The translations under genes and the position numbers were made by a program. The notes beneath the pieces were generated by a model that worked only from the letters and a program-made list of their open reading frames with translations, was not told where the DNA came from and searched no databases. A stretch of 64,000 nt of DNA from Phalacrocorax aristotelis (Eukaryota; Chordata; Aves; Suliformes; Phalacrocoracidae). Positions 1-64,000 of this stretch are shown here, in pieces (within the stretch, counting starts at the first letter, position 1; the number at the start of each line of letters is the position of its first letter). Location of the stretch: assembly GCF_949628215.1 (NCBI RefSeq), contig NC_134282.1, positions 19,510,723 through 19,574,722 on the forward strand, read 5' to 3'.

Positions 1-3000
1 TTGTTCCTGGCAAGGCTCTAGTGTCTCTTATGATTCTGTACTTTAATGATCTGATTTCTTTGCACTTTCCACTGAAAAAAATATATTTAACAAGCATCCA
101 TGTTTCCTCCTCCATGATAGGATTTTAAAATTATGAATGTAATAAAGACAATGATGTTGCCAGTCTCACGATTAATAGCTTAAAGAGACATTTGCTAAGC
201 CTTCATTCCCTCCATTATCACAAATTCGCAAGCTGTATAGCTTTGTAAAATTCAGCAAAGACAAGATTTAACTCTATACTTACACAGCTAAATCAACAAA
301 CAATACAAGAAGGGCATTAATTTAGTCTGATCTAGAAAAGCAATTTTAAGTCCTACCTATTCTGTTGACAGATCTGTGTTTTTCAAATGCCACCTTAGTA
401 GAAAGTGTCTAATGCAAAATTTCCCCCCTTATTTATGCAATATGTGACATCTCCAATCTTGTATGTTGTCAGAGCTCAAACCACAGTAAGTTATATCACT
501 GTGGTGCTACGGAACAGAGAGCATCATTAGCGTACAGTTCAGAGTTATTGAACTAATCAACTGGAGAGGCTTCTCCTAATAACATAGTCCCAAAACAAGC
601 TGCTACATTCCGTCAACCATCACATCAGTCGCTTTTAAAATTAAAATGAAACAAAACCACTGAAAGAAAATAGGGTTTATGGTAAAACTCAGTTTTATTA
701 CTTCACAGGAACATGGGCTTCATTCGATGCAAGAACACACCCACAAAACACAGTTGTTGCTTGGTGGAGTTGCATCTACATCACTTCCCAAAGTTTAAAT
801 TTTCACATCAACTTGAATAAATGCTACAGTAGATAATGCCAATCAAAACTCTGAGAAACTGAAGATAGGTTAAGCATTATGCTAGAGATTCAACGCAAGC
901 CAGCAACTCTTTGCAAGCCTGTCTGGCTCGGTAATCAGTGCAAGTGAAACATTCAAATCATCACCTTTGCACTCCAGAGGGCCAGGTAAGAAGGGAGCAA
1001 CAGCACATTAGATAGCACAAAGGTCCAGCCTCCACTCTGCAAGTATCTAACAGCTTAGCAACAGGCAGTTCTCTACATACCTTGCAGAATCAAGGCTACA
1101 TTTTGCATTTTTTTGATTTATATCAGCTGCACAGTCATTTTAAACTACAGATTAAAGCAAACAAAATGGAAACTAATAATTTATTTCCAATTGTGTTCAA
1201 GGTTTATTACAACTCAGGTAGCTTAAATTTCTTCTGCACAAGATGGAGGCTTCACCAGTTCTGGGACTATTTGTATAAATCAGCACAGCAAGACAATCTC
1301 TTCAGAACAAGTAATGAAATTTAAGCATCAGGCAAACCAGTTCAGAGTGATTTATGAAATTTTGAAGATCACATTAATGGAACTGCTAACAGCCATAACT
1401 ACATCCACATAAATGTGTCTCTCATAATAAAAACACTCTGCATAGTTCTGAATGTTTTAAGAACTGGGAAAATGACTACAGATTATGGAGTCCATCTCCT
1501 TTAAGACATCAAAGACATTCTCAAGGAGGAGTTAATTAGTCCAGTTTCACAGGATACACCATTACAGAGTCTGAGATTCTGACTGCCTGTGATTAATTTC
1601 AACCCTGCACCAACATACTTTGCTTACATTAGCTCTGTTTTCAATTTCCCCTCCTTTTTTTTCCAGAGGCCTCTCACTGGTGTGTTCACAGCTGGAGACT
1701 CAAGTGCAACTCCTCTGTACTGCCCCATAACCAAGTGGAACACTTGTCAGCAAACCTCTAGATGACAAGAAAGCACATAAGAAGTACTTTCCAACATGCA
1801 TCTTTCCCCACCCTGTTCCCCGGTTCACAAAGCAGCAGATTCAAATGCAAGCCCCCCTCCCCTCAAATGATCTGGTACACATATGCACTTGCTTCAAAGC
1901 ATCCATGTTCCCGTTCAACATGAAGTTCACAGAAATACTGTCCTTTTACTGATGCCACTGAAAAAGGGATCACAATTAAAGACTCCTCCCAAGCTGACAT
2001 ATAGAGGAAAATGGATTCCTACCAACCGGTAGTAGGCACCAACTTTCAGGAAGGGACTACCTGTGGGCCAGTGCTCCAACACATTCCCATGCAATGAAAA
2101 ATGTCCATCAACAAGGCAATGGTCTTCCTTGGAGGCACTGAGTCTCCTAGGCTGGTACGCTGTCACAGCATACCTTTCAAGCTTTCTTACCAAATAGCTT
2201 AAGTTCTGAAAATAAAGGTAGCTTGCTTATGCAGTTCCCTTTCTATGTTTCACTTCCTTTCTGCAGGGGGTCTTGTCTGAGGATATAGGTTCACTTGCAT
2301 GCATCCGAAGCTGGCACTGCTTTCACGTCTCCTCCTGGCCACCCGATTCTCCCTCTTTGTTCATGCTGGTATACACAGTGACAAGTTACATTGAGGTGAG
2401 AACTCCGTCCTCTGGGTTAAGAGCAGCCTTTTGGCTGGGTTCGTTTTAACCTGGATCAGTTCAGCTGGTCCCACCACATGGCAGCATTAAGTATTTGCAC
2501 CATTCATGCGATAGCAGTGCAGCGAGAAGACAAGAATGGCAGCACTGGCTTACATGTTCTACCCTAGGACATGAGAAACCAAATCCTAAGTTTAAATTTT
2601 CATGGAATTCACCCTCCTTTGCTTGCAGTCACTTGCCCCAAGAAGGTGCTGCTGTTTGTATGAGTAACAGTTCAGGGAAACACCAAGAAACGAGGTGCTG
2701 TTGGGTGCTCTGCACCATACAATGGGCTAAGGTATGTTTAGCCAGTCTGGGTCTTAAGGTTCTTTTTCTGATTCAGTAAATTCCTTGTTTAGATTATCTA
2801 ACCAAGTGCTTAGGGCCTTCCTTGTCTTGCTAAATTAAGCCAGTCCTTGCCATCTGCCAACAAGGGGAAGTGGGAACACTCAAGGATACTGCAGAACCTC
2901 CTTCTCTAGCACAACACAGAATGCACATGCTCCCATCTCCCAGCCTGGATGCACTTGGCACACACCCTCACTTCGCCCTGCTCCCTCCTGTAATCTAGAA

Positions 3001-3814
3001 GGGATTTGCACCTGGCTTAGCTCAAGCCTGAATTAATTTGCAAGACAGGGAACTCAAAGTGGTTTTCCTGCATCAGAAGTCAGGGCTATGGACAGACACA
3101 AAGTGAAGCTGTGCAACAGATGATGTTTAGCGTTAAAAATAGTTCTCCCCCGGGCTCACTCCTTTATCTGGCAGAAAAACACAGTGAAGACATTTGCTGG
3201 TGTAGCAGTCCCGTATAACAATCTCTTCAAACAAAACTAGCTCTCTTCAGCAAGGAGCACATCATAGTTTACAGATCAAGGCAAAAATCCAGAAGTCTCA
3301 AGACCCACTGCTCTCACTTATCCCTGCCCAGTGCAACTACATGGCAAAGTTTAGTGCTGGACTCTCAGCCTCCCTCTGGAGCAAAATGATACAATCTTGT
3401 TGTGTTTGCACAGCATCCACCATAACCTATTATTCCCAGCCAGACCCATTGGTGTTACTGAACGCAAAGAAAACTAGGGATGTTTGAGACAATCAAACAG
3501 CAGATGCAGCAGAAATGAATTAATTTATATTTGAACAAAGGCAAAAGCCAACGGGAGGTGAAACATGACAAGCTTGAAGGGAGTTCGTCTGTAGACAGAG
3601 CTGAAGTGAGAGATGCCGAAATGGTACATTTCACTGCATACTGTGGAACTGAAAAATGAGTCAAAGCCATCTGAGATTTAAACAGTTACAGCTGAGGAGT
3701 TTATCTTAGTATCTAAGCTGTGACTCTTCAGGGCCAGCTTGATAATTCTCCTTAATACACACATCATGGAGGCTTCTGCAGCATATAGGAACACAATCAA
3801 TCTGACTGACAACC
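1..3814. other. Region beyond the 3' end of SENP5, no confident gene
   Basis: This stretch lies past the best-supported SENP5 polyadenylation site. Reading both strands I see no set of exons I recognise. It may hold a longer alternative SENP5 3' untranslated region, because several further AATAAA signals occur on the minus strand (for example at 1201-1206 and near 694). A plus-strand AATAAA near 140 could belong to a gene entering from the left; in mammals NCBP2 converges on SENP5 from that side, but nothing here proves it. The one open frame worth noting is listed separately at 1927-2217. Confidence 0.4.
1927..2217 (-). other. Unassigned open frame behind a good splice acceptor
   Basis: A minus-strand frame is open for over 90 codons (ending in TGA at 1927). 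It begins immediately behind a convincing acceptor: a pyrimidine-rich stretch ending TTTTCAG just above 2217. The translation is compositionally protein-like, with many aromatic residues and a segment reading HGNVLEHWPTGSPFLKVGAYY. There is no suitable ATG in it, so if real it would be a terminal exon, or part of one with a possible donor (CACAG/GTAGTC) in the middle. I do not recognise the family; the hydrophobic and aromatic spacing loosely suggests a beta-rich fold, but that is only an impression. It may equally be chance reading through SENP5 3' untranslated or intergenic sequence. Confidence 0.2.
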
Positions 3815-4504
3815 ACCTTTGTACTTTTTATTATACAGACAAGTGCTGAAGCTTTATTTGTGCAAAGGCTGCTTTTAATCTATGGGGACAGGCTGATAAT
3901 GACAGCTGGATAAATGTTAACAGAACAAACTTTATTAGCAACTTGAGCTATTTAAAAAAGGGGTCTCCACAAATGAAATCTGTAGATTAGTTTAGCCACC
4001 CTAAAAAGTGGTAATTCAGTGTTATACAGCCACAACAGGGACAATGGAACTATCAAATAGGTTCTAGCTGTTCTTTTTATGGCATTGATTTTTTTTGATA
4101 CATTCAAAGCATTATTGCATCAGAAAACATATCATGCATCTTCATGTTTCCAGACAAAATCACCTGTATTTGTCATTTCTAGCTACATCTCAAAGGTGCA
4201 CCAAATCTACAGTTTCATGGTTTTAGTTGCATGCTTTGCCTATATGCATGCTGAGATAATAAATATTAAATACAGGAAAGAACTCAGAACATAAGAGAAC
4301 CAAACTGACATAAGGAATATTTTACGGCAGCTCTGTTATGTTCTGCCAGTTAAAGAGCTTGTCAAAAAATTGAGGTAACAACAGTGGCCACGCCACTCAG
4401 CTGAGAATCGCTCAAAATTCACGGAAGTTTTCAGAAATTCAAGTACACAAACACCAGCTGCAACTTGTCAGAAATGCCAGAGAAATTAGGTTGGCTGCAT
4501 TTTA
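3815..4504 (-). other. SENP5: SENP5 3' untranslated region
   Basis: This segment runs from the TAA stop at 4505-4507 to the probable cleavage site after the AATAAA at 3827-3832. The segment is A/T-rich and shows no further coding similarity. The boundary is inferred from the polyadenylation signal and G/T-rich downstream element, not from transcript data. Confidence 0.45.
3827..3832 (-). terminator. Probable SENP5 polyadenylation signal
   Basis: On the minus strand this is AATAAA (within TGTATAATAAAAAGTAC), about 670 bases after the SENP5 stop. A second AATAAA sits just upstream at 3853-3858. About 10 bases downstream of the signal there is a G/T-rich tract (GGTGGTTGTCAGTCAGATTGATTGTG), the expected cleavage-stimulating element. 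This is the best-formed 3' end I see; longer alternative 3' ends are possible. Confidence 0.5.
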
Positions 4505-4615
4505 TTAGTCTATTAGCTGGCGTTCACACAGCTCCTTGTAAATCCTTTTTCTCACTCGGGGCATATCTTCCTGGGAGAACTGAAATGGCTGGTCTAAGGC
4601 GAGGCACTTGCAGTA
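4505..4615 (-). CDS. SENP5: SENP5 last coding exon
   Basis: This exon encodes 36 residues, from [20 protein letters not shown] to the C-terminus ELCERQLID, then TAA. The acceptor is TTTTCCTCAG. The sequence is the end of the peptidase C48 domain and differs from human at a few positions only (Asp for Glu in ALDQP; RQLID for RLMD-type ending). Confidence 0.93.
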
Positions 4616-7600
4616 CTGAGGAAAAGGAAAAGGCTTGATTGAAAAAAGGGACATTCACTATATGAACAATACAGGCTACTGGTTCTTAAAAAGCAGTACT
4701 CTTACCTGGAGCACAAAAACCCCACAGTCACTGTCATTTTTCTGTTGTGGAATGCACTAAAATGAAAAGAAAGAAGGGGAGACATGTTAGACCTTTACTT
4801 ATCCTTTTATTCGTTAAGTCCTGCTTGAAGTCCAAAAGGAGATTTGTCAAAACGATCAGGTATCTCATTCTCAGAGCTAGCTGTTCTGCAACACTAGAAA
4901 CTGGCGTTGTAATTACTTATTCTGATCCCAACTTTTGCAAGGTGACACTCAACACCTTGTTAGAATAACACCTAACATTTAGAAAAATATATAGTGTAGG
5001 ACAGAAAACAAACTCAAATCTTTCTTTCAAGTTTATTTTCTTTTAGTGACCTACACAGAACAGCTTCTCGATTAGTTTAAATAAATGTTTGTACAGCATT
5101 ATCTGCTTTACACAGGACCAAACTATATCAGCAAAGTCACACAGGCCTAGAGGAAGATTACTCTCAGCATCTGTGCTACCAGCAGTGGCTTTCCTCTCTC
5201 AGCCACACCAAAGGGTCTCAAAGAACATGAAGAGTGGTACATTGTCAGGTGACAGGACTGAGCAAGGTAGTCTCAAATGGTAACTTTCAACCTTCATTAT
5301 TTTTTCAGCTGTGCTCAATTTTGATATGCAGAGCTTAAAAGTCCCACTCAGTAGGGCTGCTATGTCTCTGGCACTTGAAGAGGAAAAGTAATTATTTTTC
5401 CCCAACTCCCAGATCTTCCACCTCACAGAATTCAGGAGGAGAAACTCTGACTGCACAGGGTGTGCATGAGTGCAGGGAGGAATCATTTCATCATTGTATC
5501 AGCATCTAAAAATAAACCTGTGCGAGGAGGAACTGCTGTATGTCTAGTGTGCAATGACCTGTTTTATATCTTTGGAGCCATTATGGGATGGCTACACAAA
5601 TCACATATTCCCTCATTTACACTACACACAAGTTATTCCCTTTTATTGTTGCCAGACTTTGTTTACTTGTGATCAAATGCAATGCGCCACAAACAGCCCT
5701 GGAGACCAGTGCCCTCTATCCATAGCAAATATAAAATATAGGCAGTAGCAGCATTAGCCTGTTCCCTCCCTCACCAAACCCCATCCATATGGTATAGTTC
5801 AGAACAGTCCTTTCGGGAGAAGTCAGGAAGCTGAGTCTCCAGCTCATTCAGTCCTTGACCTTGTGCCAACATGAGCACCAGCTACAGGTTTTGCTGCATG
5901 GAGAGTTAAGTGTCAGAGATTAGGCTCAGATCACCAAGTCACTTGCAGAAAGTATTAAAGACCTGGTGGGAGCTGAATGAGCAACAGAGCTCTAATTCCC
6001 ATGTGTAACCACATGTTTCGCTCCTACCACCCTCCATGTGTCAGCATAAAACAATTCACTACTTGTACAAGTATATAGATTTAGAAGCAGCCTCCTAAAA
6101 TCTCCCAGAAAGTCAGACTCCAGAGCTTGAAGCACTGCTATTTACCTTTGTCACAGCAGTCTGCCAACCCTGAAGAAACTCAGGGCGATTCCTCTCTTTT
6201 GCTTCAGTCAGCAAATACTTTTGAATGTTCTTTAAAAAGGAAAGGGAGAAAAAAGCAACAATATTATTCACCAGCTAAAGAACAGGAGAAAGACTGACAT
6301 CTTTGCTGGTATCCTTTTGACAATGAGGACAAATTTCAGGTAATCACTAAGCATTAGGAGCTCAGCTCAGATCTAGAAGTAAAGAGATGAACTGTGGCAG
6401 GTACCGTGCCTGCTACCATCAAGGCTCATCTTGGTCTATCAGGGGGAGCTTTAAATACCCCTCAACCCTACTGTACACTGGTATACTTAACGCTAGACTA
6501 GCTGTGGCACTCAGGCACAAAGTCAGAGTGCTCTCAGACATGCAGAGACATACAGTGCAGTCTGGCACGTGTTCTCTCCTGGCTTACTTGGCTGACAGCA
6601 AGTCCCTTACGTTCAATATGATAGCATTTTCCTGCTTGAATCTCAATACAAAATGCTTTGAGTTCTGCAGCTAATCAACAAAGCTCCGGGGACAGTTTTA
6701 GTGACATTCAGGAAAAAATAGTCTGACACAAATGAAGAGAAGGAAGCAAGATAAATGAGCCTATGGTCTTGGGTTAAGCAAATCCTTCTATTTCTCTGAA
6801 AACAGGCTGCTGGTTTATGGCACAATTTAAACACACTCCAGCACACTAACATTCACCTTAGTGGGTGGATCATAGTGGACTTTTGGGTATTGGCCCTCCT
6901 TCCCCTAGAAAGGGCAGGAATAAAGCATCTCATGTTTGTGAGACATTTAAGTGCAAATGCCTTGCCTGGAGTGGGATGGGAGAGGCCACAGTGCAAGACT
7001 GCAGGAGAGACTGTAGAGCTGCGAGAGAGACCCCTGGTTTATGCTGCAAGTTCAGAAGCTGGCGAGTGTAAGGTCTCTTGCTCCCAGAACAAACATTAGC
7101 TTCATCCTCAGCAAATGCTAGCAGGAAACTAGTATCTTCATTCAGAAGTCCTAGCTGGGAACTCTCCTGGGTACAATAATTACTACTCTTCTGTAAGCCA
7201 ACAACTACACACAGTTAAAAAGTAGAGGGTTGCTGCATCAAACAAGCAATTAAGTTGACAAAATTAGCTTTTTTTAAGAGGGTCATTACAATTTGCTCAT
7301 CCCAGCAAAAGTTTCTGGTAAAAAGCGGCCAGAAAAGACTGATAATTTAACTCCAGTGTTCAGGTTGCAGCTCTGAAAGGTTGCTGGGTTAATTAGACGT
7401 ACAACCCCTGCACCAATGCAGATGGAGGAAAAAGGCAACACACTGTTAATAGCGCAGTAACATGTAAACCTCACTGGACAGCTCTACAGCGTCTTCAGTC
7501 CTGTTCTCTCACCCAGGCAACCTCCCTGAAAAAGGACCGCAATTTATCATTTCCTAAACACAAGTGCCTTAGCAGTTGAAAGAACTGCCTTTACTCTCCT

Positions 7601-10600
7601 TCTGGCTCATCTGCGCCTCTACAGCACTTGGCTTTGAGTGCCTGCTTTTTGTGGGAGTGACAAGACAGGGCCACAAAAGGTGTGCCGATTACACAGTCAG
7701 GCTAATTAGGCAATAAGCAATCTGACCTCAACTCCCAGCTCTGGTGTGACCCTCGAGGTCTGTGCTTCAGACTCCTCAGCAGGACAAGCTGATTCTCATT
7801 TCGTACACGGCAGGACAACAATGGACACACGGCATTTAAAGTTTAAGGCTGAACAGAAAAAGGGGGTGTGGTTTGCTTAAGAAAACAGACACAGCTGTCA
7901 CTCTTACCTCTACACAAAACTTAAAATGAATGCCTTGGGAATCATAAAATGAAATAATTCGACTGGGGATGTTCACAGTAATGAGGGACCAGTGGACTTC
8001 CAGGTGAATAGGAATTAACAAGAGAGTCTTTTTGAACAAGTCCACCTGGCAAGAACAACAATAAACGTTAGAGACAATTCCACAGGTACAACACACCAAT
8101 GCAAGATATTAATTGTATCTAAGTCTCCTCTCTGCCACCCCATAACTAAAGTCTTTTTTGCCCCCTCTACTTTTTCAGTACATTCCTCATGTTTACCTCG
8201 TACACAACTTATTAGCAGCCACAAAAATACAGTTACAACTCAGAAAGTGGCTAAGGACCATTGTACAGTACTAGTCAGCCACCAATGCATTTGTGGCAAA
8301 AGCCTGTTCACATTGCACTTGAACACCTGCGTCAAAGTGGGATTTCTTAAGTAATGATGGTAATACAGTTGAGCCTCAATTTGGGTTAGCTACGTATCTT
8401 TGGTAATGACACTCCTGCAGTACGAACACCACTGATTTCTATCAGAGCTGCATCATGGATAGGTGACAGATGAAGCAGTTGTGATTACAAACACCCCACA
8501 AAACCAGCTGGTGCAGTTTGACTCCCTCTGCCGTAACACAGGCTCTGCAACTTGTTGGAAGAAGGCAGGAGGAGTGCACGATGCTTTGGTGAGCAGAGGA
8601 AAGGAGGGGGTAAAAACAGAGCAGATTCATCCTTTCTTGAACATAACTTTGCAGCAGATGTACTGTGGTCACAGGCAAGCAAACGGGGGAGAAGGTCTCA
8701 AAGTACAGAACAAGTAGATCAGATAAAACACCCCCGGTGTCTGTGTGGCAGATGAGCCCTTATGCATTTGAAAGGACCTTTCATGATCTTCCTTCTCCCA
8801 GCTCCTCTCAAAATGGTTGTCTAATTGCTGGGTTTTTGGTGGTACAGTCCAGAAAATAAGCAAAAATAGATTACTGAACTAAATGAACTCATCCTGTGGA
8901 AAGATTTCTGTGCTGCCTTTTTTTTTTTTTTCTTTAAACACTGTGCAATTTGAACAGTACATAATTACTGCACTAGGCAGGTCGTTTTTAAGAAAGAAAA
9001 GTATATTTTTTGAGTAACAGTGGGAAGCTGAAAGCACAAAAAGGTCTGAGCTTTCAGAGCAGTTATCAGCCAAGCCTTGCTCACAACAGTGCTTTCATCG
9101 TCACAAGCATCGACGATCCCTGCTCCCACCTGCAGAAACTGCTTCCTGACCAGATTACAGCACACTTGCTGCACAACGATCCATCATTCTTGGAAAGGAG
9201 CAAAGAGATGTCAGCCAGCAGCAAGCAGCGCCCACAAAGGAAAACTGAAATAAGATAAATGAACTACACCTTCTGTGATGTCCAGCAGCAGCAGAGCCCT
9301 GCTAAACTCAAGGGTCGTCACGTGACCCTAGTTGTGGGATCGCTGCAGGCATGCAAACCTGTAGCAGAAGAGTGGAAAGAGGCAGCCAAAAGCTGGAAGG
9401 GTCTTTAGTTAAGACCTGATGTACAGAAAGAATGCTGGCAACCTAGATTTGCTTCATTGAGACAGCGCAGAGTGGATCTGAGCAAGAGTGCCAATCTGAC
9501 CAGTGGCCAGAAGGGACAGACATGAACAGAAGCTTTGAAACCGCTGCAGCTAGATGCAAAAGAGCATGTCCTTCTAGGCTCTGGCCTCATGTATCCCAGG
9601 AGAACACACTTATAAAATCTGGTACAATACTCTGATGTGTTTAAAAAGCAGAAACCAGTTCCCTTTAATTGCATAATGCAGGATGAAGCCCTCTACTGAA
9701 TCCTTCCAACACAGATACTGTAGTTCTCATCCTTGCTTTAGAGATTCTTCAGGAATTTAAGTGTAAATGTCTAAACAACTGTCCTGCTCTCATGTGGTGC
9801 CTCCTCAGCAGCAACATGAGCACAGGTTCTGCTGTCAGAATCTACCTTCATTTTTGGGTTTTTGCAAAATTTGGGTTGCTGGAGAAAAAGAACATTTTAA
9901 AAAACCCTAGGAATATTAAGCACCAATATTCAGACTCTCTTTAAAGAGGTTTTAATAAATTATATGAATAGATTTTATATTTGGATAATGAGTTCATCTC
10001 TAGCATTTCACAGATGTGTGCTATTTAAGTGCTTCTGCAGAAAGATCATATCTTCAAACATGGTCCTTGATTAGTCTTGCCTCATCTCCCATATTAGAAA
10101 GGACAAATGTTCACAGGAGGAGAGAAGAGAAAAAAAAAAACAGAGCACGGCTTTTTGTATTAGCTGCCTCAGAAAATACCACAACCCATGATCTGGTGTG
10201 TGTTCTGGAAAGAAAGGTGACTTCTGCTCTTGTCATGCGAACAACAGTTTGGCTTATTAACTATAAGTTTCTGATTTCTGCTTTTTAGTACCTGTATGTG
10301 TTACTCAGGAGTAACAATTTGATTTTACCAAACAATCCCAGTCTGAGGTAAAAGGAAGAAGCAGAATTAAGTCTGCTCTCCCGTAGATTAGCGTACCTGG
10401 CACTGTCAGGAGCAGTAAAGAGACATTTCTTGCAGGTAAATTAACAGCTTGCATGAACATACATGAGAACCTACCACCAGTGATGAAGCCATTCAGAGTA
10501 CATTTTCACAACATAATCACTAACTTGAATAGTGCCACCCTACTATTTATATTTATCTCTTCCCACTTTGTATAGCTCCTTTGCAAACCCATCCTTTGCA

Positions 10601-13600
10601 GATAACGCATCATAACCCAGTTTCAAGTTATTGATTCAGCCCCAGCCCAAAAGAACCAGAGCACTGATGACACAGAGTTAAAGGATACCTTTTTAGTCCA
10701 TCGTTTTACCCCATTATATCCTTTGGTTACGAGCTGTCTATGAAAAAAGCTGTTAAAGAAATGAACCTAAAAAAAGAAAGAGAGGAGGAATGAGCACAGA
10801 AGTCTTCACGCACAGTCATTCCCTTTCCCCCAATATAATTTACAAAATTTACAGAAAATGACTTGTAATGAGGCAATATTTAATGCACGTTTAGTCCCCC
10901 AGCAGGGACAGAGGCTTTGCCAAGCCTAAACTATTGCCATTCTTCAGCTAGCAAATAAAGGAAGCCTTCTTTTGCTACACGATGTGAGCCACTGCAGTGA
11001 TTATATTTACACTCTTGTACCTCCAGGCATATCACGTGTAATTTTTTTTGGGGGATGGACTAGGGAGAAAAACACCAGGATAAGGAGTTACAGTTTTTGT
11101 TGTTCTTTACAGGGATTGAAGTAGAGAACACTGGACTGGCAAAGCGGGGATGGTGGAGAAGGGAGGAACTTCTCGTTTTAGTTGCTGGAAGCTGAGACTC
11201 GGAAAAAAAAAAGAAAGTTACGAGATTTAATCCAACAATATCGTAATTTGTAATTGACTATGACCAGGTCCAGACAAAACCAATATTCTGCTATTTAAAA
11301 GCATTTTTAAGTTATACTGCATCCATTTTGTAACTAAAACCCTACATTTATGGCAAAAAAATGTAGGCTTCTGTTAAAAAAATGATTTAGATCCAGGTTA
11401 ACACTATTATTCCCTGTGCTTAGCTTCTTGGAATTACAGGAACAGATTAATACAAATGGAAATCTGTAACATCTGTTTTTAATAATTCTGGTAGTGTAGA
11501 GGTGGAGGAAGGCTTGAGTTATTACTTGAAAAAAAGAAGTTAGAAAATTCAGCATCTAAAAACACAGTCTAACACCCATTAGCTATGCCAACAGACTTCA
11601 AACTGCATTCTGAGATACCAGAACAAAATCTCCAATGAGGATTTCAATTATACACTATGAAGAAAAAAGCAGACACAAGCAAACAGATACAATCTCCAAT
11701 ACCACAACCCTAGCACACACTCAGGAAGTACAAAGAATACTAAAGATGAATCACCATCATCACCAATCAAAGCAACAACACTCTTTCTTATGAGCTTGAA
11801 GATTTTAAGAGTTACGTTCTGCATAGCTCATCTAAAAATGGCTTTGTTTGGTTCTTCCTTTGAGGTCTCACCTGAAAATTGTTCAGCTCTACTAGTGAAC
11901 AGATGGCTTTTTATAATTGCCACTGCTGCAAAAGTAGTCACACTTGATCACCCCCCCTTCTTTTTCTCAACTGCCACCACCAGTTAAGACGCTGCAGTTG
12001 GAAAGCAGTAAGCATTGTGTCCAGGAAGCACAAACCAAAGACAGCCCTGCAGAGACAATACTGCTGAGGACCCAAGCAGCTCTGCATCAATTCACATTCA
12101 CCTGGCAGGCATCTGATGCAGTTTGAGCTGTTGTGGCCCCCACAGCTGTGAGGTGGGCAGGTGGGTGAGTGCAAGCAGCACATGTGCATGGTTCAGATGC
12201 TACCATTCATGGTTTGCCATCTCAGCAGAAATCCATCTTAATCAGAAATTTCAGCTAAACACGAGACTGGTGAGCAAGGGCATGGATAAAGCTCTTTAGG
12301 AGCAGATAAGCTGGAGACAGAAACCTCTAGGGGCAAAGGGGAGTGGGATGGGTGAAAACAGGGCACCTGTTACAGATCTACAGGTACATTAGTGACATCA
12401 GGCTACCACAGAGACCACCTGCAGAACTAATTCAAAAAGTTTCTGAAACAGCAGCAACAGCACTGAAAACTGTATTTTAGCATAGGAAAGGAAGAAAAAT
12501 CTGAGCAGCGGAGAGCAACACTCAGAATATCACTGAGCTAAATCTCAATTCTGTATCTGAAATATTCAGTGTTTCACCCTTCCCTCTCAATCTATCATTA
12601 GGTACATTTGCAAAATAACAAAAATCCTCACCTTTTCAGGGACTGCATCCATTATGAGTTCACCATACATGTTAATTATCTGTAAGAGTTAGTAAATATT
12701 TGAATATGTACAGAATAGTTTTATAAAACTCAAATTCACAAGTTCCCATAAAATGTAGGACCCTTCATACTTAAAACAGCAATAAGGAGGTGAGCAATTA
12801 CAGTAACATTTTGCTGTAGTCTGAAGGACAAGCACTCTGGAACTAATAGTGGTCAGCCCAGAGAGACACTATAACTGGCTGCTTGAAGTCTGCCTCAATC
12901 TGAAATGCAGTTTAATTCAATTTAAATCTACTGGTGCATGCCCTGCGCACTGAAGCCTTCTTGGTTTTTTGGCTGCGGGCCACAGCCTGCTGCTTCACTC
13001 TGCTGTTCTTGTAATCTGCTAAAGCTTGGCGATGGGGGGAGATGCTAAAACCTATATGGGTAGCCACTATTTTCTCAAAACAGCACAACATCATTTTTTT
13101 AAATGCAAACAGTTTAGTTGTGACACCTCCCGTGTTCCAGACTTGTAACTATTACTGCACTTGGCATTGTAAAAGCCGCTCACCACTTCTTTTAATTCTC
13201 AAGTGTAGAGTAAGGATAGTCCACCTATAATGTAGGAGAAGGTGAACAACTCTTATCCTAATATAAATGGGCTAAGAAGGGGTAAGGAAGCACATAAACA
13301 CCAAGCATCTCTGACCTGGTCATTCAGCCAGTTCTGGCCTTCCAGTGTAGCTAAATCATCCATATCTAGCATGTGCTTATTATAGAAGACCCGGAAATTG
13401 CACGTGGAAGTTTTTGGATGTTTTTCCCGATACTTCATGATTTCCCTGGTGATAAAAGGTTTTCTAAAACAGGATTGAAAAGGTAGAAAAAAAAAAAAAA
13501 GAGATAAGTCAAGGTCATATCAAATGGACTTCTGTTCTGTTAGGTGTTAGCCTTGGAGCGTGCAGTAGGAATGCAAGCGATTTGTCCTTTACAAAGTCTT

Positions 13601-16600
13601 AAGAATTCAAAGTCAAGAAGTCAAGAATACAAAGTCAAAGAATTTCATACTGCTACACACCTATGGGAGAAATCTTCATTAAAGACTTCTTTTAATCTTC
13701 CCATGACATCTTTTTCACAGAGTGGAACTAAACTGCCATATTTCTTCATAACTTCATCTAGGAATCCTTTAAATATACCAGAAAAATGAAAGTGCAAACA
13801 TGTAAAAAATCCTCTGAGTTCACTAGTCCAATAAAGCAGTAATTTCTTCCAAGTATGAGCAGCAATCACTCTGCACCCAACCAACACACAGCACCACACG
13901 TGGCAAGTATATATTTAAGAAAACTAAGTGCAAATTAGCAACGTTAAATAAAAGAGGGGAAGGAAGACAGAAATAAAAAAGTGGGAATCTGATAACTCAG
14001 CTTTACAGGGAAAGACCAGACCCCATTCTTCCCACGTACACATATATCTACATCAAACTAGTTACGAGGAGAATCCACCCCACTGCTTATCTCAATTAGT
14101 ATCTTAAATTATTTTACGGCAACATGAAAAGTCATCAGTTTCTGCAATAGTTTTCACTGAAAACCCAGTATCTTACAGTACGCAGAATGACTCTCCTCAG
14201 ATGTAAGCAGCCCTGGCTGGCAGAGTGTTTGCAGTCTGTTCAGCTCCTCTGCTGCCACCATAGCAAATGGGAGAGACACCAGACAGACTCTCAGCAAGTT
14301 TAACTCATTTACCCTAGTAGACTAGGGATGGCATTTAAGGTGCCACGGACAGCCATGTCAGCCTGCCATTGCCTGGGCAACCACAACACCAGAAACAAAA
14401 GATATTAACTAGGAAATAATGAAGAAATGAATGCTGGAGGAATTAAAAAAACCTAGGAAATAAATTTCCGCCCCCCCACAGACACAAGACTGGAACAGTG
14501 GAGAAGTAAATCCCACTGAAGCATCCAAAACCACTTTAAGAATGAAAGAGAATGGAAAATAGGATTTCAACACTTGCTAGTGAATAAGAGAAAAAAGACC
14601 AAGTTGTCCAGCTTTCTGAAAATGAGTTTTCAAATGCAGCAGAAAACATGTGTTCTGTGTAATGAAAGCTGGATCTGAGATCAGAGTCCAGGGAATGTGC
14701 ACTAACACAAACTCCAGGACTCATCCCAGCCTGGGTGTGATGGCAGATGGTATCACTGGACAGTGCACTGTATATTTAGCTCTCTGCTTACTAAGGCTTT
14801 AACAGTATTTCCTGGAAACTTTCAAAGATCAGGATAGGAAGAAGCAAGACGAGAGAAACATCCGACAGAAAAAAGTGCCAGAACAGCAGCAGTAAGAAAA
14901 GAATAAAAAAGAAGAAGGGAGAAGGACCGAGAACAAAAGACAGAGAGACAAGAAAAGCAGTGAAGATATAGCAAGAACACCTGGATGTATAACAGAAGGA
15001 AGGGAGGATTGAAGAGCGAAATCAGACAACAAGGAAGAATTCTTCACGGGAAGATATCCTTCCTTGCAACTCTGCCATACACTTGCCTAATAACTTTTGT
15101 CCCTTACATCTCACTAGACTGTGACAGAGGATATTTCTCACTCTGGCTAGAAGTCTAGAAAGAAGATATATGGGGATGTCTGTACTTTATTCTTTTTTAA
15201 CATATACCATTTTTAAAGTTTTTTATTCACACGCACAGAGGAAGGATTGTCCCTGTGGTTACAGCTAACAGTCGCAGAGGTCCAAGAGACCTCTAGCTAG
15301 ACTCTGACCTCACTCGGGCTGGTGTAACTGCTTAACTCGAGGAAAATAGAGTTCAGACCTGGTGTGAGATCAGACACCCACTGCGAACAGGATTTACCAT
15401 GGAGCTCTGTTTGACACCTAATAGCACATCCGAATGTACTAAATATTGCAGCCCATTAACATCAGAGTTCAGCTGCTACAGAGAAATTCAAAACCTGAGG
15501 GCATCCGTAACACTTACATCTCCTTCACGCATTCTCCCTAGCAACTCTTGCCAGGTTAGCAGTATCTTTTAGGGTGCAGTTAATTATTAACAACACTCCT
15601 AAACAGACAAGAACTTCTGTGCTTAGTTATACCAAAATTAAAATTCTTTTTTACAGCTTTTCAGCTGAGAAAACTCAGAAGTGCTACAGTATGAGTGTGT
15701 ATGTAGTGTAGACATGGCTTCAATCCTCAGAGAAGAACCCTCAACTCTGAAGAAAGTGGAAACTGGTCTCATCTACTTTCATTGAGGAGCTAGGTAAGAA
15801 TTCTCTTAAAATTGTGACGTGTGGGAGTTTAGTGCATTTGCTGTCTGTCTTTTTAAATTTATTTTTTTTAAGTTATTCAGGCCGCCCATGAACAAGAACA
15901 CGAATGCCCATCAGACCACAAACCTTTAGCTTTTGCCACCCTGATACAATCTTGGTTCTTGACTGTTAAAGAAGGATTACATCCCTTTTTCTGCTGGACA
16001 AACTTTAAAACTCCATTGCAGAAGTGGTCTCTGTGGTTCACTGTGGTACCACAGTATCTCTCAACTTCTCACGTAGCGCCTGGTCCTTGCTGGATCACAC
16101 AAAGCAAGTTGTAGGTAAACACATCGCACACTAACTGGTGGGTGTGGAAAGCTAAATCATCTTTTGAGGTTCAATGTCTCCTTCATGTTTTGCTTTAGAG
16201 AATGAATTGCAAAACTGAAGGACAAAGGTAGGCAGAAAAACCAGAGCGTGTCAAACTTCAAACAGTCCCCTTAATATTGGTTGAGACCAGCTTCAGGTTT
16301 ATGGGAATCTATGAAGCTAATTTCTCCAAAGGAAGACTGCAGTTATCAGAACACCACTGAACTTGAATATTATATTAATGGTACTAGGTGGCACAACATG
16401 TTAGCTTACTGCCTCTTACTATGTGTATATCATGCTGCTATTCATAAGACACCGATTACTATTTTTATGATGTTCCTCTTTAGAGACTATCAAATACCAC
16501 ATGCTCAGCACTGAGTAAAAAAAAAAAATCCAAAAGCCTTTTTGCTGAACCTTTGCTAAGACTAGTCTTGTTTTTTTTTAAAATATTGTCTAATAAGATT

Positions 16601-18710
16601 CATTAAGCCCACTTTATGGACAATTATAGAGAAAAGTAAGTGACAATGAACAATATTTGGCTATTAAAACCTGAGATTCATTAAGTGACTTAGTTTCGTC
16701 CTAAGACAGAGAAAGAGAAGAGAGGATAAGGCTGGAAGGAAGTATTAGAACACTAAGGATTTTCAAAAAACAAGTTAAGAGTAATAATTGTCAACCATTT
16801 AAAAAACTGGAAGTTTTAACCCCATATAATCTTCTGAAACCACATGACAAAAAAACATTTAAAATGCCTATCATGAATTTTCCACAAAGATTCCAATTAA
16901 ATTACATTGTATTCTCTAAAACAAAAGCAGAGGCACCATTCAACCACCCCTCAAAATAGCTTGTCAGATAAGCATTGATTTGTCCTTCCTGCATGCAGCT
17001 GTCCTCTTTGCAGCCTTATTTCATTAAGTGTTATGCTAAGCACATACAATTCACAATAAGAAACCATTTTAATAAAGGAATTAACGCAACATGGAAACTC
17101 CACAATACATCCAGCAGTTTCCAGGAACTCCTGGAAGCCCTAAGATATGTAAAAGGTATACCACAAAGCCACGTTGCCAACTGCTCATCAGCCACCCGGG
17201 AAGCTTTCTGACTGTTCCTTTTGCCTCCCTTCCGAGTTCCTGATTTTAGTCCTGTGCTTTCTGGTGAAGGCTCCTCAAGAGGACTTTTACAGTAAGGGTG
17301 ATCTAGTAACTTTGCACTAAAAACATCCAGGTTTAATGAGCCCTCTACTTCCATTTGGCTACAGCTGTCCTCATTTTCTGCCCGTTCCATGGATAAAGGT
17401 CCATTTGCAAAATTATCTTTGACATCAGAATCCTTCAAGGAGGATTGCAACAGTATCATTCCATCTACACCCATAACGTCATTAGATTCTGCATCATCTT
17501 GACCTGAAACAGCAATTTCTTTTCCTGTCATGGAGACAAAAACGTCAGAGTAATGATCCTCGGCCAGAGCCCTGTTGCTCTCCACCTGGTGCAAGGTCTC
17601 TGCCTCCGGTGAAGCTCTAGCATGCCGTTCTGGCAGGACAGCATCCACACTGCCACGCTGCCCTCCGGATCCTGGCTCCTCAGAGCACGGCTCAGCACAT
17701 AGTAACGCATCCTGCGTACGGCAGATCTCAGGTGCACATATTTTGTTCTCCTCAACTAAAGATTTGGGTGTATTATCGTTCATATCTGTTAAGCTGTACC
17801 GGTTCCAAAAACAGTTACTTTTAGATTTCCAGTCAGAAAGCCAATTACTCAATCCACTTCCAAAATCCCTCTGGAGTGTCTCTAGATGGTCCCTTGTAAC
17901 TTTCTCCACCCACCTTGGCTTGATTCTTCTCAATTTACAGGTTTTGCCTCTTGCTCGAAGTTCCGGCGATTTTATAATTCTGTATCGAAACCTAACCATA
18001 GAAAGTTTCTTATGCATCATAAAGATAGATCTCTTTTTTACAGTATGATGGCTAAATTTGGACCTCTTTATAGTTGTCAAGGGGCCACAAGTTCCATTCC
18101 ACTCCCTTTGCAACAGCATTTCCTTTTACAGCTGTTTAAAACTACTAGGACTGCATTGCCCTCACCATCATTGCTTTCCTCCCCGCTATATACAAAACCA
18201 CCTTTCTTTACAGGTAAGGCAGCATCATCCAGCGTACCACATGAGATATAATGGATTTTGCCAGAGATGCTGTTAAGAATAGTGACAGTTTCAAATTCTT
18301 CATACAAGGGATCTTCACTCTGAAAGGATTCACTGTTGAGTTTTCTCACTGCTTCTCCAGACAGGCTTTTGGCTTTGCGATAGAGACAAGATCTTTTTGC
18401 TCTCAGTAGTTTTGTAAGGAAAGCTGTATGGTTCAACAGTAGGTTTTTGATAGGTTTCTGCATTTAAAGGCACATCAGGAGCCCACCTGCTTTGGAGCTC
18501 AGGTGCCCTCCTTCTGTACTGCAGTCTTCTGTACAGTTTGTTGTGATTTAAGCTCACAATTAGCCAAGTACTCTGTCTTTTCTTCTTAGCTAGGAAAAAT
18601 TGCTTTTGGACGCAGTATTTCCCAAGCTTCCCAAATCCAGTGGTCCATCTTCTAGACTGGGACAGCAACTGACTTCTTTTCCAAAGCAAAAATCTTCTAT
18701 GGTTTTTCAT
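4505..18710 (-). CDS. SENP5: Sentrin/SUMO-specific protease 5, nine coding exons
   Basis: SENP5 is a C48 cysteine protease that matures SUMO-2/3 and removes it from targets; the family member acts mainly in the nucleolus and at mitochondria. Coding exons on the minus strand: 18710-17162, 13766-13661, 13463-13316, 12679-12632, 10766-10689, 8045-7908, 6229-6146, 4756-4706 and 4615-4505. All junctions are GT/AG and phases agree; the summed length is a multiple of three (about 770 codons, human about 755). Active-site His (EVHWSL), Asp (SFYDSQG) and Cys (DSDCGVF) are all present, as is the upstream Gln region of the oxyanion hole. The start chosen, [11 protein letters not shown], aligns with the human N-terminus. 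Odd points: two offsetting one-base frameshifts in the first coding exon (near 18394-18398 and 18090-18120), and three extra codons (Thr-Ser-Thr) in exon 4 relative to human. The catalytic region is strongly conserved, so I regard the gene as functional and the shifts as probable sequence errors. Confidence 0.95.
4706..4756 (-). CDS. SENP5: SENP5 exon with the catalytic cysteine
   Basis: Exactly 17 codons, [17 protein letters not shown], identical to the human segment as I remember it. The Cys of DSDCG is the nucleophile. Acceptor CATTTTAG and donor CAG/GTAAG are canonical. The intact nucleophile argues that the protease is functional. Confidence 0.95.
6146..6229 (-). CDS. SENP5: SENP5 catalytic-domain exon ([12 protein letters not shown])
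   Basis: 28 codons reading [20 protein letters not shown] then GWQTAVTK, in phase with both neighbours. Donor AAAG/GTAAAT; the acceptor CTTTTTAAAG is slightly unusual in its last bases but the reading frame fixes it. The segment lies between the Asp-containing strand and the nucleophile loop in the protease fold. Confidence 0.93.
7908..8045 (-). CDS. SENP5: SENP5 exon with catalytic His and Asp
   Basis: 46 codons beginning [20 protein letters not shown] and ending FKFCVE. It carries the catalytic His in EVHWSL and the catalytic Asp in ISFYDSQG. Acceptor TTCTTGCCAG and donor GAG/GTAAGA are strong. Substitutions against human are conservative and concentrated in the loop NIPSR, where human has TLSNR. 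Confidence 0.95.
10689..10766 (-). CDS. SENP5: SENP5 catalytic-domain exon ([12 protein letters not shown])
   Basis: 26 codons, [20 protein letters not shown] then KRWTKK, matching human residue for residue as far as I recall. Acceptor CTTTTTTTAG, donor AAAAG/GTATCC. The encoded helix and basic loop contribute to SUMO binding in SENP family members. Confidence 0.94.
12632..12679 (-). CDS. SENP5: SENP5 catalytic-domain micro-exon
   Basis: 16 codons, [16 protein letters not shown]. The first residue is Ile where human has Val (NDQVINMYGEL). Acceptor CTCTTACAG, donor AAAAG/GTGAGG. It is one of the smallest exons, too short to be found as an open frame on its own, but phases and similarity leave little doubt. 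Confidence 0.92.
13316..13463 (-). CDS. SENP5: SENP5 exon opening the C48 domain, with a 3-residue insertion
   Basis: The exon encodes [20 protein letters not shown] followed by [29 protein letters not shown] (split here between two statements of the same exon). It forms the start of the peptidase domain with the conserved WLND substrate-binding motif. Relative to human (RHQKCNF) there are three extra codons, Thr-Ser-Thr, just before CNF. The insertion is in frame. Acceptor ATCCTGTTTTAG and donor CCAG/GTCAGA are strong. Confidence 0.93.
13661..13766 (-). CDS. SENP5: SENP5 exon ([15 protein letters not shown])
   Basis: 106 bases encoding [20 protein letters not shown] and [16 protein letters not shown], very close to human. 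The acceptor is TATTTAAAG and the donor CATAG/GTGTGT; phases (2 at the start, 2 at the end) fit the neighbours exactly. This is the conserved linker entering the protease domain. Confidence 0.92.
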
Positions 18711-18741
18711 TTTTCTGCTGCATTATGGACTTGAAAAACAG
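17162..18741 (-). CDS. SENP5: SENP5 large N-terminal exon, frame broken twice
   Basis: The exon carries 31 bases of 5' untranslated sequence and about 516 codons of the poorly conserved, basic N-terminal half that directs nucleolar localisation in the family. Recognisable islands: the start [11 protein letters not shown] and [56 protein letters not shown] before the donor TTTGTG/GTATAC. The first and third parts (18710 to about 18398, and about 18100 to 17162) share one frame; the middle part, including [11 protein letters not shown], lies in the next frame. The shift near 18394-18398 sits in a run of five A and looks like one extra base; the shift at about 18090-18120 looks like one missing base. 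Taken literally, translation would stop after 127 codons. Confidence 0.9.
18697..18723 (-). promoter_or_regulatory. Short upstream open frame overlapping the SENP5 start
   Basis: Within the second exon the first ATG is not the main start. An ATG at 18723 opens an 8-codon frame (MQQKNEKP, stop TAG) that ends at 18697, 13 bases inside the main reading frame that begins at 18710. An overlapping upstream frame of this kind would normally reduce initiation at the main ATG. Neither ATG has a strong surrounding context: both have pyrimidine or A at the key positions, so leaky scanning is likely. Confidence 0.5.
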
Positions 18742-21700
18742 CTGAAAGAATAAAGGAAATGAATTCAGAGTTATTTGGACTGTAACATAACAGCAAAACA
18801 CTAAGGCATGTAGCCTGAGGAATGTGCTTATCTAAAATTCCACCCCTCCTCCCAACACAATCCCATGTTTGCTAGGACTTTCTCACTTGCACCAAAAGGA
18901 AAAAGAAGGAATAGTTGCAATGGCTCGGCGCGTAAACAGGCTCTTCTCATTTACCTTCCCTTGAGGTAAAGCAATAAACAGGTAATCCCCACCCAGCCCA
19001 CACTCCCCATGTGTAATTTCTGACTCTCTAGCCGGAGGTTAAATCTCCTTCAATACCTACGCTGTAGAGCAACCACGGTTAACTAGATTGCCTTGAAAGG
19101 CTTTTGAAAAACAAAACTTGGAAGTCCAAGTTAGTCAGCAAGCGTGTGCAGGTACCCAATTCCATCAGCATTGTACAAAGTGAATTCTTATTCGTGTGCA
19201 GTAAGTGTTAGCAGGCACTTGGAAGACACTTCACATGCTCACACAAATTCTTCCCTTAAAAAAACAGCAATGCAGAAATTTTGTTTCTCTGACTTGATAA
19301 AGAATGACACAGTTTGCTCTATGAAGTGGCTCTTCTATATTTACAGTAACAGCTCACTCCATATGAGACCACCCCCCTCAGTGTTTATCTTTGCATTAGC
19401 AAAGCAATATCAATGCATAACACCAGTTAATCACCTTAAAAATCCCCTTCCCCACTAAAAACCTGCATCTCAAAGCATGCAATAAGGATATATCGGAGAC
19501 TACACAACAGTGTAAAGCCTGCATAGTAATATCTATTCATTTTCACTACATAACTAAAAACATTAATTCAAAGGTAGAAGAATCCAGAAACAAGGGGAAT
19601 GCATCAGCCGCACACACAACGTTGGATGTTTCATGCAAATTGTCCCAGCCTCACCAAGTACATCACATCCTATATTTTACAACAGCTTGCATTTTTCTCA
19701 AATTCAGAAATGGTCTTTGCCCCCTTCCTCTATCCAACTGATTCTGACTTACAGACTATCACAACAAACTTTTCCTTAGCCACATCTGTCCCAAGCATTA
19801 CGTGTAGGTACCACCTAGCCGAAAATAATGGAGCATATAAATAGAAATAAAACATTAACAGTTGGACTTTAAAGGCAAATATGAATGCTAGACACCTGAA
19901 AAAACAGGTATTTAATGGCTGACTTAAGAAGCTCTTCTGCATTTTTCACTCTACGCACCTTAGATGTAAACAGCCAGATGGCATTTTTTAAATTTTTTTT
20001 TTTTTTGGTGGAGGAGTGGGAGGGGAGGAGGGGAGCAGAAATGCTGCGAGGATGAAGAATATAATTTAGCACTCGGCTAAGGTACTCCCATCATACAGAA
20101 AATAGTCCAGAGTTCACTGCCTACAACCTGGAAAGGAACCCAGCTACCTCCACTGACAGAGACGTACAGAACAGTACAGCGTAACAGCGTAAGCATTGCA
20201 ATAGAGTCTAGCTCTTTTGTAACCCTCTACTAGTCACCACGCAACTTAGTTATCATAAAAATCAGGACCTAACATCTCCTTATGCCAATTTTCTCATACT
20301 TGCTCTCCTAGCACTTACATACTTCTCTACACTAGATCCAGTTTATGCCTGCTTTTATGCAACAAGCTCTATGTCTGTCTATTGTGTGCAGTACATACAA
20401 AACATTCCTCAAGTGGCCCCCGTAGACATCAGCCAAACCACAGCCTTGCTAGGACAGCTTATTCCAGCCACACTTCCACCAAGGTAAAACAAACAAACCC
20501 AGCAGAACTGCAGGGTTCTCAACAAAGCCACGTATCCAAGGGTCTTCTGCCAACACGGCGAGTCTTGAGTACTCTAGGAAGAGCACAGCACATGAATGTA
20601 ACCGTTACACTGCTTCTCAGAGTCTCAGCAATACGCGCCCAGTAACTGTGCAGTATACCTGCCGGTTTTTAAGAACACTCCTGAATGATTTGGAGTCATT
20701 GCATTCCTCCTTGCCCTCTAATAGCAAAGTCCAACAAGAAACATCCCCTCCACAGGCACTGCCTCAGATGTGGAAGGCTGAGCAACCACTAGTTTTCTGA
20801 AGAGCCGTGGATTACACAGGGGCTGAAATGCCTACAGCTGCCATTATTTCACCCATAGAGACTGAACTAATGATCACAATGGAGAAAAACACTGTAGATT
20901 CTAGCAAAGATAAGTCCTGACAACAAAAAGAACCTGAGGCAAACTTGAATTGAGAGACAAGAGTGCTGCCACAGTTTCAATGTAATCAATTGCAACAGCA
21001 ATCGAAATAGCTCATTTCCTCATTAGTATCATGAAATCCAGCTTCTTAAACTCCAACAAAGGAAGATCTTAGGAAAGCTATTCTACCCACCTGCTCTTCT
21101 GCTTAATTTTTTAACTTAGATCATTAAAAAATGCTTCATATTATAACTTACAGGAATAAAAGAATCATATTTGTTTGTGACGCACACATCAACTTCTCCA
21201 CACTGAAAGTTTTTTCTGTACAAAAAAGTTTCTCCTTAAAATGGGAAGAAAGTCTGACTAAGCCATTTAATCCAAGCAAGCCTTTTCTGCCCTCTCCTCT
21301 CCCTCTTCAAACATAATCAATTCTGAGTCTGGATCCCTTTAAAGCAAAGGCCTCCAAGGAGCAGTTAATTGCAGTCCCAGGAGCTGAAACAGTTCACTTT
21401 TCTAATAGCAGTATTACTTAGAGTGAAAAAAGATAATCCATGCACAAATATTTAATTAAAGGTGCTGCTTGAAGAACTTATTTTCCATCAGTGCTACAAA
21501 AGTGTTACTGGTTTTACTTGGCAACATAAATCAGCAAGGCAAAAGGACAGCTTAAAAGTGCACTGCTAGAAAAGGGTCTGAAGTGAGCAACATAAGACAA
21601 AAATAAAGCAAGCACCATCCAAAGTTTAAGAGCCTGAAGCAAAAGTCACATCTTTGCCCCATATATTTACCCAGATGAAAAACCTCTGAAGTCGAGGCAC

Positions 21701-24700
21701 TTGCACCATTAAGAGAGACATTTGGCTACTGTAAGCCATACCTTCACTGCACAGAGATGCTGCCAAGACTACATCAGCAGAAAAGCCCAAGATGTACACC
21801 TCCCAAAGACCATAAGCGAAAGAAATTCACTGTCATTAGTCCTCAGCCCTTCAGCTGTGTCTGACATACCATCTGCAAATGATTAAATATTAAAAGGGAC
21901 AATCTCTTTTGCACTGGACAAAGATAACCCCAAACTGTTACAGCTCTCTACTAATAGCAGAGCTGGTTATAAATTTGCTTTGTACTCTAAGTTTATAAAA
22001 ACATACTTGGGAACTACTCAGTTTTCAGAAGAGAGACTGACCGCAAGAGCTCTCGTAAGTTACAAGCAAGCATAACTTTGTATCAACTTGACATAAAGCT
22101 GGCCTAAAATTCACTGACACCTACACAAGAGGAACGGAGGAACACAAGGCCCTTGATCCTCTACTGAGTAACAAATTCAGCCAGGTACATGCTACATTTT
22201 TGTTACAGCAATTAGCAGGTCACTGCATTTGCAACTTAGATGGTTGAGCTCATATTGCTTTCAGTGAAATCAGCTTATGGCACCTTCAGTGAAATTAGGT
22301 ACTGGAAGAGACAGTACCCATTCACATCTCTCACCAGTTTTAAGCCTGTTACAGTTTAACTACTAATTAATCCTTGGCAGTCCTATTTATTTTTAGCAGG
22401 TTTAGAGCACCCAAGTTTTAACTGAAAAGTGTCGAAATGGGAAAGGCAGTCCCAGCCAGTGCTGCTGACAGGACTCTAACCGAAGGTTTCTAACTCACAC
22501 CTGAAGTGCCAGACCACAGAAACCTTTTGTCCACGCACGCGCAGAACAAACCCACAGCACTGCTACCTCACACTTAGATCACCACAAGCTACCTAGGACT
22601 GGGCGCTGGTGGCCAGCGGACACACACAGCTGGTGAGTAATTCAGATACAGCTCACTTGCTAACTCCTAGGTTGTTGGGTTTTCTTTTCCCCCTCAGACT
22701 GCCTAGATTTTAATATTGCTATTCAAAATATACAAGCAGCTTGTTTTGAAGAGCATCAACAAAGTAAATAAAGCAAACAGCCTTGGGAGCTGGGCCGTGT
22801 GTGGGCACGAGTGATTCACACATCACCTGCTCCCACGGGAGGCAGTGGTTCTTGCAACACTCAGTGAGTCCAGGCTTTCCCAGGGGAGATCTGGAGCAGG
22901 CTCTCAATGCCAGCAGATAAGCAGGAAAGAAAGCATGCCTGAGGTTAGAGAGCTGGGATATGCTGTGCAAGAAGATGCCGTCCCTCCCCCAACCGGAGTC
23001 CAAAACTGGAAAGAGAGAGAGGAAGTTGGGGAAGGGTGTCTCTCTCCAAGTCACCACACCGCCAGACGAAGCTGATAAGGTCGGGAAGTCTGAAATAATT
23101 CAATTAGCACATGCAGAAGAAATGCAGGCTCACAGCAATGGGAACTATCTCCCCTTCGCCTTCTTTTCTGACCTGCCCAGCACAGTTCTGTGAACTGTTA
23201 ACCAAACATTTTGTCCCAGAGGTGAAACAAGCCCTAGAGAAATGCACTTTGACAAAGCAGAACATATTAACACAAGACCATCCAGAAAACGCCAAAGTCC
23301 AAAGTTACCAACTCACGGGAACACAGCAGGGCGTGGAGCTGATGACCTCAGTTATCACACTGCAAAGCTGAAACTCGTACAGTTACTTCGGTTTTTTCCC
23401 CTTCCCTCAACTAGTGCTTTCAGGAACTAACACACAGTCTCATCTGGTTGGCTACACATCTGCTAAATTTACTTCTGGCAAGATAATTATAATTTACTTA
23501 TGGAAACATCCTCCTTTAGGCTACACTAGATTAATAGAGATATGCATAACAGATAAAACAGCATTTAAGAGAAATACTGTCACAAATCAGAGTGATTAAA
23601 GAGAAAAAAATCTGGATTAAAGAGCTCAAAGTTACTTTTGTTCAAGTACAGCATAAAGACATAAATAATTTTTAATCTTCTGGCTTTAGATTGATTTTAA
23701 TGAAGTATCACTCAAGCCTTGTCCCTTCCTTCTTGAATACCTCTGCAAGGCATGGAAGTAGCTGAAACAAAGTCTATCAAACTTTGCTGTCCAAGCAAAA
23801 GGGAAGGGAACAGAAACTGACATTTCAGTCAAGGGCCTTGCACATGTCTGTGACCAAGGGTCTCCCCGATGTTTTCTAAAGGTTTTTCTTAAGACACAGT
23901 ATATTTTCACAAGTCTTAAACATATATTCTGGCAGCTTTGAAAAAAGCTGACTTCTCTACTTATGTTAGCGATACACACACAGATAAGTAAAGGTGGTTA
24001 TTACCAAAGGCAACCTGCTCCTCTTCAGAGCTAGAGTAAGTTTAGTTTAGAGATGGCTGTAGGGACAGCATGTTAGTTAGACCCAGTCCTCAGCTGAGGA
24101 ACACAACTCTGCTGTCCCTGCCCCGCAGTTCAGCACCCCACCCGCGGCAGCTGCCCCTGCTGAGCTCCCACGCACCGCCTCACCTGCGCAGCCCGGTGTG
24201 GAAGGGCTCAGGGAGGGGAGAGAGGCAGCACCGGAGCAGACAAGCTCTCTGCTTACACAACAAAAAGGCTGCGAGCAAGAGATAACTCGGGGACAGAGCA
24301 GTGGGGTCGAGGGCCCAATGATGGACAACAAAAAAATCTCTTGCGACAACTGGAAGTCCCCTTCGGCAGCTGCCCAACTGTATCAGCGCCCTGACCTGTA
24401 GCTACGGGGAGCCAGGTCGCGCTCCCCAGGAGAGGCTGGCACCGGACCACCCCGGGACCTGCCCCAGGCTCCCGCTTCCCGCGGGCCCCGTGGCACCCCG
24501 CGACAGCGCCCGGAGCCGAGAGACCGCGGCGCCCGCAGAGCGGGCAGGAGCGGGGGCAGAAGCGCGGGCAGGGCCGGCGGCAGCACAGCGGCGAGCGGCG
24601 CCCCACCGCCTCCCTTCCTCCGCCCGCCGTGACAGCGTCCGCCCGCCCGCCCTCCAGCCACCGGCGCACGGTGGGACCAGCCGGAGCCACCCCGGCAGCG

Positions 24701-24815
24701 GGGGCTCGGCGGCCGCTGGCCAGGCCTCGCTGCCCCGCACTGGCGGGGCCGAGCACAGGGCGGGCCCGGGCCGCCGCCATCCGCCGTAGCGGGCCCGCCG
24801 CCCGCCTCGCCTCAC
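18742..24815 (-). other. SENP5: SENP5 first intron
   Basis: The interval from the donor at the CpG island (CAGAG/GTGAGG) to the acceptor of exon 2 (TTCTTTCAG). I see no exon, RNA gene or well-preserved mobile element in it. A poly-T/A run lies at about 19988-20006 and the 3' part, from about 24070, grades into the CpG island. A second donor-like site (GCGCAG/GTGAGG, about 24184) could mark an alternative first exon. Confidence 0.6.
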
Positions 24816-25215
24816 CTCTGCCCGCCGGCGCCGCCCGCCTCGTCCCGGCCGCCGCCAGGGCCGCGCTCCGCCCCACGCCGGGCCTGGCTGCGCCGGCGCC
24901 GCCGCGTCAGCCCTGCGACGGGGCGGGGGGCAGCGGCCGGCGGGCAGCGCGCCTGCGCCCGCCCGGGAGGGGGGCTCCCCGGGCCCCCGCCGCCCGCCTC
25001 CTGCGGGAAGCCCGAGAGGACCCCCGGGAGGCGTGAGCCGGGCATGCGGAACGGCGACACGGGCCTTTGCGGGCGCCGCTGTCGGTCGGCAGCTCCCACC
25101 CCCCGTCCTCGCCTTCCCCGGCTGAGGGCGACCCTTCCCGGCGCGGGGCCCGCGGGAGCTGCAGGCCTCCGCCGCCCCCTCCGCGCACCAGCAGCGGCCG
25201 CGGAAGGGCGGAATT
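24390..25215. promoter_or_regulatory. CpG island promoter of SENP5
   Basis: A sharp rise in G+C and CpG density begins near 24390 and drops abruptly at about 25215, where A/T-rich sequence resumes. It contains a GC box cluster around 24920-24930 and an NRF1-like site GCGCCTGCGC at 24949-24958. It coincides with the 5' end of SENP5 on the minus strand. Long open frames read on both strands here are a by-product of high G+C, which makes stop codons rare; none resembles a known protein. The exact transcription start cannot be seen. Confidence 0.8.
24816..24920 (-). other. SENP5: SENP5 non-coding first exon (5' limit approximate)
   Basis: The 3' boundary is a strong donor, GGCAGAG/GTGAGGCG at 24816, inside the CpG island. 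The 5' limit is only a guess based on the GC box cluster and NRF1-like site just upstream. The exon would join to the acceptor at 18741. Confidence 0.45.
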
Positions 25216-26455
25216 TTAAAAATAAAACCAACCTAACTTCTTAAAATAAACCATTAATTAATATGTCGGTGTATGGCTGTGCTTCTAAAAAAAAAACCAA
25301 ATTGAAAAATACTGTCGTGACTCAGGCCTCAGCAGTCTGCCAAAACTGCTTCTCCTACAGCTAGAGCTGCAGGCCGCGCTCTCCTAGGCTGCGGCGGAGG
25401 CAGGAGGGTTTGTTTCTCCGTGCCCTGCCTTTTATTGGCCGTTTTAACATCTCTGTACCGCAGTCCTTCTGCCTGAAGCATGGGGAAGAAGGTATCTGCC
25501 AGTTTAACTGCTGCGCTGCGTTGTAGAGGCATCATGACAATGGGAAGTGCTCCAAAACCATTGCAATTTTGTTGCTGGGTGGAGGAAGGTTATGCTTCCT
25601 CCCACTGGGTAGCCCCTGCGAGGAGCGGCTAAGGGAATTTGTCCAAATAAAAAAGAAGTCAGCGAAGCGGGGAGGATTGGGAAACAGCCATGATGCATCA
25701 GTTTTGTTACAGCTTTGCACAAGGTGAACTGCTTTGTGATCATGCAGTATCCATTATGCTGTGCATTCCTCCAGGAATCACAGTATTCAGGCCGTGGGTT
25801 GTGAAATGCTATAACAAAGAAATTAAAAAACAACAACATAAAAAGAGGGATAGGGAAGACAATGGGGTGATGGAACAAACAAAACATCAAAGTCAGTGCC
25901 AAACTGAGAGTTGCTGGCTTTTATTTGTTTGTTTGAAAAAAGTCTAGCCCAGCTCTCTCATTAAATACAGTGCTTTCCTAAGCAACTGTTTGTTCTTCCT
26001 GCACAGTAAACCCAGCCAAAGATGGGCTGAGCAGTTTCAGAGCAACAGGATGAGTCCTCTGGCCTTTATGAAACACACAGTAAACAGGGTGCACAAGGCA
26101 ATGCTCAGGCTGTGAAGTTAAAACAGGAATATAATAATTGGAAAGAGGATTCCTTCCCCAGTCCATCGGAGTGCTGCAGTACTCTCTGGCTTTCCGTATG
26201 TAACAGCACCTCTGCTCTCAAATCACGGCCTGACCGAGGCGATCATTAGTATAGTCTACGCCAGGCACTTGAGACACATAAATGGGAGCCCAAGTTCATG
26301 AGATCCTCTTAAAAAAATCATGATTTGACTTTTTAAATGTGGGTTTTATGAGCCTTCTGGTTTTGCCTGTGAGGATCAGCCTTATCGCACGTTCATGCGT
26401 TCTCTCTGTCCACGAGGGCTAGCAGCAGATCTTTAAAAGCTGGAAGCTGAGATTC

Positions 26456-26935
26456 TCAGATGAGTAAGACGCCTGTAAACACTGAGGCTTTATGGAATGC
26501 GTGAAAGACATGAGACTTGTGAAAATTAATAAATAAATAAATAAAAGCCAGACTTGGCAACACTGACAGAAAGGACTGAATACCAACTGCATTACCGTAA
26601 CATTTTTGTGGCCAAACTTGCAGCCTCAATGTTTTAATGATGGCAGCCTTTACTGCATTTAACAGAAGCCTGGATTTGATTCTTTCAGAATAAAAGGGCT
26701 TTTGAATGCTCTGTAAAGGCAGTTTCCTGACTCCATTGATCGCTGACACAAACACCAGAACTAAATCTCCTACATGTTGAGCTAAAGCAACAATCCCATT
26801 AATTTGGACAGCAGTGAGCTTGTACAGGAAGCCGTTGCTGGAAGAGGACATGTAGCATGAGCCGAACCAGTTGGCTGCTCTGCGTCTCATGTCGCCAAGC
26901 AAGAACAGGGCCAAGGTAAATCTCCATATAACCAT
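26456..26935 (-). other. Unassigned 159-codon open frame
   Basis: This minus-strand frame is the longest in this intergenic interval apart from the CR1. It reads with hydrophobic stretches (for example near codons 5-15, 45-70 and 125-140) and an arginine-rich patch after the first hydrophobic segment (GDMRRRAANWF). I do not recognise a family. The opposite strand is not open, which is mildly unusual for chance, but the composition is close to the surrounding A/T-rich DNA and there is no supporting gene structure. It could be a decayed retrocopy or chance. Confidence 0.15.
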
Positions 26936-29929
26936 GTTTTATTTGGAGGCTGCTAACACCCAGTCTGAATTCATGAAAGAATGCGAATAGCCACATCAGG
27001 AAACACAGCAAAAGATTATTCAAACTGGCAGGGTTTAAGAAGGAAAATTAAATTTGTTCTTTGTTGTCCCTGCCTATTTTTCCACTTCTGAATAGGAATA
27101 AAATTGAGGACTGCTCCAAAGAGCTTGCACATTCCTTCACATAGCTTTAAGTTGTGATGTAAAGACTACACTGGCAGAAATATCTGTATGTCTCAGCACA
27201 TACTTGTCAATAAATACATGGAAAGGATTGTTGTTAAATTGCAACAAAATAAAAAAGCTTTAAAAAAGGTACATTCACAGCAGGCAAAATCTAACCTGAA
27301 TGCAACTACAGACAACGGAGCGTGGCTACTCTCTGGGCCACGCTTCAGGAAGTTTGAAGTTTCTCCAGGGCATAAGAATCTCTATGAGGTTAATCCTTCT
27401 ATAGCACAGCAATACAAGGGGGAAAGGAGCAATAATGCAACAGAGATACCCCAAACTCCCCTGTGAGGAAACATCCCCACTACATAATCATGCCTCTGTA
27501 CTTTCACCCCCTGCCCAGTTACTGAAGAGAATCTTGATCAGCCGGAGCAGATCTGCCCCTGCTGGTGCTCTGGGATGGCCTCTCCGGGCCACCCCCCACA
27601 CGCACATGCTGCCCGTGATTCTTGGGCATCCACCCCTACTTGCTCAGTTTGTCCTCCCGGTCAAGGACAAGTGCACAGCAGCTCCTGAAAAAAAGATCAC
27701 TTCAGTGTATCTCAGAGTTGAATCACCTAAAATTTAAACATTGGCTTCTAGCTCACAGTTAACCAAAGGTGGCATTTCTTTGTCCCTCAAATTCAGTGGA
27801 CCATCAGGGCCTTATATCACTACAGCCATGTGGGTAGGTTCAAACCTCATTTAAGAGGTTGCCAGTTTTCCAGCTGCTCATCTCACTACATCCCAGTTAG
27901 CCTGTTAGGGCTGGCAATATACTGTATGCAGCAAACCCTGCAAAGTAACTTGATTTTAAAAAACCCTCACAACATTTTAAAAGCAGACTTCTCATAGCTT
28001 GTTTAGAGTATGCTCTGTGGCCTGCACAACTCATCCAAAGCAACTTCTGGCAGATGTGGGGATGAGGGAACCTCTGACATTTCCATCACTGCAGGGTGGG
28101 TTTTTCAGTTCCTCGTCTATGATTATATAAATACAGGCAGAGCTTTTAAAGTACAAAACCACCACTATTCACGTGTTTACTCAACTGACTTTAAAATACC
28201 TGTACTTTCATAATTACAACAGTGACAAGGATTTCAGAGGGAAGGCTGATTTTTTTTTTTGAGGTAGAGAGGACACTTAGTGATTGAGGATGACATGTAT
28301 TAATATTAACAGTCTGCTCCACCATAAACACCCTGTGTCTGGCATTTCAGGACAGTGCTTCACCCCGCAGTGGCCACCAGTACTTGCTGGTTGGAGGTTG
28401 TTACCTCTCTAGCCCAGGCTGCAGGGCAGAAAATACTTCTGCTCCCTGTCCATTTTGCATGCAAGTCAGAATAGCTTGGGCCACCCTCACCAGTGGTTTA
28501 AGTGAAAATACCCAGCATTGTGCTGAAGGATGAAGAGCCACATAGCCCATCAGCTCTGCTGTGGCACTGATGACTGCCCTCAAAGAGGTGGGAGCAGTAA
28601 AGTCCTAAGTGATTCTTGCTGCTTGCAAAATAGACAAGTCTGAGTGCTTCTGAGATCTCACTCTGCAGGCTGCTTCCCTGCTGGTGTGTTTTGAAAACAA
28701 GTAGGCTGAAGTCAACAGGCCCCAGATATAACTGTAAAAGGGACTGCAGAAGTGAAACAAAGGCACCCCTAACACAGTGTTTACCTTTGGACTTGGATAG
28801 TCCCAAATGATGTCTTGCTGTATGTCTGCACAGACCACAGCTCACTGAGGCCACATACAGGCTATATTTAAACTAGCTATTCCAGGTACTGCAGGCAGTG
28901 TCATCATGGTACCCATCCAGTGCAGACTGTGGAGCCCACTTGTGAAACTGAGAAAATACGCAGGTGACTACACTCTGCTGCACTCTGTAGCTCACCAGGG
29001 CTGCTACTCAGGTAATTTAAAGCTAGTTCGAGGTGCATTTCCACATGTTTATTTAGGCAGTGAAACCACCTGGGGCAGTTTCTTGCCTCCAGTCACTCCT
29101 GTGTCTCTGCTCCCTCCCAGCGTCCCTCCAGGTGTGCCAATACTACTATCTGTGAAGCTCACTGGAAACTGAATGCTTGAAGTTATCCACATGGCGGGGG
29201 TGGGCAGAGAAGAAGCAATACCCAACAGTTTTTCTATGGAGTTGCACAGGGACAACTGGAGGCAGGGGCAGGCTGAAGCACTCAAGGCTGGGAAGGGCAG
29301 GCAGTCTAGTTAGCCACCGCCAAAAGTGTGCATGGAACCAGTCTCAGAATACCCCATCACTGCTCTTGTAGTGAACAACGACCCTTAAATGTGCATAAAT
29401 GATGTTAGTCCAAATGGTGTTACAGAAAGGATAAATGTGGTCTTTTTCACTCAACTGCCAATATTCTTCATTAAAACAGGTTGGCTGTGTTCTCTCTAAC
29501 AGTGACATACTAGGGGCAAGATCTGGAAGAAGGCTGCCTACTGGAATCACTGCTGATGCACAGCATCCTGCCGGTACATTTTGTCTTTTGCTTGGCAGCC
29601 AAACATGGGACTTTTTCTTGACACTGTGCTGCCTTTCACTTGTATCAGATTGTGAGGGGTGGTTTCATCAGAAACAAAAGAGTGAAACGGAATAAGTAAT
29701 AAATTAGAAGCAGGACAAAGCTGTCACTGCAATTCTTAGAACTTGAAAGAAAAAGAGTTAAAACCTCCTGCAGCAGAGATTTGAATATCGGCTTTCCCAA
29801 ATGATGCCATAATTGTAATTGCCAAACTCCTCCTAAAGCAGTGTATACCTACAGACATTGCAGCACCAGAAATGTACGTGGTGAAGGGTATAGAATGTGC
29901 AGTGTAGGATAGAAATGAGGATGTTACAG

Positions 29930-30010
29930 TCAGTGAAAATCTTCATTATCAGGAGAGGCTAGAGAAGCTGAGACCATTTTCAGAGAGAAAGGAAAGTGCT
30001 GGAGGGGCCT
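29930..30010 (+). mobile_element. Old CR1/L3-like fragment
   Basis: The plus strand can be read as YQERLEKLRPFSERKES, which parallels the motif [17 protein letters not shown] in the younger CR1 copy 300-600 bases downstream. The similarity is limited to this short segment and no 3' end is visible. It would be a diverged remnant of the reverse-transcriptase C-terminal region, into whose vicinity the younger copy later inserted. Confidence 0.3.
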
Positions 30011-30297
30011 TGCTGCATATTTTCAGATCAATGAAAGGGAATTGTGTTTATGCATTTTTCTTACCCTGGGTGAATCAACTAGGAGAATGTAAGATCAAAT
30101 GGGGAGTTCAAAATGAAGTAAGCAAGGATGTTAGCCTTTCCCAGTGTCCCATCAAGGCATTAATGCAATATCATCTGGAGCTGGTCTGCTATATCTAAAG
30201 CTTTTGAAGCATAATGAACTTTGTTTTTTGAAACAGAATGAACTTTGCTTTTCAAATTAGAACTGACAAATAAAATAGCTTAATCATCTCATTTCAT

Positions 30298-30861
30298 TTG
30301 GTTGACAGCAGGCTGAACATGAGCCAGCAGTGTGCTGAGGCGGCCAAGAAGGCCAATGGCATCCTGGCTCGTATCAGGAATAGTGTGGCCAGCAGGAGCA
30401 GAGCAGTGATGGTGCCCCTGTACTCGGCCCTGGTGAGGCCACACCTTGAGTACTGTCTTCAGTTTTGGGCCCCTCACTACAAGAAGGAGCATGTCCAGAG
30501 AAGGGCAATGAAGCTGGTAAAGGGTCTAGAGCACAAGTCTTATGAGGAGCGGCTGAGGGAGCTGGGGTTGCTTAGCCTGGAGAAGAGGAGGCTGACGGGA
30601 GACCTTATCGCTCTCTACAACTACCTGAAAGGATGTTGTAGCGAGGCGGGGGTCGGTCTCTTCCCCCTAGCAACAAGCAATAGGATGAGAGGAAATGGCC
30701 TCAAGCTGCGCCAGGGGAAGTTTAGGTTCGATGTTAGGAAAAAAGTCTTCACCGAAAGGGTTGTCAGGCATTGGAACAGGCTGCCCAGGGAGGTGGTTGA
30801 ATCTCCATCCCTGGAGGTACTGAAAAGAAGGGTAGACGTGGTGCTTGAGGATATGGTTTAG
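30298..30861 (+). CDS. CR1 ORF2 C-terminal fragment
   Basis: 187 residues of the C-terminal part of the CR1 endonuclease/reverse-transcriptase polyprotein. Visible family motifs: [57 protein letters not shown], and the terminal [20 protein letters not shown]. Catalytic endonuclease and the YxDD-type reverse-transcriptase core are missing because the element is truncated, so it cannot mobilise itself. Ends at TAG just before the 3' untranslated tail. The ATG noted at the start is not a natural initiation site. Confidence 0.9.
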
Positions 30862-30940
30862 TGGTGGACTTGGCAGGGACAGGTTAGTGGTTGGACTTGA
30901 TGATCTTAAGGGTCTTTTCCAACCTTAATGATTCTATGAT
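30300..30940 (+). mobile_element. CR1 LINE, 5'-truncated, young copy
   Basis: A Chicken Repeat 1 non-LTR retrotransposon. The sequence starts abruptly inside the reverse-transcriptase C-terminal region (GTTGACAGCAGGCTGAACATG), runs through the end of ORF2, and finishes with the diagnostic 3' tail TTGGACTTGATGATCTTAAG...CCAACCTTAATG and ATTCTATGAT at 30931-30940. There is no poly-A, as expected for CR1. Truncation at the 5' end is the usual outcome of CR1 retrotransposition. The open frame is uninterrupted for 188 codons, so the insertion is relatively recent. Confidence 0.95.
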
Positions 30941-31051
30941 CTCTGCTCAAAAATTACTCCAAGGAAAGAAAACCCAGCAATTTATTGGAGACCTAGCAGT
31001 TACAGAAAGCATTTCTGATGACAAGTTTGTTATTCAGACATCTTCCCATGT

Positions 31052-31215
31052 TCTGAGTTGAAGTTACAATGAAGGGGAATGCCCCAACCTGAACTAGGTG
31101 CCACTCCAGCTTGGGAACTGTAATCTCATAGGCGTGGGCATGGTTTGATTTAGGTGTTTCAAGAGATGCATCAGAAGACCAGTACTCACTGTCAGCCTCT
31201 GCTTCAGAGACATCC
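31052..31215 (-). pseudogene. Anosmin relic: fourth FN3 module (tentative)
   Basis: The frame reads VSEAEADSE and, after a variable part, YEITVPKLEWHLVQV, against human VTWAEVTTE and [20 protein letters not shown]. Just upstream in another frame MNG matches human MTG. The similarity is shorter than in the other exons, but it is at the correct position in the colinear series. No clear splice boundary was identified. Confidence 0.4.
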
Positions 31216-32970
31216 ATTCATTCTGTGTCCTTGGCATTTTTAAAAGCTAAGCAGATAGCATCCTAACCACACGGAGGGATGTGAAAGCGTTTAGACACAA
31301 CCTCTGATTCTTTACAGTTCCTAGAGGAGCTACAGAAGAAGCCACACCCCACTGCCAAAAGAGCTAAACCCCTTTAACCTCATCTGTATAATGAGTATCT
31401 TTAAAACAGATGTAAACTCTCATGGTCAAATGAGAGACTCCTGTGCAGGGCTAAGCCCCAGGTGAATAACCAACCTTATTAGCTTGAAGCATCGGTTGCT
31501 TACATTTGAAAGGTTTCCACTGTGGCTGGCCTGTGACTCGTGACTTTAACTTCAAACAAATAAATGTGAAGGTTGAAGCATGTAGCTTACTGCTAATGGC
31601 TGAGACTAAAAAAAGGAAAACGATGTTCATTAAAGGATTCTATATTATCTGTCAGTATACAAAAAACCCCCACAGAAACTTAACCAAACCAAAACCTGTA
31701 CAATGTTACTGGAGTTGTGCTAGTGCCAAGAAACATCAGGGATCCTACTGTACTAAATTTATAGTGGTATTAACTAAAATTGACTATGTAAAAAGGAGAC
31801 ATCCAGTCTGATCTTGCTGCCGGGACTGCTGAAATGAAGAGCAAAGTACATGCTCTCCAGTGGCAAGTCATCCCATCTAAATGAGAAGAGGAATCTCCAG
31901 GTGAAGAAGAAATTCCTTCTCCATCCGTTATGGACACACCCAGACAGCTCCTACAAGTTAAAGCTGAGGGAGATGAATCCTACCTTATGGAGGAACAATT
32001 TCTTCCCTAACTAACTTATCATCAAAGACAATGGAGAGACATCCCAATCCAGACTCAACAGGTCCCAGAGTGGGGATGTGACAGGAGACTGGAGGTGGTA
32101 ACCTCTGGGTCCAGATGATACCATCTAAGGCAGACGTTTGCCCTCATGTACAGCGCAGTCACTGGCAGAGCCCAGCCAACATCTGTAGCCAGACAATCCC
32201 TTTTTTAAAAACAGAATTCCATCTCTCTCCTGCACAATGAATATTTTCTTGCATTATGAAAACATTATGCCTATTGTTTTGAACAAAATCCTGACACATT
32301 CTTATTTGACCTAGTTGAGATTTTTAGTAGTTTCTCGTATTTCTGCATTGCAGTACTGCCAATACATACCTGAAAAAATGATATAAAGATTGGGGGCTCA
32401 TCTTGCTTCAAGAAGGATAACTGTAAATATTTCTGGAGACTGTTATGGATAGTGATACAAATTCTGCACTTACTACTTTTCTCTGGATAGGAGGGAAAGA
32501 TGTTCATTTAAAGCATGTTAGACAGTCATTTTAACTTACATTTCTTGAACACTTATTTGTGGTTGATCACCAGATAATGTGATCTAGAATCTTATAAAAA
32601 TGCTAATTTGGTTGAGATTGGCTTAAGAAGAGACAAGAACTGATCACAGCTAGCTAACATGTTAAATTGGAGTAAAGTTGAATTAACAAACAAGGAGACA
32701 AAACTCAAACCTTTCCAGATTCACCCCAGTGACCTGAAGGCTGAATATCTGCTCGATAAAGATTTTTAAAGTTACTAAACTTCTGGCCATTGAGCAGTTA
32801 TTTATCTGCAGTTCTAGGGGACATTCTTGAGTTTCCCAGATCCTACTAAAACTGAATAAGTATAAATAAATGAAAGAAATAAGCAAATGAAACACTTGCA
32901 TTGAGCTTCTTAGCAAAATACACTAATGGCTAATCATTGTGCAGTCCAAAAGGTGCGCAGCCATAACGTA

Positions 32971-33062
32971 TTTTATAATCTATTAGAGAATATATATTCT
33001 CTAATATAATATTATGTAATATTAATATAGAATATAATAAATATAATAAAATATTAGAGAAA
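32971..33062. repeat. AT-rich block with a perfect 26-base palindrome
   Basis: Positions 32981-33006 (TATTAGAGAATA/TATATTCTCTAATA) are a perfect inverted repeat without spacer. It continues into about 50 bases made almost only of A and T (repeats of AATATTA and ATAATAA), and the arm motif ATTAGAGAA recurs at about 33053. Such a sequence can extrude a cruciform. Confidence 0.85.
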
Positions 33063-36009
33063 GTTCCCATTGCAGTCAAACAAAAACTGTTGTAAGGGAT
33101 TGCTAAACAGACTGCAATTAGTAGTTTGTACATATAGACAAGCTTTAACTAGCTGATGCCTTCAAAATGCAAGTCCAAGTCTCTTTTAAAACTTGTCCCC
33201 TTCACTCTGAAGCTGAATGAGTTGCAGAGCCTCTGGAAGGATAAGGCCTTGACTGCTGGAGTTTTTCAAACTATGCATCCCTTTGATCCTTTCCCAATAT
33301 GCAAAAAATACTAAAATTCTCTCCTGGATTTCATTACACATAAAAAGACATGAAAGTGCAATTTTTCCTTACTCATCAACAACAACCCACCAACCCTAGC
33401 TCCAAGCTAGACCATTCTGGCTACTTCAAAAAATGGTTTTGAAATTTCCGTTTCCAGATTGCCCTGGCAGGTATAACTGTGACTTTGCAAACAGCTACAG
33501 CTGTGTGTGCTAATTGCTTTTCTCTAAATTATTTATGAGACACTTTTGACTGATGAGATTTCTCACAACAGCATGTGCTAACCATTGGCAGTGGGCTCCT
33601 GAACTAGTGGGAACTCCATCACCTGCTGAGGTGCAGAAAAGCCAGCTGTTAGCAGACACTATGTCCCTGGCAGCCTGTTCACTGAACTGTGAGGTCAAGC
33701 TCTATCTACTTTCATCTCCTTTTCCAATAACTGCTCAATAGGAAATTTATGTGTAAGCATTATATCTGCACGTAACACACACCCTTTACTTTTGGGACAA
33801 GATCAGAGAATTCTGGAGACTGCCTAATTTAGATAAGGCAGAATTTAGGGTGTCAATGACCTGTAGAAGACAATCCAGTTCACTAAACAGGGCTGTTCAA
33901 GCTCTGGTCCCAGCTGCAGCAGGGGGTCTGTAAAATACAGTTATGAAAGCTAGAAATCAATAGGCTTAAATTCATGACAAAGGAGGTAGCAGTTTTACTA
34001 GAAAAATTTTACAAGATATATAAACTGAAAAAGAATAGAAAACACGACCACAGACAGTACAAAATATTTATCATGAGCCACCGCTTACCACTGCTTTTTC
34101 CTAGAGGGCTTATCACTGCTATCCAGATAAAAACTACTTAAAAAGCTATGGTTAAAGGTAACCATAAGCCCTGTCAATTAAATAAAAAAACCTAGTGTTC
34201 CAGGGACCAGCAAATTATGTCAGTATTTTTCTTTTCCTTTTTCAGATATGAACAACTGATAGGGAGCAGCAGTCAGAACCAGGGTGGCTAGAAGAAAAAC
34301 TTCATGTCTGGAGTTGCAAGAGCTCAACAAGAAGCAGCCAGATGAATGAAGCAAAGCAGCCTGCTAGAATTACTGCTCACTATTGGTACTTTTATTGTCT
34401 TCCCAGGAGGCTATAAAGGTTTCTGGGTAAGCAACCAATGTGACATCTTCATGAGTTTCACAGCTGTGTTTAAGAACTAAATTTAAACATTATTCCCAGC
34501 CAAACTGTAGATGAAGTTGTGCGTTGGACCTTTTCCTAGGCAGTATTTTTACCCTGCCGATCCCACAAATTTTAAACTATTTGAATTAACCTTGTGCTCG
34601 TTTATTCTACATATGCCAGAAGATTCACAATGTTTTCTGTACCGAAGTCTTGTGACCTCAGATACAGGGGTTCAGACAGGAAAGAGAGGGTGATAAAGAG
34701 GGACCGTGTTACTCCTCAGAGGTAAGCTGGTATTTCAGAGCCAGGTCAGATATACCTGAGCCACTTTTCTCAGTGCATCAAAGATATAACCTGAATTGCT
34801 GTGAGAGGTGTGCAGAGGACAGCACACCATAATCTGGCTGTGCACAAGGTCAGGAGCAGGAAGGCAGGGCAGAACGTGCAATTGTCTTAAGAGTACCCAG
34901 AAGTTTCATTTCTTGACTCCCTTTCTCCCTTGCAGTGGAGGAGGCTCTCTGGCCATGTCCCATTCAGTAGGTGGCACTTGGGAGTTGAAACAAATGTGCC
35001 AGCTTCCAAGCCTGCTGCCTCAAAGAGATGGGCCACATGGACTCCTTGCACTTCCATGAAACAGCAGCCTGGTGTTAAGAAAATGGGTCCCCCACAGAAC
35101 AAGAGGAGGAAGCGGGGAGAAAGCTAGTGTTCCCAGCCACCCATCACAGATGTAAAAGGAGACAGGACAGAAGGTATCTGTCTGGATCTGACACAGACTA
35201 ACAGCATGGCATGGGTAAGGCTAGGAAGTCATTCATGCCTCATTTCTCCCACCTGTAAATTATTCCTCCTCCTTCATCCCCACAGGCACATCATTATGAT
35301 TGCTCAATTAATTAACAGTTTAAAAGAGCTCTGAGACATTCAGATAGAAGAGAAAGATTTTTTTTTATATTTCTGCTTCTCTAAAATTGCATGCATAAAC
35401 ACTGAAGTTTGTAAGTCCTTTGCTGAGGATGAACAATTGTCTCCAGTTTATGGATAGGTAACTTAAGCCATGGAAATGTGAAAGCACACATTTTGATAAA
35501 CATCCTCAAGTTCCAAGATCCCACTTTCTGAGTTCCCAGCTACATATAAATCCAGCTTGACTTTCAGAGAGCTGAGCACTCCTAGTCCTAAACGTGAACA
35601 GCCACAAGTGACAGCATTCACCCACTGAAGACCATGTACTCAAGATCTCAAATCAAGTGTCTCAAAGCTTAGCCCACTCTAGAAAACCTAAATGGAAACT
35701 TGCCCAAGAAAACCTGAATGGAAGCAGTGCACTCGAGTGCTCTGTCCACCACATCACACACAGCACGCTTGTGTTCAGCTAGAGCTTCATGCCATTGAGG
35801 AACCAGAACAGGTGACCAGACTTCTGGAAGCATCTATCACGTGGCTCCCCAGCACAGTGAGTTGTAAATGAAATTGTTAGGGGAGTGAGAGTTTCCCTGA
35901 CCAAAACAATTAAAACTCTCGCATGAAAATAGAATGCTGAAAGGAAATCTGCCCATTCGGCACCATTATTATTTTTAACAGAAGACCCAAGTTCCTGTCA
36001 AAAACAGGA

Positions 36010-36160
36010 GAATAGACATTTCTGAGCCAGCTTTAATGGGAAGATCTTTTGAAATTCTCAGCCATCTGTCACAGTAGGAGTGCTTGTTGTTCAGCCCTTC
36101 TGAAAAACTTGGCCATTCTTTTGGAACATGGTCGTTTTGAAACTCTGCTTTCAGGCCTTT
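36010..36160 (-). pseudogene. Possible anosmin relic: third FN3 module, second half (weak)
   Basis: An open minus-strand frame includes FQNDHVPKEWPSF and, 20 residues on, LRISKDLPIK, which could correspond to human VNRYHVRWFPEA and YIILQDLSFS at similar spacing. An acceptor-like CTGAAAGCAG precedes it. The placement between the FN3-3 and FN3-4 exons is right, but the identity is low and it could be chance. Confidence 0.25.
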
Positions 36161-38422
36161 CCTAGGAACCACATCTTCCGTGGAAGGTTCTGCTCTTTCT
36201 GTGTCTACCAGTACTGTCCTCAGTGCAGTGGAACCTGCCAGTAAAGCAGGTAGAGATGGGCTTGAAGTGCAAACCTGGAAAATTGCTCTGAACTAGCCCT
36301 AAATCCAAGGACAAACGGGTAGGTTAAGTCCAGAACTAACTGTGCTTTCATTTAATGTTGCTTATGAAAAACATTGCAAACATATTTTAGCAAATTTCCA
36401 AATGTGTGTATCTCATGAAAATTGCTCACTGAATACTCCTTTTCACTTAGAAACATTTATTTTCCCCCTCTGATTCTTCCAGTCCTCCCTCTTCCCTCTC
36501 TTACTATTGTTGACATCTTGTCCCAGGTAAAGAAGAGGTAACAAGGGACCCCAGTCACCCAGCAATGGAATGAACTGCTCTTGCTCATAAAAGATTATTA
36601 ACACTGGGACTCCAATTTGGGATGGAAGAGCAGCTTCCAAATAGGCCTCCCTGGGTGTTAATAAGATCTGCTATACAGACAGGAAAATTCTGCAGCAGGT
36701 GAATCATCTCATGCCCTGGGACCAGGCAAACGGAGACAGTATGATGCACAGCACTATATTAAAACAGAAGTATGATCCCACTGTAAACACATCTGGAACC
36801 TGCAACAATTCCCCTTCACAGAAGGATCTGAACTCAGCCCAGCAAACCAGAGCACTAACCTGGACACTTGCCCTTTCTTCTGATACTGGTTTGTTAGAAG
36901 AATATGTTACTGGTCTCCATTTTAATAAATACAGATTATGCTCCTGTGGCTCTCTGGGATAGAGAGAAAAACCGTGTTACTTTCAATGGAGCAAGACCTC
37001 CAACAAATTGGTGAGATATATAAGAATACTTTTTATTTCTAAAGTGGGCCAAGAGGCTTTGAAGTTACATTAATACCTCCAGATAAAGAGCCACACAATC
37101 CCTCCTGCTGCAAAGGAAACCTCAGTGAAATTCTGGCTACAGAAAAATTAACAGCAAAATTCCCACCAGTTTCACTGTGAACGAGACTTCAGGCCATAAA
37201 TCTATTCTGTAGAGGGTTTTCTACCAAATGGTTGAAAATTCTTTTTTTCCAAAGGGGAAAAAAAAGTCAGTTGTTTTATTGTGTTTCCTTTAAAAAGCCA
37301 TAACCAAATGTTTCATTTTAGATTGGGGTCAATCCCAATTAAAAAATTTCCAGTTCCCCCACATGCCTTCATGGAGCAGGGGAGCTGTATTGGCAGACAC
37401 GTTCTGATGCTAAACTGAACAGACACATAAATGCTTGATAATGCCAGGCAATATGTTTTGAACTTTCCATCCCCACAAAACAAAAATTCAGCATATCAAG
37501 GTTCTCCTCCCTCCCCTACTCCCAAGTTTGGACAGAAATACATATTGCAGTATTGCAATTTTTCAAAGATTTTTTAAAAACTATTTAAATTCGTGTCAAC
37601 AATGGCTACCACCTGGCACAGCCCTACCAAAGTTAAGAAGTTACTGTGGAATAATAAAGCATAATTCAGAACAGAATGTGGCCTGAAGAGCTCCATGTCC
37701 CAAAGAGCCCAACAAAACCATCCCCTTGGCTCTGCTTATTCCTTTTGAGGAAGAACCCAGCGGAAGGGAGGCAGTCAGTGTGACTGCCAGTTTTGCAGAG
37801 TCTGTGAAACTCTTGGGAGACGTGACCCCAGTTCTCTGGCTCTTGGATTTCCAACAGAGGACTCAGTTGAAAGTGATCCTCTCCAGGGCCCCAAGATCTT
37901 CACCCTTAACCTTTCTGAGTCATTAAAGAATATTCAGCTCGTCATACAACAAATACAGCAAACTTATTTTTGCTACGGCATAGCAATCTCAGAAGCTACT
38001 GAAACATTTTAAGCTAATGGTCAAGACCTTGTTTCGCAAGGCTGAAGCCCCATGAATTGAACAGAACTTCAGCACTTGCTTAAATTTAAGAACAAGCTGA
38101 AATGCTCGGCTGAATAGGAATAGCCTGAGGAATTATGCAAATGCTTAGATGAATCCGGGTCCAAATATGAATTACTTTAGAAGATAGAGAAGCAAGCGGT
38201 GCAATTTAATCATTTTTATCTCCTTACCAAGAATGCACAAGTTCTTACAGCTAATATTACAGCATCTTCTGCTGCTGCCAGAAGCCAAATGACCTATTCT
38301 TTAACAGTCAAGCTCTCCTCATTTTCAAACTGAAGATTAGTCCATTTATGCTGAACAGTGGCACAGAATGACAATTTCATAATACATAGATTGAGTGCTA
38401 TTCCACTCACATGTTACATTAC

Positions 38423-38572
38423 CTTGCCCTTTCTTCCACTGCACTTCCACTTGCAATTGACTATCATGGTAATAAGGTGGTGCTGCTTCTAATCTCAAAT
38501 TGTATACTTTCTGGGATGCTGACAATTCACTAGATACCGCCACAGAGTGGCCAACCGGATCTGACCTCGAAT
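38423..38572 (-). pseudogene. Anosmin relic: third FN3 module, exon still open
   Basis: Acceptor TTTTTTTGTGTTCAG and donor GGGCAAG/GTAATG are both excellent and the 150-base exon has no stop or shift. It ends EAAPPYYHDSQLQVEVQWKK against human [20 protein letters not shown]. The first half (SDPVGHSVAVSSELSASQ) is in the linker region that is poorly conserved among anosmins. Taken alone it looks like a working exon; it is called a relic because the neighbouring exons are broken. Confidence 0.82.
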
Positions 38573-41500
38573 CTGAACACAAAAAAACCATGGAGATACA
38601 ACTTATTCATATTAACAGTCTGCATTAAAGTTACAATGTGAGCTGGACACTTCCATAAAATGCTGAATAAAATGAACCTTCAGCAATAGCACTCAAAAGG
38701 GCAGCCAGCACCTCCCAGCAGACTACCAGCACCGTCCACAAGTGATCCCATAAACATGAAGGCTGATTGTGAAATGCTTCTACACATGACTGGTCCTTAC
38801 TTCTGCAAATACTCTCACAGGCATGAGCATTTTCAGGGTCAGATCCCACAGCTGTGTTGCTAACAGACAGTGCAGTAAGTGTCAAACACAGATTCCAGTT
38901 TGCCCTCCTTGCAGAAATACCAGTGAATCCTTAATGTAATCTCTGAGAATGTCATAATAGAAAACTAATGCTTTACAGTAGGATATCATGACCCCTCCAC
39001 AAACTAAAGAAAGCCCTTATTTCACTGTGATCTGAGCAGAAAAATGTATGAGAAAGTGGAAAGCAATTAAATTCTGCTACCAAAAAGACTTTTGTTGGTA
39101 AATACAGTGCAACTGCCACAGGAAGTTATATAAAAGAGCTCGCTGAGAAAACATCCCAATTTAGACTGCGCAGCTCCAGGGACTGCTTGCTAACAAAATA
39201 CAGAGTATTTTACTTCTAGGTCACCAGTTTCAATCTGGCCTCAAAGGAGAAAATGACTGAAAGTTAATGCCAGCTGACAGTGGTGTGAAAGCAGTAGGGT
39301 GGATCTCAGCCCACTTCCTAGTAGATTGGAGGACACAACCCAAGTATTTGTGATTTGTGAAAGTAATAAAGCTAAAAATTCAGGCTGTGATTCAACGATA
39401 CATTAAATCCAGCTGTAGGACTCTTAGCACAAGGAGCTGATGTGATATACACAATTCTGCTGATTCCAGCTTGTCTGAAACATTTTGACAAGTTAACTGT
39501 GTACATACAGGTGCTAGGGCAGATCAGATATCATTATGCTTTTTACAGCTGGAAGTAAAATCCAGGTTGTGTGTGCCAACCAGTTCAATAGAAATATAGG
39601 TATGTGCCCATAGCTCATAGAGATCCAGATTGCCTGGTATCAAGGGTCACCACCGTGGCCTCCAAGCTTCATCCGTCAGTGACAGCAGGTGCAGGCTGTG
39701 TAGGAACGGGAACATCAGAACTATATTGTTTTATTGCTGCTGGTCAGTCTCTGGACTGGAGACAAATGAAGATGCTATCTACACCTCTGTCTGCCCTATG
39801 AAAGGGTGGAGGGTGCCAGATGGTTAGCAAGTCACCCAGGACACATAAAGTCACACAGGCATTAAATAGCATAAATAGCGAGGCATTAAATGACACCATC
39901 CCTGCTGGCACCACATCCCTGCTCATCAGTGCTCCATTCATTTAAACACTTTAAAGAGAGCAGGGAAATAGGAGATTAGGGAGATGTGCTGCTGCCTTTG
40001 ATAAGCCTGAAAATAGGAGCAATGTTTGTGTTAATCCTGTAGCAGTAATATAGAAAAGGCACGATTAACTGCAGTGGCAGGAACAGTCTAGTGCAATCTA
40101 TTTTCTCGGTGAATTCCTCTGTGGAAAGATGGGTCACAGGGAACACCTGCAAAATGCATCCAGGCGTTTGTATCTGCACTGTGTCCACAGCCTGTGCTCC
40201 AACAGATGGTTGGCCAAATGATTTCTTCTTCTTTTATTTTATTTTGGCTTTTTTTTTTCCCTGAACACACAGGAGCAGAGCAAGCCCTCCTGCCAACAGT
40301 GTAGAGAATGCGGAGCATCCAGCAATGAATCGGTGACCTTGATTAGTGTCTAATGAGTAGAGACCAGTTGCTTTTCACCACATAATAAAGTAGAAATGCT
40401 GTGGTCTGCCAGAGTTCTTGATGCTGCTCTGAGGAATGCTGTCGTAGATGCTGTCCATACAGTCTCTGCTTTAGGCACCAGTTAATCCTTGGTCCCTTCA
40501 CACATGTGGTATCTCCTGCTTTACTGCCAGATCACTGTTAGAGAAGACTATGTATTTCTCTTTACATAAAATGCTATCTAATCAGCAGCACCAGTGTCAG
40601 GGCAGCTCCACCTGGTTTGTACCTTCAGACAGAAAATGTAGATAGCTTTGATTTAGATTCCTTATTTTATTTCTTATTTCCCTTAGAAATGATTGTATAT
40701 TCTGTAAGTAGTATCTCACCCTCATTGCTGATAGCAATGGAGAGGAATGAGCAGCCCTGTAAATAAGAAAAGAAGAAATTCTGAATCCACTGGTATCAAG
40801 GGGAAATATCTTTGCTGAGTGTTCCCCTTAGAACGCTACACCTTTGGAAAGAAGCCAAAACAGGTTGGATTAGCTAGTGTGAAGGCTTGCAAGATCAACT
40901 GTGGCTTGGAAAGGCAATACCACTATAAAGGTTCTACTGAGAATGGAAAGGGATTAACATGTGCATCAAATGAATCCGTCAAGTCTTGGGACAAGGAAAC
41001 ATGAACAGTATTGGCATCACTTGCTGGTAATAATAATAAAATCAGGCTGATCAGGGGAAAAAGTACCTCTTCACTACATAACAAGAAGCAGTGCTAGCAA
41101 AAAGGCTACAGTCCCACCAACATCCTTATCCATGACTGTAATGCACAGCTATATTTCACTGGAGCTGCAGAGAAAACCACCCCATTCAGGCCACACTACA
41201 CATTAGCAGAGGCCACAGAGGAACAGAAATCATGAACTGGAGGTCACAGGACAGACACAGAATAAAACAGTGAGTTTCCACATTATTTAAAAGCCCAGGG
41301 CACTTGCAGGGCAAAAACTTTCCTTTGGGGAGAGCATAGGGGGAAATCTGCTTTGAAAGGGAGAAAATTCACAGCTTATAAAAAGGAGGATGGGAATCAG
41401 AGATCTGGAAGCCAAATGCACAGAGGGTTTGCACTCTGCATGCAGGGGGACGAGTGTTACAAATGGGAGGATAGATTTTGTGGTCTTTGGAGGTTTCTAA

Positions 41501-42600
41501 ACCCATAATGCTACAGCCTGCACTTCCATAAGGTACTCTGTGTTAAGCCTGAGCTCCCTCTCTTCCATTTCAGATTTTACCTGGAAAGGAAAAGGTTAAG
41601 CTGTTAGCATTAAAAAAGAAGTTAAAATATTTTTAATTTTAAGAAGAAGAAACTTCTTTATAGCTGCATAATCAGTTAAAACTTGCCTGTGGTGTTATGT
41701 CCGTGTGCTAGGTTTCCTTAGGGATCCATCTGCATCTGCATAATAATCTATTTTAATTGTATGATGCCATAGGGTATATGATACTGTATGGACAAGTAAA
41801 ACGGCAAGGAGATGAAGGTGAGGCAGAAAATAGAGCTACCACATTTCCATCAGCAAAAATGACTGTTGCACGCAGTCATGTGCATGGGATAGGGAAGGGA
41901 CAGTCATTTGAAATAAGTTTCTTCAGTCCTTCAAGTCCCCAAAATAAATTTCTTCAATCCCTGTCTTCAATCCAGATTCTCTCTCTTCTGTCCCACATCT
42001 CAGACCCAGTATCATTTCCTGCTCCGGACTGTAACAACACTCTTCAAGCCAGGACTTCTATCTTCTCCAGACTATGATGCCAAGGCTCTGCCATTTCAGA
42101 AGCCCCCACCTCACAGCAAACCCCTCCTATCGTAACCCAGGATCTCACCGTTTCTCCAAACCCTCTGTTATCATTTATACATATATAATCATCAACATTA
42201 TCTATACAAATGAGATCAGGAACTTTTGGGATCAGAAAAATCCCAGATCACTCTTTTCCCTACCCTGAAAATGTTCCTGTTTCTAACCTAATTTTCAGTC
42301 AAGTAGATCCCAATTGCATGGAGGTGATGTAAAGAACCAGGCTTTTTCACATCAACCACAGCAGAAGGACCTCCAGGAGAAAGTTAGAGAAAGATCAGGG
42401 GAATACGGCCTGTCCACAGTCAGATCCCTGAGCAGCACATGCTATTTATAATACCAAGCCAGAGTCATGACTGCATCTCTTCCTGACAGATGCATCCTTT
42501 CTCTTCTCTTGCTTTTTTTCTGTCAGCAACTTTTGTACTCTCCCAGCACCTCTCCAGAGACCAACAAAGACAGTGGTAGGTGCAGTGGCAGCATACATAC

Positions 42601-42782
42601 GTTAGCCATTTTCCAGTGGTCTTTCTTTGCTGCTCTGGCCCCCATAGGCTTGTGCAGATTTTGTAATGATGGATTCTTGGGTCTCTTTCTGGAGATGAAT
42701 CCCAGCAAATGACACCGCCAAAGGAGGCATGGGGTGAAGCTGTCCCACCTGAGACTCTTAGGGGCACCAGGAGGTGAAGGAT
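42601..42782 (-). pseudogene. Anosmin relic: second FN3 module
   Basis: Acceptor GTTTTTCCGGTAG. The first frame reads DPSPPGAPKSLR against human DPSAPPAPANLR. After a deletion of 11 bases relative to human the next frame reads VICWDSSPERDPRIHHYKI against human TIVWDLPEEPDIPVHHYKV, then RKTTGK against RKTTDG. A donor-like AAC/GTATGT closes it. The conserved Trp and the HHYK strand are typical of FN3 modules. Confidence 0.82.
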
Positions 42783-45700
42783 CTACCGGAAAAACAGACC
42801 AAGGCAAGGGAAGAGTTTGCAAAAATGAAAATAACTCCAGCAGAAAGACAGCTAGTGACATGACTAAACCAAAACAGCTGCCAAGCAGCTCATCTTTCCA
42901 AGGTTTGGTTCTGTCAGCGTAGCACGTCCTACCACTGTAAGTCAGTTCACTAATATCTGGATTTGTAACTTTAGAGGTTCTGTTACAGCTTGAGACAGGC
43001 TTGGGCGGAAAGGTGTTCCCAAACCTGGAACAGCATGGGCTTAAACTTAGGTACAGACTGAGACTGTCTAAGCTTTGACTCCTGAGCACACTTGAACTTT
43101 GTTGTAAATATAAGACAGAAGTTGCGCAGGGCAGAACTAAGCAGTTTGATAAAAATATATTATGGGTCACTTACAATTTTGTAAAGAATTATTTAATGCT
43201 ACCAAGGTGAAAAGATGATCCTGCAAAAGGGTAAAATATATTAAGCAGGGAAAACAGTGCTAACATGCTCCATAAAGAAAATACTCAGTGCAATTACCAA
43301 CAGACAGGATATGGATAAGCAGTTTTCAAGAGGAAAGCCCCTCTATCTCATTAAACAGCTGCTTTGCTCCTGCTTTTTTTCCCTGTTCAACTCTTCACCT
43401 TTAATCTGCAATACTCGGCTATGCTGCACACACCAAGAATGCAAAGCTGACAAGCAGAGGAGGGCCTCCCTTATCAGCTCAGGATAAAAGCAACAGATTG
43501 AAAGGATGGACTGTCTATGATTTTTCATTACAGACTGGTAGATACCTTATGCCTGTCGCAGACAGGCTGAAGATTAGGAGACCTGAAGATTCATTTATCT
43601 TTAAAGATTTGGAGGAACGTTGGTAAAAAATAACAGGTGAACTTCCACATAGGAAAGAAAAAAGTGTGGTGGTGTTCACACCACCAAGCTGTCCGATAGC
43701 GCAGGGCTGTTGCTGCCGCGTGGCAGGAGCTGGGTCAGCCTGGGGATGCCATTGCTCTTCCTAACAGAGGACAGAGCACTGTCAGTGCTGGCTGATGATA
43801 AGGGGAAGATACAGATCAATGAGTCCTCTCTCCCCAGAGGGATGCCAAAAAAGGGCATCTGTAGGTATAAAGTCTGCAGTAATACACCACCAAGGGAAGT
43901 TTCCTCCTAATCTCAGTGATTGCCTTATGGCCTGTAGAAAGACCTTTTCCATTTTTCCTGAGGACAGCAGGTAACATCAGAACACTGCTGAGACATTGCG
44001 GCAGGCTTATGTCTGCAAGAGGAGCACAGAGACTCCCAGGCCTGCACTCGTCCTTGCTGTATGAATAAAGCTCCTGACTACAGTAAAGACAGCTTGGTCA
44101 GGGCCTTCCTTATCCTTCCCTCCCTGCTGTGATCACAGAGAGCTCCCGCTCCGGCCCTCTGATGTGTTGGCAGCCTCTATAATTTAGAGTAGCTGTGATT
44201 TATGGCTTGTACAAAGACCATACTTAAGGAATACAAAGGTAGGGCTGGCCTGACCAGTATAGCTGTGTAGTTGCTGGCCCTTTGTATTGATCAAATGAGT
44301 GACGGAAGTGAAGAATTCAATTGCATTTGCTGTCTGCAAGGATCAGCTGAGGGACAGAGAGCTGGGGGGGCGGCGGGGATTTAATTACCCCTCACACCCA
44401 GCACCGGCAGCCAAAAGTGTGATGATGACACTGTGTATTGATGGGGGGAATCGCTCTCAGCCACGTCCCTTTGTACCTCCTCTCTCAGTGAAGAAGGAAA
44501 CAGAAAAAAGAATGAGTAAATTTTCTGAATGCTTCCTCCTGCATTAATCACATACCATATCCTTCCATACCTCATCTAGTCTCTAGGGGAATGTCACAGG
44601 CACTGGAACAAGAGAAATGAAGGGAAGTTTATAGTTGCCTAAATCTAAGAGAGAGAGGTGTTTGTGGCACGCAGCATGTTGCAGCTCCCACTATAAATTC
44701 ATGGGCAGATTTCCAACAAGTAATAGGGAGCTGAATCCAAACATACTACTCAGTGAAAGGCTTGAGCAACCTTTAATCAGACTCCTAATTGGTCTTTCCC
44801 TCTGTTTCACCATTTATCATTTGAGGAAACCAACAGCAGTTCCCAAATGAGCTTTTTTTAAGGTAAAATTGAGGACATAATCAGGTCTTTTAGAAAAGGG
44901 ACAGTTCTAAATTCAGTCATAAATATTTGATACTATTGTCTGCCAAATTTAGTAAATGGTTTTAGTGGGGACCTGTATTTATCAAATTACCACCTTCAAG
45001 ACAAATGCTTATGGGGAATGCAATTACGCTCAGTCTGCTTAGACCTTATTCTGCTAATGAGGGCATGCCCCATCTTTTCCAAAACAGCACTTCTAAAACA
45101 ATGGTCCAATTTTAAATTACAGCCACGGCTGCCTTGTACTGACTGAATAGCTGTCATTTAGATTCCTCCTATCAACTCCGAATTCCCTTTCATCTAGGGT
45201 CTGTCTTATGTGATGGCAGCCCAGAGCAGTGACCTATGACTATGCTTGACTTCTTATCTCATGACATGTGGACTAACTTACAAATGTGGGTAATTAGTTA
45301 AAGATGTTCCATGACAAATTAGACTAATGGAATTGTAATGGTTAAATTAACATCTTGAGGTCAGTTTTAAGGTCCCTTGTTAGGGTTGATAGTTCAAAAT
45401 GCAAGCTGTCAGACTCTGGGAAGTATCTTGTTTCTTTTAATAAAAGTGCTTCTTTTGCATGTGAAAAACCAAGGACTTAACTGCTGAGATAGGGCCTGAT
45501 CCAAGGGAAACAATCTGGTTGGCAGTTTCTGGATAAGGCAGTCTCTCCAGTCCTGCCCCCAAACTTTGTCCTGTAGGCAAGATACACAGTGGAGCAGAGC
45601 AGCAACCATGAAGAAGGATCAAAGCACACAGCTTTGCACTGCTATGAACACTAATCTCTCACTCTCCCCTTGCACCTTTCAACTGAAAATTTCATCTGAC

Positions 45701-45849
45701 ATCTTTCTTCAGGGAGGAAGTTAATTTTGCAAAATCAAACAGTCCAACATAAATTAAACAGATAAATCATGTCCTGTTATCCACATCCTTCCTCCAGGAG
45801 GAGCCTGCAAGGCTCTCCCTGTAGGCTTTTCTAACAATAAAGCTGCTTG

Positions 45850-46270
45850 TTAACTCTCGCACAATGCTAAGGACAAATGGGAAAGGAAGAGACAACAAAA
45901 TGGAAAACATCATTCTGCAATTTTGTCAATCCCTGGTGTGCCAATGTCTTGAGCACTGCATGCAATTCTGGTCACGCCATCTCAAAAAGGTACTGTAGAG
46001 TGAAGAGAGGCAGCGAGAACATCAGAGGTACCAAATAGCTTTTATAGCTGAAGAGACTTCATAGACAAAAACTCACTCACTTATCAAACAGACAGCTGAA
46101 CTTGGAGGTGATTGAGCTATTTAACATGGAGTGGGATGGAGAAAGCAAACAGGGAATAATTACTCTTTGCTTCTTATAACTAAAAGGAAATACTTTTTAC
46201 ACAATGGTAGTTGAATGTGGAGGTCACTGATGTAGAGTCCACAGGAATGAGTGTGTTCAAAAAAATCAGA
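45850..46270 (+). mobile_element. Ancient CR1/L3-like LINE fragment
   Basis: The plus strand holds degenerate phrases of the CR1/L3 reverse-transcriptase C-terminus: CCAATGTCTTGAGCACTGCATGCAATTCTGGTCACG corresponds to the CxxEHCMQFWS(R/P)H block, followed by CATCTCAAAAAGG (HLKK) as in old amniote copies. Further on, GAGGTCACTGATGTAGAG and similar wording match the tail region only loosely. Frames are fully degraded. Confidence 0.5.
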
Positions 46271-47059
46271 TAAATTCATGGGAATCCACCATCAGCCACT
46301 ATATACAGCAGTTCAGATACAGCCTGGAGCTCAGAATTGCTTCCATATAGAGCCCCAGAAGCTGGAAAGACGTATCAGAAAAAGGACTCTTGTCTGGGTG
46401 CCCCCATTTATGCTCTTTTCTTATCCTTCCAATACTGCAGTCTCTGAGACAGGACACCAGGATGGACAGGGCTTTGTCCTGACTCGACAGGGCCACTATT
46501 ATCACCTGATCTTGGGTGTCTCCTCCTTGCAGACAACTAATTAGTCACAGATAAGCTTAAGTCCGCTTCCCTTCAAAGGCGGCCCTGACCCCTTATGGCC
46601 ATCTAAAGGAACAGTTTGCTTTTCAGAGAACTGTCTCCTGCCCCGGGTTCTAGCGGTGATGAGGGGTAGGGGTACTTATGTGTAAGTACATGTACATACA
46701 CATGTGACTGGAAATGAGATGGGTTCCCTAATCACACAGCCTCCATTTCTAACTCCGAGAACATGCTTTGATCTTTCCTTTACCAACATAAACACAGAGC
46801 AGAGTACATGCTTAGACAGACATTCCCTGCTGAAACAAGCTGCACTACTCCCTGCCCAGACAGAGAACAAGACAGCGAATGACACAAGACAGCTGTTAGC
46901 TATGTTGCTGAATCCATGCTCTTTGGATATAATGGCATAAAGCACAGTGCAAGGACCTCTACAGAACAGAAAGGGTAATGTGGGTTTCTGTGTTCAGGTA
47001 TCGTTCCAGAGCCAGTGCAGGCAGCTCTAGCAGGCACAGCACCCTCCACTGCTGTTTAC

Positions 47060-47204
47060 TTCTTGAAACAGATCAGTCTATTAAGTTCACCTTTAAAAAA
47101 AAAAATCCGTGGAAAAAGAATGGAGCCTACTATGATTTGGTACCGTCTGCTTGATCTTCTGCCTTTTAGGCAAATACTGTCCTCCTCAGTTCCACAAAAG
47201 TCAG
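47060..47204 (-). pseudogene. Anosmin relic: first FN3 module, second half
   Basis: The frame reads TEEDSICLKGRRSSRRYQII against human [20 protein letters not shown], an ungapped alignment over 20 positions with SR-YQ shared. A run of 11 T follows, and continuation (FHGF against VHGTRGF; SVSRS against HFRSS) needs a change of frame. Donor CAAGAA/GTAAAC. The acceptor is less certain: CTCATACAG at 47205 is the nearest. Confidence 0.6.
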
Positions 47205-48865
47205 CTGTATGAGATGGAGACCACTGTGTCTCAGAGTCCAGCCACGGCGTGCCCTCTTGTGGCACTACCCACATGTGGCCTTGCACCTCGCTGAATCTTG
47301 GGTCAGCCCTGTGACAGACTTTTCTCATGGTCGTGTCTCCCTCCTGGGGAATCTACATACCCAGGAAAAACACTCTCCTTTAGATACTTCACAGGACAGC
47401 AGAGTGTGCACTTTTCCCTACATTTCATGAGTTCTAGTAGGTGAGGGAATAGGAGGTGGCATGGTCCCATGGGCAGTGCATTGTCAACCTGAAGTACAGA
47501 TGAAACCAATCAACTCCAGTTCCACTTGGGAGCCATGGTGCTGGAGTTCCTGATATGGCAGGTTACACAGTCAGCTCTGAGGCTTCCAAAGAATCAGCCA
47601 AAATGGTAATGTCATTGCTTCTCTCCCAACCTGTGGAGGCGACAACTCAAAGGGAAGACTGAAGGCACCCAGTCAGTACCCAGCAGGAACAGCCAGGGAT
47701 GGGGAGGTTCCTTCCACTTTCTCCCAGCGTACATGTGGAGAGCAATAAGTCAGACCTTTGTGCTTAAAAGGAACATTTAAATTATCAGATGAACATAAAA
47801 GGAAATACTACAGTTATTACATTTTTATTCAGGGCAAAACCTGCAGGAATGGAGAACTTAGGTATTTAATATGGATGTAAGATAGCAGTTGTAAGATGAC
47901 AGAAGGAATAAGCCAAGACAAACAAACATCCACTCAGTGGCTTGAATTTCTGTATCTTTCATTTCCCTTATTCCTGGCATATGTCATTCATAACTTTTTC
48001 ATATATGTATCAGGACAAAATGACAGCTAAAAATGCAATAATTTTCCTACACAGACAAACCCAGGATTTGAAAGCCCATAAATAGAACCATGCAGAATTC
48101 ATCACATTGTGCATCCTTGTACTCTTTTTATATCAGTTCATATATGTGAAATAGTAACAAGTAGTAAACATTAAAATATAAAATGAGAATCTCGTTATTA
48201 CTACACTGCAGTTCTTGTTCTTTATGTGAGAGCTTTTAGCATTAATAGCTAGAGGAGCATATACACAAGTCACACTGAGTTTTGAGAGAACTAATTAAGT
48301 TCTGCTGGTTTCCATTACAGAGATAGGACTATTTGGACCTTGAACATAAGACAGAAAGAAGTGAATAATGGTTTATCTTTAACATAAGGAAGAGAAAAGA
48401 CTTCCCATTAGTGGAATGGTAGCAGCTGTTAACTCTGTAGAGCATATATAAGTTAGTTTGAAAAGTCTGTAGGTAAGGGAGATATTTCAGCCTCAAGTAT
48501 CCTCATAAGACACTGACATACTTAGGCTGTATTTTGCAACATGTTTGTAAAGTTAATGCTTGACAATTTTCTGTCAGTATTATACAGAAGTGATATAAGT
48601 ATGGTGTTATCAAATAAATTGACATGGAATGCACATCACCAATGGATATAATATAAAAATTCATTTGAAAAGTGGATAATATATCTAATCTAATATCTAT
48701 CCTTAATCTTGCTTGGAGAGAGCCAGAAAGCAAGGCTACCCAAGAGTTTGCCTTTGTTAGAATACTTAATACTAGTAATAAAGGATAATAAACACTTAAT
48801 CTTGTTTGCTTCCACTGCACAAAGGTACAGATATTTCCTAAAATAACATTGGCACAAAGCTAATT

Positions 48866-49080
48866 AGAATCATAGAATCACAGAAATGCTGGTTGGAGGG
48901 GCCCTCTGGAGATCCCCAGCCCAATCTCCCATTCAAAGCAGGACTACTGCCAACACCAGATCTGGTCAACCATGGCTTGGCCTGATGACATCTTAAAACT
49001 ATCCAAAGATGGAGATTTTACAGCCACTTTGGGTGACCTGTTCCAGGGCTACACCACCCTCCTGATGAAGAAATCAAGTA
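48866..49080 (-). mobile_element. CR1 LINE 3' end, old copy
   Basis: Read on the plus strand it begins AGAATCATAGAATCACAGAAATGCTGGTTGGAGGGGCCCTCTGGAGATCC, which is the reverse complement of the CR1 3' tail (GGTCCCTTCCAACC...ATTCTATGATTCT), followed by AAAGCAGGACTACTGCC and the gap-rich end of ORF2. The copy is 5'-truncated at about 49080 and more diverged than the one at 30300, so older. It lies in an intron of the anosmin relic. Confidence 0.85.
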
Positions 49081-49655
49081 CGACAAAGGTTACTAAGACT
49101 TGTAGTGTCTTTTAAAAGACTAATGAAGGTCAACTAAAGTTTGGTCTGATGAAAGAGACTGTCCTGCCCTAAAAGTCTTGTCTCACTGTTAACTCTTACA
49201 GATTGAGTAAAAGCCAATTAGAGAGTAGTATTTAACTGGCCTGTCTCTATTTTACCTCCAAACACTGAATAACATGGAATATTTCAACCTCTCACCAGTG
49301 AATATATCCTCAAAATCATCTTCTGATGGTATGGAAATGTTCTTAGTTATATCTGATGGAAGGAGAGCTGAGGTGAATGGACTGTATATTCAGTTGAATA
49401 GGACATACAAAACAAAGACAGAAATTGAATCCAGATTTCTTATACACTGCTTAACTGAGTTAACCACAAGTTCACTTTATTGGTAGTCAGTCTTCTTTTC
49501 CCACAAGTTACCACAAAGATAAGTTACAAAAGTTTGAAACAACCCTCTGAGGGCAGCATCAGTGATGACAGCATTTGCCAGGATCCAAATTTAGACTCGA
49601 GTTTACTACCTAAGAAAGAGGAACACTTTATAATAGCTACAAGTATGGAGCTCAC

Positions 49656-49829
49656 CAGGATCCCAGTCTGCCACTCTCCAGCTTCATCTTCACTGAGATG
49701 GATCCTGCAGCTCCTCCTGGAGAATGTAAAACACAGTCGCTGACTCCACACACAGTGACTTCAGATTTCTGTAAGATTTCAAAGATGCCACTGGAGTCTT
49801 TAGGAAGGGTTCAATCTTTAAGATGACAC
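49656..49829 (-). pseudogene. Anosmin relic: first FN3 module, first half
   Basis: Acceptor ATTTTTAG, donor ATCCTG/GTGAGC. One frame gives TVFYILQEELQ against human PVIYVVQRRWN; after a five-base length difference another frame gives RIHLSEDEAGEWQT against human GIHPSEDDATHWQT. The donor falls at the same place as in ANOS1 (after WQTVAQ). Frameshift inside an otherwise well-preserved exon. Confidence 0.8.
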
Positions 49830-50466
49830 CTAAAAATGACAAGTGGGTGATGAGAATGAAAATGCAGCAGAAGGGGTGGCAAGAGCAGGGTTCAGTGCAT
49901 ATATTTACACTCCTAAAATGAATCAGTTGGATTGTGTCTTACCTGAAGAGTGAAAGAACAGCCAGGTCTCTGTGCTCATTTCCTATAATTTCATTTCCTA
50001 TCATTGTTGTGCTGCAGCGTCAGCTCATGTAACAGTAGGAACTGACTTCATGGAACAGGGATTTACTCCTGAGAATGGGACAACTCAAGCCCCTGCAGAG
50101 GTGCTGTTCTGTACCTGCAAACCTTCTTTGCATATATCTTGAGAGTGACAGCTGAAAGATGCTGGATCCCATTACTATCTCTAAACACACAGTCCCCTTT
50201 TAGCCAAGATCATGGAGTGCCCTTTTTACTGCAGCAATGTAAACATTTACCAAGAGAAGACAGGGAAATATGATCTGACACAGGAAGATTAAGCTGTATG
50301 GGTTTTTCACAGGAAGCCAAATTCTTTAGCTGTCAGATGGAAGCCACAGAGTGATGCCTATTGTTGCTTAAAGAGTAATTACTTCTGATTGCTTCCGAGT
50401 ACACTAATTTGTCTTGATACAGAATGACAGTATAACCCAGAGCAGTGGTTAACTGCATTACTTTAC

Positions 50467-50684
50467 CTGTGTACAGGTTTTCTGGAATATACCCACACTG
50501 GTTTGAGCAGCATTTCTTTTTGCCAGGACATTGTACATCCACTTTGCAGCTCTGTACCTAGGTAGAAGCAAAACCTGCCACTTCGCCCAGCAAGGGCAGT
50601 GTCCTGGCTTAGTAGTGAGAAGGGGTCTCAGAAACTCATGGCTGGTCAGGCTTGGGGCTGGCTCCACAGACAGCAGCAGCATTA
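50467..50684 (-). pseudogene. Anosmin relic: WAP domain exon with stop and frameshift
   Basis: Acceptor CTTGTTTTTCAG, donor TACACAG/GTAAAG. The first frame reads APSLTSHEFLRPLLTTKPGHCP against human [21 protein letters not shown]. After a one-base loss the frame continues GFAST, then TAG, then VQSCKVDVQCPGKKKCCSNQCGY against human [29 protein letters not shown] (comparison given in short parts: [23 protein letters not shown]). The TAG at 50558-50560 stands exactly where the human Cys codon is. The end IPENLYTG matches VPKTLYKG, with the last WAP cysteine deleted. The diagnostic KKCCSN-CG core makes this the most convincing exon. Confidence 0.85.
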
Positions 50685-52389
50685 CTGAAAAACAAGGCAG
50701 AGGAGAGTAAAACCAGCCAATTTCTAGAAAGGAACAACTAAACTGAATGGATGAATGAAGAATGGTAGGACTGCAAGTGCCAATTTTCTAATCTGCTCTT
50801 GTTCTCTTATATTCTTATATACATTACATATGGTACTACCTTAATCCATTCATACACTTAAGAAAAGCCTTTTGCTAATTTCGTCCAAAGGAATTATTTC
50901 AGTAGTTCAAGGGAGGCAGGAATAGAGAGGTAGGGAAAACTTGCTACTTCACAAAATTGTTGGAAGTATCAGAGTACATCCTGGACCCCAGCGTAAGTCC
51001 TTTCCGTCAGGGATTATTCTGCTATGTCACTATTTTACATGCTGTTGCAGGGCAGGAGGAACCTCTGGACTAATCACAGAATCCTGCTTTGTCAATGCTT
51101 TTCATCTGTGAGCAGTCGAAGAAGGAAAACTTGGAAATTTTGAAAACTGAAAGCTGAACAAAACATTCAGGTTAGGTCACTCAGGGTGTTTTGTTGTCAT
51201 TCTTTTAAACATTTTGTTTCTATTTTCATTTTTTCATTTAAATTTTCTCATCTCCATTTTCTTAAAACTTCAAAGTAGAAGGTGACTTCAGTTGAAATAA
51301 AAATATAAAGATTTCAGGTTAAAAATGTCAAAACATTCTTTCATGCACATTCTGAAAAAGCAGTTCCATGCCTTGGCTGAGTTAGAAGAATGGTGGAAAA
51401 AGGATCATGGTTTATGAATCATTTGAATTTTGACAAAATAGATTTTTTCTGAGAGGAAAAATAGCAAAAGAAAAAAGCTCACCAAAGAATTCCTGACTGG
51501 TCTTAAACAAAAGTTCACCTAGGATACCATCGAGTGATACTGCCTATTTGCAGAAAAGAACATTTTTATAGCTATTGACTGTAGTTTATAGTAACTGACT
51601 CTAGTCAGCCAGAAGCTACCTAGGACTTGTAAGTCAAAACCACAGAGCTGTAGTGAGGGGTCACAGAGCTGACCATCATGTTCCCAAATTTCAGCTGTCT
51701 TCCAGAAATCCAGAAGGCAGAGAACAAACATTGCACTAACTGATTTTCCACCCTCCTGGCATCTCTCAGATTCTCCTTATGCCACTTTATAAGCCATAAC
51801 AGCTCCCTGCTGCTATTCACATTTTCTGACACTTTTCTAATAATACTGATCTTAAAATCTCTTCCTTGCAGGGGGTACAGTGAAGGAGTTTCAACACTTG
51901 CTGCAGATTCATTGCAACCTAAGAAAAACAACACTCACCCCACATTACCTCTGCGGTGGTAAAATTATTAATATTTAAGATTTGAGATGTCTGGCTAGTG
52001 AGTGTATCCTAACTAAAAGAACATTCTCTTTGACTAAAAGCTAACAGCCTGTGATTGTTCCCAACTCCCCACTTCTGAGCTAAGATAATACTGGGTGTAC
52101 CACTCCTATATGCTCCACCAAGCACCATCTCTCCATATGGTCACATTATTTACTGTTCGATTCCTTCTTAGAATTGTGGCAGTTAGCAAGCTATTTAAGG
52201 TGTCCCTCTCTCCCAGGTACGGATACCAGTTTTTTTTTTGAAGTGATTGTTTTCTTTGCATTTTTTTTTCTGAAACAGTGCATAGGCTGAGTCTGTGCAA
52301 TCACTTGGCAGAGAACAGGGGAGTAGAGGGGGAGATGCTGTCCAAATGTTCTCTTACTATGATCATAGTTAATAAAGCTTCTGTCTGAC

Positions 52390-52493
52390 CTGTCCAGAAT
52401 TGTACTTGTGTTATCATGCTCTTGGAGTCCCCAGATTCTCCAACACCTTTTACATGGGAGCACATCCCACTGTGCTCTGCCTGGCCATACACA
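52390..52493 (-). pseudogene. Anosmin relic: cysteine-rich box exon
   Basis: Behind a strong acceptor (TTTGTCTCCCTTTACAG) and before a donor (GGACAG/GTCAGA), one frame reads VYGQAEHSGMCSHV then KGVGESGDSKSMITQVQFW. Human anosmin-1 has VWCQNHKQCSKC, then KESGD, then QCQSFC at the same spacing. The ESGD core and the first CS are kept, but the cysteines of WC, SKC, EPC and QC have become Gly, Val or other residues. Loss of paired cysteines would destroy the disulfide fold, which supports decay. Confidence 0.7.
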
Positions 52494-55400
52494 CTGTAAA
52501 GGGAGACAAAAACTCATCAGAAAATGCACCAAAGTATCTGAGAGATGCACAGTGGGCTGGATGTCAGCATGTAACACAGTCAGACCAAGACCTCTCACTG
52601 GTAGCAAGTTCACTCCATTAAATAACAAGGACTCAGAAAAACAAGGCCTGCAGAGGATTTACATAGCTGATGGGCAAAATGAATGCCACAGAGATCAGGT
52701 ACTAGTCATGGCCACTTTTTCCTTCCTCAGACATCCAGAGCTCCTACTGCCTGCAGTGCAGCTTAGGAGCCCACTCTCTGAAGTCAGAGCAAACTTGGGC
52801 GCCAGCTGTAACTGGAACAAGATCATCTCTGATGGCTTAGCACGCGCCTGGTCCTCCATCATCCATCAGCATGTTGCAGTCCTGCACCCCAGTTAGTACA
52901 GGTCCCCAAAGAGTAAGATGTCGGCTTCCTATGCTCCCTAAGTGCCCAAAGCGTGGAGAAGCAGAGAAAAGAGCCCTGTGACTTGTGCAGAGAGATTTTT
53001 GAGAAGTTATTTCCATGTATATGGACACTTTGAGTGTCATCAAACCAAATTCTAATTACAGTCAATACAAGCACCTGTCCAGTGTACAGTATCCATGGTA
53101 TAGCACTCCAAAAGCAAATAGTATTTTAGAGTGACTTGAGTTATTTACTCTGAAAATTTTTGCTGGAGTAGTAAAGAAGGTCAGCTCATGAAGCATCAAA
53201 GGAATCTCATATTTAATTTTTAGTAAAAATCTATTGATCTAATTCTGTCTACAACTAGAACATGAGGTTTAATTTTCCACTGGACATTAATTTAGAGAGC
53301 TTTCTGAATTTAAAGACAATAAAAATAAAGAACAAATGTGACCAGTTCTTAAAATAACCTATAGAAAATGAAATTAGAGAACAGTGTTAAAAATATATGT
53401 ATATTTCTTCTGGAAAACAGTATTTCCAGATTTGAATTATGCATTGTGAAATAAAAAGAACATAATAAATGTCTCTCCTCATTTGTGTGGGCTTCATGAT
53501 AAAAAGAACTGATAAATAGGCCAAGATAAAAAAAAAAACAAGTGGATGCTATGGTTTGGAAGTCTTATTATGTGTTATAGAAATAATAAACTAATAAATC
53601 AGCATTAGCATAAACACATTTACTCCTCCTCTCCAAAGGAGTTAATTGTTTCATGTTATCAATAAAAGTGGAACATTACTGATGACATTTTCTTTTCTTA
53701 AATCAACCCTGAAGTAATTCTATTGATTTCAACTGAGTTCCCAAAGAACGGCTTAGACTCACTATGTCCATTTAAATATATAACTCTGGAAAGCACCTTT
53801 CCATAAGATCTGTGACACTAGTTGTCATTATTCAGTGTTTCCAAATACAGTTCTACCATAAAAGTTATTTACCGCCTTCTTACACTGCAGTTTATCACAA
53901 CCTTCATTATTCCCTATAGGAGTTGTGCTAAATCACCCAGCTGACAGCTCAAGTGATCCAGTTCCCTGACTACTGGTGCTTCTGAAATAATCAAGGCCCA
54001 AACCGCCTTCTATAAAGCTTCCATTTAATCAGTGCTGACATGCACCTTAGATTGCACTTCAGAAGGTGCCAGGAGCACCTCCAGGCTTTTGTGGCTTATC
54101 ACCAAGAAGACAGACCATTATTCTGCTGGCAGGTCACAGTGATGAATCTAGCCATTCACATGAAAATAACAGACTAGTAGGGGATCTTGCTTTACCTACC
54201 AAATCTGCCTGCACCGTTATTTTGACCCAACTGTCCAAGTGGTAGGAACTGGTGTTATTTGGTTTTATTACAAGGGAGCCACAAGAGCAAAAACCCTTTG
54301 CAGGGCTAGCCAGGTGGCAGTGAGGGCCAGATACTGCATCTGAGCCCTTGCCTGTACATAATGTGTCTGGTCATACGACTGTCTCGGTCAGAGGCTGGAT
54401 ATTTTTCTTCTTCTGACAAAAGCAGTGTCAGCAGAAACTAGTTTTCTTCCAGACATAGTTTATGCAGTATGGGAAACTAGCCTGAAGTATATTGGCAAAA
54501 GATTACTATTATTCTGCCAATATAAGCCATGTCTCCATGAGGGAGCTCTGCCCCCAGTGCTCAACCAGTCAAGAAGCCCTGTGGATAGACTGACATATAT
54601 ACAAAGAAACTGCCTTGCTTTCAGTGGCGCTTGCATGGATTTATCCTGATAAAACTGTGAAATAGATACTGGCCCTCTGTTCATTCTTTGGCACTTGATC
54701 AGTATTCTGAAGAACCACAAGAGTCAATGCTATAATAGTGAGCCATAAAAACAGACAGAAAATGTAAACACATCTGTCCCTGTGTCCCATAAAAATTAAC
54801 AACATTGCACTAAAGAAATACTTTCTAAAAGTTTCAGGCAAAAAATATATTCTTTGAATGATTTTAATAAAAAAGTGAAATTTCCCCACCAAAGACCAAA
54901 CTTTAAGCAAAACTCTTTTGTCAAGAATCCAATTTTCTACTGAAAAGTATGACAGACCACCCCTTAATAATAATAATGACAGTCACCACTGTCAGTGTGT
55001 TACAGATGAAGCAAGAAAATACCATGTTCTCTAACAGAACAAAAAGAATAGGCAGCACTGACCCAAACACCATGCTAATACCAGTTTTTGATCTCGCTAC
55101 AGCAGTGTTTCCTGCTAGAGAGCTAGAGCTGACATGCAGCACTGCAGGCTGCTTTTCAACACCTTCACACTTGCTGCTCTCACTCAGAAAACTGTCGAGA
55201 GAGAAACCACCACATACTACAGCAGGATGAATTTTAATTCCAGTTTTATGAATTTGCAGCAGAAAATGGCAAAGGACTGATGGAAGGAGGCTTATCTGTT
55301 TCAGAAGTTACTGTCAAAAGAAGATAAGATGGTGCAGGAAAAGTCACTTCTTTCAGCTCTTGTGGAGAGGACTGCTGTTTGCAGCAGAGAAAATTATCAA

Positions 55401-57399
55401 AAACAAATACATAAATCAAGATATAGCAGTCTTTGGGATATAGAAACACATGTGCAGCAAAATACACAAGGTCTGGCGCAGAAATGGACCAGAAGAAAGA
55501 AATGCTTTTTCAGCATGCATGTTCTGGTTTAGCTGAGGTACCAGCCAAAAGGCAGAGCTGAAAAAGACTGCAGGGTTCAGAAGTCCTAAGATGAACTGCA
55601 AGGAAAAACTGATCAACTTACCGGACTCTGAGTAATGCCCATGGTGGTAAAGAAACAGAGGCAGGAAATATAGATATTTTCTTAGTGTGGTTTGTTTTTT
55701 TCTTTCTTGTAGATACGTATATTTTTCTGCTACTAAGTAAAAAGCGATTGTGCTTTAAAATCCTGTACAAAGCTGGGGTATCTGTGCAAGTGCATAATCT
55801 TGCATGTGTAAACTGAAAAGGTCTGAGTATCCACGTGTCTGAGTCTGGGAAAATCTGTGCTCAAGTGTGATAAAGACCTCATATCATGCGTGAGCACAGA
55901 CTCTTCAGGGCACGTACTTAACACCCACAGTGGCTAAAAAGTCAAGCCTCTCCCAGAGCAGCCTAGGAGAAGTTTGAGGAAGGGGAGCTCTGCCACTGCT
56001 TTGTGAGTGTGACAGAAGCCTTTGAATATTTTAAGTGCATGAACATTTAAGCAGGCTTCACATATAACAAACCCTTCCAGATTATGCACTGGAAAGACTG
56101 CACGAGGATTCAGCAAGTACGATACGGCTGTGAATGAATGCAGCTGATGCTAGTGCGGTGGCTTAGCTTATCATGTGGACACGAATGACATGGATCACAA
56201 GGTAGCTGATGGGTTTTTCTCTGTGATTTAGCAGGAAGTGCTTGACACAACTGTCAGATAACTTCCAGGCTTTGCCCATTTTCTATGACATAACTGCTTG
56301 CTTTGTTACTTTTACTAAATTTAGATTTACATGGTCTTGTAACCCATTACACTTGTAGACAGCATCAATAAATTTGTGACTCTGTCTCTTCAGAGTATCC
56401 TGGAGTCCAATCCAGTGCTATGTGAAAAGAGTGGGTACTTCTCCAGTGATGCCATGGTGAGCTGGCATGAGCTGAAAGGGGAGGAAAGAGGTAGATCATT
56501 TGGTGGATCTGCTTTTAAAAAAGTGCCTTCTGATCAAGGGAGGGGCAAAACTGTTAGCTCAGATTTACAAATGGAAACTACAGTACAGTATTGGAAGGGT
56601 CCTGCACTGTGGTGTCTAAAGGTAGGTCTCTGCAGCAAATAGGCTTTTGCAGAAAATATACATACAATTAAAGACCTAAGCACTCAGAGGCAGATACTCA
56701 GAAGTGGCAAGCAGCCATAATTCCTCCTGAAACCAGTGGAGTTTTATGGATGGAACTAAGGAAGCACTCTTTGCACAAGAGAACTTGCTGACAATAAATC
56801 AGCAGCAAGCGTTGCAATTATTGCCCCACGCAGTGTGATGCCTTGCTTCATGCTCCCTCCACAGCAAAGAAATTCTATTGATGGTAATTCTCACAGTGGC
56901 ACTGGAAAAAAAACAAACAAAACCAACTTCACAGCAGTTTTGGCACAGGGAAAGATCCAGACAACTGCCAGTCTGCGCTTCAATACAAAATCCTGACCAG
57001 GAGGAAAATGACTCATGCAAAGTCTGGAGCAAGACATGGTATAATGCTTTCATATGGCCCCAGACACAATTATAATTCCTCCCATCAGCTCTTCCTGCTG
57101 ACATCAGCTTTCACATTGGTTTGGCCTAATAATTAGAAAAGTTTTTAGAACTTAACCAGAACATCATTGTTCCCATGGAAAACACTCCACTGCTCCTGTG
57201 ATGGGAAATAGCTTTTTTCCTCTTTTCTTTTGAAAATTTTATTGCTGATCTGGCTAGGCCGGGCTCCAAGTCTAAGCTAGGTTTCAGTGTGCTTTTACAA
57301 CACTGGCTTCACATCGGCATCTCCTACTGCTTCTGAAATCAGCCTGAGAAAATGAGCCTTTGCAGGGAGCAAGGAGAAATGTGTCAGAAAAACAGAAAA

Positions 57400-57560
57400 G
57401 CAGCGTGGACTATACACTGGAAGAAGAGTAGGAGGAGGCAAGGCTTGTTGCACTGACCTCCCTTCCCCAGGTCCTGTCCCTTGGCTCCATCCTGCTGAGG
57501 AACCCTCGGAGGAACCCATGCAAAGATGACAGTGGCCACGAAGACAGCCACAGAGAAAGG
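57400..57560 (-). pseudogene. Possible first exon of the anosmin relic (weak)
   Basis: In a locally G+C-richer segment one minus-strand frame reads QCNKPCLLLLLFFQ, which can be compared with human RCASRCLSLQ...SAFFQ: same C-x3-C-L spacing and FFQ end, but about 18 bases shorter. A hydrophobic stretch (SVAVFVATVIFAWV) precedes it, as a signal peptide would, but no ATG is in place. Position upstream of the box exon is correct. Confidence 0.25.
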
Positions 57561-59640
57561 AAAAGACAGCAGTTAACCAATGTCTCTTGAGATAGTGTGA
57601 GCTGCTACTGGGGCCTATTGCGTGGCAAGCAGAGAAATGATCAGAGGTAGCAGCAGCTAACAGATGTCTGGCAATACTGCTCCAAAGGCTCCCTGGCATG
57701 GTGGAGACGAGGGAGAGAGAGATGGCCTCTGAGGACCAGAGTGGATGACCCCCATTTGCAGGAGGCTGCCAGGAGATATTCCTGCAACCCCACCGCACCC
57801 TTGGGGGAATTAATTGGGTCAGACATCTCTGAGAAATGCCACCTTCCACCCTTTCCCCATCATCTCCATGTCTCCTCTTAAAGATTTCAATCATGAGAGG
57901 GGCTGTTGCACTGCGACTGCTCAGTCAGACACCAGGAGGGTAAGATGCCCTTTGGATACAGAAAAGGTGAAGGCTGGCCCTTAGCTGTGTCTGGTGGCGT
58001 GGACATAGCTCCACCCAAAGCTGCTGTGGTCAAACTGTGTTTGCCTCAGGTGATGACAGGATTTGGTCTTGTGCCTTCTAGAGGCAGGATTTTATTGTCA
58101 GAAGCTTGTGTGAGCTTCCAGCGGGTAAGTTATGATGGTGGCAGTCAGTTAACTGTCCCATTTACTTTTGCATGATGTTACAGGGATTTGGAGACAGGAG
58201 CTCCCAGCTTTAAGATGGTAATAACCCTTTTGCAGTAAACCCAGTAGAGGATACAGTTAAGCAGTAAACCAGCTTAAACTCAGCATGTTTAATTTGCTTT
58301 TCTCACCAGCCATCATATCATCTTGGGACAGCTGAAAGCATCTTATAATAATTTGAAGAGTGAGAATTTTCTGGAAGGATACTTACTTGAAAATAGATGT
58401 TTAACTCCTGGGCTATAGCAGTATTGCAAAACCACTCACTTTGCACACTGACCCTCCACCAAGGAATGGTTGTTAATTTTCATTTTAAGGGCTCAATTCT
58501 AGATTCTTCCAGCCACATAAGCAGCAGTCTGCTACCCCAGCTATTCCACTGGAAGAGTTACTTGGACCATATTACAGATTATAAATATCCACATATATGC
58601 AATACTGCTCTACAAAGCCAGGTTAGTGTAAGGAGGAACATCAGCCAAACTGGGGAGCAACCCAGCTGTGCACCACATTAGCAGACACTTTTAGGCATAG
58701 TTACATACTCTGTTTTCTTCAAGAGTGGAATGTCCCCTGACTGTTTATTACTATCTCTGCACTGTGGTTTGCTGTCAACAGAGATGACCACTTGAAGGAC
58801 TGTGCTCTGTCAGTGGAATGAGCCAGGGATGAGAACTCCTCAAGCTGGCATGGCTGACAAGTATTTTGTACTGCAGAGCTATGGGCTTAGGTTCATATAA
58901 CATTACACAACATGGCTTTATCTGCCTGTCTTCAGGAGGAGAAAAGGTGTTCCTAATTTCTACTAATGTTGGAAGGGGAATCTTGCTTTCTGCTGTTCTC
59001 ACTGACATGTAGGGTGTTCTACCAACAGTTTGTCTTGCCTACACTAGCGCTTAGCAACACAGCTAGCAGGTAACAACCACTTCCCTTCCTGCCCTGCATT
59101 GTAACAACTAATATCACCCTATGGCCAAAAATAAAGTCAGAGCAATTCCAAATAAGGAGCCAGGGCTGCTATTGCTTACTCCGGTGTTACTTGTGTTGGT
59201 ATCTCTGAGAAGCTGATGTGAGTTTTAATTGAATGCACGTAAGAATGCACTCATGCTAACCTTACCCAGCAATACAAAGTTGAACTGAATTTCAGGGGCA
59301 CCCAGACAGCAGATTTGAGCCCTCCATGTGGACAGCTGAATAGTTTGATGCATTGTTCCTGGGAATTGTGTGCTTGTTCTGATGAGAAAGAGGATTCCTT
59401 GCTGGGCCACTTCACATAGCAACAATCCTGATAGTGAGTCATCAGAATAAACAACATTCTTCAAAGTGAAGTATAGTTTCCCATTGTGAACACAACTTTG
59501 GCTTTTCATTTACTCAAGATATCAGAAAGAAAAAAAAAGTTAATTCTTATGAAGTGCAGAAGTAGCACCAGTTGCCTGTAACTCAGCACCAAGGGGATCA
59601 AATCACTGCACAATTAACTCTCACAGTCCTCCTGCTGTGA

Positions 59641-59735
59641 AGATGATTATGCCTTGATGCACAAACTGAGGCATAGATGGTTGATGTGCTCAAGATTACA
59701 TAGTGGACCAGCAGCTAAATGGGGAACAGAATGCC
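59641..59735 (+). mobile_element. MIR-like SINE fragment
   Basis: The run GATGCACAAACTGAGGCATAGATGGTTGATGTGCTCAAGATTACATAGTGG is a diverged version of the MIR core (GAGGAAACTGAGGCACAGAGAGGTTAAGTGACTTGCCCAAGGTCACACAG). Only the central portion is recognisable. Confidence 0.6.
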
Positions 59736-62700
59736 GGAGGCCCAGCCCACCACCACTGGTGTCAGTGAGGTTGAAGAGCTACTCTGGGATGGTAGGCAGA
59801 TGTGCTCTCTGCAAATTCATGGGTGGTTACTGTCTCCAGCTACCTGCCACCAGATGAGCAGGCAGGCAGGACATATAGCCTCTTAAGAGCTGATCTTTTA
59901 AGCATTCCTAATCCCTATCAATCAAAACAAGACAGGTTTACTTAAGATGGCTTAAGTAATAGCTCTTTGCTAACCCAGAGGATTTTGTCAGAAGCAACTT
60001 AAGGGCCCTCTTCTGAACATCTCTACAAACAATCTGAGGATGTGATAATATCTGGCAGGGAGACACCAACAAACAACTGGGAGACGAGGAAAGACTGGGA
60101 GACAATAACCCTTTTTGTAGCACAATTGGATTCAGATGGGTATTTGATCCTGGCTTATCACAGTAGCTGAGCTGAATCACCTGCAAGAAAGGTCCAACAG
60201 AGAGGAAAAGAAAGTTTTTTTGAGCACTTACCTAAGAAAACCTCCTGTGGACCACACACCAGGTCAAAATTTTGGCACACTAAATGGAGAAAACAAAAGT
60301 TAGTGGTTTTTTGCAGGGTAGAAATATATGCAGAGATGATGTCTTTTTGACCTTCACTTTAAGCCAAACTCAGACAAACCTCTAGTAGACCAGAAGAAGA
60401 ATGTCTACATAAATTTTCACCCAACCTTAAATTTATGTGTCTGTTTAATCCTCTATATTTTCCCACATAGACAAAGCTTTAGTTATCCTGTAAATATCAC
60501 ATTTTGCAACAAATGATACTGTCTTCCACTACAAAAGCAGCACTGATAAGCAGATGCAGACACAGTTCTAGCTTTGATTCTCACTGTGCCATGGAAAAAG
60601 TATTGATCAATTAGTATCAATTAAAGAAGCCCCAACAACCCAAAATAATATCCCATGTAACATTTTAGAAATCTTTGCTATGTTTTCCTAACACTGGTAT
60701 TAGTCAAGAATAACTCAGTGGGAAACTGTGTAACAGTGCACATAATCAGGCCTTTTATCAGTACTGAAAAAGGATGTTGTCCTGCTGGGGGGGATCAGTG
60801 AAGCCTTATCCAAGGTCAGGAGTTTTAGTAAGTGTAACTGACCCCAGTCACGCTGCTAAATAAAGCAGGTAATAAAGCTGGTTAACCAAGGTGAGGAATG
60901 ATTCTGTGAGGTCTCCAGGGGTTGGTCGCATTGGCATGAAGCAGAGAGGTTATGAAGCCTAGCTACTAAAGTGCTCCAAGTTTGTTTTGCCCCTTGGATG
61001 CCCATGAAGATTAACACATTGTTTTTTCTGGGTTGACAGTGCTCTTTTTCAGGGCTGCTTCTGAAAGACTAGAAAGTGAAAGTGTCACACAGACATTGAA
61101 AAGATTTGGAAAGCTGCCACAATTAGAGCTGTCTTTCCTCATAGTCGGGAGAGCAAAGGGTTGTAATGGCTCTAGTAGCACAACCCAGGGCAGCTTTGAT
61201 GTCCTGCTGTTCCCAGTCACTCCAAGGAGACTGTGGAAGGAGCCAGTAAGCTGCACTATTCTGTACTGAAGGGAGCCAATGTTTCACCTAATGGAGAACA
61301 CAACTGTGGAAGCATGAAAGGCAGCACCTCCAGGTCCTTCTTGGGAATTCAGTCATGGTGAGAACTCTGAAAGCCATGTCTGTAGGGTTAAAAGATTGAT
61401 TTAGGGGTGAGTTGTCTATATATCAGAGTTCGTATGAGGACATCTAAAATCTCTAGTCTGCAGAAAATCTCCTGTCTTAAGGGACAGCTTCTAACTCTAC
61501 TGAAAGCATTTCAATCACTGACTTAATCTCTCAGCTGTGTTAGCCCAGTCCAGGGCCCAGTCCCTCAGGTTGCTCCTCAATCAATACTGCTATTGATTTC
61601 ATCAGGAGCACTGTCTGCATCAGATCAAATGCTAGGAGTTCACAAGTTGCCAGGCTGATAAAGAGTTTCTCCATGAAAGAGAAAATGGTGCACAAATATT
61701 AACTCTTAGTGAGCTAAAGCGATCCGGCTGTTGAGTATGATGCACAAAAGTAATTTATTAGTAATTTATTAGACCTACATGTTGCAATAACAGGCTGAAG
61801 GGAAGAACTCCTAGTGACATCAGGAGGTGGTAAGTAGGCAGCAACTAGTGTCACTTTGCTATCCTCTACACGTCTGCAGTTTGCCCACTTGTACTGGTTC
61901 AGAGCCTAATCTTACATTCTGTTCTGGCCTGAATCCTGCAAATCCTGGCACCCAGGAGTACTCTTGCTGAGTACTATGAGACATCGCAGCATGCATACAG
62001 CTAATAAAGCAGAAAATGTTTTCAGCAGCAGACCTTGAACTAGAAAGCATCCATTCCACCATCCTTTCAGTATGATGCATGCATTTAAAATAACCACTAT
62101 TACACTTATACAAGGAGAACTGAAAAGTCTGCCTCAAATTGTAGCTATGTACTTCTCAGGCTGAAAATGTGGCAGTGGGGAGCTGATTCCTCATCTCAGA
62201 TATTTTACACTCTCAATCTCATTTGTGTTGCGGTCTTCATTCTTAACTAAATCCTGAAGAATAAGAGAGTCATTAGTAGACTGCCATCAGCCTTGACCGA
62301 TTCCAATCTCAGTATCTGAAGAACACTGAGAGGCTAATTTTTTTTTTCAGGGATTTCTCTCTCTCCATCTCAGGCTTTGAATTCTTTGGAGTAGGGACTA
62401 GTCCTCTGAAGAGTTTGGAAAGTACGTACTGATTTCAGACAGCGGTTGCAATGAGTATCATTGACTCAGGGATATTTCTGAACCTTGATTTAATCTTTCC
62501 ACAGAAACGAGATTTCCAAATTATTCATAAGACTAACTATAGTTAATGCCAGCAATATTTAACTGATTTGAAATGTATAGTTATGGGGTTTTTCCTTTTA
62601 AATGCATTTTATGCCCAATAAATGGTTCTCCAGGGTTTATAAAAATCAAGGACAACTCATGTTTTCACAGTATAGAAGCCTTGATCTTGCATGGATTTAC

Positions 62701-63027
62701 GCAGGTTTAGGATTGACCATGGAGTTCTGGCCCCGCATAGGCCAACAGCAAAATTTTAATGAAGCTAAGACTTCACCCATAACCCACAAAGCATGTATCT
62801 ATGTCATGTGAATGGTCTTTTAGATAGTATTGTAGGAAGTAGGGGAACATTATATTTAGAATAAATGTGTTATTTAAAACTAAATGTGTTATTTAAAATT
62901 AATACTAGTACTAATAATATTTTGTAGCTTAATTGCATTCTGCACCCCAGGAATTCAGAGCACCTCCTGCTCACATTTCTGAATTAAGCTGCACAGCAGG
63001 CATACAACATAGATATTCTCCCTCCTT

Positions 63028-63100
63028 TTCAGGTGAAGAAACTGAAGCTACGGATGGGTTAAGCAACTTGCCCAAGGCTACAAAGGAAGTCTGGAATATG
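63028..63100 (+). mobile_element. MIR-like SINE fragment
   Basis: AGGTGAAGAAACTGAAGCTACGGATGGGTTAAGCAACTTGCCCAAGGCTACAAAGG keeps the MIR core order (AAACTGAGGC, GGTTAAG, ACTTGCCCAAGG). It is better conserved than the copy at 59.6 kb but is still a short fragment. Confidence 0.7.
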
Positions 63101-64000
63101 ATCTTCAGACATTCTTAAATATTCCCAGTGGCTTAGGGTGTCTAATTTCTGAGAATTACAGTTTTGGAGAGGCTCAAAATACACCAACAGAGATCAGACT
63201 GGGGGGAACGTTCAAGAACATATCTCTAAAGCATGAGGCAGAGATGCACAGTGTTTATAAATCCCTCAAACTTTGCAAGATGGCACTGAGGTTCAGAGTC
63301 AGTGGATACCTTCTGAAAACTCTAGTGTAAGGCATTTAGAAGAATGAATGATCTGCCATGGTGTAAGAACAGTCTTTTACATTTTTCATTCTAAAAATAC
63401 TAAGACCATATGTCACGTGCACTGCGAAGAAAGTTCCAGTGTGAGAAAGTTCCTGAGAACATCCCAAAGTGCTTCGCTGAGGCAGAGCCCCACACGCTTT
63501 ATGCAATTTTCTCTTTCACACCTAAACCTGTTTAGCAAAATACAAGTTTTGCTTTAGGCACAACTCTACCTACATCCAAAACCTTTAAGCATGTCCTTAA
63601 TGTAAAGGTGCTTACATACATTCTTCTATTCTTTACAGAACTGGGGCTGATTTCAGCTCACAAGATATAGTATCCACTGAAATCAGCTGATCTCTTGCAT
63701 TCTGCTACAGAGAAACTGATGAGGACAAAGAGAGACTCTTCTACAGGTTTTTATAGGATGATTTTTTAGGAATTTATTTGGATCCTTAAGCATGAGTTCA
63801 GTGCACTGAAAAACCCAATATATTCATTCTTTGAATCAGTTCCACTTCCTTTTGTAGAAAAGCCTGATTGAAAGATGCTCTCCAGCATTAAAATAAACAA
63901 CAGCACCACCAGAGTACCAAATCATATGAGACTCACAATGTAAATCTTTGAAAGCACAGTTATAGCGTATGCTGAATTTACACCTCCATCTGAAGGCTTG

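Follow-up and report, generated by a model that had tools for sequence, protein, structure and literature searches.

The window analysed here, a 64,000-nt stretch of Phalacrocorax aristotelis NC_134282.1, carries anosmin matches on its minus strand between approximately 31506 and 50684 and, downstream of these and in the same orientation, the coding exons of SENP5, a neighbour that had been predicted correctly (Table 1). Eight catalytic and N-terminal exon blocks of SENP5 are found in order by tblastn using a human sequence as the query; its first large exon, presumably functional, changes frame twice. A GC-rich island at 24–26 kb is probably the SENP5 promoter. Neither PAK2 (only a C-terminal piece served as query) nor NCBP2 yields a match at E ≤ 1 within the window. 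Human 3q29 holds these genes in the order PAK2–SENP5–NCBP2 and probably shares an ancient paralogon with parts of the X.

Table 1. Features of the window, with the anosmin-1b (1b) residues matched, 1b profile segments and scores, lesions and splice signals (a slash marks the exon edge)
Feature	Position	Strand	1b residues	1b profile segment, score	Further evidence	Lesions	Splice signals
Exon 4 remnant: Cys-box end and WAP	50467–50684	minus	100–164	50649–50465, 163.7	Pfam, PDB, tblastn	1 frameshift, 1 stop; region of last WAP cysteine deleted	possible acceptor TTTTTCAG immediately upstream; donor ACAG/GTAAAG kept
Exon 5 remnant: FN3-1 first part	49656–49829	minus	162–222	49899–49665, 98.0	30/57 identical to Latimeria 1b (alignment score 94.7)	3 frameshifts	acceptor TTTTTAG/ and donor CTG/GTGAGC kept
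Exon 7 remnant: FN3-2 first part	42601–42782	minus	265–333	42793–42610, 133.3	tblastn	3 frameshifts	acceptor CCGGTAG/ and donor AAC/GTATGT present
Exon 8 remnant: FN3-2 second part	41455–41580	minus	338–379	41580–41455, 98.9		0 frameshifts, 1 stop	acceptor TTTCCTTTCCAG/ kept; no donor recognised
Exon 9 remnant: linker and FN3-3 start	38423–38572	minus	382–431	38576–38317, 145.4	tblastn; 25/49 identical (alignment score 132.0)	open frame	acceptor GTGTTCAG/ and donor CAAG/GTAATG kept
Exon 10 remnant: FN3-3 middle	36860–36953	minus	434–466	36957–36860, 89.1		1 frameshift	acceptor TATCCCAG/ and donor CCAG/GTTAGT present
Exon 11 remnant: FN3-3 end	34920–35091	minus	467–524	35091–34920, 108.7		4 frameshifts	unrecognisable
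FN3-4 end (probable, weaker evidence)	31506–31578	minus	609–636	51.7	12/25 identical	1 frameshift	
SENP5 coding exons (neighbour, outside remnant)	4508–18710	minus			tblastn, human SENP5		

Detection of the anosmin exons

All 19 anosmin-1 queries, searched by tblastn against the window, score highest in the WAP region, at approximately 50.6 kb on the minus strand, the smallest E value being 8.95e-12. Among the 120 matches listed, a place at 38.4–38.6 kb is found by 19 of the 19 queries and another at 42.6–42.8 kb by 17 of them, both on the minus strand and in protein order; single-hit E values at these two places (38.5 and 42.7 kb) range from 2e-5 to approximately 0.3. Pfam calls a WAP domain (E 1.3e-5) in one of the three minus-strand frames and no family in the remaining minus-frame scans, the FN3 domains of the remnant being too decayed to be called. 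The PDB search matches the human anosmin-1 structure 1zlg (E 7.8e-7), and there are no Rfam matches. The joined translation of the remnant pieces matches human anosmin-1 in PDB over its whole length, with an E value of 8.5e-38, followed by elafin at 1.3e-4.

The exons were also sought with two frameshift-tolerant profiles. An ANOS1-type profile built from 34 proteins gives four best gene-belonging matches on the minus strand (162.9, 78.0, 77.0, and 62.6), with unrelated hits reaching at most 60.6 on the same strand and 53.1 on the other. For the anosmin-1b profile, built from 23 proteins, significance was judged against the maxima of 24 shuffles (46.2–66.2), all of which are exceeded by seven minus-strand segments scoring 89.1–163.7. 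The first protein residues of these segments—100, 130, 265, 338, 382, 434, and 467—follow the order of transcription, so that successive anosmin exons are matched in order from 50.7 to 34.9 kb, with a weaker segment at 31.5 kb. Chaining the hits above every shuffle maximum yields 403.7 over threshold, compared with 57.1 on the opposite strand and 76.5 in the best of 24 shuffles; the unrestricted chain of 436.6 takes in hits at 23.06 and 60.4 kb and, by the overlap rule, leaves out those at 49.9 and 38.6 kb. Two further minus-strand hits, a WAP-like one at 40285 (63.1) and an FN3-4-like one at 23056 (61.8), were dropped as noise because neither exceeds the best shuffle (66.2). The latter also lies past the SENP5 CpG island.

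The score of the piece at 31578–31506 lies within the window-wide noise, yet when its own 3.9-kb interval is shuffled 60 times, no shuffle reaches that score. Targeted scans for the missing parts do not rise above shuffles for exons 1–3 (13 of 60 as good) and exon 12 (42 of 60 as good), and the best hit for exon 6, the second half of FN3-1, scores 40.1 at 47190–47119, equalled or bettered by 4 of 60 shuffles. With the 1b profile, 43 of 200 shuffles do as well as the candidate box at 52493; with the ANOS1 profile, 100 of 200 do. At least six ordered anosmin pieces had originally been predicted on the minus strand between 31052 and 52493. The WAP domain, the first half of FN3-1, FN3-2, and FN3-3 hold, and the end of FN3-4 does so on weaker evidence; the box and the second half of FN3-1 fall away, and the span contracts accordingly. 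In domain terms, the parts recovered in order are the end of the box with WAP, the first part of FN3-1, FN3-2, and FN3-3, with a weak FN3-4 end. Exon 10 had no separate piece in the earlier reading; the ANOS1 profile scores just 31.0 there, and 37.6 at exon 11.

Introns and decay

The remnant segments are spread across 19 kb and separated by introns. Acceptors are recognisable at exons 5, 7, 8, 9, and 10 and donors at exons 4, 5, 7, 9, and 10, in keeping with the mostly working splice sites noted earlier. The exon-4 donor coincides with the human ANOS1 edge c.541 and the exon-8 acceptor with the edge c.1063, the former given as an edge at intron 4 in a passage of PMC12154317 and the latter as an exon edge in a passage of PMC9976430. 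Over 389 aligned codons, the remnant agrees with Latimeria 1b at 190 and is interrupted by 13 frameshifts and 2 stops; moreover, 20 of 64 residues that are invariant across 40 anosmins are altered. Intron-separated exons with splice signals rule out an intronless, poly-A-bearing retrocopy. Retained introns and splice signals, together with broken frames and undetectable exons, therefore identify the remnant as an unprocessed dead gene, as proposed from the outset. Some of the frameshifts could be assembly errors, since the first large exon of SENP5 has frame breaks too; such errors cannot, however, explain all 13 frameshifts in 389 codons and the missing exons.

That the interval holds a living anosmin-1b, its frames only seemingly broken by assembly indels, is very unlikely. 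The two frame shifts in the first large exon of SENP5 speak for it, as do the mere two in-frame stops and the sound appearance of exon 9 and most splice sites. They are outweighed by 13 frameshifts in approximately 1.17 kb, by the lack of detectable exons 1–3, 6, and 12, by the degraded splice sites of exon 11, and by the altered invariant residues.

Affinity to anosmin-1b

A search of 5.8 billion proteins with the joined translation, in which just 608 word-sharing candidates were scored, returns six matches at E ≤ 1, all of them anosmin-1b or anosmin-1-like: coelacanth (the best, 7.2e-53), two manta rays, and three chimaera entries. ANOS1 proteins may have gone unscored here because scoring was confined to those 608 candidates. 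When the coelacanth protein is used as the query, the best 120 of 633 matches include 1b types from sharks, rays, chimaera, sturgeon, bichir, gar, bowfin, and teleosts including Danio, as well as from lungfish, newt, axolotl, and two frogs. Among the same 120, no 1b match is named from an amniote (a few are nameless), and every named amniote match appears as an ANOS1 relative in an earlier anosmin listing.

In six of the eight intervals the 1b profile scores clearly above the ANOS1 profile, and in two, the WAP exon and the 31.5-kb piece, the profiles tie. The remnant is 47–48% identical to Ambystoma and Latimeria 1b over approximately 395 columns and 34–35% identical to three bird ANOS1 proteins. 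At 24 sites separating 1a from 1b under a 70% rule, its residue is that of 1b at 17, that of 1a at 2, and that of neither at 5; under an 80% rule (14 sites), the figures are 11, 1, and 2. As controls, a left-out salamander 1b scores 14:0 (1b:1a), a frog 1b 12:1 with 8 neither, and a bird ANOS1 0:13. Anosmin-1b (anos1b/kal1b) of fishes, coelacanth, lungfish, and amphibians resembles the remnant in its protein parts and their order, shares its 1b-type residues at the separating sites, and has the highest identity to it. Unlike the listed 1b proteins, which are annotated as full-length or nearly so, the remnant is frameshifted, has stops, and lacks several exons. ANOS1 (anosmin-1, KAL1, the Kallmann syndrome gene) is homologous along its length and shares the edges c.541 and c.1063, but is a paralogue rather than an orthologue, with 34–39% identity.

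For the main tree (41 rows, 398 columns), the alignment was guided by a 50:50 1b/ANOS1 profile, which replaced 1b- and ANOS1-guided alignments because each guide draws the remnant row to itself. In this tree, 1b and the remnant are split from 23 ANOS1 proteins at 100/100. The remnant, on a long branch (1.2) that was flagged, lies nearest four amphibian 1b proteins at 84/91, which is not firm. The 1b-guided alignment again places it beside amphibian 1b, and the ANOS1-guided one on the stem that lies between the two families. Cartilaginous fishes—sharks and chimaera—occur on both sides of the 1a/1b split at 100/100, and the duplication therefore predates the living jawed vertebrates; it may have come from the whole-genome duplications. 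These comparisons support an assignment of the remnant to the anosmin-1b type rather than to a copy of ANOS1. The proposal of an early vertebrate duplicate lying outside ANOS1 is borne out, with the caveat that attachment to the ANOS1 stem is not rejected (see below).

A later copy of the lineage's own ANOS1, inserted here and then decayed, would fit the equal scores of the WAP exon and the 31.5-kb piece with the two profiles. It is nonetheless extremely unlikely: grouping with bird ANOS1, the outcome that was named beforehand as fatal to the early-duplicate proposal, is rejected by the AU test (p 9.15e-6, log-likelihood lower by 82.8), bird ANOS1 is the less similar protein (34–35% versus 47–48%), and the separating sites stand 17 to 2 for 1b. 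A third anosmin ohnologue from the stem lineage ("1c"), neither ANOS1 nor anos1b and known only as this remnant, is improbable. It draws on the AU test, where joining the remnant to the whole ANOS1 side gives p 0.269, and on the stem position in the ANOS1-guided tree; against it stand the strongly 1b-like separating sites, the position inside 1b by the amphibians in the neutral 50:50 alignment, and the lack of any intact third anosmin type among the matches listed. That the pieces derive from a different WAP/FN3 gene, for example UMODL1 (olfactorin), has hardly any probability. UMODL1 has WAP and FN3 domains in common with anosmin and is credited with anosmin-like activity in a passage of PMC8874799. 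However, all six protein matches among the 608 scored candidates are of the anosmin-1b type, the best PDB match is anosmin-1 (8.5e-38) with elafin far behind (1.3e-4), UMODL1 is absent from the matches of the remnant translation in the protein database and PDB, and exon order and edges match ANOS1.

Proposed fate of anos1b

On the observed homology, order, exon edges, broken frames, and closeness to 1b, the interval with high probability holds the unitary (unprocessed) pseudogene left by anosmin-1b. This sister of ANOS1, which arose by a duplication preceding the divergence of living jawed vertebrates, would have died in place upstream of SENP5. Its position would make it the direct orthologue of anos1b, and most likely it makes no product. 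In the proposed course of events, anos1b would have been located upstream of SENP5 and read in the same direction, its function would have been lost in the host lineage, and the gene would then have decayed on the spot, leaving fragments of exons 4, 5, 7–11, and probably 13; exons 1–3, 6, and 12 have disappeared or can no longer be recognised. By homology, the gene in its intact state should have produced a secreted matrix protein with a Cys-box, a WAP domain, and four FN3 domains, like anosmin-1. Anosmin-1 family members are secreted guidance proteins linked to heparan sulphate and FGFR1, and the ancestor of the remnant may, by likeness to anosmin-1, have been one of these. In zebrafish, depletion of kal1a/b causes Kallmann-like defects, according to a passage of PMC3876029.

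Neutral decay was simulated from a salamander 1b with 8 runs per step and indels at one tenth of substitutions. At approximately 0.15–0.2 changes per site, the simulated sequences come down to the score (872) and identity (0.49) of the remnant; at a similar score they contain 4.0–5.6 stops as opposed to 2 in the remnant, which counts against the pseudogene reading. Avian neutral rates are 1–2e-9 per year. With such rates and a slow-evolving ancestor assumed, the model would place the death of anos1b, very roughly, at 80–200 million years ago. Since this estimate postdates the origin of amniotes, separate losses of anos1b among amniotes are likely.

No account of an anos1b remnant or of the loss of anos1b in amniotes was found in the literature (open-licence PMC papers), in line with the earlier impression that the locus is undescribed. 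Anosmin-1b itself is already named in public annotation and is still carried by fishes, salamanders, and frogs; the remnant is a genomic fossil of this old duplicate. Zebrafish kal1a and kal1b are treated as co-orthologues of human KAL1 in a passage of PMC4642522, a view that the tree contradicts. There, the separation of the two genes is older than that of cartilaginous from bony fishes, so that kal1b would have a history of its own, and its human counterpart would be a missing gene and not ANOS1. A wider reading has about an even chance of being right: anos1b, having arisen as an ohnologue of ANOS1 in the early vertebrate genome duplications, would have had its original site in the stretch upstream of SENP5; it would have survived past the origin of amniotes, to be lost late and independently in different amniote lines, as the decay of only approximately 0.15–0.2 neutral changes per site suggests; remnants or even working copies would be expected in other reptiles; and zebrafish kal1b would be the living form of a gene lost in humans instead of a teleost-specific co-orthologue of KAL1. 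With a located and dated amniote remnant, the loss of anos1b becomes testable with regard to its timing, a takeover of its roles by ANOS1, and a link to olfactory and GnRH changes, and SENP5 provides a landmark for seeking anos1b remnants in other genomes, those of mammals included.

Candidate exon 6 and misplaced profile matches

The candidate trace of exon 6, the second half of FN3-1, is the top-scoring one, and an equal score was reached by 4 of 60 shuffles. Two further matches to the anosmin-1b profile (a frameshift-tolerant profile built from anosmin-1b proteins) were taken as noise rather than as parts of the remnant, since they lie in the wrong place and score below the best of 24 shuffles.

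Features in and around the anosmin-1b remnant
Feature	Position	Strand	Remark
Candidate exon 6 trace	47190-47119	minus	within expected interval
Profile match	40285-39992	minus	score 63.1, slightly below best shuffle
Profile match	23056-22897	minus	score 61.8, slightly below best shuffle
Open frame, 195 residues	30274-30861	plus	between remnant and SENP5
SENP5 first large coding exon	17031-18722	minus	ORFs 18722-18330, 18463-18077, 18125-17031

The SENP5 side

The open frame resembles the C-terminal portion of a CR1-type LINE. As read from the ORFs, the first large coding exon of SENP5 is divided between two reading frames, and the later exons appear clean; this split reflects either small assembly indels or a genuine disturbance of the exon.

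Amphibian anosmin-1b

In the tree, the stem of the frog anosmin-1b proteins is long, at 0.75 changes per column, next to salamander proteins that evolve slowly. This pattern hints that relaxed or changed selection preceded any loss.
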